The notes under the pieces are model-generated. The model had not been told where the DNA came from, made no database searches, and was given only the letters and a program-made list of their open reading frames with translations. A program made the translations under genes and the position numbers. DNA of 64,000 bases from Sphingopyxis sp. 113P3. Lineage in GTDB: Bacteria > Pseudomonadota > Alphaproteobacteria > Sphingomonadales > Sphingomonadaceae. This document shows positions 1 through 64,000 of this stretch, in pieces. The stretch covers positions 3,443,501 through 3,507,500 of the forward strand of contig NZ_CP009452.1 in the NCBI RefSeq assembly GCF_001278035.1. The letters run 5' to 3'. The first letter of the stretch is position 1. Each line of letters opens with the position of its first letter.

Positions 1-370
1 CTCCGCTCACAACCGGGTCGAGCGATTCGGGAATCGTATTTTCGGCGATCCGGTCGATGCTGCCGTCAGAGCGGATGAAGATCATGTCGAGCGGGATCAG
101 CGTGTTCTTCATCCAGAAGCTCGCGATGCGAGGCCTCGGGAAGGGAAAGATCATGCCTCCGTCGGCGGGAAGGCTGGTGCGGAACATCAGCCCGCGCGCC
201 TGCTCCTCGCTGGTGCGCGCGACCTCGACGTTGAACCTGTGGGTCTTGCCGTCCGCCTCGATCGTCAGCGGGATCGTCGCCGCGCTTTCGGACTGGGCGT
301 CGCTGTCGCGGGCGCACGCCGCCATCGGCATCGCCATCGTCAGGGCTAGAGCGGTCAAGATCACGCGCAT
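1..370 (-). CDS. DUF192 family lipoprotein (3' end outside window)
   Basis: The reverse-strand frame from an ATG at 370 encodes a hydrophobic N-terminus ending in a lipobox-like PMAAC (Cys about residue 19), then a small beta-rich domain. The segment RTSLPADGGMIFPF followed by FWMKNTLIPLDMIFI is the hallmark of the DUF192 family. DUF192 proteins are small exported proteins of unknown biochemical role. The frame is still open at base 1, so the C-terminus is missing. It lies 33 bp downstream of recX on the same strand. The family call is firm; any function would be a guess. Confidence 0.85.
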   Translation of the reverse strand, partial: MRVILTALALTMAMPMAACARDSDAQSESAATIPLTIEADGKTHRFNVEVARTSEEQARGLMFRTSLPADGGMIFPFPRPRIASFWMKNTLIPLDMIFIRSDGSIDRIAENTIPESLDPVVSG

Positions 371-403
371 CGGCACATCCTTTTGCCAGCAGGGGCGCAA
401 GTC

Positions 404-976
404 CTAATCGAGCGCCGCGGCCTCGTCCAGCGCTGCCAGCGCCGCCTCGTCGCCCGGACCGATCGCGAGGATACGCCGCGCGAGGCTGGGCGAATGACCG
501 GCGCGGACAAAAGCCGCGACCTGGCGCTCGCGCAGCGCGGGGTCGGTCGCGCTGGCGGCGGCATAGGGCCCCAGCCTTCGCCGCCGCGCAAAGCCCAGCG
601 CCGCCGTGAGCGCCGCCTTTCTTGCGTTTTCGATCGCCTCCCCGGCGTCGCCCTCGCCGATCCCGTCGATCCGCAGCTGCGCCCTCACCCGCCGCTCGCC
701 GAGACCGCGCCGCGTCATCGCCGCGCCGCGCATTGCAGCATATTGCTGATCGTCGACGAAGCCCAGCCGCTCCATCTTCGCGACCGCAGCCTCGCATGAC
801 GTCATGGCGTCTGCTCCGTCGCGCCAGTCGGATTCGCGTATCTTTCGAGCGAGATAGCGCGCAAGCTTTGCCCGGCTGGTTGCGAATCGCGCGACATAGG
901 CGAGCGCGAGTTCGTCGAGCCGGGCGGCGTCGAGGGGTTTTGGGTGTCGGACGGATCGAGCGTGGCCATGGCCCAT
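404..976 (-). CDS. recX: RecX-family regulatory protein
   Basis: This 190-residue protein has the three-helix repeat pattern of RecX: a run of basic and aromatic residues (AKLARYLARKIRESDW), then KMERLGFVDDQQYAAM and RRGLGERRVRAQL, and a C-terminal repeat with ARRILAIGPGDE. RecX proteins bind RecA filaments and limit RecA activity in recombination and SOS induction. The length is typical for alphaproteobacteria. recA is not in the window. The next gene on the same strand is the DUF192 lipoprotein. An alternative start a few codons downstream is possible because no clear ribosome-binding site precedes the ATG. Confidence 0.85.
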   Translation of the reverse strand: MGHGHARSVRHPKPLDAARLDELALAYVARFATSRAKLARYLARKIRESDWRDGADAMTSCEAAVAKMERLGFVDDQQYAAMRGAAMTRRGLGERRVRAQLRIDGIGEGDAGEAIENARKAALTAALGFARRRRLGPYAAASATDPALRERQVAAFVRAGHSPSLARRILAIGPGDEAALAALDEAAALD

Positions 977-1154
977 GCCATGTTTATGCCACAGTCAAGC
1001 CCGATTGAGAACGACCAGCGCCGCCATATCGGATCATCATGGTCCGAAAAGGGCCGATTTGTTCCACTTGCAAGGGATCGCCGAGCGCGTCATGGGTCCG
1101 AAAGATGAGATGCTTGTTGCCCCGCGCCCCGCTTCCCGGGACTGTGCACCCCCT

Positions 1155-2906
1155 ATGACCGAAAAAAACAATGTCGCCGCGGACGAACTCGTCCCTACGC
1201 CCACCGAATGCGCACAGCCGCGCCGTTTCTCGGACTTTTCGACCGTGGGCGAAGCACTTGATTACGCTGCCGCGGGCACGCGCGGACTGAATTTTCATGA
1301 TCCGCGCGGCAAGCTCGTTCGCGCTTACAGCTATCGCGAGCTCAGGGAGGATGCGAAGCGCGCCGCCTATCGGCTCATTGCCGCGGGCATCAAGCCGGGC
1401 GACCGCATCGCGCTGATCGCGGAAACCGGCCCCGAATTCGCTGCGCTCTTCTTTGGCACAATCTACGCAGGAGCATGGCCGGTCCCGCTGCCGCTGCCGA
1501 CCAGCTTTGGCGGCCGCGAATCCTATGTCGGCCAGCTCACCGTGCAGCTTTCAAGCTGCGACCCGGCGATGCTCTTCTTCCCGCCCGAGATTGCGGCGAT
1601 GGCGACCGAGGCGGCCGAGGCGAAGGGGGTCACCCCCGTCGACTGGAGCGAGTTCGAGAACCGCGCTGCCCCGATCGCGGATCTGCCGCAGCAGAATCCC
1701 GATGCAACCTGCTATCTTCAGTACAGCAGCGGCTCGACGCGCTTTCCGCACGGCGTTGCAGTCACCCATGCCGCGCTCCTCAACAATCTGTCGGCGCACG
1801 CGCACGGCATGAAGTTGCAGGACAGCGACCGATGCGTGTCATGGCTCCCCTGGTATCATGATATGGGCCTCGTCGGCTGCTTCCTGTCGCCGGTCGCCAA
1901 TCAGGTGTCGGTCGACTATCTCAAGACCGAAGACTTCGCGCGGCGGCCGCTCGCCTGGCTCGATCTGATCAGCCGGAACCAGGGCACGACCCTCAGCTAT
2001 TCGCCGACCTTCGGCTATGACATCTGCGCGCGGCGCATTTCCAGCCAGACCAATGTCGCCGAGCGTTTCGACCTTTCGCGCTGGCGCGTCGCCGGCAATG
2101 GCGCCGACATGATCCGCCCCGACGTGATGCAGAGCTTCGTCGACGCCTTTGGCGAAGCGGGCTTCAAGGCGAGTGCCTTCCTCCCGAGCTATGGCCTCGC
2201 CGAGGCAACACTCGCGGTCAGCATCATGCCGCCGGGTGAAGGCATTGTGGTGGAACTGGTCGAGGAGACCGAGCTTTCGGGCGGCACCGGCGACGCCGGG
2301 CGGCCGACCCGCTACCGCGCGATCGTCAACTGCGGCAAGGCCGTCAAGGATATGGTGATCGAGGTACGCGACGAGGCCGGAAACGTTCTTCCGGACCAGA
2401 CGGTCGGCAAGATCTGGTGCACAGGCCCGTCGCTGATGACGGGCTATTACCGCGACCCCGAGGCGACCGCCGCCTGCATGTCGGACGGATGGCTCGACAC
2501 AGGCGACATGGGCTATCTGTCGGACGGCTATGTCTATGTCGTGGGCCGCGCCAAGGACATGATCATCATCAACGGCAAGAATCACTGGCCGCAGGATATC
2601 GAGTGGGCGGTCGAGCAGCTTCCCGGCTTCAAGTCGGGTGACATTGCCGCCTTCGCGATTACCGCGCCGGGAGGCGAGGAGACCCCCGCGGTACTCGTCC
2701 AGTGCCGCACCAGCGACGAGGCCGAGCGCCTCGCGCTGCGCGAGACGATTCGCGAGCGCGTCCGGGCGATCACCGGCATGAACTGCCTTGTCGAACTCAT
2801 CCCGCCGCGCACGCTGCCGCGCACGAGTTCGGGCAAGCTCAGCCGGTCGAAGGCGCGGGCGCAATATCTGGCCGGCGAAATCCAGCCCTTCGCGATCGCG
2901 GCGTAG
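1155..2906 (+). CDS. Fatty acyl-AMP ligase / acyl-CoA synthetase-like adenylate-forming enzyme
   Basis: An AMP-binding (ANL superfamily) enzyme of about 583 residues. Visible motifs are the phosphate-binding loop YSSGSTRFPHGV (variant of YTSGSTGxPKG), SWLPWYHDMGLVG, SYGLAEATLA (A5), GWLDTGDMGY (A7), GRAKDMIIINGKNHWPQDIE (A8) and PRTSSGKLSR with the A10 lysine. The GKNHWPQDIE block and overall layout resemble fatty acyl-AMP ligases, which activate fatty acids and pass them to carrier proteins, more than ordinary acyl-CoA synthetases. Substrate is not readable. The frame is open further upstream (ATGs at 1091 and 1109); I chose the ATG at 1155, where the conserved region begins, but no strong ribosome-binding site decides this. 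No carrier protein or polyketide synthase gene is adjacent. Confidence 0.8.
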   Translation: MTEKNNVAADELVPTPTECAQPRRFSDFSTVGEALDYAAAGTRGLNFHDPRGKLVRAYSYRELREDAKRAAYRLIAAGIKPGDRIALIAETGPEFAALFFGTIYAGAWPVPLPLPTSFGGRESYVGQLTVQLSSCDPAMLFFPPEIAAMATEAAEAKGVTPVDWSEFENRAAPIADLPQQNPDATCYLQYSSGSTRFPHGVAVTHAALLNNLSAHAHGMKLQDSDRCVSWLPWYHDMGLVGCFLSPVANQVSVDYLKTEDFARRPLAWLDLISRNQGTTLSYSPTFGYDICARRISSQTNVAERFDLSRWRVAGNGADMIRPDVMQSFVDAFGEAGFKASAFLPSYGLAEATLAVSIMPPGEGIVVELVEETELSGGTGDAGRPTRYRAIVNCGKAVKDMVIEVRDEAGNVLPDQTVGKIWCTGPSLMTGYYRDPEATAACMSDGWLDTGDMGYLSDGYVYVVGRAKDMIIINGKNHWPQDIEWAVEQLPGFKSGDIAAFAITAPGGEETPAVLVQCRTSDEAERLALRETIRERVRAITGMNCLVELIPPRTLPRTSSGKLSRSKARAQYLAGEIQPFAIAA

Positions 2907-3104
2907 ACGCCACCTCCCGATCATTCGATCGGCAGGGGGCGGCCTCGCCTCCTGGCCATAGGCATACCCCCTCCGCCGATGGCCGAGCTCCGCCCGGCAG
3001 GAGGTTTGCCTCCATCGGCGCGCCCTCGCCTTTTCGTCCCGCAGCGGCACAAATGGCCCCCGAAGAGCGCGGCCGCGGTTACCATCGGGTAACCCTGCGC
3101 CGCT

Positions 3105-5471
3105 ATGACGGGCTTTGTGAAGAGCCTGCTAACCGACCATGTACCGGCCGACGATGTTTCCGCCCGCGCCCTGATGGGACTGGGACCGAGAAGCGAGGAT
3201 AGCGGTGACCTGCGTCAGCTTCAGCTTGCCCCGCTCCGCGGCAAGGGGAAGCTGCGGCTATGGATGGGTATCGGCATGGCGCTCGTCGCGGCCTTCACCA
3301 TGGTGACCCGCCTGCCCTGGGGACTTGCGGGCGGCTGGCTGACGACCGCGCTGCTGTTCAGCCTCTGGTCCAGTCGCTCCTTTGCCGTTCTGCCGCTCGG
3401 AGATCCAAAACTTTCGAGCGCCTCGATCTTCCGGCTCTGCCACCGCCACGCCCTCTATTCGGCGCTCCTCTGGTCGGCTCCCTTCTGGTTCGAGGGTGTA
3501 TCGCCAACGCTCGGGCATGTCCTGTCGCTCTGGCCGATCGCATTGCTGATGATGCTGACTCTCGCGATGGTCGCGCACAGCCTTCCGCTCGCCTGCGCGC
3601 TCTTCATCCTGCCCGTGAGCGTGTCGGCCGGGGCGGCGCTGGTCCTCGCCGGAGCGCCGCAACTCGCCGTGATCGCGCTCGTGGCGGGGCTCCTTCTTTG
3701 CGGCTTCTGCATTCGTTTCGCGCAAAATCATATCCGCTTTCGCCGGGCAGAAGAAACGCTGCACGAGAAGACCGAGACGGTCAGTCTGCTGCTGCGCGAG
3801 TTCGAGGAAACATCGGCCGACTGGCTGTGGCAGACCGACAACAGCCGCCGCCTCGTTCACGTCTCCCCGCGCCTCGCCTTTGCATTCGGTGCATCGCCCG
3901 ACGCTCTTGAAGGCATGCCGCTGCTTCAGGCGCTTGCGGGCGATGCCTGGGAAACCGGCGACTTTCCCAAGAGCCTTCACGATCTCGCCGAGCGCATGAA
4001 AAGGCGCGAAAGCTTTTCCAACCTGATCGTCCCGGTGACGATCGGCGGCAAGTCGCACTGGTGGGAACTCTCCGCGTCGCCGAGGCTCGATGATCAGGGC
4101 AAGTTTCTCGGTTTCCGCGGGGTCGGTTCCGACGTTACCGAACAGCGCGCATCGGCCGAGCAGATCGCCCGCATGGCGCGTTTCGACAACCTCACGGGCC
4201 TTCCCAACCGGCTGAGCCTGCACGAAGACCTCGGCCGCGCGCTCGCGCATGCCCAGGGCATGAAAGCGCGCTGCGCGCTCATGATGATCGACCTCGACCG
4301 CTTCAAGGCTGTCAATGATACGCTCGGCCACCCGACCGGCGATCAGCTGCTCGCGCAGGTCGCGACCCGGCTCAAGAGCCTGATGGGCAGTGACATGACC
4401 TGCGGCCGGCTCGGCGGAGACGAGTTTGCGGTGGTGCTCCACGACGTCAGCTCCGCATCGGAGGCCGAAGCGATCGCGCACCGGATCATCGCGGTTCTGA
4501 GCCGTCCCTATGTCGTCGACAATCATCAGCTCTTCGTCGGCGCGAGCATCGGTTATGCGATGGGGCCGCAGGACGGCGCGACGGTCGAAACCCTCACTCG
4601 CAACGCCGATCTTGCGCTCTACAAGTCGAAGGACAAGGGCGGCAATGTCGTCGCCCCCTATGTGGCTTCGCTCCACGCGCAGGCGGAGGAGCGGCGCGTG
4701 ATGGAGCAGGAACTGCGCGGTGCGCTCGAGCGCCGCGAGTTCGAGCTTTACTATCAGCCGGTGGTCACTGCGGAAGATGGCACGCTCAACGGCTTCGAGG
4801 CGCTCATCCGCTGGAACAACCAGACGCTCGGAAATGTCTCGCCTGCCCGCTTCATCCCGCTCGCCGAGGACAGCCGGCTGATCGCGCCGATCGGTGAATG
4901 GGTGCTGCGAAATGCCTGCGCCGAAGCGATGCGCTGGCCCTCGAACCTCAAGGTCGCGATCAACGTTTCGGCCGAACAGCTCACCGACCCCAAATTTGCC
5001 TCGCTCGTCGTCTCCGCGCTCGCCCAGAGCGGTCTCCCGCCCCAAAGGCTCGAGATCGAGGTGACCGAAAGCGTGTTCCTGCGCGACGGCGGGGGTGCGG
5101 CCCAATTGCTCGACCAGCTCATCGCGCTCGGCATCCGTCTCAGCCTCGACGATTTCGGTACCGGCTATTCGTCGCTCGGCTATCTTCGCAAGACGCAGTT
5201 CTCGACAATCAAGGTCGATCGGACCTTCGTTGTCGGCGCCGCCAAGGGGCACACCGAGTCGATCGCGATCATCCGCGCCGTCGTCGCGCTCGCGGACAGC
5301 CTCGGCATGGCGACCACCGCAGAAGGCGCCGAGACCGAGCGCGAGGTCGAAACGATCCGCAGCCTGGGCTGCAGCAATATCCAGGGCTATTATTACGGAC
5401 GCCCGATGCCCGCGAGCGACGTGCTTACCCTCTTCCGGCCCCCCGAATCGCGCTCCATCGCCGCGGCCTGA
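3105..5471 (+). CDS. Membrane PAS-GGDEF-EAL cyclic-di-GMP signalling protein
   Basis: A 788-residue protein with an N-terminal membrane region (several hydrophobic helices, about residues 55-205), a PAS domain (about 220-350, ending LGFRGVGSDVTEQ), a GGDEF domain with intact RLGGDEFAVVL, and an EAL domain with FEALIRW, INVSAEQL, EVTES, DDFGTGYSS, KVDRTF and AEGAETE. Both catalytic domains keep their signature residues, so it may make and degrade cyclic di-GMP, though such composites often run in one direction. The usual RxxD inhibitory site upstream of GGDEF is not present (SDMTCGRL there). It is an integral inner-membrane sensor with unknown ligand and stands alone, with no partner gene in line. 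Confidence 0.9.
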   Translation: MTGFVKSLLTDHVPADDVSARALMGLGPRSEDSGDLRQLQLAPLRGKGKLRLWMGIGMALVAAFTMVTRLPWGLAGGWLTTALLFSLWSSRSFAVLPLGDPKLSSASIFRLCHRHALYSALLWSAPFWFEGVSPTLGHVLSLWPIALLMMLTLAMVAHSLPLACALFILPVSVSAGAALVLAGAPQLAVIALVAGLLLCGFCIRFAQNHIRFRRAEETLHEKTETVSLLLREFEETSADWLWQTDNSRRLVHVSPRLAFAFGASPDALEGMPLLQALAGDAWETGDFPKSLHDLAERMKRRESFSNLIVPVTIGGKSHWWELSASPRLDDQGKFLGFRGVGSDVTEQRASAEQIARMARFDNLTGLPNRLSLHEDLGRALAHAQGMKARCALMMIDLDRFKAVNDTLGHPTGDQLLAQVATRLKSLMGSDMTCGRLGGDEFAVVLHDVSSASEAEAIAHRIIAVLSRPYVVDNHQLFVGASIGYAMGPQDGATVETLTRNADLALYKSKDKGGNVVAPYVASLHAQAEERRVMEQELRGALERREFELYYQPVVTAEDGTLNGFEALIRWNNQTLGNVSPARFIPLAEDSRLIAPIGEWVLRNACAEAMRWPSNLKVAINVSAEQLTDPKFASLVVSALAQSGLPPQRLEIEVTESVFLRDGGGAAQLLDQLIALGIRLSLDDFGTGYSSLGYLRKTQFSTIKVDRTFVVGAAKGHTESIAIIRAVVALADSLGMATTAEGAETEREVETIRSLGCSNIQGYYYGRPMPASDVLTLFRPPESRSIAAA

Positions 5472-5648
5472 AAAGGCGCAGCCAAGCGACAGGCTGCAGG
5501 CCCCGCGCGGCGGATGGAGAGCTTACCGAAAGGTTCCGCAGCTTGCCGCAGCCACACCGCATTTCATCGCTGCACACTGGTCCCAATGCACGGCTTCGCG
5601 CACACCGGCCTCAACGCTTGAAGACAAGCCAATGGGGGGTCGCATTTC

Positions 5649-6224
5649 ATGATCGTTCGCCGCTTTTTCGGTGCCGCCGCTGCATCGGTGATGGTACTCA
5701 CCGGTCTGATGACGAGCGTTCCGAGCGCGGCGCGCGAATATCTGCAGTGCGTTGCCTTCGCCCGCGCCGAATCGGGCGTCGAAATTCGCGGCAATGCGAA
5801 AACCTGGTGGGCGCAAGCTGCTGGCGATTATGATCGCGGCCAGGAACCCCGCAAGGGCGCCGTCATGGCGTTCGCCGGCACGCGCAGCATGCCCATGGGA
5901 CATGTCGCGGTGGTCGAGAAGGTCTTGAACGAGCGCGAAATCCTCATCAGCCATGCAAATTGGTCGCCGATCAACGGCCGGCGCGGCCAGATCGAGCGCA
6001 ATGTCCGCGTCGTCGACGTCAGCGATGCGGGCGACTGGAGCATGGTACGCGTCTGGTACGCGCCGATCGGGGACCTTGGCCTGCGCGCCAACCCGGTGCA
6101 GGGTTTCATCTATCCCAGCGGCCGTTCGGGTGAAGACGGCAGCTTTAGCGCTCCGGTGTGGGCGAAGAATGACTGGAAGCCTGGCAACGGGCTCGACCTG
6201 GTCGCCGCTTCGCTGAGCAACTGA
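5649..6224 (+). CDS. Exported CHAP-domain protein (putative peptidoglycan amidase/peptidase)
   Basis: 191 residues: a signal peptide (RRFFGAAAASVMVLTGLMTSVPSAA, cleavage near residue 27) followed directly by a CHAP domain. The catalytic cysteine lies in YLQCVAFAR (about residue 34) and the histidine in MGHVAVVEKV (about residue 84), with LISHANWSP after it. CHAP enzymes cleave peptidoglycan amide bonds as NlpC/P60-like cysteine hydrolases. The short domain with no cell-wall anchor is typical of alphaproteobacterial periplasmic versions. The ATG follows a GGGGGG tract about 10 bases upstream. Two hairpins lie directly after the stop. Confidence 0.82.
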   Translation: MIVRRFFGAAAASVMVLTGLMTSVPSAAREYLQCVAFARAESGVEIRGNAKTWWAQAAGDYDRGQEPRKGAVMAFAGTRSMPMGHVAVVEKVLNEREILISHANWSPINGRRGQIERNVRVVDVSDAGDWSMVRVWYAPIGDLGLRANPVQGFIYPSGRSGEDGSFSAPVWAKNDWKPGNGLDLVAASLSN

Positions 6225-6238
6225 TACGGTATCACCTT

Positions 6239-6275
6239 GCAGGCGACTGCCTGCGACAGAGGGCTCTTCAGCCCT
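6239..6275. terminator. Pair of hairpins between convergent genes
   Basis: Two perfect 6-bp stems with 4-base loops lie side by side: GCAGGC/GCCTGC (6239-6254) and AGGGCT/AGCCCT (6260-6275). The second overlaps the end of the DUF3297 gene. They sit between two convergent genes and could end transcription from both sides, but no T-run follows on either strand. Confidence 0.4.
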
Positions 6276-6531
6276 CGTCGCCCTTTTCCGCAGCCCCGTC
6301 CTCGAACCAGGCTTCGACCTCGCCCGAGAGCTTGATCGTCATCGGCTGACCGAAACGATCCTTCGACTTGCCCGCAGCGACGCGAATCCATCCTTCCGAG
6401 ATCGAATATTCCTCGACGTCGGTGCGTTCCTTGCCCTTGAATCGGATGCCGATGCCACGCTGGAGCACCTCCATGTCGAAATGGGGCGACCTGGGATTGG
6501 TCGACAGGCGGTCGGGCGGGGTATCGGTCAT
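6268..6531 (-). CDS. DUF3297 family protein
   Basis: An 87-residue acidic protein (begins MTDTPPDRLSTNPRSPHFD; core VLQRGIGIRFKGKERTDVEEY and ISEGWIRVAAGKSKDRFGQP). This pattern is the DUF3297 family, a short conserved protein of proteobacteria with no known role. The start is supported by GGAGA on the coding strand 8 bases before the ATG. It is convergent with the CHAP gene and followed upstream by the hemerythrin-like gene on the same strand. Confidence 0.85.
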   Translation of the reverse strand: MTDTPPDRLSTNPRSPHFDMEVLQRGIGIRFKGKERTDVEEYSISEGWIRVAAGKSKDRFGQPMTIKLSGEVEAWFEDGAAEKGDEG

Positions 6532-6629
6532 CTCAAAAAATCTCCGGCTTGCCCGGCGCGGCTAGGCGAGCGGAGAGTGCAAATCAAGGGGGCCTTGCGC
6601 CGCGGCGGGAAGCGCACACCGCGGCGTCT

Positions 6630-7076
6630 TCATCGCGACGCCGAAAGCGTCGCGCCGGCGAGCTGGTCGACCACCGGATAAAGCTCGCGATTCTCGCGTT
6701 CGATGCGCGCGGTGATCGCTTCCAATATCGCGGTGCTTTCCGCGCAGAACCGGTCCCATTCGGCCGCGACCCGAGAAGGCGGCCAGCGCCGCTCGTAATC
6801 GTCGTAATCGTCCGCGGCATGGCCCATCGCGCCTGCAAATTCGCGCGCAAGATCGGCTGCTGCCGCCTCGCCAGTCGCCCGCAGCCGCGGATAGAGTGCC
6901 CAGTCTTCGCATTTCAGATGCCGCCGCAACGTGCCGCGCAGCTCTTCGCGTACCGGCTCGATCACAGCCGATGGCGGTGCAGCGGATGCACCCAGAAGTT
7001 CGGTGAGCGCGCGCGCGAGCCGCAAGAGCTCGGCATGCTCGGCGCGCAATCGGCGGAGCTCGTGGACGAACGACAT
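6630..7076 (-). CDS. Hemerythrin-like (HHE) domain protein
   Basis: About 148 residues, mostly helical, with spaced His/Glu residues typical of HHE cation-binding proteins: FVHELRRLRAEH near the start, RRHLKCEDWALYP, GHAADDYDDYE and RENRELYPVVDQL. Such four-helix bundles hold a di-iron site and sense or buffer oxygen, nitric oxide or iron. The ATG at 7076 follows a GGGA-rich ribosome-binding site; the frame is open to 7151 but lacks a signal there. It is divergent from ku, so the two may share a control region (7077-7211). Confidence 0.75.
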   Translation of the reverse strand: MSFVHELRRLRAEHAELLRLARALTELLGASAAPPSAVIEPVREELRGTLRRHLKCEDWALYPRLRATGEAAAADLAREFAGAMGHAADDYDDYERRWPPSRVAAEWDRFCAESTAILEAITARIERENRELYPVVDQLAGATLSASR

Positions 7077-7211
7077 AGATTTTCCCGCGATGCGAAGAGC
7101 TCCCATCCTCGCATGCCCGCATGAAAAGAGCGTTAAGTCGGCGCAGCGCATGAGCTGCGGAACCCGCGGGCGCGCCGATCATTTGAGATGCAAGCAGCGA
7201 AAGGACTCTCG

Positions 7212-8087
7212 ATGGCCGCACGCGCCTATTGGAAGGGGCAAATCCGGCTCGCGCTGGTGTCGATCCCCGTCGAAATCTACCCCGCGACCAAGTCGGGCGC
7301 GGGCATCAGCTTCCGCCAGATTCACGAACCGAGCGGCAAACCGATCCGCTATGAGAAAATCGTGCCCGGCATTGGCGCGATCGACACCGATGACATCATC
7401 AAGGGCTATGAGACCTCGAAGGGAAATTATGTCCTTCTTGAGGATGAGGAGATCGAGGCGGTCAAGCTCGAGAGCAAGCGCACCCTCGAACTCGTCCAGT
7501 TCGTCGACGCGAGCGACATCGACATCCTCTATTACGCCAAACCCTATTATGTGGTGCCCGCCGATGAATTGGCCGAAGAAGCCTATATCGTCCTTCGCGA
7601 GGCGCTGCGGCGCACGAAGAAGGTGGGGCTCGGCCAGCTCTCGGTGCGCGGGCAGGAACAGCTTGTAGGCCTGCGCCCCTGCGGGCGCGGGCTGGTGCTC
7701 GAGGTGCTGCGCTACGCGGACGAGGTGAACAAGGCCGCCAATTATTTTCGCGACGTCGGCAATGGAAAGCCTGACGCAGACCTCCTCGACCTTGCCGAAA
7801 CGCTGATCGACAAGAAGAGCGGCAAGTTCGATGCATCGGATTATCACAATCATTATGTCGACGCGCTGAAACGCGTGATCGCCAAGAAGGCGAAGGCCAA
7901 GGGCAAGAAAGTTCTGGAGGACGTCGAGGAACCGGCGGGCATCGACCGCGGGTCGAATGTCATCGACCTGATGGCCGCCCTCAAGGCCTCGGTCGAGGGC
8001 AAGAAGAAAGCGCCCGAAAAGGACGCCGGGAAGGAACCGGCGAAGAAGGCGCCCGCGCGAAAGGCCCCCGCAAGGAAGCGGGCGTAA
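7212..8087 (+). CDS. ku: Ku homodimer DNA end-binding protein
   Basis: A 291-residue bacterial Ku: conserved opening ARAYWKGQIRLALVSIPVEIY, a beta-barrel core with YYVVPADELAEEAYIVLREAL, and the C-terminal linker to a lysine/alanine-rich tail (KAPARKAPARKRA). It forms a ring on double-strand breaks and recruits LigD for non-homologous end joining. The ATG at 7212 is preceded by AAGGA; the frame is open 24 bases further upstream. The stop lies one base before the ligD start, so the two form a translationally linked pair. The basic tail is the usual DNA-threading/LigD-stimulating extension. Confidence 0.95.
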   Translation: MAARAYWKGQIRLALVSIPVEIYPATKSGAGISFRQIHEPSGKPIRYEKIVPGIGAIDTDDIIKGYETSKGNYVLLEDEEIEAVKLESKRTLELVQFVDASDIDILYYAKPYYVVPADELAEEAYIVLREALRRTKKVGLGQLSVRGQEQLVGLRPCGRGLVLEVLRYADEVNKAANYFRDVGNGKPDADLLDLAETLIDKKSGKFDASDYHNHYVDALKRVIAKKAKAKGKKVLEDVEEPAGIDRGSNVIDLMAALKASVEGKKKAPEKDAGKEPAKKAPARKAPARKRA

Positions 8088-8088
8088 G

Positions 8089-10602
8089 ATGGCACGCGCA
8101 GACCCCCTCGCCCCTTACAACGCCAAGCGCGACTTCGCGCTGACCCCCGAACCTGCGGGGAAGATCGAAAAAGGTGCAGGTCACCGCTTCATCGTCCAGA
8201 AGCATGATGCGACGCGCCTCCATTATGACTTTCGCCTCGAAGCCGACGGCGTGCTCAAGAGCTGGGCGGTGACCAAGGGGCCGAGCGCCAACCCCGACGA
8301 CAAGCGCCTTGCCGTGCGTACCGAGGATCATCCGATGGCCTATGCCGAATTCGAGGGCGTGATTCCGAAGGGCGAATATGGCGGCGGCACGGTGATGCTG
8401 TGGGACAGTGGCAGCTGGGCGCCGGTCGAGGGAAAAAGCGCGAAGGACATCGAAAAGGGCCACCTCCACTTCATCCTCGACGGGCAGCGGATGAAGGGCG
8501 AGTGGCTGCTCGTCCGCATGAAACCGCGTCCGGGCGAGAAGCGTGAGAATTGGCTCCTTCGCAAGGTAAAGGATGCCGAGGCCGGCGGGAGCGACGATCT
8601 GACCGGCCGCCACCTCACCAGCGTGCTCACGGGACGCACGATGGCCGAGATCGCGGGCGACGAGGGCGGCGAGCAATCGCTCGAAGGCGCAAAGGGCGCG
8701 GCCTTCACGAAGAAGATGAAGGCGGCCGCGGCGCATAACAGGAAGGTCGCCAGGCCAAGGGCGAACGCCAGGCGCGCGAGGCCCCCCGGATTTCGTCCGC
8801 TGCAGCTTGCAACGCTGGTCGATGCAGTGCCGGCGGGAAACGGCTGGATGCACGAGATCAAATTCGATGGCTATAGAGCCGAGATCGCAGCGGCCGGCCG
8901 CGACGTGCACGTCTACACGCGAAGCGGGCTCGACTGGACCGAAAAATTCGCGCCGCTCGTGCGTCACATTGCCGCGCTCGACCTGCCGCCGTGCCTGATC
9001 GACGGCGAGATCGTTGCCTATGGCAAGGATGGCAACCCCGACTTCTCATCGCTGCAGGCCGTGCTGAAGCGCGGTCACGGGGCGCAGGACGAGCAGACCG
9101 AGCTGCGATTCTTCGCGTTCGATCTGCTCGAAGAAGGCGGAAAGTCGCTCGCGAACCTTGGCAATCTGGAACGCAAGGAACGGCTGGAAGCGCTGCTGCG
9201 CGATGCGAGCCCCCCAATCGCGGTCGCGGACCATGTGATCGGCGCGGGCGAAACCCTTTACGGCGCAATGTGCAAGGCAGGACAGGAAGGCATTATTTCA
9301 AAGCGCGCCGACGCGGCCTATTCCGGCCGCCGCACGAAAAACTGGGTCAAGGTGAAATGCACCCGGCGGCAGGAATTCATCATCGTCGGCTGGAAGCCCT
9401 CGTCGACGAAGCAGCGCCCCTTCTCCTCGCTGCTGCTCGCGCAGTGCGAGGGCGACGAACTTGTCTACAAGGGCAATGTCGGAACGGGCTTCGACACGAA
9501 GGTCATGGCCGAGCTTGCGAAGCAGTTTGCGCGGCGCGAGCGCAAGAGCGCGCCGCTCGAGGTTGACAAGGCTGCGGCGCGCCATGTCCGATGGCTGAGG
9601 CCCGACCTCGTCGCCGAAATCGCCTTTGCTGAATTCACCGCAAGCGGATCGGTGCGCCATGCAAGTTTTCTGGGCTTGCGCCACGACAAGGAGGCAAAGG
9701 ACGTGACCCCCGAAACGCCGCAGCCCGCTCCCGCGCCCGACAGCGACATCGTGATCACCAACCGCGAGCGGGTGATCTTTCCCGAGGCCAAGGCGACCAA
9801 GGGAGATCTCGCCGACTATTATGCAGCCGTCGCGCCCGTCATGCTCCCGCACATGGCTCGGCGTCCCGTCAGCCTCGTACGCTGTCCGCAGGGGCGGGCG
9901 AAAAAATGCTTCTTCCAAAAGCATGACGCGGGAAGCTTCGGCGGCCATGTCCATCATGTCCCGATCCGCGAGAAGGACGGAGGACACGAGGATTATCTTT
10001 ACGTCGAGGATGCGGAAGGCATCCTCGCCTGCGTCCAGATGGGAACGATCGAGTTTCACGGCTGGGACAGCCACGTCGACGCGCTCGAGACACCCGATCG
10101 CATGGTCTTTGACCTCGATCCCGATGAGGGGCTCGGCTTTGCCGAGGTCAAGAAGGCGGCGGTCGACCTTCGCCGCCAGCTCGCCGACATCGGCCTTGTC
10201 AGCTTCGCCATGCTCTCGGGCGGAAAGGGCATCCACGTCGTGGTGCCGCTCGAGCCTGGGCATAGCTGGGAGAAGCACAAGGATTTCTCGAAGCGTTTCG
10301 CCGAAGCGCTGAGCCTCGCCGAGCCCGATCGCTATGTCGCCACGATGAGCAAGGCAAAGCGCAAGGGAAAGATCTTCATCGATTATCTGCGCAACCAGCG
10401 CGGCAGCACTGCGATCATGCCCTACTCGGCGCGCGCGCGCGAAGGCGCGCCCGTCGCCGCCCCGATCGGGTGGGACGCGCTTGCGGGCATCGAAAGCCCG
10501 GCCCGCTGGACCATCGGCGACGCCGAGGAGCTTCTGACCCGCGCCGCGAGCGCCGAGCTCAAGGGCTGGGGCTTTGCCCAGCAGAAGCTGCCCGATTTCT
10601 GA
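8089..10602 (+). CDS. ligD: DNA ligase D (phosphoesterase-ligase-polymerase)
   Basis: An 837-residue three-domain end-joining enzyme. Order: 3'-phosphoesterase (HDATRLHYDFRLE at about 39-51, GVIPKGEYGGG), ATP-dependent ligase (adenylated Lys258 in EIKFDGYR, then DGEIVAYG, EGIISKR and the OB-fold), and a C-terminal archaeo-eukaryotic primase-like polymerase (starts about 555; FDLDPDEG near 674 carries metal-binding aspartates; SGGKGIHVVVPL). This PE-Lig-Pol order is common in proteobacteria and differs from the mycobacterial Pol-PE-Lig order. With Ku it processes and seals broken DNA ends, adding nucleotides or ribonucleotides. All three domains appear intact. Confidence 0.95.
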   Translation: MARADPLAPYNAKRDFALTPEPAGKIEKGAGHRFIVQKHDATRLHYDFRLEADGVLKSWAVTKGPSANPDDKRLAVRTEDHPMAYAEFEGVIPKGEYGGGTVMLWDSGSWAPVEGKSAKDIEKGHLHFILDGQRMKGEWLLVRMKPRPGEKRENWLLRKVKDAEAGGSDDLTGRHLTSVLTGRTMAEIAGDEGGEQSLEGAKGAAFTKKMKAAAAHNRKVARPRANARRARPPGFRPLQLATLVDAVPAGNGWMHEIKFDGYRAEIAAAGRDVHVYTRSGLDWTEKFAPLVRHIAALDLPPCLIDGEIVAYGKDGNPDFSSLQAVLKRGHGAQDEQTELRFFAFDLLEEGGKSLANLGNLERKERLEALLRDASPPIAVADHVIGAGETLYGAMCKAGQEGIISKRADAAYSGRRTKNWVKVKCTRRQEFIIVGWKPSSTKQRPFSSLLLAQCEGDELVYKGNVGTGFDTKVMAELAKQFARRERKSAPLEVDKAAARHVRWLRPDLVAEIAFAEFTASGSVRHASFLGLRHDKEAKDVTPETPQPAPAPDSDIVITNRERVIFPEAKATKGDLADYYAAVAPVMLPHMARRPVSLVRCPQGRAKKCFFQKHDAGSFGGHVHHVPIREKDGGHEDYLYVEDAEGILACVQMGTIEFHGWDSHVDALETPDRMVFDLDPDEGLGFAEVKKAAVDLRRQLADIGLVSFAMLSGGKGIHVVVPLEPGHSWEKHKDFSKRFAEALSLAEPDRYVATMSKAKRKGKIFIDYLRNQRGSTAIMPYSARAREGAPVAAPIGWDALAGIESPARWTIGDAEELLTRAASAELKGWGFAQQKLPDF

Positions 10603-10693
10603 CAGCTCCCCGGGCCGGCCTCCCCCGGCGCCGCCCTCGATTTCAAGCCCGTACCGCTAAATGTTCAAACCCCCGGGCTGCTCGCGCTCGAAT

Positions 10694-10777
10694 TGGTATG
10701 ACACAATGTCCTACCACTTATCGCCTGCTATAATATTTCTTGGTATGCATCATTGGTTGACATTTAATGCAGACCAA
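10694..10777 (+). promoter_or_regulatory. Two operator-like inverted repeats upstream of the TonB receptor
   Basis: The first dyad is TGGTATGACA (10694-10703), a CAA spacer, then TGTCCTACCA (10707-10716), matching at 9 of 10 positions. The second is TTGGTATGCAT (10740-10750) with ATGCAGACCAA (10767-10777), matching at 10 of 11. A TATAAT sequence lies between them at 10729-10734. Both share a TTGGTATG-like half-site, which suggests binding by one dimeric repressor, for example of the GntR or LacI type. The receptor start codon is 44 bases downstream. Confidence 0.5.
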
Positions 10778-10821
10778 TCCAGCGTCTCTGCCATAACCAG
10801 AAGTGGTGAGGGAGAGAGTCG

Positions 10822-13800
10822 ATGAAACGGGTGGGGACAGGGGTAGCCGCAAGGCGTTCGCACGTGCTTGGAACGCTGCTCGCGAGCACGGCACTGGTCA
10901 TGACGGCAGCGCCGCTCAAGGCGCAGGAGGCAGCGGCCGACGAGAGCGAAGGCGACGCGATCATCGTCACCGGGATCCGCAGCTCGCTTCAGAACGCCCT
11001 CGTCGAAAAGCGCGACGCAAACAATCTGGTCGAGGTGATCCAGGCTGAGGATATCGGCAAGCTGCCCGACCAGAATCTCGCCGAAGTGCTCGAAAACGTC
11101 ACCGGGGTTCAGATCACCCGCCAGGCGGGCGTCGGCAATGCGGTGCAGATCCGCGGCACCGACGCCAACCGCGTCGAGATCAACGGCGTGTCGACCGTCG
11201 GGTCGGGCGCGGGGCGGTCGGGGATCAGCTTCGAGGATCTGCCTGCATCGCTGATCGCTTCGGTCGAGGTGGTCAAGGTGCCGACCGCGCAGACGATCGA
11301 AGGATCGGTGGGCGGCACGATCAACCTTCGCACGATCCGCCCGCTCGACTTGCAGGGACCGCTGATCGCGGCGCGCGCGCAAATGGAGAACAGCGACCTT
11401 GCAAAATCCACCCTGCCGCGGCTCTCCGCGACCGTCGGCAACAATTGGGAGACCGGAATAGGCGAGATCGGCATCGTCTTGAGCGGCAGCTACGCGCGCC
11501 AGGACGTCGCCGCGTTCAAGCCGCGCGTCGACCGCGACGCAGTCGTTCTCCCGGGATCGGGGCCGAGCGCGGAGGCCTTTCCTTTCCTGCGTATCCAGTT
11601 CCTTCAGCAGGGGCTCGAGAATTACGAATATGAAACCTACAACGGCACCGCTGCGCTCGAGTGGAAGCCGGACGACAATCTGAAGCTTTATTTCGACGCA
11701 ACGCTCAACAACCAGAGGCGCGCGCAGGAAAGCCACCGGGTCCAGATTTCGGGCACCGCGACCCCCTCGGTCGTCGATGCGATGAACAACACCGCCTTCG
11801 AGACGGTCGACTTCGGCAGCCTCAACGGCCCCGACGGCCCGGTCAATCTCGGCACGGTCGAGGCCGCGGTCGCGGGCACGATCGGCATCGGGGGCTCGAC
11901 GGGCACCTTGATCGATCCCAACATGCGCATGTCGAGCGACACAGGGGCGCGCGTGACCAAGAGCCGCGTTTTCGATCTGGGCACCCAGTGGGACGCGACC
12001 GACAAGCTCAGCGTGCGCGCCGAGGTCTCGCTGTCGACCTCGAAGTCGCGATTCCCGAACTTCTCGACCACGCTCGATTTCATCAACCCGAACGGCCCCC
12101 AGCCCGTCATCGGGCAAAGCCTCGACAACGGCGTACCGCTGGCATTCGACCTGCGGGGCGGCACGCTGCAATTCGGCATCGATCAGTCGAGCCCCTTCGC
12201 GCCGACGACCGCGCAGTTGCTCGACCCCGCCAATTACCGGTTGCAGCAGGTGGCGCAGGGGGCAAATACCACCGACAATCAGGAGCGCGCCGGCCGGCTC
12301 GACGTCCATTATGACACGAGCGACCTCAACCCCTTCGTGACCTCGATCGACATCGGCTATCGATGGAACCGCACCTCGGCCGAGAATGTTGAATTCTCCC
12401 GCAACGTCAGTCTCACGCACACCACCAATGCGTGGAACCGGCCATCGGGCGATCTGTTCTCGGACATCCTCATTCCCGGGCCCAGCAATTTCAACGCGGC
12501 CGACGGGCGCGATCTTTATTTCGGCGACTTTCTCCTCATCGATGGCGGGCTCGCATTCCGCGACCCGGGGCGGGTGCTCGACGCACTCAACGAAGCGATC
12601 GCGGCGAGCAATGCAGCGGCCACCCAGGGCCCGCCGGTCGCGACGCTCGAAACGCCGACCGAATCCTTTTCCGGCTTCTTCAAGATCAAGGAAACAACGA
12701 GCGCAGCCTATTTCCAGGCCAATATGGAAGGCGACATCGCGGGCATGCCGCTGCGCGGCAATGTCGGCGTCCGGTGGCTGCGCACCAGCCTCGCCTCGAT
12801 CGGCAACAATATCGCAAACGGCGAGGTCACCGGGCAAATCGTCGCGAAGAGCCACTACACTTTCCTGCTCCCGCGGCTCAGCCTCGTCCTTGAGCCCGCT
12901 GACAAGTTCCTCGTGCGCGCCGGCATCTCGCGCGACATCCGGCGCCCGAACTTCGACACGCTGTCGACCTCCTATTCGTTCGGCACCGGCCCCAACACGC
13001 CGGTTGCGGTCGGCAATCCGGACCTCGTTCCCGAAGCGGTTTGGTCGTTTGACTTGTCGGGCGAATATTATTTCGCCCCCTCAAGCCTGATCAGCGTCGG
13101 CCTCTTTCACAAGAGCCGCACCAATCTGTTCGCGCAGCGGCACGAGGACCCGGCTCCCAATCTCGACGCCGATGGCAATCTCAACATCTCGATCGATCCC
13201 TCCTGCCCCGGCGGCGGCATCTACAACCCGATTGCCAACCGCAACATCAACAATCCCATTCAGGGTGTCGGCATCTGCGTCCCGCGCAGCTCGACCTTCA
13301 ATGTTCCCGGCACCACGACGCAGACCGGCATCGAAATCGCCCTTCAGCATGACCTGTCGGCGTGGGAGGATGTGCTGGGCTTCGCCTCGGGCTTCGGCTT
13401 CATCGGCAACTTCACCTATCAGAAGACCGGCGGCTCGGCGCGCGAGTATCGCGAGGCGGACGGCCCGCGCACCGTCTTCACCCAGCTCGGGCACCCCGGC
13501 GCGCAGGACCTGATCAGCCTCGCGAACCTGTCGAAATATGCGTATAACGCGACGCTCTTCTACGACAAATACGGCCTCAACGCCCGGCTGCGCTATACGT
13601 GGCGATCGAGCTATGTCTCGACCGACCCCTTCTTCTTCGGCCTGCCGCTGATCAATGGCGCCCGCGGCCAGCTCAACGCCAGCATCAATTACGACATCAA
13701 CGACCACATCAATGTCGGGGTCGAGGGGATCAACCTCCTGCGCGGCGACCAGAACCAATATTGCGTCAACAACAAGGCGCTGCTCTGCTTCCAGGGCCTC

Positions 13801-13842
13801 ACCGACCGCCGCATCACGGCAGGGGTGAGCGTCAAGTTCTAG
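10822..13842 (+). CDS. TonB-dependent receptor (Xanthomonas/Caulobacter type)
   Basis: A 1006-residue outer-membrane receptor. It has a signal peptide (to about residue 35, ALVMTAAPLKAQ), a TonB box-like DAIIVTGIRSSLQNAL, a plug domain (EDIGKLPDQNLAEVLENVTG, IRGTDANRVEINGV, PTAQTIEGSVGGTINLRTI) and a long beta-barrel ending in VSVKF, with a C-terminal aromatic residue for barrel insertion. The plug wording is that of the large TonB-Xanth-Caul subfamily, often used for carbohydrate import. The substrate is not readable, and no glycosidase or transporter lies next to it. The paired dyads upstream suggest substrate-responsive control. Confidence 0.9.
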   Translation: MKRVGTGVAARRSHVLGTLLASTALVMTAAPLKAQEAAADESEGDAIIVTGIRSSLQNALVEKRDANNLVEVIQAEDIGKLPDQNLAEVLENVTGVQITRQAGVGNAVQIRGTDANRVEINGVSTVGSGAGRSGISFEDLPASLIASVEVVKVPTAQTIEGSVGGTINLRTIRPLDLQGPLIAARAQMENSDLAKSTLPRLSATVGNNWETGIGEIGIVLSGSYARQDVAAFKPRVDRDAVVLPGSGPSAEAFPFLRIQFLQQGLENYEYETYNGTAALEWKPDDNLKLYFDATLNNQRRAQESHRVQISGTATPSVVDAMNNTAFETVDFGSLNGPDGPVNLGTVEAAVAGTIGIGGSTGTLIDPNMRMSSDTGARVTKSRVFDLGTQWDATDKLSVRAEVSLSTSKSRFPNFSTTLDFINPNGPQPVIGQSLDNGVPLAFDLRGGTLQFGIDQSSPFAPTTAQLLDPANYRLQQVAQGANTTDNQERAGRLDVHYDTSDLNPFVTSIDIGYRWNRTSAENVEFSRNVSLTHTTNAWNRPSGDLFSDILIPGPSNFNAADGRDLYFGDFLLIDGGLAFRDPGRVLDALNEAIAASNAAATQGPPVATLETPTESFSGFFKIKETTSAAYFQANMEGDIAGMPLRGNVGVRWLRTSLASIGNNIANGEVTGQIVAKSHYTFLLPRLSLVLEPADKFLVRAGISRDIRRPNFDTLSTSYSFGTGPNTPVAVGNPDLVPEAVWSFDLSGEYYFAPSSLISVGLFHKSRTNLFAQRHEDPAPNLDADGNLNISIDPSCPGGGIYNPIANRNINNPIQGVGICVPRSSTFNVPGTTTQTGIEIALQHDLSAWEDVLGFASGFGFIGNFTYQKTGGSAREYREADGPRTVFTQLGHPGAQDLISLANLSKYAYNATLFYDKYGLNARLRYTWRSSYVSTDPFFFGLPLINGARGQLNASINYDINDHINVGVEGINLLRGDQNQYCVNNKALLCFQGLTDRRITAGVSVKF

Positions 13843-13852
13843 AAGGGGCGCG

Positions 13853-13892
13853 GGGGTGCGGGGGCGCAGCGCGCCTACGCCCCCGGCACCCC
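13853..13892. terminator. GC-rich bidirectional terminator-like hairpin
   Basis: GGGGTGCGGGGGCG (13853-13866) pairs with CGCCCCCGGCACCCC (13878-13892) with a single bulged base. It lies exactly where the TonB receptor gene and the convergent TPR gene end, and takes in the TPR gene's last codons. No T-run is present, so this is a structural call only. Confidence 0.45.
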
Positions 13893-14798
13893 GAGCAAAC
13901 CGGCCTGCGCCTTGAGCCGCGCAGCCGCGTCCGGATTGGCGGCGACCGCGTCCTTGAGCGCCTGCGCAGCCTTGGCGGTCTCGCCCAGCGTCATGCGGCT
14001 GCGCATCAGCATGATCCAGCGGTCGACATCGCCAGGGTTCGCCTTCAGCTTCGCCTCGAGCCCGTCGACCATGCCCGCGATCATCGCATCCTGCTGGCCC
14101 TTGGGAAGCTGCGCGGCGGCCTCCATTTCGGCGCGGCTCGGGCCGGGGATCGCGCGCGCAGCGACGGGAAGCTCGTCAGGCGTCAAGGGCCGCGCCTGCG
14201 TCCGTGCGAGCCGGTCTGCGACCTCGATCTTGTGGATTGCTCCGACCTGCTCGATCGTGCGGCGAAGATCCGCCTCCCACGGCGCGCCCTGCGGCGTGTC
14301 GGCAAGCAGCGCGAACCAGTCGTCGATTGCGCCCTTGTGATCGCCCGCAATATCCTTTTTCACCGCCATGAAATAGCGCGCGCGCGGATCCTTCGCATCG
14401 AGCGCGATGGCCTTGTCGAAGGCCTCGCGCGCCGCGGCCGGCAAGGGGTCCCGCTCGCTCGCCATCACCCGCGCCTCGCCGAGCGCCGACCAGATGGGCG
14501 CGCTTTCCGGGGCGAGCGCCACCGCCTTTTCATAGGCCGCGACCGCCCCTTTAAAATCGCCCATATCGAAGCGCGCCGCGCCCAGCATCGTCCACGCCTC
14601 GATGCTCCGGGGCTCGCGCCGGGTGCGGTCCTCCAGCGCGCCGATTGCATCGGCGGGCGCTGCGCCGCCAGCCTCGGCACGGGGCGGCGGCGCGCCTGCA
14701 TCGCGCCACATCGCATAGCCGACGGCCGCCGCGAGCAGCACGAAGGCAGCGATCAATATCGCGCGGTTGGCACCCGACAGGCCCTTGGTCTCACTCAT
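13875..14798 (-). CDS. CcmI/CycH-like TPR protein
   Basis: A 307-residue protein with one N-terminal membrane helix (AILIAAFVLLAAAVGYAMW, about residues 14-32) and a periplasmic array of tetratricopeptide repeats (EAWTMLGAARFDMGDFKGAVAAY, PIWSALGEARVMAS, RARYFMAVKKDIAGDHKGAI, RWIMLMRSRMTLGETAKAA). This matches the TPR part of CcmI/CycH proteins, which hold apocytochrome c for haem attachment. The start at 14798 follows GGAAGGGG on the coding strand. No other ccm genes are adjacent, so a general TPR role remains possible, but the nearby multihaem cytochromes make a maturation link attractive. Confidence 0.65.
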   Translation of the reverse strand: MSETKGLSGANRAILIAAFVLLAAAVGYAMWRDAGAPPPRAEAGGAAPADAIGALEDRTRREPRSIEAWTMLGAARFDMGDFKGAVAAYEKAVALAPESAPIWSALGEARVMASERDPLPAAAREAFDKAIALDAKDPRARYFMAVKKDIAGDHKGAIDDWFALLADTPQGAPWEADLRRTIEQVGAIHKIEVADRLARTQARPLTPDELPVAARAIPGPSRAEMEAAAQLPKGQQDAMIAGMVDGLEAKLKANPGDVDRWIMLMRSRMTLGETAKAAQALKDAVAANPDAAARLKAQAGLLGVPGA

Positions 14799-14968
14799 TT
14801 TTGCCCCTTCCGCATCGCGCATGAAAAAGCTGCCGGCAGCGCTGCTGCCATCTTGCCATTGCGCGGTGATGGTGTAGCCTTTATCGGGCAAGGTCGGTCA
14901 ACGACAATTTCGTAAAACAATGGGGTCGCACCAATTTTCCCGGTTTGAGCAAGAAGGGGGAGGGGTGC

Positions 14969-16324
14969 ATGGCAGTTTCGGATCACGTCGATTTTCCGAC
15001 GTTCATGGAGGGCGTGAAGAAGCGCAATCCGGGGCAGAGCGAGTTCGTCCAGGCGGTGCAGGAAGTCGCCGAGGATATTTTCGACTTCATCGCCGACAAG
15101 GAAGAATATCATTCGCAGCAGATATTGCGCCGCATCGCCGAACCCGACCGGGTCGTGTCGTTTCGCGTCTGCTGGGAAGACGACAATGGCAATATCCGTG
15201 TCCAGCGTGGCTGGCGTGTCCAGAACAACAATGCGATCGGCCCCTATAAGGGGGGTATCCGCTTCCACCCGAGCGTCACCGAAAGCGTGCTCAAGTTCCT
15301 CGCGTTCGAGCAAACCTTCAAGAATGCGCTGACCGGACTGCCCATGGGGGGCGGCAAGGGCGGGTCGAACTTCAACCCCAAGGGCAAGAGCGTTCGCGAG
15401 ATCATGCGCTTCTGCCAGAGCTTCATGACCGAGCTTTATCGCCACATCGGCGCCGACATCGACGTGCCCGCGGGGGATATCGGGGTCGGCGGACGCGAGA
15501 TCGGCTTCATGTTCGGCCAGTATAAGCGGATCACCAACGAATTTACCGGGGTACTCACCGGCAAGGGGCTCGAATGGGGCGGTTCGCTGATCCGGACCGA
15601 GGCGACGGGCTATGGCGCGGTTTATTTCCTCGCCAACATGCTGGCGGCCAAGGACCAGGACCTCGTTGGCAAGAGTGCCGTCATTTCAGGTTCGGGCAAT
15701 GTCGCGACGCACGCGGCCGAGAAGGTCGTCCAATTGGGCGGCAAGGTGCTCACCCTCTCCGATTCGGGCGGCTTCATCCATGATCCTGACGGTATCACGC
15801 AGGAGAAGATCGACTGGGTGAAGGCGCACAAGACCCACCGTCGCGGCCGGATCGAGGAATATGTCAGCGAGTTCAGATCGGCGACATTCGTGCCCGGAAA
15901 GACGCCGTGGGGCGTGCCTTGCGACGTTGCCCTGCCCTGCGCGACGCAGAACGAGCTCAATGGCGAGGACGCCAAAACGCTCGTCCAGAACGGCTGCATC
16001 GCCGTCAGCGAGGGCGCGAACATGCCAACCGACCTTGCAGGCGTTCACATTTTCCGCGATGCGAAGCTCATGTACGCGCCGGGCAAGGCGGCGAATGCGG
16101 GGGGCGTTGCGGTGTCGGGTCTTGAAATGAGCCAGAACAGCGCGCGGCGCAGCTGGAGCGAAGACGAGCTGCAACAGATGCTGAAAGACATCATGGCCGG
16201 CATTCATTCGCGCTGTCTGACCTATGGCGACCAGGGCAATGGCTATGTCGATTATGTAAAGGGCGCCAATATCGCAGGCTTCAAGAAGGTGGCCGACGCG
16301 ATGCTGGCGTTCGGGGTGGTGTAA
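14969..16324 (+). CDS. gdhA: NADP-type glutamate dehydrogenase
   Basis: About 451 residues with the GdhA signatures NNAIGPYKGGIRFHPSV, the catalytic-lysine stretch LPMGGGKGGSNFNPKGKS, AGDIGVGGREIGFMFGQYK, a Rossmann loop SGSGNVATHAAEK and the C-terminal APGKAANAGGVAVSGLEMSQN. It makes glutamate from 2-oxoglutarate and ammonium with NADPH (inferred from the hexameric subfamily). The start at 14969 follows a strong GGGGGAGGGG site; the frame is open 24 bases upstream. A 52-bp gap separates it from the cytochrome operon, so the two may or may not be co-transcribed. Confidence 0.93.
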   Translation: MAVSDHVDFPTFMEGVKKRNPGQSEFVQAVQEVAEDIFDFIADKEEYHSQQILRRIAEPDRVVSFRVCWEDDNGNIRVQRGWRVQNNNAIGPYKGGIRFHPSVTESVLKFLAFEQTFKNALTGLPMGGGKGGSNFNPKGKSVREIMRFCQSFMTELYRHIGADIDVPAGDIGVGGREIGFMFGQYKRITNEFTGVLTGKGLEWGGSLIRTEATGYGAVYFLANMLAAKDQDLVGKSAVISGSGNVATHAAEKVVQLGGKVLTLSDSGGFIHDPDGITQEKIDWVKAHKTHRRGRIEEYVSEFRSATFVPGKTPWGVPCDVALPCATQNELNGEDAKTLVQNGCIAVSEGANMPTDLAGVHIFRDAKLMYAPGKAANAGGVAVSGLEMSQNSARRSWSEDELQQMLKDIMAGIHSRCLTYGDQGNGYVDYVKGANIAGFKKVADAMLAFGVV

Positions 16325-16376
16325 GAGGCCGCTCGAGGGCAAAAGCGCCGGGCGAGAAAAAAGGGGACGGTTGCGG

Positions 16377-17816
16377 ATGACGACGCACGCTGGACAGGGG
16401 CGCGGCGATCGGCCTTGGGCGGCATTGGCGGGCTTTGCGCTGATGCTCGCGGCCCTGGCGCTCGCGGCTCTCATCGCGGCGCCGCCGGCGCGCTCGCAGG
16501 GAGATGGCGGCGGGCGTTTCCTTGGCGTTGCCTCGTGCGCGGGCTCGACCTGTCACGGCCGGATGGAGGGCGACGGTACCGTCGTGCGCCAGGACGAGTT
16601 GATGAAATGGCAGGAGCCCTCGACCCCGGGGGGCGCACACAGCCGCGCCTGGGCTGTGCTCTCGAACAGCCGCAGCCAGTTCATCGCGCGCAATCTCGGC
16701 ATCGGCGACCCGAGCCGCGCTGCGATGTGCCTGGGCTGCCACAGCGATGCCGCGGCAAGCCGCGGCACTGCGCCGCTTGCCGATGGGGTGAGCTGCGAGA
16801 CGTGCCATGGCCCCGCGGGCAGCTGGATCGCCACCCACTATGCCGGGGTGGGACCCAACCCCGATCCCGGTGCGGAAATGCGCGAGAAGCATCTTGCGAA
16901 CCTTCGTGCAGGCCTTCGCAAGCTCGAGGACCCCGTGGTGCGCGCGGGCGTCTGCGTCGACTGCCATTTCGGATCGGCGGGCGAGGGACAGTTTGTCACC
17001 CACCGTATCATGGCGGCGGGGCATCCGCGCATTTCGTTCGAGCTCGATCTCTTCTCGGCGCTCCAGGCGCACCATGATGAGGACAGCGACTATGGCTGGC
17101 GCAAATTCGGGGCGCAAGGCGGGCACACGGACCATGTCCAGATGTGGGCGGTGGGACAGGCGACCGCGCTTGAACGCAGCCTCACCCTCTTCCAGTCGAA
17201 GCGCGGAACCGAGGGTGTCTTCCCCGAATTCTACTTTCTCGACTGCCATAGCTGTCACCGCCGCATCTACGACCAGGCAAAGCCCGTGAAGACGAGCCTC
17301 GCCAACCCGGGGCGCCCCGGCCTTCCCGAGGGCATGCCGCCCTATAATGACGAGAATCTGATCATGCTGTCGGCGGCAGCGCGCCTCGCGGCGCCCGGAC
17401 TTGCCGAGCAGCTCGGCGCGCGCAGCGCCGCCTTCCACCGCGCGCTTGCCACCGACCGGCCGAGCGCTGTCGCCGCGGCCGGTGCCCTTGCGCAGACGGT
17501 CGCAGCGCTCAAGGCAGCCTTTGCGTCGCGCAGCTTTTCGGGCACCGACGCCTTCGCGCTCGTCGATGCCATCGCGGCAAAGACGATAAACGACCGCTTC
17601 ACCGACTATGCAGGTTCATCGCAAGCGGTGATGGGGGTCGACACCCTGCTTGGGTCGATGGTGTCGTCGGGACGGGTGACGGTGGGCGCTGCGGCGGGAA
17701 TCCGGGCCGATCTCGACCGCGCCTATGCGGCGGTCAAGGACCCTAACGCCTACAAGCCCAATGATTTCCAGGCCGCACTCGGCCGCGCGGTGCGCGCGAT
17801 CCAGGCCCTGCGGTGA
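16377..17816 (+). CDS. Multihaem cytochrome c (c554-like)
   Basis: A 479-residue exported cytochrome: signal peptide (hydrophobic stretch to about residue 40, PPARSQG), then CAGSTCHG (Cys54-His60; a CX4CH spacing), CLGCH, CETCH, CVDCH and CHSCH, giving four standard haem sites plus one unusual one. The layout and the opening VASCAGSTCHG resemble the cytochrome c554-like family. The C-terminal 150 residues are helical and haem-free. The ATG at 16377 follows AAGGGGACGG. It is the first gene of a four-gene operon; the stop overlaps a possible GTG start of the next gene. A periplasmic electron-shuttling role is inferred from the operon, not shown. Confidence 0.85.
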   Translation: MTTHAGQGRGDRPWAALAGFALMLAALALAALIAAPPARSQGDGGGRFLGVASCAGSTCHGRMEGDGTVVRQDELMKWQEPSTPGGAHSRAWAVLSNSRSQFIARNLGIGDPSRAAMCLGCHSDAAASRGTAPLADGVSCETCHGPAGSWIATHYAGVGPNPDPGAEMREKHLANLRAGLRKLEDPVVRAGVCVDCHFGSAGEGQFVTHRIMAAGHPRISFELDLFSALQAHHDEDSDYGWRKFGAQGGHTDHVQMWAVGQATALERSLTLFQSKRGTEGVFPEFYFLDCHSCHRRIYDQAKPVKTSLANPGRPGLPEGMPPYNDENLIMLSAAARLAAPGLAEQLGARSAAFHRALATDRPSAVAAAGALAQTVAALKAAFASRSFSGTDAFALVDAIAAKTINDRFTDYAGSSQAVMGVDTLLGSMVSSGRVTVGAAAGIRADLDRAYAAVKDPNAYKPNDFQAALGRAVRAIQALR

Positions 17817-17821
17817 CGCTC

Positions 17822-19801
17822 ATGCCCACGCGCTCTTCCCTCTTTCGCTCGACCGCTTTTGCCGCGCTTGGCGCGCTTCTCCTCGCCTCGTGCGGAGGCG
17901 GGGGCGGCGGCGGCAGTACCCCGACGCCGAGTCCCGCGCCGACGCCCACCCCGGCGCCCTCCGGCGGGCTCTATACGCCGCCTGCTGCCGCAGCGCTGAG
18001 CGTCGCCGAGGTGCAACAGATCCTCGCAAATGCCATCGCCGAGGCCCAGGCGCGAAGCCTCCCCTCGATGATCGCGGTCACCGACCGCGTAGGGAATGTC
18101 CTTGCCGTTTTCCGCATGAATGGTGCGCGCGCGACCGCAACCACCTCGGCGGCCCCTAATGGCGCGAATATCGACGCGCAGAACGTGACTTTCCCTGCCG
18201 AGGCGGGTGCGATCGCAAAGGCGATAACGGGCGCCTATCTGTCGAGCGGCGGCAACGCCTTTTCGACGCGGACCGCGAGCCAGATCGTTCAGGAGCATTT
18301 TCCGCCTGCGCCCACGACGGTCGGCCTTGAAAGCGGGCCGCTGTTCGGGGTGCAGTTCAGCCAGCTTCCGTGCAGTGATTTCTCGTCGCGTTTCGGCGCC
18401 GCGGGCGCTGCCGCGCTGATCGGCCCGAAGCGCTCGCCGCTCGGTCTCGCCGCGGACCCCGGGGGGCTGCCGCTCTACAAGAACGGCGTGCTTGTCGGCG
18501 GCATCGGCGTGATGGGCGACGGCGATTACGGGAGCGATCCCAATATCCTCGACATCGACAATGATGCCGAGGAGTTTATCGCGCTCGCCGGCACGCGCGG
18601 CTTCGAGGCGCCGGCGAGCATTACGGCCGACAAGATCACTGTCGACGGGACGAGCCTGCGCTTTTCGGATGCGACCTATGCGGGGCTGATGACGGGCGGC
18701 GGCGCGAGCTTTGCGAGCCTCAACGGGAGCGCGGGAAGCCTGATCGCGGTTACCGGCTATGCCAACGCCGCGGTGATCGCGGGGACCGCCTATGGTAGCG
18801 AGGCGTCGGGCGTGCGCCCCTCGATGCCAGGCGAATTTTCGAACCGCGACGCGTTCGTCCTGACCAATGGCAGCGGCGCCAACCGCTTCCCGATCCGCAG
18901 CGGCACCGACGGCGCGTCGAACAGCGCGCCGCTGACCGCTGCCGAGGTGCGCGCGCTGCTCGAGGAAGCCTTTGCGGTGATGAGCCGCGCCCGCGCGCAG
19001 ATCCGCCGCCCGCTCGACAGCCGCGCGCAGGTCACGATCAGCATCGTCGACACCCACGGCGAGATTCTCGGCATCGTCAGGTCGCCCGATGCGCCGATAT
19101 TCGGCGCCGACGTCAGCCTGCAAAAGGCGCGAACCGCGACCTTCTTCTCGGCGGCGCAGGCGGGCGCCGAGCTTTCGGCGAACGCCAGCGCCGATGTGCG
19201 CCAGTTCGTCCCCGCGCTGCGCAGCTTCCTCAGCGATCCATCGGCGCTGACGGGCAAGGTTGCTTTCGCCGACCGCTCGGGCGGCAATTTGTCGCGCCCC
19301 TATTTTCCCGATGGCGAAGTCGGGCGCCCGCACGGCCCGCTGTCGCGCCCGATTGCGCAGTTCAACCCCTTCTCGACTGGGCTGCAGTCGGCGCTGATCA
19401 TCGGCAATCTCGGCCAGCATCTCGCCTATGTGTCGGGCGCCAGCGCGACGGACACGCCGCAGCGCTGCACGACGCTTCCCGACGTCGCGCCGGGACACAA
19501 CCGGTTGCAGAACGGCATCCAGATCTTCCCCGGGTCGGTCCCCATCTACCGCGGCAACCGCCTCGTCGGGGGCATCGGCGTCTCGGGCGACGGCATCGAC
19601 CAGGACGACATGATCAGCTTCCTTGGCGCTCATAACGGCGGGGGAAGGACGGGCGGCATCGGCAACGCGCCGGTGGATCTGCGCGCGGACCGCATCGTCG
19701 TCAGGCTCCAGGATGGGGCGACGGTTCGGCTGCGTTACATCAGCTGTCCCTTCGCGCCCTTCCTCGACACGGGCCAGCAAAATGTCTGCGATGGGCTCTA
19801 G
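17822..19801 (+). CDS. Lipoprotein with two GlcG/HbpS-type domains
   Basis: A 659-residue lipoprotein: signal peptide and lipobox LLLASC (Cys24), then a glycine tract and a proline/threonine linker. Two related halves follow. Each opens like GlcG/HbpS proteins (LSVAEVQQILANAIAEAQARSLPSM; LTAAEVRALLEEAFAVMSRA) and closes with the family motif (LPLYKNGVLVGGIGVMGDGD; VPIYRGNRLVGGIGVSGDGI). HbpS members bind haem; whether this one does is inference. A GTG at 17813 overlapping the previous stop is an alternative start. It lies between a multihaem cytochrome and a beta-barrel gene, with 3 bp to the next gene, which suggests an outer-membrane-anchored partner. Confidence 0.75.
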   Translation: MPTRSSLFRSTAFAALGALLLASCGGGGGGGSTPTPSPAPTPTPAPSGGLYTPPAAAALSVAEVQQILANAIAEAQARSLPSMIAVTDRVGNVLAVFRMNGARATATTSAAPNGANIDAQNVTFPAEAGAIAKAITGAYLSSGGNAFSTRTASQIVQEHFPPAPTTVGLESGPLFGVQFSQLPCSDFSSRFGAAGAAALIGPKRSPLGLAADPGGLPLYKNGVLVGGIGVMGDGDYGSDPNILDIDNDAEEFIALAGTRGFEAPASITADKITVDGTSLRFSDATYAGLMTGGGASFASLNGSAGSLIAVTGYANAAVIAGTAYGSEASGVRPSMPGEFSNRDAFVLTNGSGANRFPIRSGTDGASNSAPLTAAEVRALLEEAFAVMSRARAQIRRPLDSRAQVTISIVDTHGEILGIVRSPDAPIFGADVSLQKARTATFFSAAQAGAELSANASADVRQFVPALRSFLSDPSALTGKVAFADRSGGNLSRPYFPDGEVGRPHGPLSRPIAQFNPFSTGLQSALIIGNLGQHLAYVSGASATDTPQRCTTLPDVAPGHNRLQNGIQIFPGSVPIYRGNRLVGGIGVSGDGIDQDDMISFLGAHNGGGRTGGIGNAPVDLRADRIVVRLQDGATVRLRYISCPFAPFLDTGQQNVCDGL

Positions 19802-19804
19802 GCG

Positions 19805-21721
19805 ATGATGGGGGGGAGCAGCCTTTGGCCACTAATCGCGAGCCTTGCGGCACAGGGCGCTCCGGGCGAGGCACCCGCGCCTGCGCCGCTTCCCGCTGCC
19901 GAGCAGCCGGCCGCTGGCGAACCTTCGCTCGACGAGCTTGCTCCCCCGCCTCCGCCGGCCGACTGGCAGGAGGCGATCGGCGATGACCTCGCCACCCAGA
20001 TCCTCGATGGCCGCCGCCGGCCGGGCTATAACCCCATTCTTCCCGACCGGCTGACACAGGACAATGAAGGGGCGCTTCGCCCGCCCCCGCCCGAAGCCTT
20101 TCCCGGAATCGAGGACCAGCTCCCCATCCCTGACCGCTGGCGGCTGATCGAGACGCTGGGCGTGGTCAAGGAACGCTGGTTCGACCCTTATCACCAGAAC
20201 ACATTGAAGGGCGATCGGCCCATCGACCGCAGCAAGGTGAAGTGGCTGCCGATCAAGGGCGACGACTGGTTCTTCGTCGCCAATCTCATATCGGACAGCG
20301 TGTTCGAACCACGGACCTTTCCGATCCCCAACGGTGTCCAGACGACGGCGCGCCCCGGCAGCCTCGACGTGTTCGGAAAGAACCGCAGCTTCGTCGCGGC
20401 GCAGACCTTCATCGGCGGCTTCGCGCTGATCAAGGGCTCGACCGCCTTCAAGCCCCCCGACGTCGAATATCGCCTGACGCTGGCCTATAATATCAACTAT
20501 GTCGACGTGCCCGAACGGCGCGTGCTCGACGTGCGTCCATCGAAGAAGAGCCACCGCTTCGACCATTTCGTCGGGGTGCAGGAAGCCTTTATCGACAAGC
20601 ATCTGGGCAACGACAGCGACCGCTACGACTTCCACTCGATCCGCGTCGGCATCCAGCCCTTTCAGAGCGATTTTCGCGGGTTCCTGTTCAACGACAGTCA
20701 GCTCGGGATCCGCTATTTCGGCAATCGCGACAACAATCGCTTCCAGTATAATCTGGCGGCCTTCTGGCGGCTCGAAAAGGATACCAACAGCGGCCTCAAC
20801 GATATCGCCCAGACGCCGCGTGACGATTTCATCCTGACCGCCAATGTCTATCGGCAGGACTTTCCTTTCGTCGGCTTGACCAGCCAGCTCAGCGCCACGT
20901 GGAACATCAACCGCGAAAAGAACGACGTCCAGATCGACCATAATGGTTTTCCCGTGCGCCCGGCGCTCCTCGGCGATTTGCGTGGGCGCAATTATGATGT
21001 CGTCTATCTTGGCTACAGCGCCGACGGCCGGATCGGCCGGCTCAATTTGACCACCAGCCTCTATGCTGCACTCGGAAAGGACCGGAACAGCTTCTTCACG
21101 AGCGAGCCGGCGAAGATCCGCGCCGGGTTCGGGGCAGCCGAGCTCAGCTACGACCGGGACTGGATGCGCTTTCGCCTGTCGGGACTTTACGCAACCGGCG
21201 ACGGCGATCCCTACAATCGTACCGAGGGCGGGTTCGACGCGATCTTCGAAAATCCGATCTTCGCAGGCGCCGACACCAGCTACTGGATCCGCCAGACCAT
21301 CCCCTTTGCAGGCGGCGGGCGCGTGATTTCGATCAACGGCCGCAACGGCATATTGAACTCGCTGCGCTCCTCGAAGGAAGAAGGCCAGTCGAACTTCAAC
21401 AATCCGGGCACGATCCTCGTCGGCGCCGGCGGCGATTTCGACCTGTCGCCGCAAGTGCGTGTCAGCGCCAACCTCAATCATCTCTGGTTCGAAAATACAT
21501 CGAGCCTCCAGGTGCTGCGCAGCGAGGGCTCGATCCCCAGGGATATCGGCTGGGACCTGTCGCTCGCCGGCATCTGGCGGCCCAAGGCCACGCAGAACAT
21601 CGTCGGGCGGCTGAGCGCGGCCGTCCTCGTCCCCGGCGCGGGGTTCAAGGATCTGTTCGATAACAAGCAGCGGGACGACATTTACGTGTCGATCCTCGCC
21701 AACATGATTTTGAGTTTCTAG
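19805..21721 (+). CDS. Outer-membrane beta-barrel protein of cytochrome operon
   Basis: 638 residues: an N-terminal segment rich in alanine and proline, then alternating polar/aromatic strands through the whole protein (for example YRLTLAYNINYVDV, FQYNLAAFWRLEKD, LTANVYRQDFPF, RFRLSGLYATGDGD) and a terminal phenylalanine (ANMILSF), the usual barrel-insertion signal. I do not recognise a named porin family. The N-terminal export signal is weak (LWPLIASLAAQG), so the true start may differ. Stop and start codons are separated by 3 bp on both sides, binding it to the lipoprotein and the decahaem gene. By analogy with porin-cytochrome conduits it may hold a cytochrome across the outer membrane. 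Confidence 0.72.
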   Translation: MMGGSSLWPLIASLAAQGAPGEAPAPAPLPAAEQPAAGEPSLDELAPPPPPADWQEAIGDDLATQILDGRRRPGYNPILPDRLTQDNEGALRPPPPEAFPGIEDQLPIPDRWRLIETLGVVKERWFDPYHQNTLKGDRPIDRSKVKWLPIKGDDWFFVANLISDSVFEPRTFPIPNGVQTTARPGSLDVFGKNRSFVAAQTFIGGFALIKGSTAFKPPDVEYRLTLAYNINYVDVPERRVLDVRPSKKSHRFDHFVGVQEAFIDKHLGNDSDRYDFHSIRVGIQPFQSDFRGFLFNDSQLGIRYFGNRDNNRFQYNLAAFWRLEKDTNSGLNDIAQTPRDDFILTANVYRQDFPFVGLTSQLSATWNINREKNDVQIDHNGFPVRPALLGDLRGRNYDVVYLGYSADGRIGRLNLTTSLYAALGKDRNSFFTSEPAKIRAGFGAAELSYDRDWMRFRLSGLYATGDGDPYNRTEGGFDAIFENPIFAGADTSYWIRQTIPFAGGGRVISINGRNGILNSLRSSKEEGQSNFNNPGTILVGAGGDFDLSPQVRVSANLNHLWFENTSSLQVLRSEGSIPRDIGWDLSLAGIWRPKATQNIVGRLSAAVLVPGAGFKDLFDNKQRDDIYVSILANMILSF

Positions 21722-21724
21722 GCC

Positions 21725-24700
21725 ATGCACCGCAAGCTCTTCGCCATTGCCGCCTTCCTGCTGATGTCGCTGGCCTTTGCCGCGCAGATGGTCAGCGCAT
21801 CCGAAGAGGAAAAGCCGGTCAAGGTCGAGTATCGCTTTACGCCGCCTGCACCGCGCGAGCAGAGCGAGGCCGAGATGATGGCGAAGTCGGAAGGCTGTTA
21901 CAGCTGTCATGTCCGGACCGATCGGCCCACGATGCACGCGACCCCCGCGGTCCGGCTCGGCTGCACCGACTGCCATGGCGGGGATGCGCGCGAATTTGGC
22001 GACCCGAAGCTCGGTTATGAGGATCCCTCGAACAAGGCGGTGATGAAGCGCGCGCATCCGCAGCCAACGCTCCCCGGCGCGTGGGGGGAGACGTCGGCGA
22101 ACCCGAAGCGGAGCTATACGCTGCTCAACAAGGAAGCGCCCGAATATATCCGCTTCGTCAATCCGAGCGACTACCGGGTCGCGCGCGAGGCCTGCGGCGC
22201 GTGTCACCTCGAGATCATCGAGGCCGCCGAGCGCTCCTTGATGTCGACCGCGGCGATGTTCTGGGCGGGCGGCGCCTATAATAATGGCATCGTTCCCTTC
22301 AAGAAGTCGATCTTCGGCGAAGCCTATACGCGGACCGGCGAGCCGGCGTGCGTCCTCTCCCCCTCGTCCTTGCTGAGCGCAGAAGAGTATAAAGAGGCGT
22401 GCAAGCCGAGTTTTGCGTCAGAAAAGATCCTCTCCGACAGCGAGACGAAGCGCGGCGCGCTCGCGCGGCTCTATCCGCTGCCGCGCTGGAGCGTGATGCC
22501 GCCGAGCGACGTGTTTCGCGTCTTCGAACGCGGCGGACGCAACATCAACACGCAGTTCCCCGAGATTGGCCTGCCCAATCCGACCGGAAGCATCCAGCGG
22601 CTCGAGGAGCCCGGACGCCCCGACCTCAAGCAGTCGAACCGCGGTCCGGGCACCGGGCTGCGCATCGCGATCGCGGTGCTCAACATCCACAAGACGCGCC
22701 TCAACGACCCCTATATGTGGTTCATGGGGACCAACGACCAGCCCGGCGACTATCGCCAGTCGGGCTGCGCGGGCTGCCATGTCATCTACGCCAACGACCG
22801 CGAGCCGCGGCACAGCCTGACCTATGCCGCCTTTGGCCGCGACGGCGAGACCGCAACGGTCGATCCGACCATCGCAGGCAAGACATGGAAGCCGGACGAC
22901 GGCGGCCACGGCGGCGGCCACGCTAAAGCGGCCGCGCATGCGCCCGGCGCAGAAGGGCACGGCGCCCTCATTGATCCTGCGGATGCCGCGGCCGGGGCGC
23001 CGGTGAAGCCGCGCGGCGAATCGGGGCATCCGATCACCCACGCCTTCACCCGCGCGATTCCGACCGCCCAGTGCATGAACTGCCACATGCACCAGCCGAA
23101 CATCTTCTTAAACTCCTACCTCGGATACACGATGTGGGATTATGAATCGGACGCGCCGCAGCTCTGGCCGGGACCCGAGAACAGCGCGCCGCGCCCGGCT
23201 GGGATGAGCGAGGCGGAGTATCGCAAGACCTACAAGCAGCAGCGCTATCCGTCCGCGGCCGAAGTGCACCGGACGCTGGAGCGCAATCCCGAAGGCGCAA
23301 GCCCGCGCGGCCTGTGGTCCGACGTCGAGTTCCTTCGCGACGTCTATGACGTCAACGCGAGCAACAAGGACACGCAGTTCGCGGACTATCACGGCCACGG
23401 CTGGAACTTCCGCGGCGTCTTCAAGCGCGACCGCAGCGGCAACCTGCTCGATGCCGAGGGGAATATGGCGACCTACGGCACCGACAGCGCGCATATCATC
23501 GACCCCAGGGACCCCGAGAAATGGCGCAAGAGCTGCGCGCATTACGGGGACGCGAAGCAGCGCGATCTCTGCCTTGCGAGCGCCGATCCGGAAAGGCCGG
23601 GCATCGAGGGCAAGTTCGTTCCGCCGGGTCTCAATCCCGGCAAGGCCGTCCATATGATGGACATCCACGCCGAAAAAGGGATGCAGTGCGCCGACTGCCA
23701 CTTCGCGCAGGACAGCCACGGCAATGGCTATATTCAGGGCGAGGTCGCAAACGCGATCGAGATCGGCTGCAAGGACTGCCACGGCACCGCGGATGCGCTG
23801 CCCAACCTCTTGACCTCGAACGTCGCGGCGCGCCCGCAGGGAACCAACCTTGCCTTGCTGCGCAACCCCGACGGGCGGCGGCGCTTCGAGTTCCAATATG
23901 GCGATGACGGCGAGGTTACCGGGCTCATTCAACGTTCGATCGTCGACCCCAAGCTCGAATGGCAGGTCAGCCTCGTCAAGCAGGCGGTGACGCCGGGGCC
24001 GCATTTCAATGCCAAGGCGGCGCGCGCAAAGCTGATGTCGCGCTCGGGCGCCGAGGACGGCAGTTTTGCCTGGGGACCGGGCATCGCGCGCGAGGACCGC
24101 GCCCACGGCGACGAGCGCATGGCCTGCTTCACCTGCCACCTGTCATGGACCACGAGCTGCGGCGGCTGCCATTTGCCCATCGAGGCGAACTGGAAGACCA
24201 AGATGCACCATTTCGAGGGGGAGGAGACGCGCAATTTCGCAACCTACAACCCGCAGGTGGCGCGCGACGAAATGTTCCAGCTCGGCCGGCACATGCTCAC
24301 CAAGCCCGGCGAGCCCGACGCCGATGGCAATCCGCGCGGCATCATCGCGCCGATCCGCTCGTCTTCGGCGCTTGTCCTGTCGTCGACGAACATCAACCGC
24401 GAGCGCATCTATGTGCAGCAGGCGCCCATTTCCGCTGCGGGCTTTTCAAGCCAGGCTTTCGCGCCGCACTTCCCGCACACGGTGCGGCGGAGCGAAACCA
24501 AGCAATGTACCGACTGCCACCTGTCGGCGGCCGACGACAATAATGCGATCATGTCCCAGCTCCTCCTTCTGGGCACCAATTTCGTCAACTTCGTCGGCCT
24601 CAACGTCTGGTCGGGGCTCGAGGATGGCTTCCAGGCGACGCGCGTCACCGAATGGGACGAGCCGCAGGCCGTTATCGGCAGCTATCTCCAGCGCTATGCC

Positions 24701-26011
24701 TATCCCGATTACTGGAAATTGCATGTCGAGCAGAATGGCCGTGAGCTCAAGAACTGGGTGCGCGGCAAGACCTTCGACAAGAAGGGGTCGGGCGAAAGCC
24801 GGTCGCTCGAGGAGTTTCACAATTTCGTCCAGGGGACGAGCGGGCGGGTGAACTGCCTCCAGCAGCGCGGGGAATATATGTTCGTCGCCGAGGGCAAGGG
24901 CGGCTTTCGCGTCTACGACGTCGCCTCGATCGGCAACAAGGGCTTCTCCGAACGCATCGTTCGCGCCCCATTCTCGCCGCTGGGGCACGACACGCATGTC
25001 AGGACGAAGAATGCAACCTGCATGGCGATCGGCACAAATCAGCCGATCAGCATGGCGCGCAACGAGTTCATCCGGAAGAATTTCCCGGAAAATGAGGAGC
25101 AGGCGCTGCATCCCATCTATCGCTATGCGGTGATCACCGACAGCGTCGAAGGGCTGATCCTCGTCGATGTCGACACGCTCGCTGACGGCGAATTCCGCAA
25201 CAACCGCCTCACCCGCGCGCTGACCTGGAACCCCGACAATATGCTCGCCGGCGCGCGGCACATCACGCTCGCGGGCAACTATGCCTATATCACCGCCGAG
25301 ACCGGGCTCGTCGTGGTCGATCTCTCGGTCCCGCTTGAACCGAAGATCACCGCGCGGCTGCCGCTCACCGACGCGCGGGCGAGCGCGGTGCAGTTCCGCT
25401 ATCTCTGGGTCACCGATGCCGAGGGCGTGAAGCTGTTCGACATCACCCATATGGACCAGCCGGTGCCGGTGCCCTCGGGGACGGTGCGGCTCGCGGATGC
25501 ACGCAAACTCTATCTTGCGCGCACCTTCCTGTATGTTGCGGCGAAAGCCGACGGGCTGGTCATCGTCGACGTCACGCGCCCCGCCGCGCCCATCGCGGGG
25601 CCCCCGCTGACCTTCGGCGGCACGATGACCGATGCCGAGGATGTGATCGTCGCGACCACCAATGCCTCGCTCTTCGCCTATGTCGCCGACGGGCGGAACG
25701 GCATCAAGGTGCTCCAGCTCACCAGCCCCGACAATCCGGGTCTCTACGGTTTCTCGCCCAAGCCCGCGCCAGAGCTGATCGCCTGGGCGAAAACGCCCGC
25801 GCCGGCGCTGTCGCTCTCGAAGGGGCTCGACCGCGACCGCGCGGTCGACGAGACAGGCGGGCAGCTCGCGATCTTCGGCCGCATCGGCTCGCGGCCCTTC
25901 ACCCGGCCCGAGATGGAGAAGCTGTTCCTCAACAGCAAGGGCCTGGTCTACAAGGTCAGCGATGCGGTCGATCAAGGCGGCTGGCGACCCCCGCTCAAAT
26001 ATCCCGATTGA
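21725..26011 (+). CDS. Decahaem cytochrome c with C-terminal LVIVD repeats
   Basis: A 1428-residue exported protein. After a signal peptide (cleavage near AQMVSAS, residue 26) there are ten CxxCH sites: CYSCH (Cys58), CTDCH (80), CGACH, CAGCH, CMNCH, CADCH, CKDCH, CFTCH, CGGCH and CTDCH (928). There is also a histidine-rich loop GGHGGGHAKAAAH. From about residue 1100 it turns into a propeller-like region with repeats GLILVDVDTL, GLVVVDLSVP, GVKLFDITHM, GLVIVDVTRP and GIKVLQLTSP, the LVIVD family pattern. No membrane anchor is seen beyond the signal. As the last gene of the operon it is the likely outermost electron carrier; donor or acceptor is unknown. Confidence 0.85.
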   Translation: MHRKLFAIAAFLLMSLAFAAQMVSASEEEKPVKVEYRFTPPAPREQSEAEMMAKSEGCYSCHVRTDRPTMHATPAVRLGCTDCHGGDAREFGDPKLGYEDPSNKAVMKRAHPQPTLPGAWGETSANPKRSYTLLNKEAPEYIRFVNPSDYRVAREACGACHLEIIEAAERSLMSTAAMFWAGGAYNNGIVPFKKSIFGEAYTRTGEPACVLSPSSLLSAEEYKEACKPSFASEKILSDSETKRGALARLYPLPRWSVMPPSDVFRVFERGGRNINTQFPEIGLPNPTGSIQRLEEPGRPDLKQSNRGPGTGLRIAIAVLNIHKTRLNDPYMWFMGTNDQPGDYRQSGCAGCHVIYANDREPRHSLTYAAFGRDGETATVDPTIAGKTWKPDDGGHGGGHAKAAAHAPGAEGHGALIDPADAAAGAPVKPRGESGHPITHAFTRAIPTAQCMNCHMHQPNIFLNSYLGYTMWDYESDAPQLWPGPENSAPRPAGMSEAEYRKTYKQQRYPSAAEVHRTLERNPEGASPRGLWSDVEFLRDVYDVNASNKDTQFADYHGHGWNFRGVFKRDRSGNLLDAEGNMATYGTDSAHIIDPRDPEKWRKSCAHYGDAKQRDLCLASADPERPGIEGKFVPPGLNPGKAVHMMDIHAEKGMQCADCHFAQDSHGNGYIQGEVANAIEIGCKDCHGTADALPNLLTSNVAARPQGTNLALLRNPDGRRRFEFQYGDDGEVTGLIQRSIVDPKLEWQVSLVKQAVTPGPHFNAKAARAKLMSRSGAEDGSFAWGPGIAREDRAHGDERMACFTCHLSWTTSCGGCHLPIEANWKTKMHHFEGEETRNFATYNPQVARDEMFQLGRHMLTKPGEPDADGNPRGIIAPIRSSSALVLSSTNINRERIYVQQAPISAAGFSSQAFAPHFPHTVRRSETKQCTDCHLSAADDNNAIMSQLLLLGTNFVNFVGLNVWSGLEDGFQATRVTEWDEPQAVIGSYLQRYAYPDYWKLHVEQNGRELKNWVRGKTFDKKGSGESRSLEEFHNFVQGTSGRVNCLQQRGEYMFVAEGKGGFRVYDVASIGNKGFSERIVRAPFSPLGHDTHVRTKNATCMAIGTNQPISMARNEFIRKNFPENEEQALHPIYRYAVITDSVEGLILVDVDTLADGEFRNNRLTRALTWNPDNMLAGARHITLAGNYAYITAETGLVVVDLSVPLEPKITARLPLTDARASAVQFRYLWVTDAEGVKLFDITHMDQPVPVPSGTVRLADARKLYLARTFLYVAAKADGLVIVDVTRPAAPIAGPPLTFGGTMTDAEDVIVATTNASLFAYVADGRNGIKVLQLTSPDNPGLYGFSPKPAPELIAWAKTPAPALSLSKGLDRDRAVDETGGQLAIFGRIGSRPFTRPEMEKLFLNSKGLVYKVSDAVDQGGWRPPLKYPD

Positions 26012-26039
26012 CCCTTGTCCTCATCGGCGAAGCGCCGCA

Positions 26040-26058
26040 CCGCGCTCGCCGAGCGCGG
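26040..26058. terminator. Hairpin at the end of the cytochrome operon
   Basis: CCGCGCTC (26040-26047) and GAGCGCGG (26051-26058) form a perfect 8-bp stem with a 3-base loop in the 96-bp gap between the decahaem gene and the convergent rsh gene. There is no T-run. It is a plausible transcription end for either side. Confidence 0.4.
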
Positions 26059-26107
26059 CCGCGCCCCGGGCTCGCAGACGTGATGATCGATGAAGGCAGC
26101 GGAAGGG

Positions 26108-28201
26108 TCAGAGCCGTTCCGCCTGCACGACCTGATCCGAGGCGCGCAGCGCCGAGAGGATGCGCATGACATGGTGAACGTCGCGGACCTCGACGACAAT
26201 GTCATAGGTATGAAAATCGCCTTCGCGATTCGAGAGGCGCAAATTGGTGATATTCGCCGAGTTGGCGGCAAGAATGCCCGACATTTCCGCGAGCGTTCCC
26301 GGCTCGTTGAGGATGACGACGCACAGCCGCGCATTGCCGCCCTCGCTGTCTTCCTGCCAGCGCAGGTCGATCCAGTCGGCGTCGATCCCGTCGGCAAGGC
26401 TCGGGCAGTCGATGACATGCACCTCGATCCCCTCGTCCGGACGCGCGAGACCGACGATGCGGTCGCCGGGCACCGGGTGGCAGCAATCGGCGAGCTTGTA
26501 GGCGACGCCGGGGGTCAGACCCTCGATCGACACCGCCGCCCCCTGCTTGAGCTTGCCGGGCTTGGACTTCATCTCGGCGGTAATGCCGGGCATCAGCGCC
26601 TCGAGCACCGCATTGTCGCTGAGCTGCCGCTTGCCGATGGCGACATAGAGCGCGGTGTCGTCCTCAAGCTTCAGCCGTTCGATCGCGGCCGCGCGCGCCT
26701 TGTCGCCGATCTTGCCGGGAAGGCGGCGGGCGATCTCGTCGTACATCTTGCGCCCGAGGGCGGCGAGCTCGACCTTTTCCTTTGAGCGCACATGGCGCCG
26801 GATCGCGGCGCGCGCCTTGCCGGTGACCGCAAAGCCGAGCCAGGCGGGCTGGGGCACCTGCTTGTCCGACGAGAGGATCTCGACCGTGTCGCCGTTGGCG
26901 AGCTGCGTGCGGAGCGGCACGAGCCTTCCGTTGACCTTGGCGCCGACGGTGCGATCGCCAAGGCCGGTGTGCACGGCATAGGCAAAGTCGACGGGCGTTG
27001 CGCCCTTGGGAAGCTGGTGCAGCACGCCCTTCGGGGTGAAGGCGAAGATCCGGTCCTGGTACATCGCGATGCGCGTGTTTTCCAAAACCTCGTCGGGATC
27101 GTGCGTCTGTTCGAGAATTTCGAGCAGGTCGCGTATCCACCCCGCCTGTCCATCGGGCGCCGCGCCCCCCTGCTTGTACGCCCAATGCGCCGCCAGCCCG
27201 AACTCGGACTGCTGGTGCATGTCGACGCTGCGGATCTGGATCTCGATCCGCATATTCTGCTGATGCATGATCGTCGTGTGGAGCGACTTGTAGCCGTTGC
27301 GCTTCGGCGTCGAGATATAATCCTTGAAGCGCCCGGGGACCATCTTCCACTTGCGATGAATGAGGCCGAGCGCCGCATAGCAATCGGCATCGGTTGGGGT
27401 CACGATGCGAAAGGCGATAATGTCGGTGACCTGCTCGAAGCTGACGTGGCGCTCCTGCATCTTGCGCCAGATCGAATAGGGGTGCTTCTCGCGCCCCGAA
27501 ACGTCGGCGTCGATGCCGTTCTTCGCGAGCAGCTCCTTGAATTCGCGGCTGATCGCCGCGACCTTGTCCTTGCCGCCCGCGGTCAGCTTGGCAAGGCGGC
27601 CGGTGATCGTCGCATAGGCTTCGGGCTCGAGCTCGCGAAAGGCGAGAAGCTGCATCTCGCGCATATATTCGTACATGCCGATCCGCTCGGCGAGCGGGGC
27701 ATAGATATCCATCGTTTCCTTGGCGATGCGGCGGCGCTTTTCCGGATTCTTGATGAAATGCAGCGTGCGCATATTGTGCAGCCGGTCGGCGAGCTTGACC
27801 AGCAACACGCGAATGTCGTCCGACATGGCGAGCAGGAATTTGCGCAGATTTTCCGCCGCCCGCTCATTCTCGGTCTGCGCCTCGATCTTGCTGAGCTTGG
27901 TCACCCCGTCGACAAGGCGCCCGACGTCGCCGCCGAAGAGCCGCTCGATCTCCTCGGGCGTTGTCAGCGTATCCTCGAGCGTATCGTGAAGCAGCGCTGT
28001 CACGATCGTTTCGCTGTCGAGGTGAAGGTCGGTCAAAATTCCCGCAACTTCGACAGGATGGCTGAAATAGGGGTCACCCGAGGCACGCTTCTGGCTGCCG
28101 TGCTTCTGGACGGTGAAGACATAGGCACGGTTGAGCAACGCCTCGTCGACGTCGGGATCATAAGCGCGAACGCGCTCGACAAGTTCATACTGCCTGAGCA
28201 T
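26108..28201 (-). CDS. Bifunctional RelA/SpoT homologue
   Basis: A 697-residue long RSH protein. Domains in order: HD hydrolase (YFSHPVEVAGI, LLHDTLEDT, KLADRLHNMRTL), (p)ppGpp synthetase (REKHPYSIWRKM, FRIVTPTDADCYAALG, STPKRNGYKSLHT), TGS (FTPKGVLHQLPKGATPVDFAY), a zinc-finger/helical part (ADCCHPVPGD) and a C-terminal ACT domain (VVILNEPGTLAEMSGIL). The HD motif is intact, so it should both make and degrade (p)ppGpp, as usual for the single Rsh of alphaproteobacteria. The start at 28201 (LRQYELVERVRAY) matches the family; the frame is open to 28261. It is divergent from the HxlR gene. Confidence 0.92.
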   Translation of the reverse strand: MLRQYELVERVRAYDPDVDEALLNRAYVFTVQKHGSQKRASGDPYFSHPVEVAGILTDLHLDSETIVTALLHDTLEDTLTTPEEIERLFGGDVGRLVDGVTKLSKIEAQTENERAAENLRKFLLAMSDDIRVLLVKLADRLHNMRTLHFIKNPEKRRRIAKETMDIYAPLAERIGMYEYMREMQLLAFRELEPEAYATITGRLAKLTAGGKDKVAAISREFKELLAKNGIDADVSGREKHPYSIWRKMQERHVSFEQVTDIIAFRIVTPTDADCYAALGLIHRKWKMVPGRFKDYISTPKRNGYKSLHTTIMHQQNMRIEIQIRSVDMHQQSEFGLAAHWAYKQGGAAPDGQAGWIRDLLEILEQTHDPDEVLENTRIAMYQDRIFAFTPKGVLHQLPKGATPVDFAYAVHTGLGDRTVGAKVNGRLVPLRTQLANGDTVEILSSDKQVPQPAWLGFAVTGKARAAIRRHVRSKEKVELAALGRKMYDEIARRLPGKIGDKARAAAIERLKLEDDTALYVAIGKRQLSDNAVLEALMPGITAEMKSKPGKLKQGAAVSIEGLTPGVAYKLADCCHPVPGDRIVGLARPDEGIEVHVIDCPSLADGIDADWIDLRWQEDSEGGNARLCVVILNEPGTLAEMSGILAANSANITNLRLSNREGDFHTYDIVVEVRDVHHVMRILSALRASDQVVQAERL

Positions 28202-28377
28202 CGTCTCCAATGTCGTCGCTCGCGCTCCAAATGCAATGCGAAACTTATGAGGATCGTCCACCCCGATGGGCCGCTATTCCGGGCGAAGGTCGCAGGCCGA
28301 GGAGGACGCCCGCGCGCCGTAGCGGCCGATGACAAAATTTTTGGCGTTGACGCCGATAATGGGTTAGGGCTTGGCCC

Positions 28378-28896
28378 ATGGCAAAATTACGCGAACCGTT
28401 GAATGATCTCGATGGCGGCAAATGTGCACTGCCGCTCGCGCTCGAGGCGATGGGCGAGCGTTGGTCATTCATGATCCTTCGCGCCGCCTTCAATGGCGTC
28501 CATCATTTCGAGGAGTTCCAGCAGGAACTCGGCATTGCGCGCAACATCCTCTCGAATCGGCTGTCGCGGCTGGTCGACCATGGCATCATGGCGCGCGAGG
28601 TAATGGCCGAGGATCGGCGCAAGGTGCACTATCAGCTTACCGAAAAGGGCATCGAGCTGCTGCCGGCGATGATCGCGCTGCGCCAGTGGGGCGAAAAATG
28701 GGGCGCGGGCGTGCCGTCCACACCGGTTCTTGTCGACGTACGCGACGAGCAGCCGATCGGCCCCGTCACGATCACCGCGCACGACGGGCGCCCGCTTGGC
28801 TACAAGGAACTTGTCTGGAAGCACCGCTCGGAACTGCAGCCCCTCGGTCAGGCGCGGGTGCGCACCGACCGCATGACGCCGGTCGCGGCGGAATGA
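28378..28896 (+). CDS. HxlR-family transcriptional regulator
   Basis: 172 residues with the HxlR winged-helix core: CALPLALEAMGERWSFMILRAAFNGVHHFEEFQQELGIARNILSNRLSRLVDHGIM, then DRRKVHYQLTEKGIELLPAMIAL. The conserved N-terminal cysteine found in redox- or aldehyde-sensing members is present (GGKC). A C-terminal extension of about 60 residues (ITAHDGRPLGYKELVWKH) also occurs in other HxlR proteins. Target genes are not evident. It is divergently placed 176 bp from rsh. Confidence 0.85.
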   Translation: MAKLREPLNDLDGGKCALPLALEAMGERWSFMILRAAFNGVHHFEEFQQELGIARNILSNRLSRLVDHGIMAREVMAEDRRKVHYQLTEKGIELLPAMIALRQWGEKWGAGVPSTPVLVDVRDEQPIGPVTITAHDGRPLGYKELVWKHRSELQPLGQARVRTDRMTPVAAE

Positions 28897-28958
28897 TCGC
28901 GGCCATCGTCCGGCGGTCCGCGCCGGGCCGCTGAAGCAGGGTAACGCGAGCCGTCTCC

Positions 28959-30083
28959 ATGCCATTCTTCGGATTGACCTCGCCGGGCCCTTTTTTCGGC
29001 AACAAGGTCCGCGCCTTCTGGAACCTGCAGATTCTGGGCTGGATCGCCTGGCTCTGCCTGCGCGGCGTCTCGGGGCTCACCGGGGGTCAGTCCCTCTCCT
29101 TCCTCGTCCCCGTGATTGTGTCCGCGATCACGGGCTTTTCGCTGACGCTGCTCCTGTCGGTCTGTTATCGCGCCCTGTTCAACCGCCCGCCGATTTTGAT
29201 GTGGAGCGCAAGCTTCGGATTGATGGCGGTCGCAGCGGCGCTCTGGGCCTTTATCGATGCCTGGGTGCTGCAGGTCGTCAATCCCAAGAGCGAGTCGGGC
29301 CTGACGGGGCTCTTGCTCGCCCTCGTCTATGTCGATGCGACATCGCTTGCTGCCTGGTCGGCGCTCTATTTTGCGATCAACTATTTCCTCCAGCTCGAGG
29401 AACAGAATGACCGCGTGCTCCGTCTCGAGACGCAGGCGGCTTCAGCCCAGCTTGCGATGCTGCGCTATCAGCTCAACCCGCATTTCCTGTTCAACACGCT
29501 CAACAGCATCTCGACGCTCGTGCTCCTGAAACAGGCGGAGCCTGCGAACGCGATGCTCTCGCGCCTTTCCGCCTTCTTGCGCTATACGCTCGCCAACGAG
29601 CCGACCGCGCAGGTGACGCTGGCGCAGGAGATCGAGACGCTGAAGCTTTATCTCGACATCGAGAAGATGCGTTTCGAGGACCGGCTGCGCCCGCATTTTG
29701 AGATCGATCCCGCGGTCGCGCGCGCGCGATTGCCCTCGCTTTTGCTCCAGCCGCTCATCGAAAATGCGATCAAATATGCCGTAACGCCGCAGGAAGAAGG
29801 CGCCGATATCACCATTTCGGCGCAGCTTGCCGGTGAAAACGTCCGGATTACCGTGTCCGACACGGGCGCGGGATTGTCAGCGGGGGGTGGGGACCCCACC
29901 ACAGGCTATGCAACGGAATCGACGGGTGTGGGTTTAGCCAATATCAGGGACCGACTCGCGCAGGCTTTTGGTGACCAGCAGCGGTTCGAGGCGCAATCCG
30001 GCGCCGATGGCGGCTTCACCGTCCGTATCGAGTTTCCGTTTCAGCCCGATGGACAAGCGACGATTGGAACCGGACAGACATGA
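28959..30083 (+). CDS. LytS-type sensor histidine kinase
   Basis: A 374-residue membrane kinase. About four hydrophobic helices (residues 25-145) are followed by a short coiled segment (QLEEQNDRVLRLETQAASAQLAML), the phospho-acceptor box RYQLNPHFLFNTLNSIS and an ATPase domain (QPLIENAIKYAV, DTGAGL, GVGLANIRDRL). This is the LytS/YpdA class (His_kinase family), which pairs with LytTR regulators. The last codons overlap the next start (ATGA at 30080-30083), so kinase and regulator are co-translated. There is no sensory domain apart from the membrane part. Confidence 0.9.
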   Translation: MPFFGLTSPGPFFGNKVRAFWNLQILGWIAWLCLRGVSGLTGGQSLSFLVPVIVSAITGFSLTLLLSVCYRALFNRPPILMWSASFGLMAVAAALWAFIDAWVLQVVNPKSESGLTGLLLALVYVDATSLAAWSALYFAINYFLQLEEQNDRVLRLETQAASAQLAMLRYQLNPHFLFNTLNSISTLVLLKQAEPANAMLSRLSAFLRYTLANEPTAQVTLAQEIETLKLYLDIEKMRFEDRLRPHFEIDPAVARARLPSLLLQPLIENAIKYAVTPQEEGADITISAQLAGENVRITVSDTGAGLSAGGGDPTTGYATESTGVGLANIRDRLAQAFGDQQRFEAQSGADGGFTVRIEFPFQPDGQATIGTGQT

Positions 30084-30886
30084 CGATTAGAACCATCCTC
30101 GTGGATGATGAAAAATTGGCGACCCAGGGCCTGCAGCTGCGGCTCGAAGCGCATCCGGATGTCGAGGTGGTCGACACCGCCCAGAATGGCCGCGAGGCCA
30201 TCCGCAAGATCAAGACACATAAACCCGACCTCGTATTCCTCGACATTCAGATGCCGGGGTTTGACGGTTTTTCCGTGATCCAGGGCCTGATGGAGGTCGA
30301 GCCTCCGCTCGTTGTGTTCGTGACCGCCTATTCGGACCATGCGATCCGTGCCTTCGAGGCGCAGGCGGTCGATTATCTGGTGAAGCCCGTCGAGCCCGAA
30401 CGGCTTGCCGATGCCCTCGACCGCGTGCGCCAGCGGCTTGCCGAAAAGCGCGGCGTGGCCGAAGTCGAGCGGCTGAAGAGCGTTCTCGCCGAGGTTGCAC
30501 CCGAGGCAGCGGAAGAATTCGAAGGCGAAGCAGCACCCGATGCGCACGCCGCCGACCGCTATGAGAAGATGATCAACATCAAGGATCGCGGGCAGATTTT
30601 TCGCGTCGATGTCGACAGCATCGAACGGATCGACGCTGCCGGCGACTATATGTGCATCTATACCGCGGACAACAGCCTCATCCTTCGCGAGACGATGAAG
30701 GATCTCGAAAAGAGGCTCGACCCGCGTAACTTCCAGCGCGTTCACCGCTCGACGATCGTCAATCTGAGCCAGGTCAAGCAGGTCAAGCCGCACACCAATG
30801 GCGAATGCTTCCTCATCCTGGGGTCGGGCGCGCAGGTGAAGGTCAGCCGCAGCTATCGCGACGTGGTTGCACGGTTCGTCCACTAA
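30080..30886 (+). CDS. LytTR-type response regulator
   Basis: 268 residues: a receiver domain (TILVDDEKLATQGL; phospho-acceptor Asp in DLVFLDIQMPGFDG; VTAYSDHAIRAF; conserved Lys in YLVKPVEP), an acidic linker, and a C-terminal LytTR DNA-binding domain (RIDAAGDYMCIYT, PRNFQRVHRSTIVNLSQVKQV). It is the partner of the overlapping LytS-type kinase. LytTR proteins bind direct repeats at their targets, and none obvious lies beside this operon. The linker is longer than usual (about 40 acidic/alanine residues). Confidence 0.9.
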   Translation: MTIRTILVDDEKLATQGLQLRLEAHPDVEVVDTAQNGREAIRKIKTHKPDLVFLDIQMPGFDGFSVIQGLMEVEPPLVVFVTAYSDHAIRAFEAQAVDYLVKPVEPERLADALDRVRQRLAEKRGVAEVERLKSVLAEVAPEAAEEFEGEAAPDAHAADRYEKMINIKDRGQIFRVDVDSIERIDAAGDYMCIYTADNSLILRETMKDLEKRLDPRNFQRVHRSTIVNLSQVKQVKPHTNGECFLILGSGAQVKVSRSYRDVVARFVH

Positions 30887-30973
30887 GCCGGCAAGCCGAG
30901 CCCCGTTTCTCCCGCCAGGGTGCGCCGTAGCGGGCAGCGGGGCGCTTGCTCGCGATCGCGCGCGCGCCATTTT

Positions 30974-32038
30974 CTAGAGTTGATGCCCCGTCCGATCGCG
31001 CTTCGTCGCGAGATATTGCTCGTTATGCGGATTTGTCGGCAGGGCGAGCGGAATCCGCTCGACGACCGCGATGCCTTCTCGCTCGAGCCGCGCGACCTTT
31101 TCCGGGTTATTCGTCATCAAGCGGATGCGCGGAATGTTGAGGAGTTCGAGCATCCGCGCCGCGATCGCGAAATCGCGCGCCTCCACGGGAAAGCCGAGGC
31201 GAAGATTGGCGTCGACCGTATCATGCCCCTGGTCCTGCAGGGCGTAGGCGCGCAGCTTGTTGACGAGACCAATCCCCCGCCCTTCCTGCCTCAGATAGAG
31301 GAGCACGCCCCAGGGCGCATCGGCCATCGCGTGGAGCGCGGCGTGAAGCTGGGGTCCGCAATCGCATTTGAGACTGCCAAGGACGTCGCCGGTGAGGCAC
31401 TCGCTGTGGAGCCGCACAACGGGAGGCTGGCCATCGCGCTGGCCGATCACGAGCGCGACATGATCCGAAGCTTCTTCCGGACTGCGGAAGGCGACAATCT
31501 CGCCCGCCTCGCTCGCTTCGACGGGCAGCCGTGCGCGCGCCGCAATCTCGAGCCGCGCGGGATCGAGCAGCGCCGCCACATCCTCTGATGTACACTCGGT
31601 TTCGGCCGCGCCCACCGCTTCGCGGACGAAGAAGGCAGGAAGAAGTCCCGCATGGCGCGCCATCGTCATCGCGGCCGCGGCGGCGGCCTCGCCGCCGGTC
31701 GCCATGGTGCGGAACGGACCCTTGAAGGGATGCGCAAGATCGAGCGCCGGGTCGGCGATCGCGAGCGCTTCGGCGACGCTCGTCGCCGCGCCTGCGAGCC
31801 GCACCGGCCCGGGCGTTGCCGCCGCGCGCTGGTTGGTGAGCTTCAGGGTCACGGCGCGCTCGCCCGAAAGCAGCACGTCGCTGCTGGCGAACTGTGCAAG
31901 CGCTGCATCGCGCGCGCTCTCGACCGCCAGCAAATCGAGCGTGCCGTCCTCGGCCGCGACGCGCAGCGGCCAGCCGCGGCGCAGCGCGTCGATCGCGCGC
32001 GCCGCCCGGCGGGCGCCCTCGCCGGCCGCATCGCTCAA
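30974..32038 (-). CDS. ribA: GTP cyclohydrolase II with degenerate RibB-like N-terminal half
   Basis: About 354 residues. The C-terminal half has the GTP cyclohydrolase II signature: zinc ligands in HSECLTGDVLGSLKCDCGPQ, YLRQEGRGIGLVNKLRAYALQ, TVDANLRLGF and LMTNNPEKV. It makes the first riboflavin intermediate from GTP. The N-terminal 150 residues begin like 3,4-dihydroxybutanone-phosphate synthase (RAIDALRRGWPLRVAAEDG) but lack its acidic DDExRENEGD active-site motif, so that half is probably not catalytic. The likely start is a TTG at 32038 that overlaps the xth stop; no ATG is better placed. It is translationally coupled to xth. Confidence 0.85.
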   Translation of the reverse strand: MSDAAGEGARRAARAIDALRRGWPLRVAAEDGTLDLLAVESARDAALAQFASSDVLLSGERAVTLKLTNQRAAATPGPVRLAGAATSVAEALAIADPALDLAHPFKGPFRTMATGGEAAAAAAMTMARHAGLLPAFFVREAVGAAETECTSEDVAALLDPARLEIAARARLPVEASEAGEIVAFRSPEEASDHVALVIGQRDGQPPVVRLHSECLTGDVLGSLKCDCGPQLHAALHAMADAPWGVLLYLRQEGRGIGLVNKLRAYALQDQGHDTVDANLRLGFPVEARDFAIAARMLELLNIPRIRLMTNNPEKVARLEREGIAVVERIPLALPTNPHNEQYLATKRDRTGHQL

Positions 32039-32823
32039 AAGGAAAACTCCGTCACCAGCGGAATATGGTCCGAGGGTCGCTCCCAGCTTCGCGCAGGCTG
32101 GACAACGCGGTGCGCGATGGCCTCGTCCTTGAGGGCAGGCGTCACCCACATATGATCAAGGCGGCGACCGCGGTTCGACGCCTCCCAATCTTTCGCCCGG
32201 TAGCTCCACCAGGTAAAAAGCGGGGCCGGCGGCGCAATGAAGTGGCGCCCGAGATCGACCCAGTCGGCGGCTGCCTGGAGGCGGGCCAGCGTCTCGACCT
32301 CGATCGGCGTATGGCTGACGACGTCGAGCAGCGCCTTGTGGTTCCACACATCGCTTTCGAGCGGCGCGACGTTGAAATCGCCGGTGAGCACGGTCGGCGC
32401 CCCCGCAAGCGTCCCCGCCCACTCGGTCATGCGGCCGAAAAAGTCGAGTTTCTGCCCGAATTTGGGATTGAGATTGCGGTCGGGAATGTCGCCGCCCGCG
32501 GGAATATAGACATTGTCGAGCCGCACGCCCGACGGGAGCGTCACCCCGATATGGCGCGCCTCGCCATTCGCCTGCCAGTCATATTGGCGCACATCGGCAA
32601 GGGGCACCCGGCTGACGATTGCGACGCCGTGGTGCATGCGCTGGCCGTTGGTGACGATGTGGGTGTAGCCGAGCGCCTCGAACATCGCCTTGGGAAACAG
32701 GCCGCATTCGACCTTGGTTTCCTGAAGGCAGAGGATGTCGGGAGTTTCCTCGCGCAGGAATTTCTCGACGATGCCGAGACGGGCGCGGACGCTGTTGATG
32801 TTCCAGGACGCGATACTTGTCAT
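32035..32823 (-). CDS. xth: Exodeoxyribonuclease III (AP endonuclease)
   Basis: 262 residues of the exonuclease-endonuclease-phosphatase fold: TSIASWNINSVRARL, DILCLQETKVE, YDWQANGEARHIGVTL, VYIPAGG, VLTGDFNVAPLESDVWN, FTWWSYRAKDWEASNRGRRLDHMW and the terminal histidine in RPSDHIPLVTEF. It cleaves abasic sites in base-excision repair and removes 3'-blocking groups. The start at 32823 gives the family length; an open frame runs 66 bases further upstream. The TTG start of ribA overlaps its TGA stop. Confidence 0.92.
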   Translation of the reverse strand: MTSIASWNINSVRARLGIVEKFLREETPDILCLQETKVECGLFPKAMFEALGYTHIVTNGQRMHHGVAIVSRVPLADVRQYDWQANGEARHIGVTLPSGVRLDNVYIPAGGDIPDRNLNPKFGQKLDFFGRMTEWAGTLAGAPTVLTGDFNVAPLESDVWNHKALLDVVSHTPIEVETLARLQAAADWVDLGRHFIAPPAPLFTWWSYRAKDWEASNRGRRLDHMWVTPALKDEAIAHRVVQPARSWERPSDHIPLVTEFSF

Positions 32824-32884
32824 GCCGTCGGCTCTATCGGCGCGGATCGGCCTTCGCAATGGCGCTGCAGCGCGAGGGAGACGA

Positions 32885-33122
32885 ATCATAAACCCCCGTC
32901 CCAGGGGCGGTGGAACGGGGGTTCAAGGTCAGCGTTCGTCACGCTCTTGAATGAAGACACCTGGCCGTCCGGGTGGGGCAACAGGGGGAAACCCAAAGCC
33001 GGGGGCCGTGTCGGCGCCTTCGAGAGTTTCGATAGCGCGCCTTGCCTGTCGCCAAGCTGAACGAGAGCCGCCCGAAGGCTGTGTGGCGACCGTTCGTCGG
33101 CTTCAGCCTACCATTCGTCGAA
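32885..33122 (-). ncRNA. Candidate structured RNA between lolA and xth
   Basis: This 360-bp gap between two same-strand genes has no convincing protein frame but is full of nested stems. GTCGCCA (33048-33054) pairs with TGGCGAC (33084-33090), enclosing AGCC/GGCT (33066-33069/33077-33080). GGCGC (33013-33017) pairs with GCGCC (33037-33041), enclosing TCGA/TCGA. A 9-bp stem AACCCCCGT/ACGGGGGTT (32891-32923), read on the minus strand, is followed by TTTATGATT, as in an intrinsic terminator. A separate hairpin at 33123-33154 would insulate it from lolA. It does not match 6S, SRP, RNase P or tmRNA motifs I know. Confidence 0.4.
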
Positions 33123-33154
33123 CGCCGGCCCCCTCTTTTTTCGGGGGACCGGCG
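33123..33154 (-). terminator. Terminator-like hairpin after lolA
   Basis: CGCCGGCCCCC (33123-33133) and GGGGGACCGGCG (33143-33154) form an 11-bp stem with one bulge and a loop carrying a homopolymer run. It lies 30 bp past the lolA stop. A T-run is in the loop (plus strand) rather than after the stem, so efficiency is uncertain. Confidence 0.45.
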
Positions 33155-33183
33155 TCGGTGCAAAGCTCGCAGAGCCGAAGCGG

Positions 33184-33837
33184 TTAGCGCCCGCGGGTCT
33201 TCGGCCGCGGGTCGGTCCAGCGGAAGGTGGAATCGGCAACCGCGACGTTGAACTTCTGATTGCTGAGATCGATCCGGGTGCGGTTGTTCTGCGAGTCGAG
33301 CGCGACCCAGCCGCGCAAGCGCAGCCCGCCTGGCGCGCTTCCATCGCGCAGGAACACCATCGTGATCGTTCCATATTCGGGGCGCTTGGGGTCCTTGACC
33401 TCGACGCTGATCACCCCGTCACTCCCGGTGGGCAGGACCTTGGCATATTTGCTGAGATCGCGATCGGGATCGAGCAGCGCGCCAAGCGGCGAATTCTTCA
33501 CCGGCCAGCTTTGCACCTGCTTCACCTCATAATCGATCATCGTCAGCCGGCTGCCGTCGCCGACGATGAGCAAGGGCACGCCCTTTTGATATTGGAAGCG
33601 GATCTTGCCCGGACGCTTCAAAGTCAACGTACCGCTGAGCCGCTGGCCCTTGCGGTCTGTCTGGACGAAATCGGCGGTCATCGAACTGGTGTTCTTGAGG
33701 TGCGCCTGCACCGCGGAAAGCGCGCTCGGCGTCTCAGCAAGAACGGGGGCGGCAAAGACGAGCCCCGCGGCGGCGGCGGGCGCAAGCGTCCAGGCGGCGA
33801 TGCGGGTCAGGCTCTTGCGGGTAGGGGTCAGGTTCAT
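33184..33837 (-). CDS. lolA: Outer-membrane lipoprotein carrier protein
   Basis: 217 residues with a cleavable signal peptide (RIAAWTLAPAAAAGLVFAAPVLA, cleavage near residue 34), then the LolA beta-sheet core: VQAHLKNTSSMTADFVQTDRKGQRLSGTLTLKRPGKIRFQY, LLIVGDGSRLTMIDYEVKQV, SPLGALLDPDRDL, and at the end LRLRGWVALDSQNNRTRIDLSNQKFNVAVADSTFRW. LolA carries lipoproteins through the periplasm to the outer membrane. The ATG at 33837 is preceded by a GAGAG-type site. It lies just downstream of ftsK on the same strand (119 bp), a common pairing in this bacterial group. Confidence 0.88.
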   Translation of the reverse strand: MNLTPTRKSLTRIAAWTLAPAAAAGLVFAAPVLAETPSALSAVQAHLKNTSSMTADFVQTDRKGQRLSGTLTLKRPGKIRFQYQKGVPLLIVGDGSRLTMIDYEVKQVQSWPVKNSPLGALLDPDRDLSKYAKVLPTGSDGVISVEVKDPKRPEYGTITMVFLRDGSAPGGLRLRGWVALDSQNNRTRIDLSNQKFNVAVADSTFRWTDPRPKTRGR

Positions 33838-33956
33838 AGGACTCTCATTTTCATGGCTCTGTTGCGCCGGAGATGCGCTCGCGGCATTGAATGCGCGCTG
33901 AACCCGGCGTTGGGAGAGGTTCAAGCCGCGAAACCGCTCTTGGTTCCCCTTCCCCG

Positions 33957-36269
33957 TCAGCGCGGCTGCCCATATTGGTCGGTCAGCACGTCGCGCCGCC
34001 CGACATGATTGGGCGGGCTCACGAGACCCTCGTCTTCCATCCGCTCGATGAGCCGCGCCGCGCTGTTGTAGCCGATGCGCAACTGGCGCTGGAGCCAGCT
34101 CGTCGAGGCCTTCTGACTGTCGACGACGATCTGGCATGCCTTTGCATACATGCGGTCCTCGGCGCTATCGCCGCCGGCAGGCGCGCCCTCCATCGCGAAA
34201 CCGCCGTCCTCGGGATCCTCGGTCACGCTTTCGACATAGTCGGGCTGGCCCTGTCCGCGCCAGTGATCGGCGACCGCGCGCACCTCGTCGTCGGAGACAA
34301 AGGGGCCGTGGATGCGCGTGATCTGCTTGCCGCCGGGCACATAAAGCATGTCGCCCTTGCCGAGCAGCTGTTCGGCGCCCGCTTCGCCGAGGATGGTGCG
34401 GCTGTCGATCTTCGAGGTAACGTTGAAGCTGATGCGGGTCGGCAGGTTCGCCTTGATGACGCCGGTGATGACGTCGACCGACGGACGCTGCGTTGCGAGA
34501 ATGAGGTGGATGCCCGCGGCGCGCGCCTTCTGCGCAAGCCGCTGGATCAGGAATTCGACCTCCTTGCCTGCGGTCATCATGAGGTCGGCAAGCTCGTCGA
34601 CGACGACAACAATCTGCGGCAGCGGCTGATAGTCGAGCGTCTCTTCCTCATAGACCGGCTGGCCGGTGTCGGGGTCATAGCCGGTCTGGACGCGGCGTCC
34701 GAGCGACTTACCCTTGGCGAGCGCGGCGCGCACCTTGTCGTTGTAGCCTGCAAGGTTGCGCACCGACAGCGACGACATCATCCGGTAGCGGTCCTCCATC
34801 TGCTCGACCGCCCATTTGAGCGCACGGATCGCCTTCTTGGGCTCGGTGACCACGGGGGCGAGGAGATGCGGGATGCCGTCATAGACGCTGAGTTCCAGCA
34901 TCTTGGGGTCGATCATGATCATCTTCACCTGGTCGGGGCCGAGGCGATAGAGAAGCGAGAGGATCATCGCGTTGAGACCGACCGACTTGCCCGATCCGGT
35001 CGTACCCGCGATCAAGAGGTGCGGCATTGGTGCAAGATCGGCGATCACGGGATCGCCGCTGATATTCTTGCCAAGGATGATCGGAAGCGCCCCCGTCTGA
35101 TCCTGGAAGAGCTGGCTGCCGATCATTTCCTGGAGCACGACCGCCTCGCGGTGCGCGTTGGGCAATTCGATACCGATGACGGTGCGGCCCGGGATCGGCG
35201 CGATGCGCGCCGACAGCGCCGACATGTTGCGCGCGATGTCGTCGGCAAGGTTCGACACGCGGCTCGCCTTCGTACCCGGCGCGGGTTCAAGCTCGTACAT
35301 GGTGACGACCGGTCCCGGGCGAACCGCGGTGATGACGCCCTTGACCTGGAAATCCTCGAGCACCGATTCGAGCAGCCGCGCATTGCGTTCAAGGCCCGCC
35401 TTGTCGATCTGCCCCGAGGGACCCTCGGGAGGCGCGGCGAGGAGGTCGATCGACGGCAGGTGATAGTGGGTGAAAAGTTCGGTCTGGGGCTTGGCCTTGG
35501 GCTTGGAGGGCTGCGAGCGCTGCACGGGCTCTGCGATCTCGGGCGGCGCGCGGTCGCTCGGCTCGGCGCGCGGACGCGGACGCACGACGCGGTCCATGAG
35601 GTTTGTTGCGCGTTCGGCAGGCGAGGCAGCGGCCGCCGGCGCGGCGGTGCGGCTGCTTTCGGCCGCGGGAAGGCGGAAACGGCTCGCCCATCCCTTTTCG
35701 AGCCGCAAGGCGCGCGAGGCAAGCCATAGCCCGGCGACGAGGAGCAGCAATATAGTGGCAATCCGAAGGAGCGCGGCGGCAGGCTCGCCCGCGCGATCGA
35801 ACAGCGGTGACACCGCGTTTCCAAGAACAAGCGGTACAATGCCGCCCCAGCCCGCGGGCAGCGGCGCGTCGCTGTCGGGTGCCCAAAGCTGCGCGCCCAG
35901 CCCGACGAGCGAAATGGCAACGAGCATGAAGACCAGCTGGCGCTTCCAATAGGGCTGGGGCGTCTGGGCCCAAAGCCGCCATGCCATGATCCCCAAAAGC
36001 GGCAACAGCAGCACGACAGGAACGCCGCCGACGAACAGCAGGAGATCGGCAAACCAGGCCCCCGCGCTTCCCATCCAGTTCGACGGATTGCCGCCCGCCG
36101 CCGTGTGAATCGCGGCATCGGTGCTGTCGTGGGTGATGAGCGCGAGAGTGAGAAAGAGAGTGAACAGAGCGAGCGCCGCCGCCGCCCCGATGACCATCGA
36201 GCGAGCGATGCTCGCGCGGAAAACGGTGCGCCAATCGGCCTTTGCGGTCGCGGCCTTGCGGCTTGCCAT
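33957..36269 (-). CDS. ftsK: DNA translocase FtsK
   Basis: 770 residues: four hydrophobic helices (about residues 22-200) that place it at the division site, a linker (about 200-290), then the motor: alpha domain (LESVLEDFQVKGVITAVRPGPVVTMYEL), Walker A AGTTGSGKSVGLN, Walker B QIVVVVDELADLM, LILATQRPSVDVITGVIKAN and FNVTSKIDSRTILGE. It ends with a gamma winged helix (SWLQRQLRIGYNSAARLIERMEDEGLVSPP) that reads KOPS sequences. It pumps chromosome ends apart during division. The start at 36269 (ASRKAATAKADW) fits the family; the frame is open to 36617. The linker is short, as in many alphaproteobacteria. Confidence 0.93.
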   Translation of the reverse strand: MASRKAATAKADWRTVFRASIARSMVIGAAAALALFTLFLTLALITHDSTDAAIHTAAGGNPSNWMGSAGAWFADLLLFVGGVPVVLLLPLLGIMAWRLWAQTPQPYWKRQLVFMLVAISLVGLGAQLWAPDSDAPLPAGWGGIVPLVLGNAVSPLFDRAGEPAAALLRIATILLLLVAGLWLASRALRLEKGWASRFRLPAAESSRTAAPAAAASPAERATNLMDRVVRPRPRAEPSDRAPPEIAEPVQRSQPSKPKAKPQTELFTHYHLPSIDLLAAPPEGPSGQIDKAGLERNARLLESVLEDFQVKGVITAVRPGPVVTMYELEPAPGTKASRVSNLADDIARNMSALSARIAPIPGRTVIGIELPNAHREAVVLQEMIGSQLFQDQTGALPIILGKNISGDPVIADLAPMPHLLIAGTTGSGKSVGLNAMILSLLYRLGPDQVKMIMIDPKMLELSVYDGIPHLLAPVVTEPKKAIRALKWAVEQMEDRYRMMSSLSVRNLAGYNDKVRAALAKGKSLGRRVQTGYDPDTGQPVYEEETLDYQPLPQIVVVVDELADLMMTAGKEVEFLIQRLAQKARAAGIHLILATQRPSVDVITGVIKANLPTRISFNVTSKIDSRTILGEAGAEQLLGKGDMLYVPGGKQITRIHGPFVSDDEVRAVADHWRGQGQPDYVESVTEDPEDGGFAMEGAPAGGDSAEDRMYAKACQIVVDSQKASTSWLQRQLRIGYNSAARLIERMEDEGLVSPPNHVGRRDVLTDQYGQPR

Positions 36270-36392
36270 GCGAAATCGGTCCCCAATGCAGTTGGTCCCG
36301 GCGATATGCGCATGCGCCGGACTCGGCGTCAAGCGCGGCTCGGCCCGCCTGCCCGCTTCCCAAGGGCGTCCTGGCGGGCTAGGGCGGCATGC

Positions 36393-37622
36393 ATGACCGA
36401 AGCGCAGCGCAGCGATGTCCTGATCTCGGGCGGCGGCCTTGTCGGCCAAACGCTCGCCCTTGCGCTTGCGCATCACGGTCTCTCCTCGCAGGTCGTCGAT
36501 CCTGCCGACCCGGTCGCCACCATCGCTCCCGGCTTTGACGGCCGTGCCTCGGCGATCGCGAGCGCGACATGGCAGATGTTTCAGGTACTGGGGCTCGCCG
36601 ACCGGCTTCAGGGTCATGGCTGCGCAATCCGCGCGATCAAGGTCAGCGACGGCGGGCAGGCGGGCGAGCTTGATTTCGTGACCCAGAGCGACGACCCGGC
36701 GCTGGGCGTGATGATCGAGAATCGCCAGCTCCGCTTAGCGCTCGCCGCCGCGATTGCCGATGCGCCGCTCGTCCGGCTCAACATGCCGGCGAATGTCACG
36801 GCGCGCACGGTCGATGCCCACGGCGTCACACTGACGCTCGCGGACGGCAAGCGGCTCGCCGCACCGCTCCTCATCGTTGCCGAGGGGCGCCGCTCGCCGA
36901 CACGCGACGAGGCCGGGTTCAGCATCGCGAGCTGGTCCTATCATCATCACGCGATGATCGGCGCGGTCGCGCACGCCCGCCCGCACGATCATGTCGCGCA
37001 TGAAATCTTCTTCCCCTCAGGCCCCTTTGCCCTGCTCCCGCTCGTCGATGATGCCGAGGGACGGCACCGCTCGGCCTTTGTCTGGACGGTTTCGGAGAAA
37101 GACGGACCCGCCTTTGCCAAGCTCGGCGACAGGGGGTTCATCGCCGAGCTCGAAAAGCGCGCCGGCGGCCTGCTTGGCCAGATGGAGCTGGTGGCGCCGC
37201 GGATGACCTACCCGCTCGGTTTTCACCACAGCGCAAAGATTGTGACCGACCGGATCGCGCTCGTCGGCGACGCGGCGCACGGCATCCATCCGATTGCGGG
37301 GCAAGGGCTCAACCTTGGCCTTCGCGACGTCGCAGCGCTTGCCGAGGTGCTCGTCGACGGCGCGCGGCTCGGGCTCGACCTCGGCGACGCGGCTCTCCTC
37401 GCGCGCTACCAGCGCTGGCGCGGGCTCGACAATCTGATGGTCAGTCTTGCGACCGACGGTCTGACCCGCCTCTTCGGTATCCCCGGGCGTGCCGCCTCGG
37501 CGGTCCGCCGCGCGGGGCTTGGTGCGGTGCAGCGGCTGCCCACACTCAAGCGCTTCTTCATGGACGAAGCGCGCGGCGAATCAGGCGACCTTCCCCGATT
37601 GCTCGCGGGGGCGGAAATTTAG
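36393..37622 (+). CDS. UbiH/UbiF-family FAD-dependent hydroxylase
   Basis: 409 residues with the flavoprotein hydroxylase signatures: FAD dinucleotide loop VLISGGGLVGQTLALALAHHG, the middle motif LLIVAEGRRSPTRDEAG, and the C-terminal FAD-ribityl motif RIALVGDAAHGIHPIAGQGLNLGLRDVAAL, in which the AHxxHPIAGQGLNLGL wording is typical of ubiquinone biosynthesis hydroxylases (UbiH/F/I, Coq6). It hydroxylates the ubiquinone ring precursor; which carbon cannot be told. Another ATG at 36389 is out of frame; 36393 is used. It is divergent from ftsK and convergent with the LON-domain gene (34 bp). Confidence 0.88.
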   Translation: MTEAQRSDVLISGGGLVGQTLALALAHHGLSSQVVDPADPVATIAPGFDGRASAIASATWQMFQVLGLADRLQGHGCAIRAIKVSDGGQAGELDFVTQSDDPALGVMIENRQLRLALAAAIADAPLVRLNMPANVTARTVDAHGVTLTLADGKRLAAPLLIVAEGRRSPTRDEAGFSIASWSYHHHAMIGAVAHARPHDHVAHEIFFPSGPFALLPLVDDAEGRHRSAFVWTVSEKDGPAFAKLGDRGFIAELEKRAGGLLGQMELVAPRMTYPLGFHHSAKIVTDRIALVGDAAHGIHPIAGQGLNLGLRDVAALAEVLVDGARLGLDLGDAALLARYQRWRGLDNLMVSLATDGLTRLFGIPGRAASAVRRAGLGAVQRLPTLKRFFMDEARGESGDLPRLLAGAEI

Positions 37623-37656
37623 GGTAGGGGACGGGGTCGCGGGCAATGCCGCCCCA

Positions 37657-38307
37657 CTATTGAAGCGTCGCGCGCCCGTCGTCGCCGTCGAAACGGCCGA
37701 AAAACTGCATGAGCTGGATAACGAGCTCGGCCCGCGCCTCGATCGGTGTCGCTTCGAGCAGCGCCTGTTTCGCCGCCGCATCGAAAGGGGCGACCTGAGC
37801 GATGCCGTTGACCAGCGTCGCATCGTCGAGCTGGCCGACCGAATCCCAGTCGACAACATAGCCCTGCCGCGCCGCAAAGCGCTTCGCTTCGCGTTCGAGG
37901 CTGGCGCGTTCGATGCTCGACAGGACGGCATCGGTTTCAACCTCGGTTTCAATCTCGGCCTCGACCTGGCGAAAGGGCGTGGTGACGTCGAGCTCGCGGC
38001 GCACGCGGAACCGCGCGACGCCCTCGAGAATCAGGTTGAAACGCCCCTCTTCGAGCGCCTCGACATCGACGATGCGTCCGACGCACCCGACCTCGTAGAG
38101 GGCGGGCGGCTCGCGGCTTTCCTCGCCCGCGATCTGCCGCGGCTGGATCATTCCGATCTGACGGTCGCGTGCCAGCACTTCCTGCACCATCGCCTTGTAG
38201 CGCGGCTCGAAGATATGGAGCGGCAGGTGCAGCCCCGGAAACAGCACTGCACCGGGCAGCGGAAAGATCGCAATCCGCTGGATGGTCAGGGGCGCCGCCT
38301 CGCTCAT
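37657..38307 (-). CDS. LON substrate-binding domain protein
   Basis: 216 residues consisting of the N-terminal domain of Lon protease alone: IFPLPGAVLFPGLHLPLHIFEPRYKAMV, RQIGMIQP, YEVGCVGRIVDVEALEEGRFNLILEGVARFRV, and a helical tail LLEATPIEARAELVIQLMQFF. There is no ATPase or protease domain. Such stand-alone proteins are common in alphaproteobacteria; the substrate is unknown. The start overlaps the stop of the upstream thioredoxin gene (TGATG), implying coupled translation and perhaps a joint role in protein quality control. Confidence 0.88.
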   Translation of the reverse strand: MSEAAPLTIQRIAIFPLPGAVLFPGLHLPLHIFEPRYKAMVQEVLARDRQIGMIQPRQIAGEESREPPALYEVGCVGRIVDVEALEEGRFNLILEGVARFRVRRELDVTTPFRQVEAEIETEVETDAVLSSIERASLEREAKRFAARQGYVVDWDSVGQLDDATLVNGIAQVAPFDAAAKQALLEATPIEARAELVIQLMQFFGRFDGDDGRATLQ

Positions 38308-39218
38308 CAGCCGAACAGGATGAGCGACAAGCGGCGGCGCTGCGCCGCAACCCAGGGGTCTTCAAGCCCCACGGCCTCAAACAGTTCAAGGAGCTTCGCA
38401 CGCGCGGCGCCTTCCTGCCACTCGCGGTCGGCTTCGACGATGCGAAGCAGATTGTCAGCGGCTGCGTCGCGCTGCCCGGCGCCAATCTGGGCGACGGCAA
38501 GGTCAAAGCGCGCCTGGTGATCCTCGCCATTCGCCGCCACCGCGGCTTCGAGCGCCGCGAGCTCGCTTGCATCGGGCGCATCGGCAGCGAGCGCGACTGC
38601 ACTTTTCGCCTGCGCGATCGCGGGGTCGCCAGCGACCTCATCGGGCACGGCGTCGAGGGCGGCCTGCGCGGCCTCGATCTCGCCCGCTGCGAGCAGCGCG
38701 CGGATGAGGCCCCCATGCGCTGCGGCATTGTCGGGTGCCATGTCGAGGATTTGCGTAAAGATGCTCGCCGCGCGCGGTCCGTCGCCCTCGGCGAGCACAT
38801 TTTCGCCCATTTCGATCAAGGGCGCGATCTCGACCGCGCGGGCGCTCGCATCGCTCTCGATGGGAAGCTGCGCGAGAAGCTGGTCGAGCACGGACTTCAG
38901 CTGGCTTTCGGTCCGGGCATTAGTGAGATTTGCGACCGGCTGGCCCTGGAATATGGCATAGACGGTCGGAATCGACTGGACCTGAAACTGGCCTGCGATG
39001 AAGCGATTCGCATCGACATCGACCTTTGCCAGCACGACGCCCTTGTCGGCATAGTCGGCGGCGACCTTTTCGAGAACGGGAGCGAGCTGTTTGCACGGGC
39101 CGCACCATTCCGCCCAGAAATCGAGGATGACGAGCTTCGTCATCGACGGCTCGACGACGTCGCGGCGGAACGCTTCGACCGCTTCCTTTTCCTGCGGGTT
39201 CAGACCCAGAGTGGCCAC
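38307..39218 (-). CDS. CnoX/YbbN-like thioredoxin-TPR protein
   Basis: 303 residues: an N-terminal thioredoxin domain with a full redox motif (ILDFWAEWCGPCKQLAPVLEKVA) and cis-proline VQSIPTVYAI, then a C-terminal helical TPR-like part (AASIFTQILDMAPDNAAAHGGLIRALLAAGEIEAAQAAL, ARFDLAVAQIGAGQRDAAADNLL). This is the CnoX (YbbN) layout, a chaperedoxin that protects proteins from oxidative aggregation and passes them to GroEL or DnaK. In E. coli CnoX lost the CxxC activity, whereas this one keeps WCGPC. The stop overlaps the LON-domain gene start. Confidence 0.88.
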   Translation of the reverse strand: MATLGLNPQEKEAVEAFRRDVVEPSMTKLVILDFWAEWCGPCKQLAPVLEKVAADYADKGVVLAKVDVDANRFIAGQFQVQSIPTVYAIFQGQPVANLTNARTESQLKSVLDQLLAQLPIESDASARAVEIAPLIEMGENVLAEGDGPRAASIFTQILDMAPDNAAAHGGLIRALLAAGEIEAAQAALDAVPDEVAGDPAIAQAKSAVALAADAPDASELAALEAAVAANGEDHQARFDLAVAQIGAGQRDAAADNLLRIVEADREWQEGAARAKLLELFEAVGLEDPWVAAQRRRLSLILFG

Positions 39219-39393
39219 GATGTGATTGCTCCCTTGCTATGCGGTTCGCTCGCTTATGTGGGAATTACGCCGCCAATGCCAACCCTTCGCGCCTTCGAGA
39301 CACGAAAAGCGCAATGAGGGCTTGCCGACTCCAAAAGCCGGTGCTAATCGCGCGCCTCACCCGCTGGCACCTACCCGGTCGCCAGCCGCCAGA

Positions 39394-39468
39394 GCGGGCG
39401 TAGCTCAGGGGTAGAGCACAACCTTGCCAAGGTTGGGGTCGAGGGTTCGAATCCCTTCGCCCGCTCCA
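39394..39468 (+). tRNA. tRNA-Gly (anticodon GCC)
   Basis: A full cloverleaf is readable: acceptor GCGGGCG/CGCCCGC, D-stem GCTC/GAGC, anticodon stem CAACC/GGTTG around the loop TTGCCAA (anticodon GCC), T-stem GAGGG/CCCTT with TTCGAAT loop, and an encoded CCA end at 39466-39468. The 3' half from 39422 on is the attachment site of the 12-kb element; the gene stays intact because the element carries an identical 3' half. Confidence 0.97.
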
Positions 39469-39474
39469 GTTTTC
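39422..39474 (+). repeat. Left attachment repeat (attL) in tRNA-Gly 3' half
   Basis: This 53-bp stretch is identical to 51422-51474. It begins with CCTTGCCAAGG (anticodon arm), includes the T-arm and CCA end of the tRNA, and ends with GTTTTC. The bases on both sides differ between copies. Confidence 0.93.
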
Positions 39475-39620
39475 CAACGACTTAGCAGCGATTTGAGCCC
39501 TCCGGGCTCCCCTCGGGGGAGCGCTCCGGGGAGCAGATTTGCGCGGCAATTTCCCCGACGTAGGGCAAGAAAAAGACCGCCCGGTTGCCCAGGCGGCCGT
39601 TATCGAGCGGGTCGGGCCGG

Positions 39621-39989
39621 TCAGTTGGGACGGCTGTCGGGCTTGCGCGCGCCGCGCACGTAAAGCTCCCGCATCACCTCGTCGGTCTCGCGTACCGTGC
39701 AATTCCAGTCGCTGAACGCATCCTCGACCCGGTCGAGAAAGTCGCGGGTGTCCTGTGGCAGGCGCTCCCCGTGCTTGTCGTTTGCATGGACCGCCAGGTA
39801 GCCGATCATCGGCACGATCTGGTCCCACGCCCGCACAGGGTTGACGGCCTTGAGCGCGTACAGGGCACAGTCGAGCAAGCGGGCGACCTCGGGTGCGCAG
39901 TGCGCCTCATCAGTTTCGAGCTGCTGGATGGCGGCTGGGATTTCACGGAACAGGGCGGCCCAATCGGTCATGTGGATTTCGTCAGTCAT
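39621..39989 (-). CDS. Hypothetical protein at left end of the element
   Basis: A 122-residue soluble, acidic, mostly helical protein (TDWAALFREIPAAIQQLETDE, ARLLDCALYALKAVNPVRAWDQIVPMIGYLAVHAND, DFLDRVEDAFSDWNC). I do not recognise a family. A strong AAGGAG site 7 bases before the ATG at 39989 supports translation. It is divergent from the methyltransferase gene across a 201-bp control region and is the leftmost gene of the element, where satellites often keep accessory or anti-phage genes. Confidence 0.65.
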   Translation of the reverse strand: MTDEIHMTDWAALFREIPAAIQQLETDEAHCAPEVARLLDCALYALKAVNPVRAWDQIVPMIGYLAVHANDKHGERLPQDTRDFLDRVEDAFSDWNCTVRETDEVMRELYVRGARKPDSRPN

Positions 39990-40119
39990 GCGGTTCTCCT
40001 TTGCACCGGCCGTCTGTGCCGGGGAGCTGGACGTTGGCACGTCCCCGCAGCCGAATGTTGTGGGCTTATCCAGCGCACTCGCGCCATGAGTTGACAGGCG
40101 GCTGCGTATAGAACAAAAC

Positions 40120-40160
40120 AGGAACATAAATTCCTTGACAGATTGACGTCGGGACGTCAA
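40120..40160 (+). promoter_or_regulatory. Methyltransferase control region: 18-bp palindrome beside a -35 box
   Basis: TTGACGTC-GG-GACGTCAA (40143-40160) is a perfect palindrome ending 30 bases before the methyltransferase start. It lies directly after TTGACA (40135-40140), so it would occupy the promoter spacer. A smaller repeat AGGAA/TTCCT lies at 40120-40135. The methyltransferase carries an N-terminal helix-turn-helix-like part, so self-control through this palindrome is an option. Confidence 0.5.
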
Positions 40161-40190
40161 AGATGCGGAAACACAGTCGAGGGAGCCGAC

Positions 40191-41291
40191 ATGTCCGCAG
40201 CACCGGGGAAGATCAGGGACGCCATCATTGGCTACATGGAGGCGCTTGGGGGCGACGCTTCGATCAAACAGATCAGTGAAGCCATCAGCGTTCACCTGGG
40301 CCCGGTGCGTCCGTCGTCGGTTCGCTCCTATCTGAACCTGAACGTCGGCCGGGTGTTCGAGCGAACCGCGCGCGGCCGCTATCGGCTCGTGGGCGACGCA
40401 GAGAACGTCCACCGGGTCGGGCTTGAACCGGCCGTCGAGCATGAGAAGGCCGTGCTGTACCATGCCGACTGTTTCGATTGGCTGGCTGCCCGAGAGGAGG
40501 CGTCCATTCACGCGGTCGTCACGGACCCGCCCTACGGGCTGACGGAGTATAGCCCAAGGGAGCTGAGCAAGCTCCGAAATGGGCAGGGGGGTGTTTGGCG
40601 CATTCCCCCGTCGTTCGACGGCCACCGTCGCTCCCCGCTCCCCCGGTTCACCATCATGTCGGACGAAGACCGCAAGGAGCTCCACGCCTTCTTTCGTCGG
40701 TTCGGTGCCCTCGTCGCTCGCGCGATCGTGCCAGGCGGCAACGTGCTCGTCGCGACCAACCCGCTCTTGCAGCACGTCGTGGCCTCAGCAATGACGGAGG
40801 GCGGCCTTGAGCTGCGCGGCAGCATCGCCCGGCTCACCATGACCATGCGTGGCGGTGATCGCCCGAAGAACGCGCACGAGGAGTTTGCTGAGGTGAGCGT
40901 TATGCCGCGCTCGCAATGGGAGCCTTGGGTGGTGCTGCGCCGCCCCCTTGAAGGGCGGGTCCAGGACAATCTTCGCAAATGGAAGACGGGCGGCTTTCGG
41001 CGACCGTCGGACGACCGGCCCTTTGGCGACGTTATCAAGTCGAGCCCCACCTCGGCAGCGGAGCGCGCCATCGCGCCCCACCCGTCGCTCAAGCCGCAGG
41101 ACTTCATGCGGCAAGTCGTGCGCGGCTCGCTCCCCCTTGGTGAGGGAGTAGTCGTGGACCCGTTCGCCGGATCAGGATCGACCCTCGCCGCCGCGAATGC
41201 GGTGGGCTATGCAAGTATCGGTGTTGAGGCAGACCCAAAGTTTGTCAGGCTGGCGGCAGAGGCCATCCCGAAGCTGGGCTCACTGCGCTAG
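40191..41291 (+). CDS. DNA methyltransferase, beta class (restriction-modification)
   Basis: 366 residues. The N-terminal 80 look like a winged helix (GKIRDAIIGYMEALGGDASIKQISEAISVHLG, GRVFERTARGRYRLV). The catalytic domain has motif IV VTDPPYGL (Asp112) before motif I DPFAGSGSTLAAANAVGYASIGVE (about 323), the beta-class order. DPPY suggests N6-adenine methylation, but N4-cytosine cannot be excluded. An insert between the motifs (about 130-290) probably holds target recognition. Start at 40191 with GAGGGAG upstream. It is convergent with the restriction endonuclease gene; before the IS insertion their 3' ends overlapped by 12 bp. Confidence 0.88.
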   Translation: MSAAPGKIRDAIIGYMEALGGDASIKQISEAISVHLGPVRPSSVRSYLNLNVGRVFERTARGRYRLVGDAENVHRVGLEPAVEHEKAVLYHADCFDWLAAREEASIHAVVTDPPYGLTEYSPRELSKLRNGQGGVWRIPPSFDGHRRSPLPRFTIMSDEDRKELHAFFRRFGALVARAIVPGGNVLVATNPLLQHVVASAMTEGGLELRGSIARLTMTMRGGDRPKNAHEEFAEVSVMPRSQWEPWVVLRRPLEGRVQDNLRKWKTGGFRRPSDDRPFGDVIKSSPTSAAERAIAPHPSLKPQDFMRQVVRGSLPLGEGVVVDPFAGSGSTLAAANAVGYASIGVEADPKFVRLAAEAIPKLGSLR

Positions 41292-41353
41292 ATAGACCCA
41301 ACTGTCCCGCAGCTTCTGCACTCCCTCGCGATGGAGGGTGGCTGTGCGAGTTC

Positions 41354-42123
41354 CTAGGCCGTGGACTCATAAGCGTTGATCCAGAGGCGTGCTGAGAAGA
41401 GCTTGATGGCGGCGAGGAAGTTGTCGGCTCGCTTGTCGTATCGGGTGGCCAAGCCTCTGGCGTGTTTGAGTTTTCCGAAGAAGCGTTCGATCAGGTTGCG
41501 ATATCGGTAGAGGAAGGTGCTGAACACAAAGCCCTGCCTGCGATTGCGCTTGGCGGGAATGTTGGCGAAGCCGCCTTGTGCTGTGATCCGCGCGCGGATG
41601 GCGTCGCTGTCATAGGCCTTGTCGGCGAGGAAGGTGCTGCCTTCCGGCACGGCGCCGAGCAGCGGATCAGCTTGTTTGCAATCGCTCGCCTGTCCTTCGG
41701 ACAAGTGCAGCTGGATCGGCAGGCCTCGTCCATCAACCAGTGCGTGGATCTTGGTCGTCAAACCGCCGCGGGAACGTCCCATGCAGCGATTTGGGTCCCC
41801 CTTTTTAAGGTCGCACCGTGCTGGTGGACCCGGATGGAGGAACTGTCGATCATCACCAACTCGCCGTCGAAGGCATGGGAAACTGCCGTCAGCAGCCGAT
41901 CCCACACACCGGCTTTGCGCCAGCGCACGAAGCGATTGTAGCAGGTGGTGTGTGGACCATAGCGTTCCGGAATATCCGCCCAGGGGCTGCCTGTGCGGAA
42001 CCGCCACAATATCCCGTTGATCACCCGGCGATCATCCACACGTGGCACGCCCCGCGGCTTGTTCGGAAGCAGCGGCTCGATCACAGACCATTCGAAATCT
42101 GTCAGCTCAAAACGGCGACGCAT
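41354..42123 (-). CDS. IS5-family transposase, two frames joined by -1 slippage (copy A)
   Basis: The first frame (42123 to 41758) carries the N-terminus (RRRFELTDFEWSVIEPLLP, GILWRFRTGSPWADIPERYG, first catalytic Asp in VMIDSSSIRVHQHG). The second frame, open to 41354, carries GGLTTKIHALVDGRGLP, DKAYDSDAIR and the ERFFGKLKHARGLATRYDK stretch with the catalytic Glu. The frames meet at five A followed by five G in the coding strand, where a -1 slip joins GATLK to KGDPNRC. This arrangement is normal in the IS427 group of IS5. The stop codon TAG is supplied by the CTAG target. Confidence 0.88.
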
Positions 42124-42195
42124 CTCCAAGACTCCTTTCCCGAGCCTTGAATCAATCACTGCCGCCTCGCGCAACTCAGTTTATGAGTTTACCGC
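41358..42195 (-). mobile_element. IS5-family (IS427 group) element, copy A
   Basis: 838 bp between two CTAG sites (41354-41357 and 42196-42199). Terminal inverted repeats are GGCCGTGGACTCATAA at the left and GGCGGTAAACTCATAA (read inward) at the right. A second copy of identical length is at 61868-62705 with scattered base differences, so the two are not a very recent duplication. This copy interrupts the 3' end of the restriction endonuclease gene. Confidence 0.92.
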
Positions 42196-42724
42196 CTAGC
42201 TCACCGCGCGCGTTCCGCCGGAAGTCGTCAACAGTGACGTGCGCCAGATAGACCTCGCTGAACCGGGTAGCCCGGCGCTCTGCCGCTGGCTCGGTCACCT
42301 GGTCGATCTCGTATACGAAGACGCAAAGCCACTGATCGCGCGCGCCGTGCGTGTCGACCGCGCCGCCGCGCTTCCGGGTGGTCTTGATCTCAACCCCATG
42401 CTCCCCGGCCTGAATGCTGTCGAGCTGGTAGCGCCCTCGCACGATCAAGTCTGGATGGCCGTTATGGAAGTTGTTCTGGCAGAGCGAACGGGAGTGTCGT
42501 GCCATGCTTGCGGTCATCATGTCGGAGATGGTGCCTGACATATTCGCAGGCCGAAGCACTTCCTCTAGTCGAGGCAGACCGCGATCATGGAACAGCGTGT
42601 TCACATCAAAGAAGAAGTCGTACACGTCCTGCATCGCAAGCGCGAAGTCATCCAGCCGTAGTTGATACGGAAGCTGGATATTCGGATTGAACCACTCGCG
42701 ATTAACAGTTTCCCTGACCGGCAC
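42176..42724 (-). pseudogene. PD-(D/E)XK restriction endonuclease, 3' end truncated by IS5 copy A
   Basis: 182 residues from a GTG at 42724 preceded by GGAGGGG. The nuclease core is clear: NGHPDLIVRG (Asp92) and HGVEIKTTRKRGG (Glu112, Lys114), then GARDQWLCVFVYEID. The native frame runs to GEL at 42200; the last codons (GKLIN, stop) come from the IS end. Removing the IS and one CTAG continues the frame as GTRTATLHREGVQKLRDSW, then VYLAQ and a stop at 41280-41282. The native protein was therefore about 201 residues. The catalytic residues remain, but 25 C-terminal residues are lost, so activity is doubtful. Confidence 0.85.
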
Positions 42725-42787
42725 TCAGCCCCTCCGCCCCTTTGCTCGGACGGTGACACTGCAACATTGGCGAGAGAGTGTCGAGAG

Positions 42788-43282
42788 TTACAGCGCGTAG
42801 GGGCTCACATTCAGGTGCCGACAGACGTTGCACATGCGATGGCCCGGCCCCTCGCTCTTGAAGGGCTGGCGGCACCGTAAGCACGGCCGCTCTTGGGCCG
42901 CTGACCTGACTTGTTTGACGCCCGTTCCCGGCTCGTCCGCCGCGACAATGCCGTTCTCCCGGCGCGGGCCTAGGTCGAACTCGATGTCGCCCTTGCGGAT
43001 GCGGTAATTCAGCTCCCCGGCGAGAAAGCCCAGGGAGCGGGCCTCTCCCCATGTCATGCCAACCCGGAGCTGGGCCCAGCGGGAGCCGGGGCGGGCGGTG
43101 TAATTCAGCGCGGCAATTTTGCGGTCGTTCACCGCTTCTTGCTCCCCCTGGGCGGTTTGCAGTCTGGCCTGCCAGGGGAGCGGGGCGGCTGGGCCGGGTA
43201 CGGGCTCTGTTGCGCCGGGCGATGGGGATGTGGCGAGTGGCGGGGGCCGCCAGGTGGGCGCATCACTGTTCGTCCCCCTCAT
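42788..43282 (-). CDS. Hypothetical protein with C-terminal zinc-ribbon
   Basis: 164 residues: a proline-rich N-terminus, a middle part (AALNYTARPGSRWAQLRVGMTWGEARSLGFLAGELNYRIRKGDIEFDL), and a C-terminal two-pair cysteine motif PCLRCRQPF...MCNVCRH that should bind zinc. No family is recognised. The start at 43282 overlaps the upstream gene by 20 bp. It is the last gene of the minus-strand module before the restriction endonuclease gene. Zinc-ribbon proteins in phages often bind DNA or control late genes, but that is only a suggestion. Confidence 0.55.
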   Translation of the reverse strand: MRGTNSDAPTWRPPPLATSPSPGATEPVPGPAAPLPWQARLQTAQGEQEAVNDRKIAALNYTARPGSRWAQLRVGMTWGEARSLGFLAGELNYRIRKGDIEFDLGPRRENGIVAADEPGTGVKQVRSAAQERPCLRCRQPFKSEGPGHRMCNVCRHLNVSPYAL

Positions 43283-43577
43283 CGTCGGGGTCCGGCTCGT
43301 CGCGCTGCCACTCAAGATCGCCGCCGTGCAGCGCAAGGGCCTCGTCCCGCGCGTCATGGTAGCGAAGGTTCATGGTCGGCTCGCCATTGAACACATCGAG
43401 GTCCGACTGCCGGGGCTCCCGACCGTTCCGCAGGTCCGCAAGGGCGCGGTCCAGCGCCTCGGTGCGCGCTTCCCGAACGAGCCGGGCAGCCAGCTCGTCG
43501 GCCGTCTCCTGCTTGGACTGGCTGCCGTACCGCTCCACCCAGCCATCGGCCAACATTGCCGAGATGGGGTCGCTCAC
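43263..43577 (-). CDS. Small acidic hypothetical protein
   Basis: 104 residues, strongly charged, with a helical middle (KQETADELAARLVREARTEALDRALADLRNG) and an acidic tail (DEPDPDDEGDEQ). The GTG start at 43577 overlaps the stop of the preceding gene (GTGA), so it is translated in line with the terminase cluster. No family is recognised. The gene order terminase - unknown - small acidic protein is where full phages carry portal or scaffold genes, but nothing in this protein supports such a role. Confidence 0.55.
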   Translation of the reverse strand: MSDPISAMLADGWVERYGSQSKQETADELAARLVREARTEALDRALADLRNGREPRQSDLDVFNGEPTMNLRYHDARDEALALHGGDLEWQRDEPDPDDEGDEQ

Positions 43578-44401
43578 CGACCCGCCTCCCCGAGTGACTT
43601 GAGGCTCTTGGCCGCCTTGGCGGCCGGGGCGTCCCGCATCGCCAGAATATCGCCGTAACGCTTCACCAGGGCAGAGCTCGACGCGGTAAGGCGCTGCAAG
43701 GCCGCGTCGGTGGCGGCGAGCTGGGCATTGTCCACCGGGGCGAATTGCGCGGCTGCACGGGCCCGGAGGGTGGCATGGGTTTCGGGGGTGAGCCCAGAGA
43801 GGAACGGCTGAGCATGGATGACCGCTGCCACGGTCGCCACGTCGCCCCCGTCCACTGCTTGCGCGACGAACTGCATCCGCTGCTCGGGCTTCTTCATCGC
43901 CTTGATGTGCGCGCGAACCTCGGCTGCCAGGGCGAGCCCTTCGGCCGTCTTGCGCGTCGGGTGGTCAAGCGCGGTCGCCACGCGGGTTTCCAGCGTCTGC
44001 CGGTAGCCGTTCAGCTCCTTCACGCGGCGGTCGATGGCCGGGCTAACGCGGGCGAACGCCTGCTCGGCGGCCGCGATGAACTCGGTCGCATCCACAACGC
44101 GCGTCGGCTTGCCCTTCACCATCCGCACATCACCGCTAATCTCGGTACGGCCACCGCGCTCGACGGGGTGCTGGCGACGGCGGGCCGGGGCGGCGATGGC
44201 CTGCAAGTCGCGTTCGGCGTCGTTCATCCGGCCGAACAGGTCGTAGCAGAGGCGCAGCCCCTCCCGCGCCGCCGACAGGACGGTGACGCCCAGGGTGTCG
44301 GGCTGGTTGAGCGCGGCCCCGATGCCCAAGAGGCTGTCGGGGTGCAGGGACATGGGCACGTCCCCACGAACGGGCACGGAATCATCGAACGGGGTGGGCA
44401 T
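43574..44401 (-). CDS. Hypothetical helical protein downstream of terminase
   Basis: 275 residues, rich in alanine and mostly helical (DATEFIAAAEQAFARVSPAIDRRVKELNGYRQTLETRVATALDHPT, DAALQRLTASSSALVKRYGDIL). No transmembrane segment or known motif. It starts 14 bp after the large-terminase stop. Its position is that of a portal protein in a complete phage, but length and helical composition do not fit a portal. A capsid-associated or scaffold-like role in a satellite is an open possibility without sequence support. Confidence 0.6.
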   Translation of the reverse strand: MPTPFDDSVPVRGDVPMSLHPDSLLGIGAALNQPDTLGVTVLSAAREGLRLCYDLFGRMNDAERDLQAIAAPARRRQHPVERGGRTEISGDVRMVKGKPTRVVDATEFIAAAEQAFARVSPAIDRRVKELNGYRQTLETRVATALDHPTRKTAEGLALAAEVRAHIKAMKKPEQRMQFVAQAVDGGDVATVAAVIHAQPFLSGLTPETHATLRARAAAQFAPVDNAQLAATDAALQRLTASSSALVKRYGDILAMRDAPAAKAAKSLKSLGEAGR

Positions 44402-44415
44402 GGTTGGCTCCTTTC

Positions 44416-45765
44416 TCAGTAGTTGCCCGCCGAGACCCGGCCGGTTCCCCAGCGGACGTTGGCGTGCATGACGGCGTAGCGAGCAGCGTCGGCGGCATGG
44501 TCGGGGCCGTCGGTCATCACGTCCTCGGGCCGGGACGAGTCACGTTCGAGGAAGGGGACGGTCTGCCAGAAGTACCGGCACCGGGCGGTGATCCACATGC
44601 CCGGAAGGCCGTTCCGCTCCTTTGCGTTGTAGAGGCGCTCGCGCATTGCGGCCCAGCCAGCCACGCGCTCCTTGCGCGGGCGTTGTAGGGCAATGCCGTG
44701 GCGTTGCAGGACGTTGAGCAGCGTGTCTTCGAGCCCGTAGGCGTCGTCGCCAACGCCATGCGGATGCACACCCCACCGGCCGCACATTTCCTTGATCGCT
44801 TCGGCCAGCTTGCCGGGCGGCCAGTTGAGCCCAAGGTTGGGATCGTTGGGGTGAACGGTGGCAAGCTCGTCGAGCAAGATCAGGCTGTCTTTTGGGAACG
44901 GGCCCACGTCGCCCGGAGCCTTGAGGCAGACATAGGTGACGGACGGCGCAGAGCTGCCCCAATCCATCGCGAGGAACGGCCGCCATGCCTTGCGAACGAC
45001 GGGATACGGCCATGCCACTGGGAGCCGGTGAATGCGCTCGTCCAGCGCCCCGCCGAAATAGGCCCCGCGCGCAATGTTCCAGTCGCCGTTCACCCAGGCG
45101 CGGAACAGCTCTTCGTCGTTACCGCAGGCGGCCTTCAACCGGCGCTCGTAATCCTCATGGTCGAGGTGCGGATTGTCGGTGAGCGTCGAGGGGCAATTCA
45201 CCCAGGTCTCGCCATCGACCTGATACGGGTGCCAGGCGAGCGACTTGGCGATGAAATTCTGGTGAATGAGCGCGTGAAGCGGCCCACCGGGGTTGGCAGT
45301 ACGAACCTCTCGCAAGGGGATGCCTTCGGGCGCGCGCAGGTTGGACTTGAGAAGGTCAACCCAGCGGCGATCACGCACCAGGCCGAACTCGTCGATCACG
45401 AGCAACGTGAACGAGCGGCCCTGGAATTTCTTGTAGGCGTTGGGCCCGTCGAGCTGCCCGCACTCCACGATGGCCCCATTGGGCAGCCGGAAGGTGTGTT
45501 CGGCGCGGTTGTGGCGGACGCCCTTGCCGTAGGCGGTCGAGAGGAGCTGATCGAGCTGTTCTTCAAGCTCGGTCACGGCCTTGTGCGTCTCGCGAACGAC
45601 AAGGGGCCGGGCCTGTGCGCCGTATTTCTCAACGTGGCGCAGGATCAGCAGCAGGGCAGCGGTGGACTTGCCGCCACCACGGCCACCGGCCAGCAGCAGG
45701 TTCCATTTCTCAGGGACCGCAAGGACGGTGGACTGGTAGGGTGTGGGCGAGATGGCCTCGATCAT
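44416..45765 (-). CDS. Phage terminase large subunit
   Basis: 449 residues with both terminase activities. ATPase: LLLAGGRGGGKSTAALL (Walker A, near residue 25-40), LLVIDEFGLV (Walker B) and RTANPGGPLHALI (coupling motif). Nuclease: FLAMDWGSSAPSV, a middle acidic stretch VGDDAYGLEDTL, and the terminal TDGPDHAADAARYAVM. It packages DNA into a procapsid and cuts it. The ATG at 45765 overlaps the stop of the small gene before it (ATGA). An intact large subunit without structural genes is what makes the element satellite-like. Confidence 0.9.
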   Translation of the reverse strand: MIEAISPTPYQSTVLAVPEKWNLLLAGGRGGGKSTAALLLILRHVEKYGAQARPLVVRETHKAVTELEEQLDQLLSTAYGKGVRHNRAEHTFRLPNGAIVECGQLDGPNAYKKFQGRSFTLLVIDEFGLVRDRRWVDLLKSNLRAPEGIPLREVRTANPGGPLHALIHQNFIAKSLAWHPYQVDGETWVNCPSTLTDNPHLDHEDYERRLKAACGNDEELFRAWVNGDWNIARGAYFGGALDERIHRLPVAWPYPVVRKAWRPFLAMDWGSSAPSVTYVCLKAPGDVGPFPKDSLILLDELATVHPNDPNLGLNWPPGKLAEAIKEMCGRWGVHPHGVGDDAYGLEDTLLNVLQRHGIALQRPRKERVAGWAAMRERLYNAKERNGLPGMWITARCRYFWQTVPFLERDSSRPEDVMTDGPDHAADAARYAVMHANVRWGTGRVSAGNY

Positions 45766-45962
45766 CGCGGCGGGCTCCACGGCCGGGCGCGGGTCGGGCT
45801 GCCGTCAGCGTTCCGGCCGCCAGTATAGGTGGCAGGCTTCACCTGGCGTCGGCCGTACACGGGCGCACCGCCAGCGGTCACACCGACCTGCACGTGCTCG
45901 AACTCGCCCATGTCGCCAGGCTCGAACATATAGGGCATGGGGTCGGGGATGGGCTCAGCCAT
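45762..45962 (-). CDS. Small protein between the terminase subunits
   Basis: 66 residues (AEPIPDPMPYMFEPGDMGEF, VTAGGAPVYGRRQVKPATYTGG), proline- and glycine-rich, probably with little fixed structure. It overlaps the terminase-small-like gene by 8 bp at the start and the large terminase by 4 bp at the end, so it is surely part of the packaging operon. No known family. Confidence 0.55.
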   Translation of the reverse strand: MAEPIPDPMPYMFEPGDMGEFEHVQVGVTAGGAPVYGRRQVKPATYTGGRNADGSPTRARPWSPPR

Positions 45963-46407
45963 CGGCGCTCTCCGGGGCGGGCAGGCGGCCTGGCTCCTGC
46001 ACGACGCGGATGGCGCGCAGATAGGCTTCGGGCGTCTGGCTATCGGGCAGGTTGATGGTGATGTTCGGCCGGGCTTCGGGCGTGTCGCCCTCACGCCAGC
46101 CCAGCCGGGCCTTGGTAAGGTAGATCATCGCTACGATGTTGCCGTTCCGGGCAGCGTTCAGCAGGTGGTGGGTGAGCTCGTCGCCCAGGGCAGCGAGCCC
46201 TCGGCCGAACGCTTCATCCACCTCGGCATTGGCCTTGCGGATCACGTCGAGCGTCTTGACGTGAATGCCGAGCTGTTTGGCTATGGTGCGCTGGTCCTGC
46301 CCTTCGGCAGCCATGGCCTCGATCGCCGCCAACCCAGCAGGCGTGATCGTGACCGGGGCGGTCTTGCCGCGACCAGCGCGGGTTATGAGTGCGGTTTTGC
46401 TGCTCAT
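45955..46407 (-). CDS. Terminase small subunit-like DNA-binding protein
   Basis: 150 residues: a helix-turn-helix (AIEAMAAEGQDQRTIAKQLGIHVKTLDVIRKANAEVDEAFGRG) followed by ELTHHLLNAARNGNIVAMIYLTKARLGWREGD. The second part closely follows a pattern common in small terminase-like proteins (helical repeat, then KxxxGW). It would recognise the packaging site and recruit the large subunit. The start at 46407 excludes 32 upstream codons without a ribosome-binding site. It is the first gene of the packaging operon, right after the iteron region. Confidence 0.65.
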   Translation of the reverse strand: MSSKTALITRAGRGKTAPVTITPAGLAAIEAMAAEGQDQRTIAKQLGIHVKTLDVIRKANAEVDEAFGRGLAALGDELTHHLLNAARNGNIVAMIYLTKARLGWREGDTPEARPNITINLPDSQTPEAYLRAIRVVQEPGRLPAPESADG

Positions 46408-46916
46408 GCCCCGGAGCATACCCTTAGGTAGGGCGGGGGCTTGGGGGCTTACCCTCTGGAAATGCTGGCATTTGCGGCGCGGCTTGCCATGCAGGGGGAG
46501 CACTCGGGGAGCTGCGAGGTGCCCAGGGGGTGAGCGGGGAATCTTGGACTTGAGAAGGGCTCTCTTTTTAGCGTCGGAAGAGGTGGTTGCGTTAGCCCAG
46601 AGCCCAGGGGGCGGGGCCTCTCTCTAAGTCGCCAGCCTCGACCCGGCTCAGAGCCGACTTGCCAACCCGACTTACCCTAAGCCTCACTACTCCCTAGTAA
46701 TTCTTATTCTCTAAGTCGGGTAAGTCGGTAAGTCGGGTAAGAACTAGGTTTGCTGGCAGCGGCAGCCGTCGCTAGAAGCGCTCCCCACTGGGCTCCCCCC
46801 GGTTTACCCGCCTCCCCGACTTAAACCTGCCTAACCCTCAGTATACATGGGCGATTTCGTAAGGCGGGCCCCGCCTCGACCCGCCTCACGTGAGCCGGGT
46901 AGCAGCGCCTTCCGCC
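46408..46916. other. Iteron-bearing intergenic region, putative replication origin
   Basis: A 509-bp gap with no convincing gene. It holds three head-to-tail TAAGTCGG units (46712-46720, 46721-46728, 46729-46737), inverted copies CCGACTT (46654-46660), CCCGACTTA (46666-46674) and CCCCGACTTA (46814-46823), and an AT-rich stretch (46687-46711). Repeats in both orientations around an AT-rich core next to the primase-helicase gene are what replication origins of P4-like elements look like. Confidence 0.6.
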
Positions 46917-48587
46917 TCAGAACGGCAAGTCGTCGTCCGGCTCGGGCGGCTGGCCCTCGAAGCCCCAGGTCGTGATGCCAGCAGGCCATTCCACCTTGCG
47001 CCCCAGGTGCGCCTCCCAGCGGCGGCGGCATTCGTCCAGCGGCGGAAGCCAGTAACCGCGCCACTGGCGGCGGGCATGGCCTTCGCCCAGGTAGGCACGG
47101 ACGCTCGACGCCCCTGCACCGGCAAGCACACATAGGGCCTCGCCCAGCCCGCGCTCGTGCTCCTCACCAAGGCGGCCTGCCTCCTGCAATGCCCGCGTGG
47201 CGACGAACACGAAGCCGCGCTTCTCGTCGGCCCCGTACAGGCCCGGCACCTCGCCATCGCGCAACATGTTGTGCACCAACCGCGTGGCGGGAGACAGGCT
47301 CATATCCTTCTGTGCTTGCAGCGCGGCCGTCTTCGGCCGGTCCCGCACGTCCCACGCGCCGCTTTCCAGCATCTTGCGCCAATAGGCACCGCGCAGCCAC
47401 TGGAACAGCGCGGCTCGGCCGCCTTCGCGCCACTCGTCCACGATGGCCCCGAAGTAGGCGGCGCTCTGGTTGTGCTCCCCTGCGTCCACGGTCAGCACAA
47501 GGTAGCGCCGGTCGTCGCCCTCGGCCCGGATCACGTGCTCGTCGTTGCTGGCGATGATGAGGCGAAAGAGCTTCTTCGCCATGAAGCCGTCCACGCCCTT
47601 GGGATGCACGAATATCTCATCGCCAGTGATGAGTGTCTTGAGCGTGGCGGCATGCTGCCGGTTGCCGGCAAAGAAGGCCTCATCCGCGAAGATGATGCTC
47701 TTGTCCTGCAGGTGTTTGTTGAAGCTGCCGGTCAGGTGGTCGGGCTTGTCGAGGGTTAGCGTGTGCGGGGCGAACAGCTCCATAAACAGCTTGGCCCAGA
47801 GCGTCTTGCCAGAGCCTTGCGGCCCCCGGAGCACAACGGCCACCTCGGAAGTGCGGTGCGGGTTTTGCAGAGCATCGGCCATCCAGCCGAGCAGGTACCA
47901 GTACGTTTCGTGGTCGCCCCCGCACACGTTCTCCCGCATGTGCGCGAGGAACCGCTGGCACCACACGGGCTCGCCCTCACTGTCGTCGGTCACGTCATCG
48001 CGGCAGGGCCAGCCGCGCCAGAGGTTGAGCACTCCGGGCGGCGGGTCGGTGTCGCCGGGCAGGAACTCCACTCGGTCATAGCGCGGGGTGTTCGGGTGGG
48101 TCAGCCAGGCGGTGGCGAGCGGGGCGCGGACGAGCTGCCCCGTCTTCGGGTCCACGGCGGGCATGAAGCGGTCGATATGCGAATTCTTGAAGTCGCCTAT
48201 GGCCTGGTGAACGAGCTCCCCGCCCGCCGACCAATGCACCACCACCGGCTTGTTGCCGTAGTGGCGGACGAAGGCGTGGTCGTTCAGCTCTTCGGGCATC
48301 GCGCCGTGGGCCCACGTCTCTCGATGCCAGGCAGCCAGCCGGACAAGGCGCGTCACCTCCCGGTCGCGGGCCTCTCCGGGCTCAAGGGTAACGCACAGGC
48401 CGGGGAAGGCGCGGTCGGTGAGGATCGGTCGCAGCTCCTCACCGGACAGGTGCGCGATGTAGGGTATGAGCGCGTCGGGCTCGTTCGAGCCGTGGCAGAT
48501 GCGGGACTGCACGGCGGGGTGCAGGTCGGCCAGCCAGGTGAGCGCAGGGGCCGGGGCCGCCTCAGCGGCGGGAGATGAAGCGGGCAT
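46917..48587 (-). CDS. D5-like primase-helicase (SF3 ATPase)
   Basis: 556 residues. The C-terminal half is a superfamily-3-like helicase: VVLRGPQGSGKTLWAKLF (Walker A), KSIIFADEAFF (Walker B), FRLIIASNDEHVIRAEGDDRRYLVL (sensor/motif C region). The N-terminal half (about 1-200) is unassigned and may hold the primase function. Such proteins start replication of phages and satellites at an adjacent origin, and here an iteron array lies immediately downstream. It is preceded on the same strand by a 124-residue unknown gene and the AlpA gene. Confidence 0.82.
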   Translation of the reverse strand: MPASSPAAEAAPAPALTWLADLHPAVQSRICHGSNEPDALIPYIAHLSGEELRPILTDRAFPGLCVTLEPGEARDREVTRLVRLAAWHRETWAHGAMPEELNDHAFVRHYGNKPVVVHWSAGGELVHQAIGDFKNSHIDRFMPAVDPKTGQLVRAPLATAWLTHPNTPRYDRVEFLPGDTDPPPGVLNLWRGWPCRDDVTDDSEGEPVWCQRFLAHMRENVCGGDHETYWYLLGWMADALQNPHRTSEVAVVLRGPQGSGKTLWAKLFMELFAPHTLTLDKPDHLTGSFNKHLQDKSIIFADEAFFAGNRQHAATLKTLITGDEIFVHPKGVDGFMAKKLFRLIIASNDEHVIRAEGDDRRYLVLTVDAGEHNQSAAYFGAIVDEWREGGRAALFQWLRGAYWRKMLESGAWDVRDRPKTAALQAQKDMSLSPATRLVHNMLRDGEVPGLYGADEKRGFVFVATRALQEAGRLGEEHERGLGEALCVLAGAGASSVRAYLGEGHARRQWRGYWLPPLDECRRRWEAHLGRKVEWPAGITTWGFEGQPPEPDDDLPF

Positions 48588-48614
48588 ATCGGTTTCCGTT
48601 CGTGGGGGAGCTGG

Positions 48615-48989
48615 TCACGAGGAGAGGCGGCATAGGTGGAGGGCGGCGCTGCATTCTGGGTCGAGGGGCGCGGGCGGGGACAGCCTAGGCGGGCCCATGA
48701 GCGGATTGACCAAGCCCCGGCCGTCGGCAGTCGGGAGCCAACCGAACGCGGCAAGGACTGGCCGCCAACCTGCCCGGTGCCGGGCGGCGGTGGCGAGCAT
48801 GCCGTTCACGTCCGTTCGCTTGAGCCCCTGCCGCTTGATGTCGTCCAGTGCTGCCCAGGTGGGCGCGCTGATGGCGCGCACGGCGGCGACGAACTTGATG
48901 AGAGCGGCGGGTGGTTCGCTGGGCGATATAGACAACGGGACCCGGTGGAGCTGGCCCGCGTCATGTCGCTGTGGCGCGGGCCTATCCAT
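48615..48989 (-). CDS. Hypothetical protein between alpA and primase
   Basis: 124 residues, basic, with a helical core (ALIKFVAAVRAISAPTWAALDDIKRQGLKRTDVNGMLATAARHRAGW) resembling a DNA-binding fold, though no family is clear. The ATG at 48989 overlaps the stop of the AlpA gene by 8 bp, so it is co-translated with that regulator. It may be a replication or control accessory protein. Confidence 0.55.
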   Translation of the reverse strand: MDRPAPQRHDAGQLHRVPLSISPSEPPAALIKFVAAVRAISAPTWAALDDIKRQGLKRTDVNGMLATAARHRAGWRPVLAAFGWLPTADGRGLVNPLMGPPRLSPPAPLDPECSAALHLCRLSS

Positions 48990-49242
48990 TTGCCCGATCC
49001 GGCCGGGCGCTCACCGCGTCCCGCCCCTGCTGCGACCGCCGTTCCGCTCCCTCGCCCTCGGCACGGGCGCGAAGCCGGTCGTCCATCCACGCGGTCACCT
49101 CGCTCTCCACGAAGGCGACCTTCTGCGTGCCCAGGGGGACCGGCTTGGGAAACGCCCCGGCCTTGATCTTGCGGTATATCTCAGTCTTGGACAGGGCCAC
49201 GCGGCCCCGCACCTGCTCCATTGTCATGAATCGCTCGGCCAT
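48982..49242 (-). CDS. AlpA-family regulator
   Basis: 86 residues with the short MerR-like helix-turn-helix of AlpA proteins: FMTMEQVRGRVALSKTEIYRKIKAGAFPKPVPLGTQKVAFVESEVTAWMDDRL. AlpA-type proteins control excision and integrase expression in P4-like elements. GGAGGG precedes the ATG at 49242. The extra 25 residues at the C-terminus are basic and unusual. It lies 62 bp downstream of the 227-residue unknown gene that follows the integrase. Confidence 0.88.
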   Translation of the reverse strand: MAERFMTMEQVRGRVALSKTEIYRKIKAGAFPKPVPLGTQKVAFVESEVTAWMDDRLRARAEGEGAERRSQQGRDAVSARPDRANG

Positions 49243-49304
49243 CGCAGCCCTCCAGCTTGGTACTGGTGGGCATCATGGCCAGTCGCGAGAGACGGAGTTG
49301 GGGG

Positions 49305-49988
49305 CTAACTCTTGCGCGCTGCATTCGCCCGGTGCCGCAGCACTTGCTTGTGCAAGTCGCTCAGGTTCTCAGGCGTGTAATGCAGGTCCAGCCGTTCAGC
49401 GATCAGCCAGAGCAACCGGGCGGGTGGATTGCTGTAGCGCAGGTCGTAGGGCCGGTCCTTGTCGAAGAAGTCGCGCCCGAAGCGGGGGCTGAACCGTTGT
49501 CCATGCTTGTCCCCGACCTTGGCTTTCCACCACCGTTCGAGCGCGACCACGACGGGATAGAGCGGAGGGACGGGCGGCGGTTGCGGCAGCCAGGGCTTTG
49601 TGTCCGTGCGTTGATGGGTCTGCCGGTTCCGGCCGGGATTGCCGTCCGCGCGGCCATAGAAGGCATCGAAGAAGGCCGCCCAATCGGTCGGCTCGGCATC
49701 GCCATAGTCGAAGCCGGGCTCGGGCTCGTCGGGGTCGAGATTGCGCTCCAAGTCGCGGTTGGGCGGCGCGACGTTGCGGGCCTCCCAGTCGTCGCGGGCT
49801 ACTTCATACCACTCGGCCACGTCCGCCATGAGCGCGGCCAAGGCGTCGAGGTGCGGGCCCAGGTCAATGCCCGGCCGGGGGCTCTTGCCGCCAAGGACCG
49901 GCTGCCGCGCCGCCTCCACGATGTGCGCTGCCAGCGGCCGGAATGCTTCCGGCTGATACATCGGCTCGGGCTGTGGCTCGTCGCTCAT
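49305..49988 (-). CDS. Hypothetical protein after integrase
   Basis: 227 residues with a helical N-terminal part (LAAHIVEAARQP, LDALAALMADVAEWYEVARDDWEARN), an acidic proline-rich linker and a basic C-terminal part (RFSPRFGRDFFDKDRPYDLRYSNPPARLLWLIAERLDLHYTPE). No family is recognised. Its ATG overlaps the integrase stop (ATGA), so both are translated from one message. Confidence 0.55.
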   Translation of the reverse strand: MSDEPQPEPMYQPEAFRPLAAHIVEAARQPVLGGKSPRPGIDLGPHLDALAALMADVAEWYEVARDDWEARNVAPPNRDLERNLDPDEPEPGFDYGDAEPTDWAAFFDAFYGRADGNPGRNRQTHQRTDTKPWLPQPPPVPPLYPVVVALERWWKAKVGDKHGQRFSPRFGRDFFDKDRPYDLRYSNPPARLLWLIAERLDLHYTPENLSDLHKQVLRHRANAARKS

Positions 49989-51265
49989 TTCAACACGCCC
50001 ATGATGTGCGCCCCGTAGGCTTCGAGCGCCGCCCGCTTCTCGTCCAGATAATCATGCTTGTTGTAGGTGCGTTGCAATCCCGGCTTGGCGTGGCCCAGCA
50101 CCGCGTCGCGCACTTCCTGATTGAAGCCCAGCCGCGCCAGCCGGGTTTCGCAGGTGCGCCGGAAGTCGTGGACGACGAACGGGGGTAACGTCGCCTCGGG
50201 GTCCTTCCGGGCCTTCCGCAGGTGCTTCAAGGCGAGCTCATCCAGCCGGGTCTTCGCCTTCGACCAGCCCGACACCGGCCGCTTGCCCGCCGTGGTCGAG
50301 AACAGGAACAGCTCGCCATCGGGCGTGGCATCGTCGTCATCGTCGCTCACCCAGGTCGGCAGGCCAGCGGCGAAGTCCCACGCGGGCCCGGTGAGGGGGA
50401 CGATATGGCCGCGACGGCTCTTGAACCGCTCCATTGGGATAGCCAGCCACCGCTCTGTCGCGTCGAGCTCGCGCCGCTGGGCATCGCCCCAATCGCTCTT
50501 GCGCTGTCCGGTGAGGATGAGGAGCTGGAACAGCCGCCCGAAGGGATAGGCCATCTCGTCGGCGGCCGCCCATACGGCGCGCAGCTCCTCGTCGGTCAGG
50601 GCCCGCTCACTCACCTGCAATGTCAGGTCGCGGCGCTTCATGCCCGCCATGGGAGAGGCGGCGACGAGCGACTTTTCGGCCGCGTAATTCATCAGCCGGG
50701 ACATCATCTTGCGGACCTCGCGCGCAGTGCCGTGGCGGTCGGTCGCAACAAGGTCGTCCAGCAGCTTGTGAATGTCGGCCTGGCTCACGTCAGCGATCGG
50801 ACGGTTGCCCAAGGTGGGCCAGACGTAATCGCGCAGCACCTGCTCCATCCGGGGCCACGTCTCCACCTGCTTCTTCGCCAGCTCCACCATGCGCTTCGAC
50901 ACGGCTTCGACGCTGTTGGTGTGGCGCAGCAGGTTGGCCTCCCGGCGCTCCGGGCGCGGGTCCTTGCCTTCCAGCGCCTGCCGGATGATGCGCCCGGCTT
51001 CCTCGCGCGCCGCTGCCACGCCAATCGCCGGGTACTGCCCAATGGTGATGCGTTTCTGGCTACCCTTGAGCGGGCGGCCGGTCGGGCTCACCCCGCGCTC
51101 CCCTGGCACCTTGTAGATGACCGACCACGACTTCACGCCCGTCTCGCCGATGCGGAGTACGAGCCCACGCTGGACCGCGTCACCAATCTCGCGACGGCCG
51201 CCGCGCGGTGCAGACAGCCGCGCCACGCCCTCCTCGGTGAATGCCTTTTTGACCCCTCGTGCCAT
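49985..51265 (-). CDS. Tyrosine integrase, P4 type
   Basis: 426 residues: an N-terminal DUF4102 arm-binding domain (RREIGDAVQRGLVLRIGETGVKSWSVIYK, RITIGQYPAIGVAAAREEA), a core-binding domain (about 105-210) and the catalytic domain with Arg in LILTGQRKSDW, HDFRRTCETRLA (His and Arg), GHAKPGLQRTYNKHDY (His and nucleophile Tyr). It recombines the 53-bp repeat at the tRNA-Gly gene; attR lies 156 bp upstream of its start. All catalytic residues are present, so it may still work. Confidence 0.93.
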   Translation of the reverse strand: MARGVKKAFTEEGVARLSAPRGGRREIGDAVQRGLVLRIGETGVKSWSVIYKVPGERGVSPTGRPLKGSQKRITIGQYPAIGVAAAREEAGRIIRQALEGKDPRPERREANLLRHTNSVEAVSKRMVELAKKQVETWPRMEQVLRDYVWPTLGNRPIADVSQADIHKLLDDLVATDRHGTAREVRKMMSRLMNYAAEKSLVAASPMAGMKRRDLTLQVSERALTDEELRAVWAAADEMAYPFGRLFQLLILTGQRKSDWGDAQRRELDATERWLAIPMERFKSRRGHIVPLTGPAWDFAAGLPTWVSDDDDDATPDGELFLFSTTAGKRPVSGWSKAKTRLDELALKHLRKARKDPEATLPPFVVHDFRRTCETRLARLGFNQEVRDAVLGHAKPGLQRTYNKHDYLDEKRAALEAYGAHIMGVLK

Positions 51266-51421
51266 AGTCGTCTCCTAGCCGGGGGAGCATCGGGGGAGCA
51301 GAATTGGACAGGTTTCCCCGGAACCGGCTGGAACGACTAGTGCCTCTAAAATGCAGCATGAGCAAGCACTTGGCTTCTCACAAAGTTTCCGCATGGAACT
51401 CGTCGGGGCCCTTGGGCATGG

Positions 51422-51474
51422 CCTTGCCAAGGTTGGGGTCGAGGGTTCGAATCCCTTCGCCCGCTCCAGTTTTC
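51422..51474 (+). repeat. Right attachment repeat (attR)
   Basis: Identical to 39422-39474. It contains only the 3' half of tRNA-Gly and does not form a tRNA. An ISL3-family element begins only 12 bp to the right, so the original chromosomal flank is hidden. Confidence 0.93.
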
Positions 51475-51486
51475 GGCTTGGGCTCT

Positions 51487-52791
51487 GGCTCTTCCCCGTG
51501 AACGGGGGATGAGGGTGGATCAGACCCGATTGATGACGCCATTCCAACCGCAAAGAGCGAGCACGCGCAAGCGGTAGTTGTGAAAGTTGCGGAAGCCGAA
51601 CGCGCGGCGCGAGATCATCTCCATCTTTGTGTGAAAGCCCTCGGTGATTCCATTGTTCCTGGAAAAGCGCCACATGCGGGCGACGGGCTCGAGCCAGCTG
51701 GTCAGGGTATCGGCGAGGGACTTGAGGGGGCTGGCGGCGAACTGATCGATCAGCCTGAGCAGGTCGGGGATAAGCTGGCTGGCCTTTTTGGCATTGAGGG
51801 ATTTTTGCGTCAGCAGGAGGGCCATGTCCTGCTTGGCAGTGTAGAGGGCTTCGAGCACCGGATTGGCTTTCAGGTAGACGGCCAGCCTTTTGCGCTGTTC
51901 TTCGCTTAGCTTCCATCGATGGCGCCGCATCAAACTGAGCAGCCCGCGATTCTTTCGGCCCTCGGGATCGAAGCGCTTCCATCCTTCGAGGAAATGCTGG
52001 TTGAGCAGCCGAATGACATGGAAGCGATCGGCGACGATCTTCGCGTTCGGAAAATATTTGCGGGCGATTGCGCGATAGGTTTCCGACAGGTCCATCACGA
52101 TGACCTTGACCTTGTCGCGCCCTGGCAACCTTCGCAAATAGCTTCGTAAACTGTCTTCCGAGCGTCCCGGGACGACATCGTGGACCTTGTGATTCTTCAG
52201 ATCGACAAATGTCGTCGCATAGCCTCTCTTGCGCGAGAAAAAATGCTCGTCGATCCCCAGGACCTGCGGGCAGGGCCGACCGGACAGCTCCGAGACGCGC
52301 TGTTCGATGAAATGATGATACCAGCGCTCGATGGTTGCACTGCCGATCGCATGGGTGCTCGTCAACTGGCTTTGGCTGATGCCTCCGTGGTGACCGTCGA
52401 AGACCTCAAGACGGTACGTCTCCGTCGCGCGATAGCGCGGACGGATGCCCGAAAAGCGATGACGGAAATAGCGGCCGCAACCGGCACAATGATATTTGGG
52501 CACCGCAAGGTGCACGATCAGGATCTGGTTGCCTTGACGCGTGTGCTTGAGATCGCGCTCATAAGTCGCCTTGATCCGCAGCCCCCCGTGGCCGCAATAA
52601 AGGCAAACAGGCCGCTTCGTTGGCCGCGCCCACACACGAATGTCGCGTCGCCGCTCGACACGGACAATCTCAACATCCGACAGCCCTAATATGCCGTCGA
52701 TTCCCTGATCAGCCTTCTTCTTCATCAGACTTGTCCTTCCTATGACAAGTCTAACCCAATTTCCCTCATCCCCCGTTCACGAGGAAGAGCC
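51487..52791 (-). mobile_element. ISL3-family element, full copy
   Basis: 1305 bp with 29-bp terminal inverted repeats that differ at one base (GGCTCTTCC, then C or T, then CGTGAACGGGGGATGAGGG). The 8-bp flanks (TGGGCTCT at the left, GAAAGCCC at the right) do not match, so no target duplication survives. Its right end is fused directly to a second, truncated copy. Confidence 0.9.
51520..52725 (-). CDS. ISL3-family transposase
   Basis: 401 residues: N-terminal zinc finger (CLYCGHGGLRIKATYERD, YHCAGCGRYFRHRF), a helix-turn-helix, and the DDE domain (QVLGIDEHFFSRKRGYATTFVD with the first Asp, KVIVMDLSETYRAIARKYFPNAKIVADRFHVIRLLN with the second, RNNGITEGFHTKMEMISRRAFGFRNFHNYRLR with the catalytic Glu). 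All three acidic residues are present, so the element may be active. Confidence 0.92.
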   Translation of the reverse strand: MKKKADQGIDGILGLSDVEIVRVERRRDIRVWARPTKRPVCLYCGHGGLRIKATYERDLKHTRQGNQILIVHLAVPKYHCAGCGRYFRHRFSGIRPRYRATETYRLEVFDGHHGGISQSQLTSTHAIGSATIERWYHHFIEQRVSELSGRPCPQVLGIDEHFFSRKRGYATTFVDLKNHKVHDVVPGRSEDSLRSYLRRLPGRDKVKVIVMDLSETYRAIARKYFPNAKIVADRFHVIRLLNQHFLEGWKRFDPEGRKNRGLLSLMRRHRWKLSEEQRKRLAVYLKANPVLEALYTAKQDMALLLTQKSLNAKKASQLIPDLLRLIDQFAASPLKSLADTLTSWLEPVARMWRFSRNNGITEGFHTKMEMISRRAFGFRNFHNYRLRVLALCGWNGVINRV

Positions 52792-53884
52792 GAAAGCCCT
52801 CGGTGATTCCATTGTTCCTGGAAAAGCGCCACATGCGGGCGACGGGCTCGAGCCAGCTGGTCAGGGTATCGGCGAGGGACTTGAGGGGGCTGGCGGCGAA
52901 CTGATCGATCATCCTGAGCAGGTCGGGGATAAGCTGGCTGGCCTTTTTGGCATTGAGGGATTTTTGCGTCAGCAGGAGGGCCATGTCCTGCTTGGCAGTG
53001 TAGAGGGCTTCGAGCACCGGATTGGCTTTCAGGTAGACGGCCAGCCTTTTGCGCTGTTCTTCGCTTAGCTTCCATCGATGGCGCCGCATCAAACTGAGCA
53101 GCCCGCGATTCTTTCGGCCCTCGGGATCGAAGCGCTTCCATCCTTCGAGGAAATGCTGGTTGAGCAGCCGAATGACATGGAAGCGATCGGCGACGATCTT
53201 CGCGTTCGGAAAATATTTGCGGGCGATTGCGCGATAGGTTTCCGACAGGTCCATCACGATGACCTTGACCTTGTCGCGCCCTGGCAACCTTCGCAAATAG
53301 CTTCGTAAACTGTCTTCCGAGCGTCCCGGGACGACATCGTAGACCTTGTGATTCTTCAGATCGACAAATGTCGTCGCATAGCCTCTCTTGCGCGAGAAAA
53401 AATGCTCGTCGATCCCCAGGACCTGCGGGCAGGGCCGACCGGACAGCTCCGAGACGCGCTGTTCGATGAAATGATGATACCAGCGCTCGATGGTTGCACT
53501 GCCGATCGCATGGGTGCTCGTCAACTGGCTTTGGCTGATGCCTCCGTGGTGACCGTCGAAGACCTCAAGACGGTACGTCTCCGTCGCGCGATAGCGCGGA
53601 CGGATGCCCGAAAAGCGATGACGGAAATAGCGGCCGCAACCGGCACAATGATATTTGGGCACCGCAAGGTGCACGATCAGGATCTGGTTGCCTTGACGCG
53701 TGTGCTTGAGCTCGCGCTCATAAGTCGCCTTGATCCGCAGCCCCCCGTGGCCGCAATAAAGGCAAACAGGCCGCTTCGTTGGCCGCGCCCACACACGAAT
53801 GTCGCGTCGCCGCTCGACACGGACAATCTCAACATCCGACAGCCCTAATATGCCGTCGATTCCCTGATCAGCCTTCTTCTTCAT
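52766..53884 (-). pseudogene. Truncated ISL3-family transposase (second copy)
   Basis: 364 residues match the neighbouring transposase with three differences (His/Tyr in HKVHDVV, Leu/Met in LLRLIDQ, Asp/Glu in TYERDLK). After NNGITEGF the frame crosses into the end of the other copy and adds eight foreign residues (RLFLVNGG). The 37 native C-terminal residues are missing. The catalytic Glu in ITEGF is kept, but the lost tail makes function unlikely. Confidence 0.88.
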
Positions 53885-53950
53885 CAGACTTGTCCTTCCT
53901 ATGACAAGTCTAACCCAATTTCCCTCATCCCCCGTTCACGAGGAAGAGCC
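52792..53950 (-). mobile_element. ISL3-family element, truncated copy
   Basis: Matches the full copy from its base 147 on (equivalent to 51633) to the right inverted repeat; the first 146 bp are missing. It begins exactly at the last base of the other copy. The same orientation, near identity and shared junction suggest insertion of one copy into or beside the other, or recombination, with loss of the intervening piece. Confidence 0.85.
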
Positions 53951-54411
53951 GACAGCGCCCTCTGTAAAGCCCGTTGTCTCCATAATGTCTCCAGAAAATC
54001 GCCAAGAATGGGCCGCCCCTGGCGTTGGCTGGCGCAGGTTGCGCCCGATCTTTTGCGCCCCCGCGCGGCCATTTCGCCCCTTCCACGCGACCCGGTGGCT
54101 GGAGACAATGGCTCCGCCGGCTGGAGACAATCGGGCCGAAGCTGGAGACAGCGCGCTTATCCGCGATCATGCGCTCGGACCCAGGAAGCCTCGCGGCTGT
54201 TGTCGCCGCCGCTTCACGCGCACCTCGGACCAAGCCGATCGACGCTCCCATTCGGCCTCCCCGGCGAGGCAGTTACGGACGCCTGACCGGCGCCGCGTCG
54301 GGGTCAAGCCCGGCCCGCACCAGACCGAGTAGGGCCTGACCCCGCCGCTCGCTTGCGCCGGTCGAACGCCTCCACGCCCTCGATCGGAGGGCTTCCCGAA
54401 TGGAGACAGTC
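53951..54411. other. Gene-free stretch with GGAGACA repeats (possible IS21-type end relic)
   Basis: No supported gene. TGTCTC(C) occurs at 53975-53980 and 53986-53992, and its reverse complement GGAGACA at 54101, 54123 and 54143. Multiple short repeats facing outward-in at both ends, with TG...CA borders, resemble IS21-family termini. The 100-bp interior codes for nothing recognisable. The rest of the stretch to 54411 is GC-rich and shows only a ribosome-binding region for the next gene. Confidence 0.35.
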
Positions 54412-54756
54412 ATGCAGCTCATCACCGACACCATCCGCGCGCAGCTCATCGCCAACGGCCGCTTGAGCATCGAGCATCCCGAGTTCGATCCCAAGCCCGT
54501 CGTCAAGCTGTTCACACCCGACGCTGGCGCCACCTGGCTCATCAGCGAGTGCGATCCCCAGGAGCCCGACATCCTTTACGGCCTCTGCGATCCCGGCCTC
54601 GGCGAACCCGAACTGGGCACGGTCAGCCTTGCGGAGATCGAGGCGCTGCGCGGCCCGCTGGGGCTCCCGGTCGAACGCGACCTCTATTTCGAGGCGAAGT
54701 ATCCGCTGAGTCGATACGCCCGCATGGCTATCGCGGCCGGCGTCGTCATCACCTAG
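54412..54756 (+). CDS. DUF2958 domain protein
   Basis: 114 residues: QLITDTIRAQLIANGR, then FDPKPVVKLFTPDAGATWLISECDPQEPDILYGLCDPGLGEPELGTVSLAEIEALRG and ERDLYFEAKYPLSRYA. This is the DUF2958 pattern, frequent in conjugative plasmids and integrative elements near ParB-like and anti-restriction genes. The role is unknown. An ATG at 54400 is also in frame; 54412 matches the family start. It hints that the DNA after 53.9 kb is a mobile-element backbone. Confidence 0.85.
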   Translation: MQLITDTIRAQLIANGRLSIEHPEFDPKPVVKLFTPDAGATWLISECDPQEPDILYGLCDPGLGEPELGTVSLAEIEALRGPLGLPVERDLYFEAKYPLSRYARMAIAAGVVIT

Positions 54757-55018
54757 CGACTGCTCATGTGCCCCGCCCGCGCGGGCGGGGCGCTCAATCC
54801 GGCAGAAACGGAACGACCACTGGCGCACCGTGAGTTTGCCGCTCGCCGCATTGAGCATGAGGATCAGCACGGCCGGATAGAGCGCGGGCCAAGTCGAATA
54901 GCTGATGATCCACGCCGCTGCGCTCGGCAACAGCCAGCCGGTCAGCGTTGTGATGCTGGCATAACGTGACGCTTGCCTCCATTGCGGCTATTGCGGTGAT
55001 GCCACTCCGGGGGAAGTT
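54757..55018. other. Short gap with a possible membrane-protein remnant
   Basis: A reverse-strand frame reads hydrophobic sequence (SAAAWIISYSTWPALYPAVLILMLNAASGKLTVRQW, 54930 down to about 54820) before turning into low-quality frame. It looks like the start of a small membrane protein that has lost its remainder. No ribosome-binding site is visible. The last bases hold the GGGGGAAG site for the next gene. Confidence 0.3.
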
Positions 55019-56503
55019 GTGCGGAAGTCGAAAGGATATCGAGTCGATGTGGAGTTTGACTGTCCTGTAGTGGATGCAACTCGGCTGGAGCAGGTTCTAC
55101 GGCATCATTTTGGGGCCACTGAAGTGCGGGTTGCCGTGCGTGCGGTAACGTCCGACAAATTACTTTCCGGGCCGCCCCGATGGGAACCCAATCCAGGGAC
55201 TGGGGCGCACACCATGCTTGAAATCGTCCGGGAGCGCGGCGTGGTGCGCTGGCGTGACATCAAGCATGTGCGCAATTCGCGCGCCGCGCTCGAACTGCTG
55301 CTGATGGACGGGCACCTTGTGCGCGTCAGTCACGGCCTGTTTCGAGATGGGAGCCGACCGCTCGATGCGGAGATCGCGGTGAAGCAACGCGAACCCTATT
55401 TTCGGGGACAGCTCGGGACGCGGCAACAAACCATTTATGATGCTCTAGCAAAGCCAGCCACGGCCGCAGAACTTCGCCAGCGAGAGGGTGTCAGCCGTCA
55501 AGCGGTGGACCAGATTCTCAAGAAGCTGATGAAATCCGGCCTTATCCGCCGTCTGCCTACACCCGGTGAGTCCTCCGAATGGGTCTATGCACAAAGCGGG
55601 AAAAGGACGCTCGACGTCCTGGTGGATCGCGAACCTAAGATCGGCTCGCTCGAAAAGGCGACGTTGAGGCTCATTCCGCCAGTCGGCGGCGCGCGCCGAG
55701 CAGCACTCGTCGAGCGGCTCGGCCAGTCGACCCACAGCGCACTCAAGCGTCTTGTCGCCAAGGGGCTTGTCGAGAAGGCTGGGACTCCCAAACGCCAGCT
55801 TATCCGGCTCACTCAGAAGGGATTGACGCACAGCGCCTATGATCTCGAAGGTGAGCACCTACCAGGCAACGACGTCTCCGCAGCGCTGAAACCCGAACAG
55901 GTGCGTCTCCTACTCGCTCTCGATGCGCTCGGACCAGCCCGCGCACTCGACATCAGCGCCGCAGCGGGTGTCCGGTCAAAGCGGGCTCCAAGCGCGGGTC
56001 AGTATCTCCAGCGATTGCGGATGTCGGGTTACATCGTTCAGGAAAGGCCGATGCCGGGACGCGCGCCGATCTACCGGCTCACCAAACAAGGCACGACCGC
56101 AATCGCGGCCGCGAAGCTCGCCGGCAAGGCGATGAGTCCCAACAAAGCGCGCCGTGCAGTCGAACGCGATGCTGCGGATCGCGCCCAGCAGGCTGCGTCC
56201 AGGCACTATTCATCGCCGGGCCAGGGGCGCACGCCGGAAATCCTCGCGCTCCTCGAATCCGGCCCGCTTACCAGTCGCGAGATTCAGGATCAGCTCAGCA
56301 ATCCGTTCAAATTCTACCGATCCGTTGGTCTCGCGGCTTCCGATTTACAGAAGCGCGGATGGGTTCGCTGCATTGGGTCGGGCGATCACGCAGCGAAGCG
56401 CTGGGAGTTGACGAGCGCTGGCCTGGACTGGCTGGAGGCCCGACGGGCTCAGCACGAGGTGCAGCAAATCGACCTGGCTCCGAGCGAGGCTCATCACCCT
56501 TGA
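55019..56503 (+). CDS. Protein with five tandem winged-helix modules, unknown role
   Basis: 494 residues from a GTG preceded by GGGGGAAG. After a short beta-rich N-terminus (GYRVDVEFDCPVVDATRLEQVLRHHFG) come five winged-helix-like units at about 62-110, 132-190, 207-265, 285-360 and 405-470. Each has a recognition helix and a wing (SRQAVDQILKKLMKSGLIRR; THSALKRLVAKGLVEKAG; AGQYLQRLRMSGYIVQERP; GLAASDLQKRGWVRCIG). No catalytic motif is visible. The 3' end overlaps the end of the ietS-like gene by 10 bp, tail to tail. It could be a regulator of, or an additional part of, the adjacent defence module; no described family comes to mind. Confidence 0.65.
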   Translation: MRKSKGYRVDVEFDCPVVDATRLEQVLRHHFGATEVRVAVRAVTSDKLLSGPPRWEPNPGTGAHTMLEIVRERGVVRWRDIKHVRNSRAALELLLMDGHLVRVSHGLFRDGSRPLDAEIAVKQREPYFRGQLGTRQQTIYDALAKPATAAELRQREGVSRQAVDQILKKLMKSGLIRRLPTPGESSEWVYAQSGKRTLDVLVDREPKIGSLEKATLRLIPPVGGARRAALVERLGQSTHSALKRLVAKGLVEKAGTPKRQLIRLTQKGLTHSAYDLEGEHLPGNDVSAALKPEQVRLLLALDALGPARALDISAAAGVRSKRAPSAGQYLQRLRMSGYIVQERPMPGRAPIYRLTKQGTTAIAAAKLAGKAMSPNKARRAVERDAADRAQQAASRHYSSPGQGRTPEILALLESGPLTSREIQDQLSNPFKFYRSVGLAASDLQKRGWVRCIGSGDHAAKRWELTSAGLDWLEARRAQHEVQQIDLAPSEAHHP

Positions 56504-59049
56504 TCCGGCCCGGCTGCCACCGCCACTTCGGCGGCAATCCGCGCCTCGATCGCCGCCGCGATCTCGGCATAAAGGTCGACGTCCTGATCCGGCGCCGAGA
56601 TGGAGATCGCGAGCGCATAGCGGCCCTTGTCGTTCATGCGGTTCTGTCCGATGTGCGATTTCCACCAGCCGCCAACCGGATAGATCGCGATCTGGTCGTG
56701 CGCGGCAAGGTCGATTGCCGGACCTCGCCACAGGTCGCAATGAAGCGACCCAGCCTGAACGGCCTGCGGCCCGAGCAACCAATAGTCGGTCTCCTGACCG
56801 GCCTTTTCCGCCTTCTCCTCGGTCTTGCTCAATCGTGTCCGAAAATCATTGGCCGTCTCGCGCCGTTTCTTCAAGGCGAAGCGCAGGCCGTAGGAGCGAT
56901 AGGTGTCGGGTCGGGTGCTGGCCCGGCCTGAAAGGTTGGGCTCGATGAAATAGGAGAGCGTCACCTTCATCATCACCGAAGCGTTTTCCAGCGCTTCTAG
57001 CGCTGCCTTCGGCCAAGGGAGGGCGTAGAAATGCACCTCGTTGAATACGGCCGAGCGCCCGTCGGCTGAAGCGGCATAAGGTTGAATCTCGGCCTCGGCG
57101 AGCAAGGTCACATCATTGCGCGCCGACGCGGCCGCGCGAACCAGGTTGGGCACGCCAAAGCCCATGCTGCGTAGGATTTGCTGCTTCGTGCCCTTGCTGC
57201 CCGTCTTCCAGCTACGGCCGGTGCCGATCAGCAGCTTACGAATTGGCCCAGGCCATTCGGCGGAATGGACGGTGAGAGCGCGGTAGGTTTCCGGCCACCG
57301 GCCGGGTAGATCGGCCTTGAGTCGCCCAATGAAATTGCCGGCCACGCCCGTCGCGGCGCTGGTCGCCCAGAAGGGCACCAGCGGCTCCGTAGCCACATCC
57401 CTGCCTGCCGAGAGCAGCGAGACCGCCGGGTGCCAGCCGCAAAACTGGGCATTGTCCATCATCATGTTGCCGGCCTCGAACAGCACGTCGGGCTTGATCG
57501 GCGTCAGGTCAGCCGGAAGGGTCTGCGATCCCCGGCTGAATGGGCTGCGCTCGTTCGGCGCGACCAGCGGAATCAACTCGGGTTCGTCTTGCGCCTGGTC
57601 AGCCTTCGCCGTGTATCCGCCGATAGTGAGCGCATTCCAGCTCTGCGCGGGGTCTTCGAGTGCATGATGCTGCTCGACCACGGCCTTGAGCCCGCCGTCC
57701 ATATTGCCGGTGGCGATCAGCACGAGACGCTTGGGGTGATCCTTGGCGGCGAGCCCCGCCTGCTGCTCACCCGGCATTGAGCCGGCGCAAATCTGATCGA
57801 CCGCGCCGCTCCAGCTTGATGGCGCCTCCGAAGAAAGATCGGGCGAGGAGGTGGCGATGCAGAAGCTGCGCGGGATATTGGCCCGTTCGATTTCGGCCAC
57901 GGCCACGGCTGCTTGCGTGATAATGCCATAGCGCGCCGGCTCGGTCGCCGGAAAGCCGCCGGGCGGAAGGAACTTCACGGATTCGACGGCATGGCCGAGC
58001 ACGACCTGGCGTTGGTCGCTCATAGGCCCAAGCAGGTCGCCATGCAGGACAAGGCTCGCCATGCCCGTTCCATGCCCGCCGGCGCCGGCGTGATCGTCGG
58101 TGCCCCAGGCATCGTTCACAGTCCACGCACCGGCCAGCGCGGGAGCGATCAGCGGGTGCGCTGCCGCAACGCCCGTGTCGATCACGCAAACCACCGGCGC
58201 ATCCGCTGGCGGAGGCGTCACCCGCCCGCAATATTCGGCCACAAGCGCGTGCTGCCCCAAGCTCTTGTCGCCTTGGTCAAGGAACGGCTCGATGCTCTGG
58301 CTGGCGCGCCGCACTTCGCTGATCGCGCCGTTGAGGCGGCCGACGAGCCCAAGGGTCGCCTCGGCTGTTCCGAGCACGAATATGACCGAGGTTTCAGGAA
58401 ATTGCAGCCGGTCGGGATACACGTCGAGCCCCGCCTGCTGCGCGGCCGCCACCACCGCCTCCACGATCGCATCGGGGCGACGCAGCCAAAGCTCCCACCA
58501 CTGCGGCGCTGGCGATGCCAAGTCCGGCGTGCCGACGACGAGCGTGCGCGCCGCACCGGCGCGGATCGCCTCGATCACCTCGAATTTGTCGATGTCGGGA
58601 CGCTCGTGATTGCCGAGATCTTCGGAGCCATAGGCCGCGATCCGGCCGGTCAGGAATGCGCGAGCGTCATCGGGAACGAACACTACCGCCCGCTCTGTGC
58701 GATCCTCGCTACGCTCGGAACGGAGGACGACGATCTCCTGCGCCGGGAAATCCAGCGCCGGTATCTTCGTGGCCTTGGCGCGCTCGCTCGGCACCATCGT
58801 CTCGACCTCGACGAGAACGCCGCGTTTCAGCCCGTCGACCGGGATGCGGACGTCCTCTTGGGGCGGCGGGAGGTTGCCTAGAGCTTCCCCCAGCTGTCCG
58901 AGCAGGGCTGCGGCATGGGCATGGTAGTCTTCACGCCGCTCGCGTCGTTCGCGCCGAAGTCGGGGATAGACATACTGCGCTGCCTCGCGCCATCGCGTGA
59001 TCGAGATATGCGGCTGGCGTGGCGCCGCACCGGCTTCATTTTCGGGCAT
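56494..59049 (-). CDS. ietS: Subtilisin-like (S8) anti-phage protease, IetS type
   Basis: 851 residues. A long N-terminal region (about 1-285) precedes the S8 catalytic domain: Asp in VVCVIDTGVAAAHPLI, His in GAGGHGTGMASLVLHG and Ser in FWATSAATGVAGNFIGRL. The C-terminal 250 residues contain beta-rich parts (FNEVHFYALPWP, MMKVTLSYFIEPNLSGR, GSLHCDLWRGP). Large S8 proteases encoded next to an AAA+ ATPase form the ietAS defence system described by Gao and colleagues. No signal peptide is present, so it acts in the cytoplasm. GAGGGGGG precedes the ATG. The ATPase gene lies 68 bp upstream. Confidence 0.85.
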   Translation of the reverse strand: MPENEAGAAPRQPHISITRWREAAQYVYPRLRRERRERREDYHAHAAALLGQLGEALGNLPPPQEDVRIPVDGLKRGVLVEVETMVPSERAKATKIPALDFPAQEIVVLRSERSEDRTERAVVFVPDDARAFLTGRIAAYGSEDLGNHERPDIDKFEVIEAIRAGAARTLVVGTPDLASPAPQWWELWLRRPDAIVEAVVAAAQQAGLDVYPDRLQFPETSVIFVLGTAEATLGLVGRLNGAISEVRRASQSIEPFLDQGDKSLGQHALVAEYCGRVTPPPADAPVVCVIDTGVAAAHPLIAPALAGAWTVNDAWGTDDHAGAGGHGTGMASLVLHGDLLGPMSDQRQVVLGHAVESVKFLPPGGFPATEPARYGIITQAAVAVAEIERANIPRSFCIATSSPDLSSEAPSSWSGAVDQICAGSMPGEQQAGLAAKDHPKRLVLIATGNMDGGLKAVVEQHHALEDPAQSWNALTIGGYTAKADQAQDEPELIPLVAPNERSPFSRGSQTLPADLTPIKPDVLFEAGNMMMDNAQFCGWHPAVSLLSAGRDVATEPLVPFWATSAATGVAGNFIGRLKADLPGRWPETYRALTVHSAEWPGPIRKLLIGTGRSWKTGSKGTKQQILRSMGFGVPNLVRAAASARNDVTLLAEAEIQPYAASADGRSAVFNEVHFYALPWPKAALEALENASVMMKVTLSYFIEPNLSGRASTRPDTYRSYGLRFALKKRRETANDFRTRLSKTEEKAEKAGQETDYWLLGPQAVQAGSLHCDLWRGPAIDLAAHDQIAIYPVGGWWKSHIGQNRMNDKGRYALAISISAPDQDVDLYAEIAAAIEARIAAEVAVAAGPDQG

Positions 59050-59117
59050 ACCCCCCTCAAGTCATTCCCACCGCTTCCCCACGCGGTCTCTTCTCGCCGA
59101 CGGACGATGCCGGCGCT

Positions 59118-60110
59118 TCAATGTCCAAAGCTCTGTCGAAAGATTTGGCGGTCTTGGAGCGCGATGCGCAAATGGTCGGCCGAGATCGACTTCGCCCCTT
59201 CGAGGATAGCGTCCTTCACGACGGCATCGGCCGCGCGCACCAGCTCCCCCTGGCTCAAGCCTTCCGTGATGGGAGCGATCGACGCCCAAGCCTTGGCGGT
59301 CAGGCGGTAGCGTCCCAGCCGGCGTGAGAGGATCGCGCGCGCGGACTCGGGATCGGGCAGCCGATATTCGATGACTTCATCAAACCTGCGTGCCAGCGCC
59401 TTGTCGAGTATCTCGACATGGTTGGTCGCCGCGATGACGATACTGTCGGTTGAGTTAGGCTCCTCCATGAAGGAGAGCACCGAGTTAAGAACCCGTCGAA
59501 TCTCGCCGACGTCATTGGGATCGCCACGACGCGAACCGATCGCGTCGAACTCGTCGAGCAAATAGACGCCGCGGGTCTGCGCAATCTGATCAAACAGCAA
59601 GCGCAGCTTGCCGGCCGTCTCCCCAAAGAAGCGGCTGAACAACGAGTCCAGCCGTGCCGTGAACAGCGGCAAGCGCAGCTCTCCCGCGAGTGCCGAGGCC
59701 GTCATGGTCTTGCCCGTGCCCGGAGGCCCGACAAGCAGCAGGTGCGTCGCCGGAACCTGCCCATGATCGCGCAAGGTCGCCCGCTCGCTTTGCTGCCGGA
59801 CAACGCGCTGCAACCGCGAGCGAATGGCCTCGCCAAGCACCATGTTGTCGAGCTTGGTCTTCGGATAGCTGCTCTCGACCAGCCCTTGCAACTCGCCGCG
59901 CGGCCGCGCCAGAGGGATTGGCGCTTGGCCGGTAGGCGCGTTGCCAAGCCGTTCGCGCGCCTTTTGGACGAGGCGCTTCAACTGGTTCGCCTCTTCGGCA
60001 TTGCCTTGGCGCGCTTGCTGTGCCGCAACCTGGAGCGCTATCGACAGAAATTGCTCTTCGTCCCCAGCAACGTGCGAATTGAGCAGCGCGACGATCTGCT
60101 TGGTTGACAT
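59118..60110 (-). CDS. ietA: AAA+ ATPase, IetA type
   Basis: 330 residues: N-terminal helices (IVALLNSHVAGDEEQFLSIALQVAAQQARQGN), then a single AAA+ module with Walker A LLVGPPGTGKTMTASAL, Walker B GVYLLDEFDAIGSRRGD, sensor 1 IVIAATNHVEILD, arginine finger ALARRFDEVIEYRLP and a lid. This FtsH/proteasome-like ATPase is the usual partner of the S8 protease in ietAS. It probably senses infection or feeds substrates to the protease; mechanism is unproven. The start at 60110 follows a strong AAAGGAGG. The promoter must lie in the 319 bp before the IS701 element. Confidence 0.85.
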   Translation of the reverse strand: MSTKQIVALLNSHVAGDEEQFLSIALQVAAQQARQGNAEEANQLKRLVQKARERLGNAPTGQAPIPLARPRGELQGLVESSYPKTKLDNMVLGEAIRSRLQRVVRQQSERATLRDHGQVPATHLLLVGPPGTGKTMTASALAGELRLPLFTARLDSLFSRFFGETAGKLRLLFDQIAQTRGVYLLDEFDAIGSRRGDPNDVGEIRRVLNSVLSFMEEPNSTDSIVIAATNHVEILDKALARRFDEVIEYRLPDPESARAILSRRLGRYRLTAKAWASIAPITEGLSQGELVRAADAVVKDAILEGAKSISADHLRIALQDRQIFRQSFGH

Positions 60111-60425
60111 CAGCGCTCCTCCTTTCCTGCAAACTGACGGGTATAGGCACCGAGCCGTCATGACAACCGCGCAAACGGTGCGGCGCTCTCATAGTGTAAC
60201 AAGTCACCGAATATCCGGGAGAAATTTGTTCAGCTCAGGCCGCGATATTGAGCGAACTGGTAGCATGGGCTCGCAAAGCGCCGGTGGAGACGGGACGCTG
60301 TAGAACCGCCTGGCAGATGAACGTAGGCGCGCAGCGGTGATCCTTGGCTTTTCCTCCCCGATCATCCATATGGAGCCGGTATCCCCCGGTGGTCCCTGCC
60401 TCGCATACCGCCGGGGCACTTAATT
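60111..60425 (-). promoter_or_regulatory. Upstream region of the ietAS pair
   Basis: 315 bp between the ietA start and the CTAG border of the IS701 element. It contains the AAAGGAGG site just before the ATG and must hold the native promoter unless the IS supplies one. I see no clear -35/-10 pair, and a short reverse frame here (60204-60419) has no family resemblance. Confidence 0.35.
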
Positions 60426-60429
60426 CTAG

Positions 60430-61863
60430 CACTACTTTGGCAGATTATTCGGATCGGTCGCTGTAACCAGTTTATTGCAGTGAGGGCAGATCGTCGGTGG
60501 CGGTCTTGCGAAGAGGTTGATTATCGCCTGCCTGACGGCAGGCATGGTCGGTTGCGGCGGCGGTCCCGAGTTTCTTTTTTTTCCGCCCCGCTGCGCTTAG
60601 ACGGCGGGACTGAAGAAAGGCATAGGCGATCATCGTCATCAGCGCGTGTCGGTGTAGTCCGGTCCATGATCGGCCCTCAAAGTGGTCGAGACCGAGTTCC
60701 TCCTTCAGCTGCTGATGCGCCTGCTCGCAGATCCACCGCGCCTTGATGGCACCGGCGAGCGCCTTGATCGGCGTGTCGGCTGGCAAGTTCGAGAGATAGT
60801 ATTTTTGCTCTCCGCTTTCGCGCCGTTCCCCCACCAGCCAGACTTCCTCCTCGCTGGGCATGGCCTGGACCCGCCCGTCACTCATGCGGTGCCTGTGGCC
60901 ATCGGCCACCCGGACGCGGCATGCCGCAAATTTACAGGTCAGCTTGCCTTTGGTCCCGCGTCGCCAGCTGATTTTCTTCCATTTTTCTTCTCCCAGCATC
61001 TTTTCGGCAGAAACGGCGGTGCGGTCGGGGACGTGATATTTGCGGCGCCTGCCTGTTGCTGCCTCGGGAAAGATCAGCCCGGTGTCTGCCGGATAGACAT
61101 TCTGACGCCGTGACATGCCCACCGCCCACCGCAAACCACGCTCGCTCAGAGCCTGGCGGAAGGGGCCGCTCGCCCCGTAGCCGGCGTCGGCTAGAACGCA
61201 GCCGAACCGAGTGCCCGAGGCAATGACCCGATCGATCTCCTCGATAGCGATCTCCGGCTTTGTGCGAGCGACTTGTCGCTCCTGGGGGACACGGGCGCGC
61301 TCCATGCGGGGGGCGTCGTCCGTCCAGCTTTCAGGCAAAAAGAGCCGCAGGCCCACCATCACCGGAACCTCCCCGGACGCTAGCGTCACCGAAACGAGGG
61401 ATTGGCAGTTCGAGGTCTTGCCAAGGGAGGAGGCGTATTGCGCAGCCACGCCGACCGAATGACGGCCCTTCTTCGGCAAGGCAGTATCGTCAATGACCAG
61501 ATATCCCGCTTCGTCTCCAACCAGACGATCGGCTTCCTTCAGAAGAACAGCCTCGAGCGGCGCACTATCCCACACCCCGTCCGCGACGAAATGATGCAGT
61601 TGGTCGTAGCCAAACTCACCATCACGAGCCGCCATCGGCTGCACGCTCTTGCGGTCACCGGGGCCGATCAATCCCGCGATATAGGCCGGGCACACACGCT
61701 TCCGCGCCTTGTGCCGCAACGCCGACAAAAATGGCGTCAGCCAAACCTCAAGATCATTGCGCCAATCCTCTGACATCGCCAGCCTCCATAAAAGCTGGCT
61801 CCCCATGAATCAGGGAAATCTCCTTTTGGGAATCCCAAAAATCACATTTCTGCCAAAGTAGTG
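60430..61863 (-). mobile_element. IS701-family element
   Basis: 1434 bp with perfect 15-bp terminal repeats CACTACTTTGGCAGA, flanked by CTAG at 60426-60429 and 61864-61867 (4-bp target duplication). Its right CTAG is also the left border of the IS5-family copy B. Confidence 0.92.
60472..61776 (-). CDS. IS701-family DDE transposase
   Basis: 434 residues: SEDWRNDLEVWLTPFLSALRHKARKR at the start, the first Asp in YLVIDDTALPKKGRHSVGVAAQY, the second in FGCVLADAGYGASGPFRQAL, and the Glu-bearing segment IKARWICEQAHQQLKEELGLDHFEGRSWTGLHRH. This is the IS701 pattern. The ATG at 61776 is preceded by GGAGG. The frame appears intact. Confidence 0.92.
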   Translation of the reverse strand: MSEDWRNDLEVWLTPFLSALRHKARKRVCPAYIAGLIGPGDRKSVQPMAARDGEFGYDQLHHFVADGVWDSAPLEAVLLKEADRLVGDEAGYLVIDDTALPKKGRHSVGVAAQYASSLGKTSNCQSLVSVTLASGEVPVMVGLRLFLPESWTDDAPRMERARVPQERQVARTKPEIAIEEIDRVIASGTRFGCVLADAGYGASGPFRQALSERGLRWAVGMSRRQNVYPADTGLIFPEAATGRRRKYHVPDRTAVSAEKMLGEEKWKKISWRRGTKGKLTCKFAACRVRVADGHRHRMSDGRVQAMPSEEEVWLVGERRESGEQKYYLSNLPADTPIKALAGAIKARWICEQAHQQLKEELGLDHFEGRSWTGLHRHALMTMIAYAFLQSRRLSAAGRKKKKLGTAAATDHACRQAGDNQPLRKTATDDLPSLQ

Positions 61864-62633
61864 CTAGGCCGTAGACTCATAAGCGTTGATCCAGAGGCGT
61901 GCTGAGAAGAGCTTGATGGCAGCGAGGAAGTTGTCGGCACGCTTGTCGTATCGTGTGGCCAAGCCTCTGGCGTGTTTGAGTTTTCCGAAGAAGCGTTCGA
62001 TCAGGTTGCGATATCGGTAGAGGAATGGGCTGAAGGCGAAGCCCTGTCTGCGGTTTCGCTTGGCGGGGATGTTGGCGAAGCCTCCTTGTGCCGTGATTTG
62101 CGCGCGAATGGCGTCGCTGTCATAGGCCTTGTCGGCGAGGAAGGTGCTGCCTTCCGGCACGGCGCCGAGCAGCGGATCGGCCTCTCTGCAATCGCTCGCC
62201 TGCCCTTCGGACAAGTGCAGCTGGATCGGCAGACCCCGTCCATCGACCAGAGCGTGGATCTTGCTCGTCAAGCCGCCGCGGGAACGTCCCATGCAGCGAT
62301 TTGGGTCCCCCTTTTTAGGGTCGCACCATGCTGATGGACCCGGATGGAGGAACTGTCGATCATCACCAGTTCGCCGTCGAAAGCCTGCGAGACCGCCGCC
62401 AAAAGCCGATCCCACACACCCGCTTTGCGCCAGCGGACGAAGCGGTTGTAGCAGGTGGTGTGCGGACCATAGCGCTCGGGAATGTCAGCCCAGGGGCTGC
62501 CGGTGCGAAACCGCCACAATATCCCGTTGATCACCCGGCGATAATCCACCCGCGGTACGCCGCGTGGCTTGTTGGGAAGCAGCGGCTCGATCACCGACCA
62601 CTCGAAATCGGTCAGCTCAAAACGACGACGCAT
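61864..62633 (-). CDS. IS5-family transposase, two frames joined by -1 slippage (copy B)
   Basis: Same layout as the copy at 41.4-42.1 kb: the first frame (62633 to 62268) and the second frame (to 61864) meet at the A5-G5 tract of the coding strand. Differences from copy A are mostly silent or conservative (for example LAAVSQAF for LTAVSHAF). The DDE residues are present (VMIDSSSIRVHQHG; ADKAYDSDAIRAQ; ERFFGKLKHARG). Confidence 0.88.
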
Positions 62634-62705
62634 CTGCAAGGCTCCTTTCCCGAGCCTTGAATCAATCACTGCCGCCTCGCGCAACTCAGTTTATGAGTTT
62701 ACCGC
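61868..62705 (-). mobile_element. IS5-family (IS427 group) element, copy B
   Basis: 838 bp between CTAG at 61864-61867 and CTAG at 62706-62709. The left CTAG is shared with the IS701 element. Ends match those of copy A except for single bases. Confidence 0.92.
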
Positions 62706-62709
62706 CTAG

Positions 62710-63245
62710 CCACAGCCGATAGTCTTCTTAACGCGCTTCCAGCGTGCGGAATATGCTGTTGTTGTCCTCATCCTATACGGTTTGAGGGGGAAAGCCTTCC
62801 CCTGCTGACAAGCCCCTGCGGGTCTCGCCAGACCCCTTCGAGCGGGGACACCCCGCAACGCCCCGATAGTGAGCGCGGGGATCTAGGGAGCGCACTCTGG
62901 CGGCTGGCGCCGCGCAGGGGTCGCGCGTCATTTTCCCCAGCGCAGCACTCTCGCTCTGGCCGGAGGGCACGGCGACGGCTGGCCCACAGGCCCACAGGCC
63001 CGCGCGCACGCCGCCGCGCCGGCCGTCCGCCGCAAGGGTGCGTCGTTTGTGGCGCCGCGAGCGGCGCGGTGCTTGGGGCTCCGCCCCCGGCGCACTTCGG
63101 AACGTCTTCCGCCCAGCTTCCTCCGCTGCGCTCCGTGCAGCAGGTTCCCCGCGAAGCCGTCCCTCCGTTTGCACCCCCGGTCTCGCCGACGGGCAGGGTT
63201 TCAGCGCGGCGCTTCCCGCTGCGCGGAAACCCAAGGAGTAGGAAG
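62710..63245. other. Gene-free GC-rich leader upstream of the ParB-like gene
   Basis: 536 bp without a supported gene. It shows hairpins GCGCCGC/GCGGCGC (63052-63067) and GGGGC/GCCCC (63075-63087), a short tandem repeat (GCCCACAG twice, about 62982-62998), and AGGAG just before the next start. It could be a partition-site, transfer-origin or control region of the mobile backbone; nothing sequence-specific proves which. Confidence 0.35.
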
Positions 63246-64000
63246 ATGACCAAGACCGTTCAAATCGAAACCACCGCTGCCGAGCCTGTGTCGGGCATCG
63301 AGATTTTCGTGCCGCTGAACAAGCTCAAGAAGTCCCCCAAGAACGCCCGCAAGGTGCCGCATGGCGAGGCCGCCATCGAGGCGCTGGCCGCTTCCATCGA
63401 GCATAAGGGTCTGATCCAGAACCTTGTGATCGAGCCGGAAATGAAGGACGAGAAGCCGACCGGCGCCTATTTCGTCACCGCTGGCGAAGGTCGCAGGCTG
63501 GCCTATCTGTTGCGCGCCAAGCGCAGGCAGATCAGGAAGAACCACCCGGTTCGCTGCCGTCTCGACACCGAGAACGACCCGTCCGAGATCAGTCTGGACG
63601 AGAATGTGACCCGGACCCCGATGCACCCCGCCGATCAGTTCGAGCGGTTCCGCGAGCTTGCGGACGGCAACGGATGGGGCGCGGAGGAAATCGGCGCGCG
63701 GTTCGGCGTGTCGGGCGGCGTGGTGAAGCAGCGGCTTCGCCTTGGCGCTGTCAGTCCGAAGCTGTTGCAGGTCTATCGCGAGGACGGGCTGACCTTGGAT
63801 CAGCTTATGGCATTCGCCATCACCGAAGACCACGCCCGGCAAGAGCAGGTGTTCGAGAACCTGCATCACAACCGGGAGCCGTGGATCATTCGGCGCGACA
63901 TGACCGCCAACAACGTGCCCGCCGATGATCGCCGTGCGGTGTTCGTCGGGGCCGATGCCTATATCGAGGCGGGCGGCAACATCATCCGCGACCTGTTCAG
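63246..64000 (+). CDS. ParB/RepB/Spo0J-like protein (3' end outside window)
   Basis: 251 residues are visible. The N-terminal ParB nuclease-like domain reads IEIFVPLNKLKKSPKNARKVPHG, IEALAASIEHKGLIQNLVIEPE, YFVTAGEGRRLAYLL and ENVTRTPMHPADQFERFREL, followed by a helix-turn-helix (WGAEEIGARFGVSGGVVKQRLRLGAVSPKLLQVYREDGLTLDQLMAFAI). A strong AGGAGTAGGAAG precedes the ATG. The frame is open at 64000. It resembles large ParB-like proteins of plasmids and integrative elements rather than chromosomal ParB; no parA is beside it in the window. Confidence 0.88.
   Translation, partial: MTKTVQIETTAAEPVSGIEIFVPLNKLKKSPKNARKVPHGEAAIEALAASIEHKGLIQNLVIEPEMKDEKPTGAYFVTAGEGRRLAYLLRAKRRQIRKNHPVRCRLDTENDPSEISLDENVTRTPMHPADQFERFRELADGNGWGAEEIGARFGVSGGVVKQRLRLGAVSPKLLQVYREDGLTLDQLMAFAITEDHARQEQVFENLHHNREPWIIRRDMTANNVPADDRRAVFVGADAYIEAGGNIIRDLF

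Follow-up and report, generated by a model that had tools for sequence, protein, structure and literature searches.

A four-gene cytochrome and beta-barrel operon of Sphingopyxis as a putative outer-membrane module of a PCC4-like electron-transfer chain

Genes of the operon and their products

The 64,000-nucleotide stretch of DNA from Sphingopyxis sp. 113P3 that we analysed (hereafter the window) carries four genes on the + strand at 16377-26011, which we confirmed to be real, tightly packed and conserved. The preliminary description had seen an operon with gaps of at most a few bp, and this holds: genes 1 and 2 overlap by 4 bp, and the later gaps are 3 and 3 bp. The make-up given there (a multihaem cytochrome, a GlcG/HbpS lipoprotein, a barrel and a decahaem LVIVD cytochrome) agrees with the motifs, the domains and the barrel prediction. 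Gene order and strand are preserved in 68 of the 75 loci in which all four ORFs are complete (65/65 in L003-L082, and 3/10 in L116-L131 and L141-L145). At one further locus (L075) the barrel and LVIVD genes are present and the GlcG and pentahaem genes are both missing within ~8 kb upstream, which counts against the electron-transfer chain proposed below. A scan for promoters and terminators found no signal above shuffles.

The first gene (16377..17816, + strand) encodes a pentahaem-type c cytochrome of 479 aa with a cytochrome c554-like domain, four CxxCH motifs and one CX4CH, and all 78 complete orthologues have the same set of motifs. Its N-terminal stretch is signal-like as judged by sight, as is the N-terminus of the other cytochrome of the operon. 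The second gene (17813..19801, + strand) encodes a predicted lipoprotein of 662 aa with GlcG/HbpS-like domains (PF03928, E 9.6e-24) and a lipobox at Cys27; a crude lipobox pattern was found in 71 of 89 complete orthologues, and the predicted lipoprotein anchor is not universal. PDB sequence searches returned nothing beyond weak haem-motif matches.

The third gene (19805..21721, + strand) encodes a protein of 638 aa for which neither Pfam nor NCBIfam gave a match at E 0.1. The preliminary description took it for a barrel, and structure prediction supports this with moderate confidence: the model is an 18-strand outer-membrane beta-barrel of the AlgE/Occ fold (pLDDT 57.5) with a conserved N-terminal extension. 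Among complete orthologues, 94 of 95 end in F or Y; CxxCH is found neither in the protein itself nor in any of the 95. In the fold comparison the barrel is closest to the AlgE and OprD/Occ substrate channels, which counts against a conduit, and MtrB is not among the matches listed.

The fourth gene (21725..26011, + strand) encodes a decahaem c cytochrome of 1428 aa with ten CxxCH motifs and C-terminal LVIVD repeats. Ten CxxCH are found in 94 of 96 complete orthologues, and the ten motifs are invariant across 32/32 aligned proteins. A lipobox pattern is absent as a rule (it occurs in just 2 of the 96), which counts against the chain and makes exposure of the LVIVD protein at the cell surface no more than putative. 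The AF2 model of residues 27-1020 was unusable (pLDDT 45), which also counts against the chain. The protein, mostly annotated in databases as hypothetical or as an LVIVD repeat protein, has weak similarity to the ExtM/ExtN/ExtO models, and on its own it is also found in Thalassotalea, Haliea and Halioglobus.

Elsewhere in the window, an ORF at 10864-13842 looks TonB-dependent receptor-like by sight, and a CcmI/CcmH-type TPR cytochrome c maturation protein is encoded at 13875..14891 on the - strand (tblastn match of fam6 to 13881-14720); this ORF begins at TTG, and its real start is possibly internal. PF23914 matches the relative of the CcmI-type protein at L043 (E 1.3e-22).

Co-occurrence with an inner module

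In the same genome, a second operon (C1:688021-694182) contains genes for an FAD/4Fe-4S protein, a b-type cytochrome-like membrane protein (IMP), an FHA-decahaem cytochrome and a phosphoesterase. The IMP gene shares an operon with those of the flavin/cNMP/4Fe-4S protein and the FHA-decahaem cytochrome in all four second loci that were read (own genome included). In the window-type relatives scanned, the Fe-S protein includes a fused NAD(P)-binding flavin domain (L043, L142) and the decahaem cytochrome bears an FHA domain. At 2 loci the FAD/4Fe-4S protein and the IMP are fused in one ORF. Cytochrome_C7 matches at E<=0.01 in the own genome are limited to the FHA-decahaem and LVIVD proteins, in a search that missed the pentahaem protein and may have missed other multihaem proteins.

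Co-occurrence of the families, on which the preliminary description had made its reading depend, proved to be widespread. Out of 99 sphingomonad genomes, 34 contain the LVIVD gene and 33 the IMP gene, with 33 common to both and no genome having the IMP without LVIVD; the single LVIVD genome without the IMP (G022) is 67% complete. The window-type barrel is present in 20 of 289 alphaproteobacterial genomes and the close-type IMP (E<1e-70, a limit set post hoc in view of the gap from 2e-79 to 2e-17) in 27, including all 20 barrel genomes. In the phylum sample (398 genomes), 12 have the barrel and 15 the IMP (E<1e-60), and again all 12 barrel genomes have the IMP. The three samples overlap one another, and the co-occurrence P-values are phylogeny-uncorrected.

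The two halves also adjoin each other in other genomes. The neighbours in 70 loci (L034-L082, L116-L131 and L141-L145) include the FHA-decahaem gene 47 times, the FAD/4Fe-4S gene 45 times and the IMP gene 41 times (the barrel and GlcG genes were merged into one group by the clustering, and their counts are left out). By the same neighbour count, relatives of the CcmI-type protein adjoin the inner module in other sphingomonads.

Two parts of the preliminary reading have to be revised. The putative conduit is not a sphingomonad peculiarity, since other alphaproteobacterial families and another class of the phylum also carry the barrel and the triad (L142, a Colwellia, has both halves). An outer-membrane conduit is consistent with the family co-occurrence, the barrel prediction and the conduit-like parts, but it is not self-contained: its inner module lies far away in the genome, and a stand-alone conduit was rejected because the outer module is almost always accompanied by the inner one.

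Comparison with known systems

The elements of a porin-cytochrome conduit, as listed in the relevant passage of PMC6148476, are a periplasmic multihaem c-type cytochrome, an integral outer-membrane beta protein and an outer-membrane lipoprotein with a redox cofactor. The operon has pentahaem and decahaem motifs for the multihaem cytochrome of the first and, by prediction, the barrel for the second. Geobacter ExtHIJKLMNOPQS similarly combines, according to the same passage, a porin and multihaem cytochromes with a non-cytochrome lipoprotein (ExtH, rhodanese-like), and the ExtM model is matched by the LVIVD protein in 16/16 members. However, that match scores 74.6 bits versus an equivalog cut-off of 800 (NF040943), every other Ext match is also far below its cut-off, and ExtP/ExtO are a cytochrome b and a Rieske protein in the account of PMC5877670, unlike the cNMP/4Fe-4S flavoprotein and HX13H protein here.

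MtrCAB, PioAB and MtoAB likewise join a barrel with multihaem cytochromes, whereas MtrB has 26 strands (as stated in PMC7198977) against the 18 predicted here. The MtrB/PioB type was rejected: protein 3 has no MtrB_PioB (PF11854) match in Pfam, and the best score genome-wide, at another place, is 15.5 bits versus a cut-off of 23. Cyc2, for which PMC8406198 describes a barrel of 16 strands carrying a fused monohaem domain, is also a smaller-than-MtrB barrel in an outer-membrane electron system; this type was rejected too, as the window barrel has neither CxxCH nor a fused monohaem domain.

Another parallel lies in the inner module. In the passages on PCC4 of He et al. 2017 (PMC5566968), this putative porin-cytochrome complex, which belongs to Hyphomicrobium, Zetaproteobacteria and others, is drawn as passing electrons from a donor outside the cell to quinones, and HX13H motifs are compared with ferric reductase transmembrane domains. 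As in PCC4 so described, the own IMP carries two WX3HX13H motifs and SGXXG (W99/H103..H117, W267/H271..H285, and SGLYG at 140), all of which are present in 44 of 45 window-type IMPs. A PF13247-type Fe-S gene lies upstream of the IMP gene as in the Subgroup II described there (PF13247 matched the L043 relative at E 5.8e-11, and the own genome was judged by gene order), and a decahaem gene follows the IMP gene in both. The cytochromes differ: PCC4 as described has 4-, 5- and 10-haem proteins, whereas the window type has 4 CxxCH + 1 CX4CH, 10 and 10 (4, 10 and 10 counting CxxCH alone), lacks the A9-type 5-haem protein and has instead the GlcG lipoprotein and the LVIVD decahaem cytochrome. Its outer module also has a different barrel. 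Homology of the two outer barrels was undetected by profile comparison: A8, which we equated with the PCC4 porin by gene content, had no match in G000 and reached a probability of 0.1 against the window barrel profile. Alignments between haem proteins (A2/A9 and A3/A9) were confined to the surroundings of the haem motifs.

PCC4-type loci were also found in our data. L168 has the 4-, 5- and 10-haem, IMP, Fe-S and redox genes of PCC4 together with a porin-like gene; L186, which is cut at contig ends, has the same set minus the 5-haem gene. Homology between the IMPs of these two loci and the window-type IMP is weak. L168 has neither a flavin/NAD(P) domain fused to the Fe-S protein nor an FHA domain on the decahaem protein, and it contains a separate NAD(P)H-reductase-like gene with a homologue in L186. 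The two kinds of outer module replace each other: among the 27 alphaproteobacterial genomes with a close-type IMP, 18 have only the window barrel, 2 have both, 6 have only the unrelated PCC4-type porin and 1 has neither, so that 26/27 have one or the other (in the remaining genome, G122, a GlcG gene of the window type lies where a contig ends). The replacement module consists of the unrelated porin-like protein and a 5-haem cytochrome.

The idea of a conduit is thus partly supported, and the window operon would be an outer module new to a PCC4-like chain. The preliminary claim of an undescribed, differently built conduit may stand for the outer module, but the inner module carries motifs of the already proposed PCC4. 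No description of this system was found in searches of the open-access literature, although the supplementary lists of He et al. may name it.

A putative trans-envelope chain and its alternatives

From gene content and predicted features, a trans-envelope electron-transfer chain of two modules is the best explanation, with the operon probably forming the one at the outer membrane (an estimate that includes a chain run inward). If the chain exists, outward flow is rather likely, and an NAD(P)H-to-outer-membrane electron chain built from both modules is plausible. In such a chain, electrons from cytoplasmic NAD(P)H would enter the flavin/two-cNMP-domain/multi-4Fe-4S protein, pass to the cytochrome b-like IMP with its two HX13H pairs and then to the FHA-anchored decahaem cytochrome in the periplasm; the pentahaem cytochrome of the window would take them on to the LVIVD decahaem cytochrome, which the 18-strand barrel and the GlcG/HbpS lipoprotein would keep in place at the outer membrane or across it. 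From there they could finally reach an acceptor on the cell surface. We infer that electrons flow and that they do so outward, as well as the surface exposure and any acceptor. The named host genera are mostly aerobic and, to our knowledge, mostly not known for metal respiration, which counts against the chain.

One alternative, which we consider unlikely, is a periplasmic or outer-membrane-associated reductase, in which the LVIVD decahaem protein reduces a small substrate entering via the barrel, which would act as a specific channel, the GlcG lipoprotein binds substrate or haem, and electrons cross the inner membrane and not the outer. The AlgE- and OprD/Occ-like fold would suit such a channel, the ExtM/N/O models to which LVIVD is weakly similar are annotated for selenite/tellurite reduction, and loss of the Geobacter ExtI porin altered selenite/tellurite conversion while appearing unimportant for Fe(III) reduction (in the account of PMC5877670). 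However, the catalytic haem family Cytochrom_C552 is below cut-off, with the carrier-type C554 and C7 above, and a generic electron outlet fits better than a single substrate because the inner module also pairs with the unrelated porin-like and 5-haem module.

About equally improbable is a chain run inward, in which the barrel and its cytochromes would take up electrons from a donor outside the cell, for example Fe(II) or Mn(II), and deliver them to the inner membrane or NAD(P)+. By general thermodynamics, NAD(P)+ reduction from Fe(II) would be uphill. Although PCC3 and PCC4 were proposed in the inward direction in the passages concerned of He et al. 2017 (PMC5566968), the flavin domain fused in the inner module (L043, L142) and the separate reductase-like gene of the PCC4-type L168 (homologue in L186) fit a pyridine-nucleotide donor. 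A surface ferric/haem reductase by which aerobes acquire iron, using electrons from the cytochromes and haem bound to the HbpS-like lipoprotein, would accord with the HbpS-like domains, the likening of HX13H to ferric reductase transmembrane domains (PMC5566968, in part) and the receptor-like ORF, but it is very unlikely, as no siderophore or TonB protein is among the identified recurring neighbours (FHA-decahaem, FAD/Fe-S, IMP, CcmI and phosphoesterase; other recurring families are unannotated).

Returning to the trans-envelope chain, a broader interpretation is conceivable but tentative: a widespread, undescribed form of extracellular electron transfer in aerobes that is signal-gated (cyclic-nucleotide/FHA), NAD(P)H-fed and quinone-bypassing, with interchangeable outer modules, of which the window would hold an unrecognised type. 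If the trans-envelope chain is real, about one third of the sampled sphingomonads (34/99; 33 with the IMP) and a Colwellia (L142) would own an inner-to-outer-membrane electron chain, and the view of pollutant-degrading and marine bacteria under scarce oxygen would have to be revised. Two unrelated outer modules on one inner module would make a testable case of modular design.

Conservation and spread of the proposed outer module

The 4.66-Mb genome holds the window at C1:3443501-3507500, in which genes for a pentahaem cytochrome (16377-17816), a GlcG/HbpS lipoprotein (17813-19801), a predicted barrel (19805-21721) and an LVIVD decahaem cytochrome (21725-26011) are separated by one 4-bp overlap and then two 3-bp gaps. 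The barrel protein shares 98% identity with a protein named from Sphingopyxis flava. Upstream, a glutamate dehydrogenase-like gene stops 52 bp short of the block, and the convergent neighbour downstream is SpoT/RelA-like (both named by sight); in the one set of loci compared, these flanks are found together with Sphingopyxis-type loci, and the four-gene block is kept amid other flanks.

The GlcG-barrel-LVIVD triad was found in 93 of 101 loci and all four genes in 81; the block of the preliminary description is real and conserved. Seven of the eight loci missing the triad are cut by contig ends; the exception, L075, is uncut and has barrel and LVIVD alone (7998-13975), with no GlcG or pentahaem gene in the ~8 kb upstream. 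Loci from other alphaproteobacterial families all contain the triad (16/16), and 9/16 contain the pentahaem gene within the fetched DNA. None of the ten LVIVD haem motifs varies among 32 aligned sequences, and the CX4CH motif of the pentahaem cytochrome is conserved equally to its four CxxCH motifs (78/78 complete). The best 120 relatives of one gammaproteobacterial LVIVD protein include ones named from Colwellia, Thalassotalea, Haliea, Halioglobus, Kineobactrum and Oceanicoccus. The LVIVD gene is plasmid-borne in 13 of 72,556 plasmid records (12 Sphingobium and one Sphingopyxis).

LVIVD copies with nine CxxCH motifs and with a 306-aa ORF of three CxxCH motifs were seen in L019 and L072, reflecting either decay or assembly error. 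A small exported-looking protein (~136 aa; the single scanned copy has no Pfam match) is shared by 10 distant loci, lying between the decahaem and GlcG genes in L126 (11786-12196) and L130 (12008-12523).

Elsewhere in the window, two adjoining genes (7212-10602) resemble by sight a Ku and LigD DNA-repair pair, and an ORF resembling a TonB-dependent receptor (10864-13842, by sight) adjoins a CcmI-like gene. Many short ORFs occupy 41354-64000. By sight, transposase copies are suggested by two that begin almost identically (51520-52635 and 52766-53794) and by similar partial ORFs at 41354 and 61864.

A recurrent, probable inner module

A neighbour census of 70 loci, with most Sphingopyxis loci left out, identified three families recurrent beside the block: an FHA-TM-decahaem cytochrome (47/70), a flavin/NAD(P)/two-cNMP/4Fe-4S protein (45/70) and a small membrane protein, IMP (41/70), their domain make-up being read from scanned relatives. 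In the window's own genome all three lie with a phosphoesterase in one operon (C1:688021-694182). Along the contig, 2.77 Mb separate it from the window operon; should the contig be circular, the shorter way round is ~1.6 Mb. This operon is also present in three further second loci (L151-L153).

Among 99 genomes of the family, 34 have LVIVD, 33 have IMP and 33 have both; among 289 genomes of the class, 20 have the barrel, 27 a close-type IMP (E<1e-70) and 20 both (Fisher p ~2e-25 in each sample, kinship of genomes being ignored). In the phylum sample (398 genomes), IMP is found in 12/12 barrel genomes, and three more have IMP (E<1e-60) without the barrel.

The phosphoesterase is calcineurin-like and adjoins the FHA-decahaem gene (L150:11335-12183, the own-genome second locus), with its family in 29/70 loci; a link to cyclic nucleotides can be imagined, given the chain's cNMP domains. 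A CcmI/CcmH-type cytochrome maturation protein is encoded near the outer module here (13875-14891, minus strand), and its family, found in 31/70 loci, often adjoins the inner module elsewhere, hinting that the two halves were formerly one locus. The flavin/cNMP/4Fe-4S protein and IMP form a single ~1120-aa ORF in two IMP loci of another class (L183:7350-10706 and L185:3052-6423); He et al. 2017 (PMC5566968) mention that the annotation is joined in a comparable way in Oceanospirillum beijerinckii.

Comparison with PCC4

As described by He et al. (PMC5566968), PCC4, a putative porin-cytochrome system, comprises a porin, 4-, 5- and 10-haem cytochromes, an IMP and redox genes, among them an Fe-S gene; its IMP carries two WX3HX13H motifs and SGXXG. 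L168 has the full PCC4 gene set, and L186, cut at contig ends, has the set minus the 5-haem cytochrome. The own-genome IMP carries the WX3HX13H pair and SGXXG, as do 44 of 45 window-type IMPs; that of L080 lacks the SGXXG match. PCC3 IMPs reportedly share these motifs without overall homology (PMC5566968), so motifs alone are no proof of kinship. The IMP profile gave weak but significant matches to PCC4-type loci, which do more than the motifs to suggest kinship; the inner module is therefore PCC4-like. The window system, unlike PCC4, lacks that porin and haem set, and therefore is not assigned to PCC4 as a whole.

Close-type IMPs adjoin both kinds of outer module. Seven class genomes have one without the window barrel; in three of them (L162-L164) the inner genes adjoin genes for a 5-haem protein and for a protein of ~500 residues that has no Pfam match. 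Its sequence pattern and its position lead us to take the latter as a putative porin. Its profile, A8, searched against the 289 class genomes, found 26 holders, including six of these seven (in G149 and G353, A8 is distant from IMP); in the seventh, G122, a contig end carries a GlcG gene of the window type. A8 is also found in 9/10 genomes with only distant IMPs. Contrary to a tidy swap picture, nine A8 genomes had no IMP found, both barrels are missing from one distant-IMP genome (G334), and no outer module was recognised in the DNA fetched for L183 and L185.

Proposed electron path

Window-type relatives have their Fe-S protein fused to an NAD(P)-binding flavin domain, and in the PCC4-type locus L168 a separate gene encodes an NAD(P)H-reductase-like protein; together with the two flavin/Fe-S-IMP fusions, these support a path in which electrons would pass between the membrane and pyridine nucleotide in the cytoplasm. 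Transfer across the outer membrane is our inference. It is unlikely that the block is instead a periplasmic reductase that receives its substrate through a channel, and we doubt that electrons flow inward.

No published description of this outer module was found in the open-access literature searched. The preliminary description had proposed that the four genes form an undescribed conduit; the best current reading makes them part of a longer chain with its inner half at C1:688021-694182. On that reading, the block supplies the outer-membrane module, of a new kind, to a PCC4-like electron chain that spans the envelope and whose genes occupy two separate loci in this Sphingopyxis.
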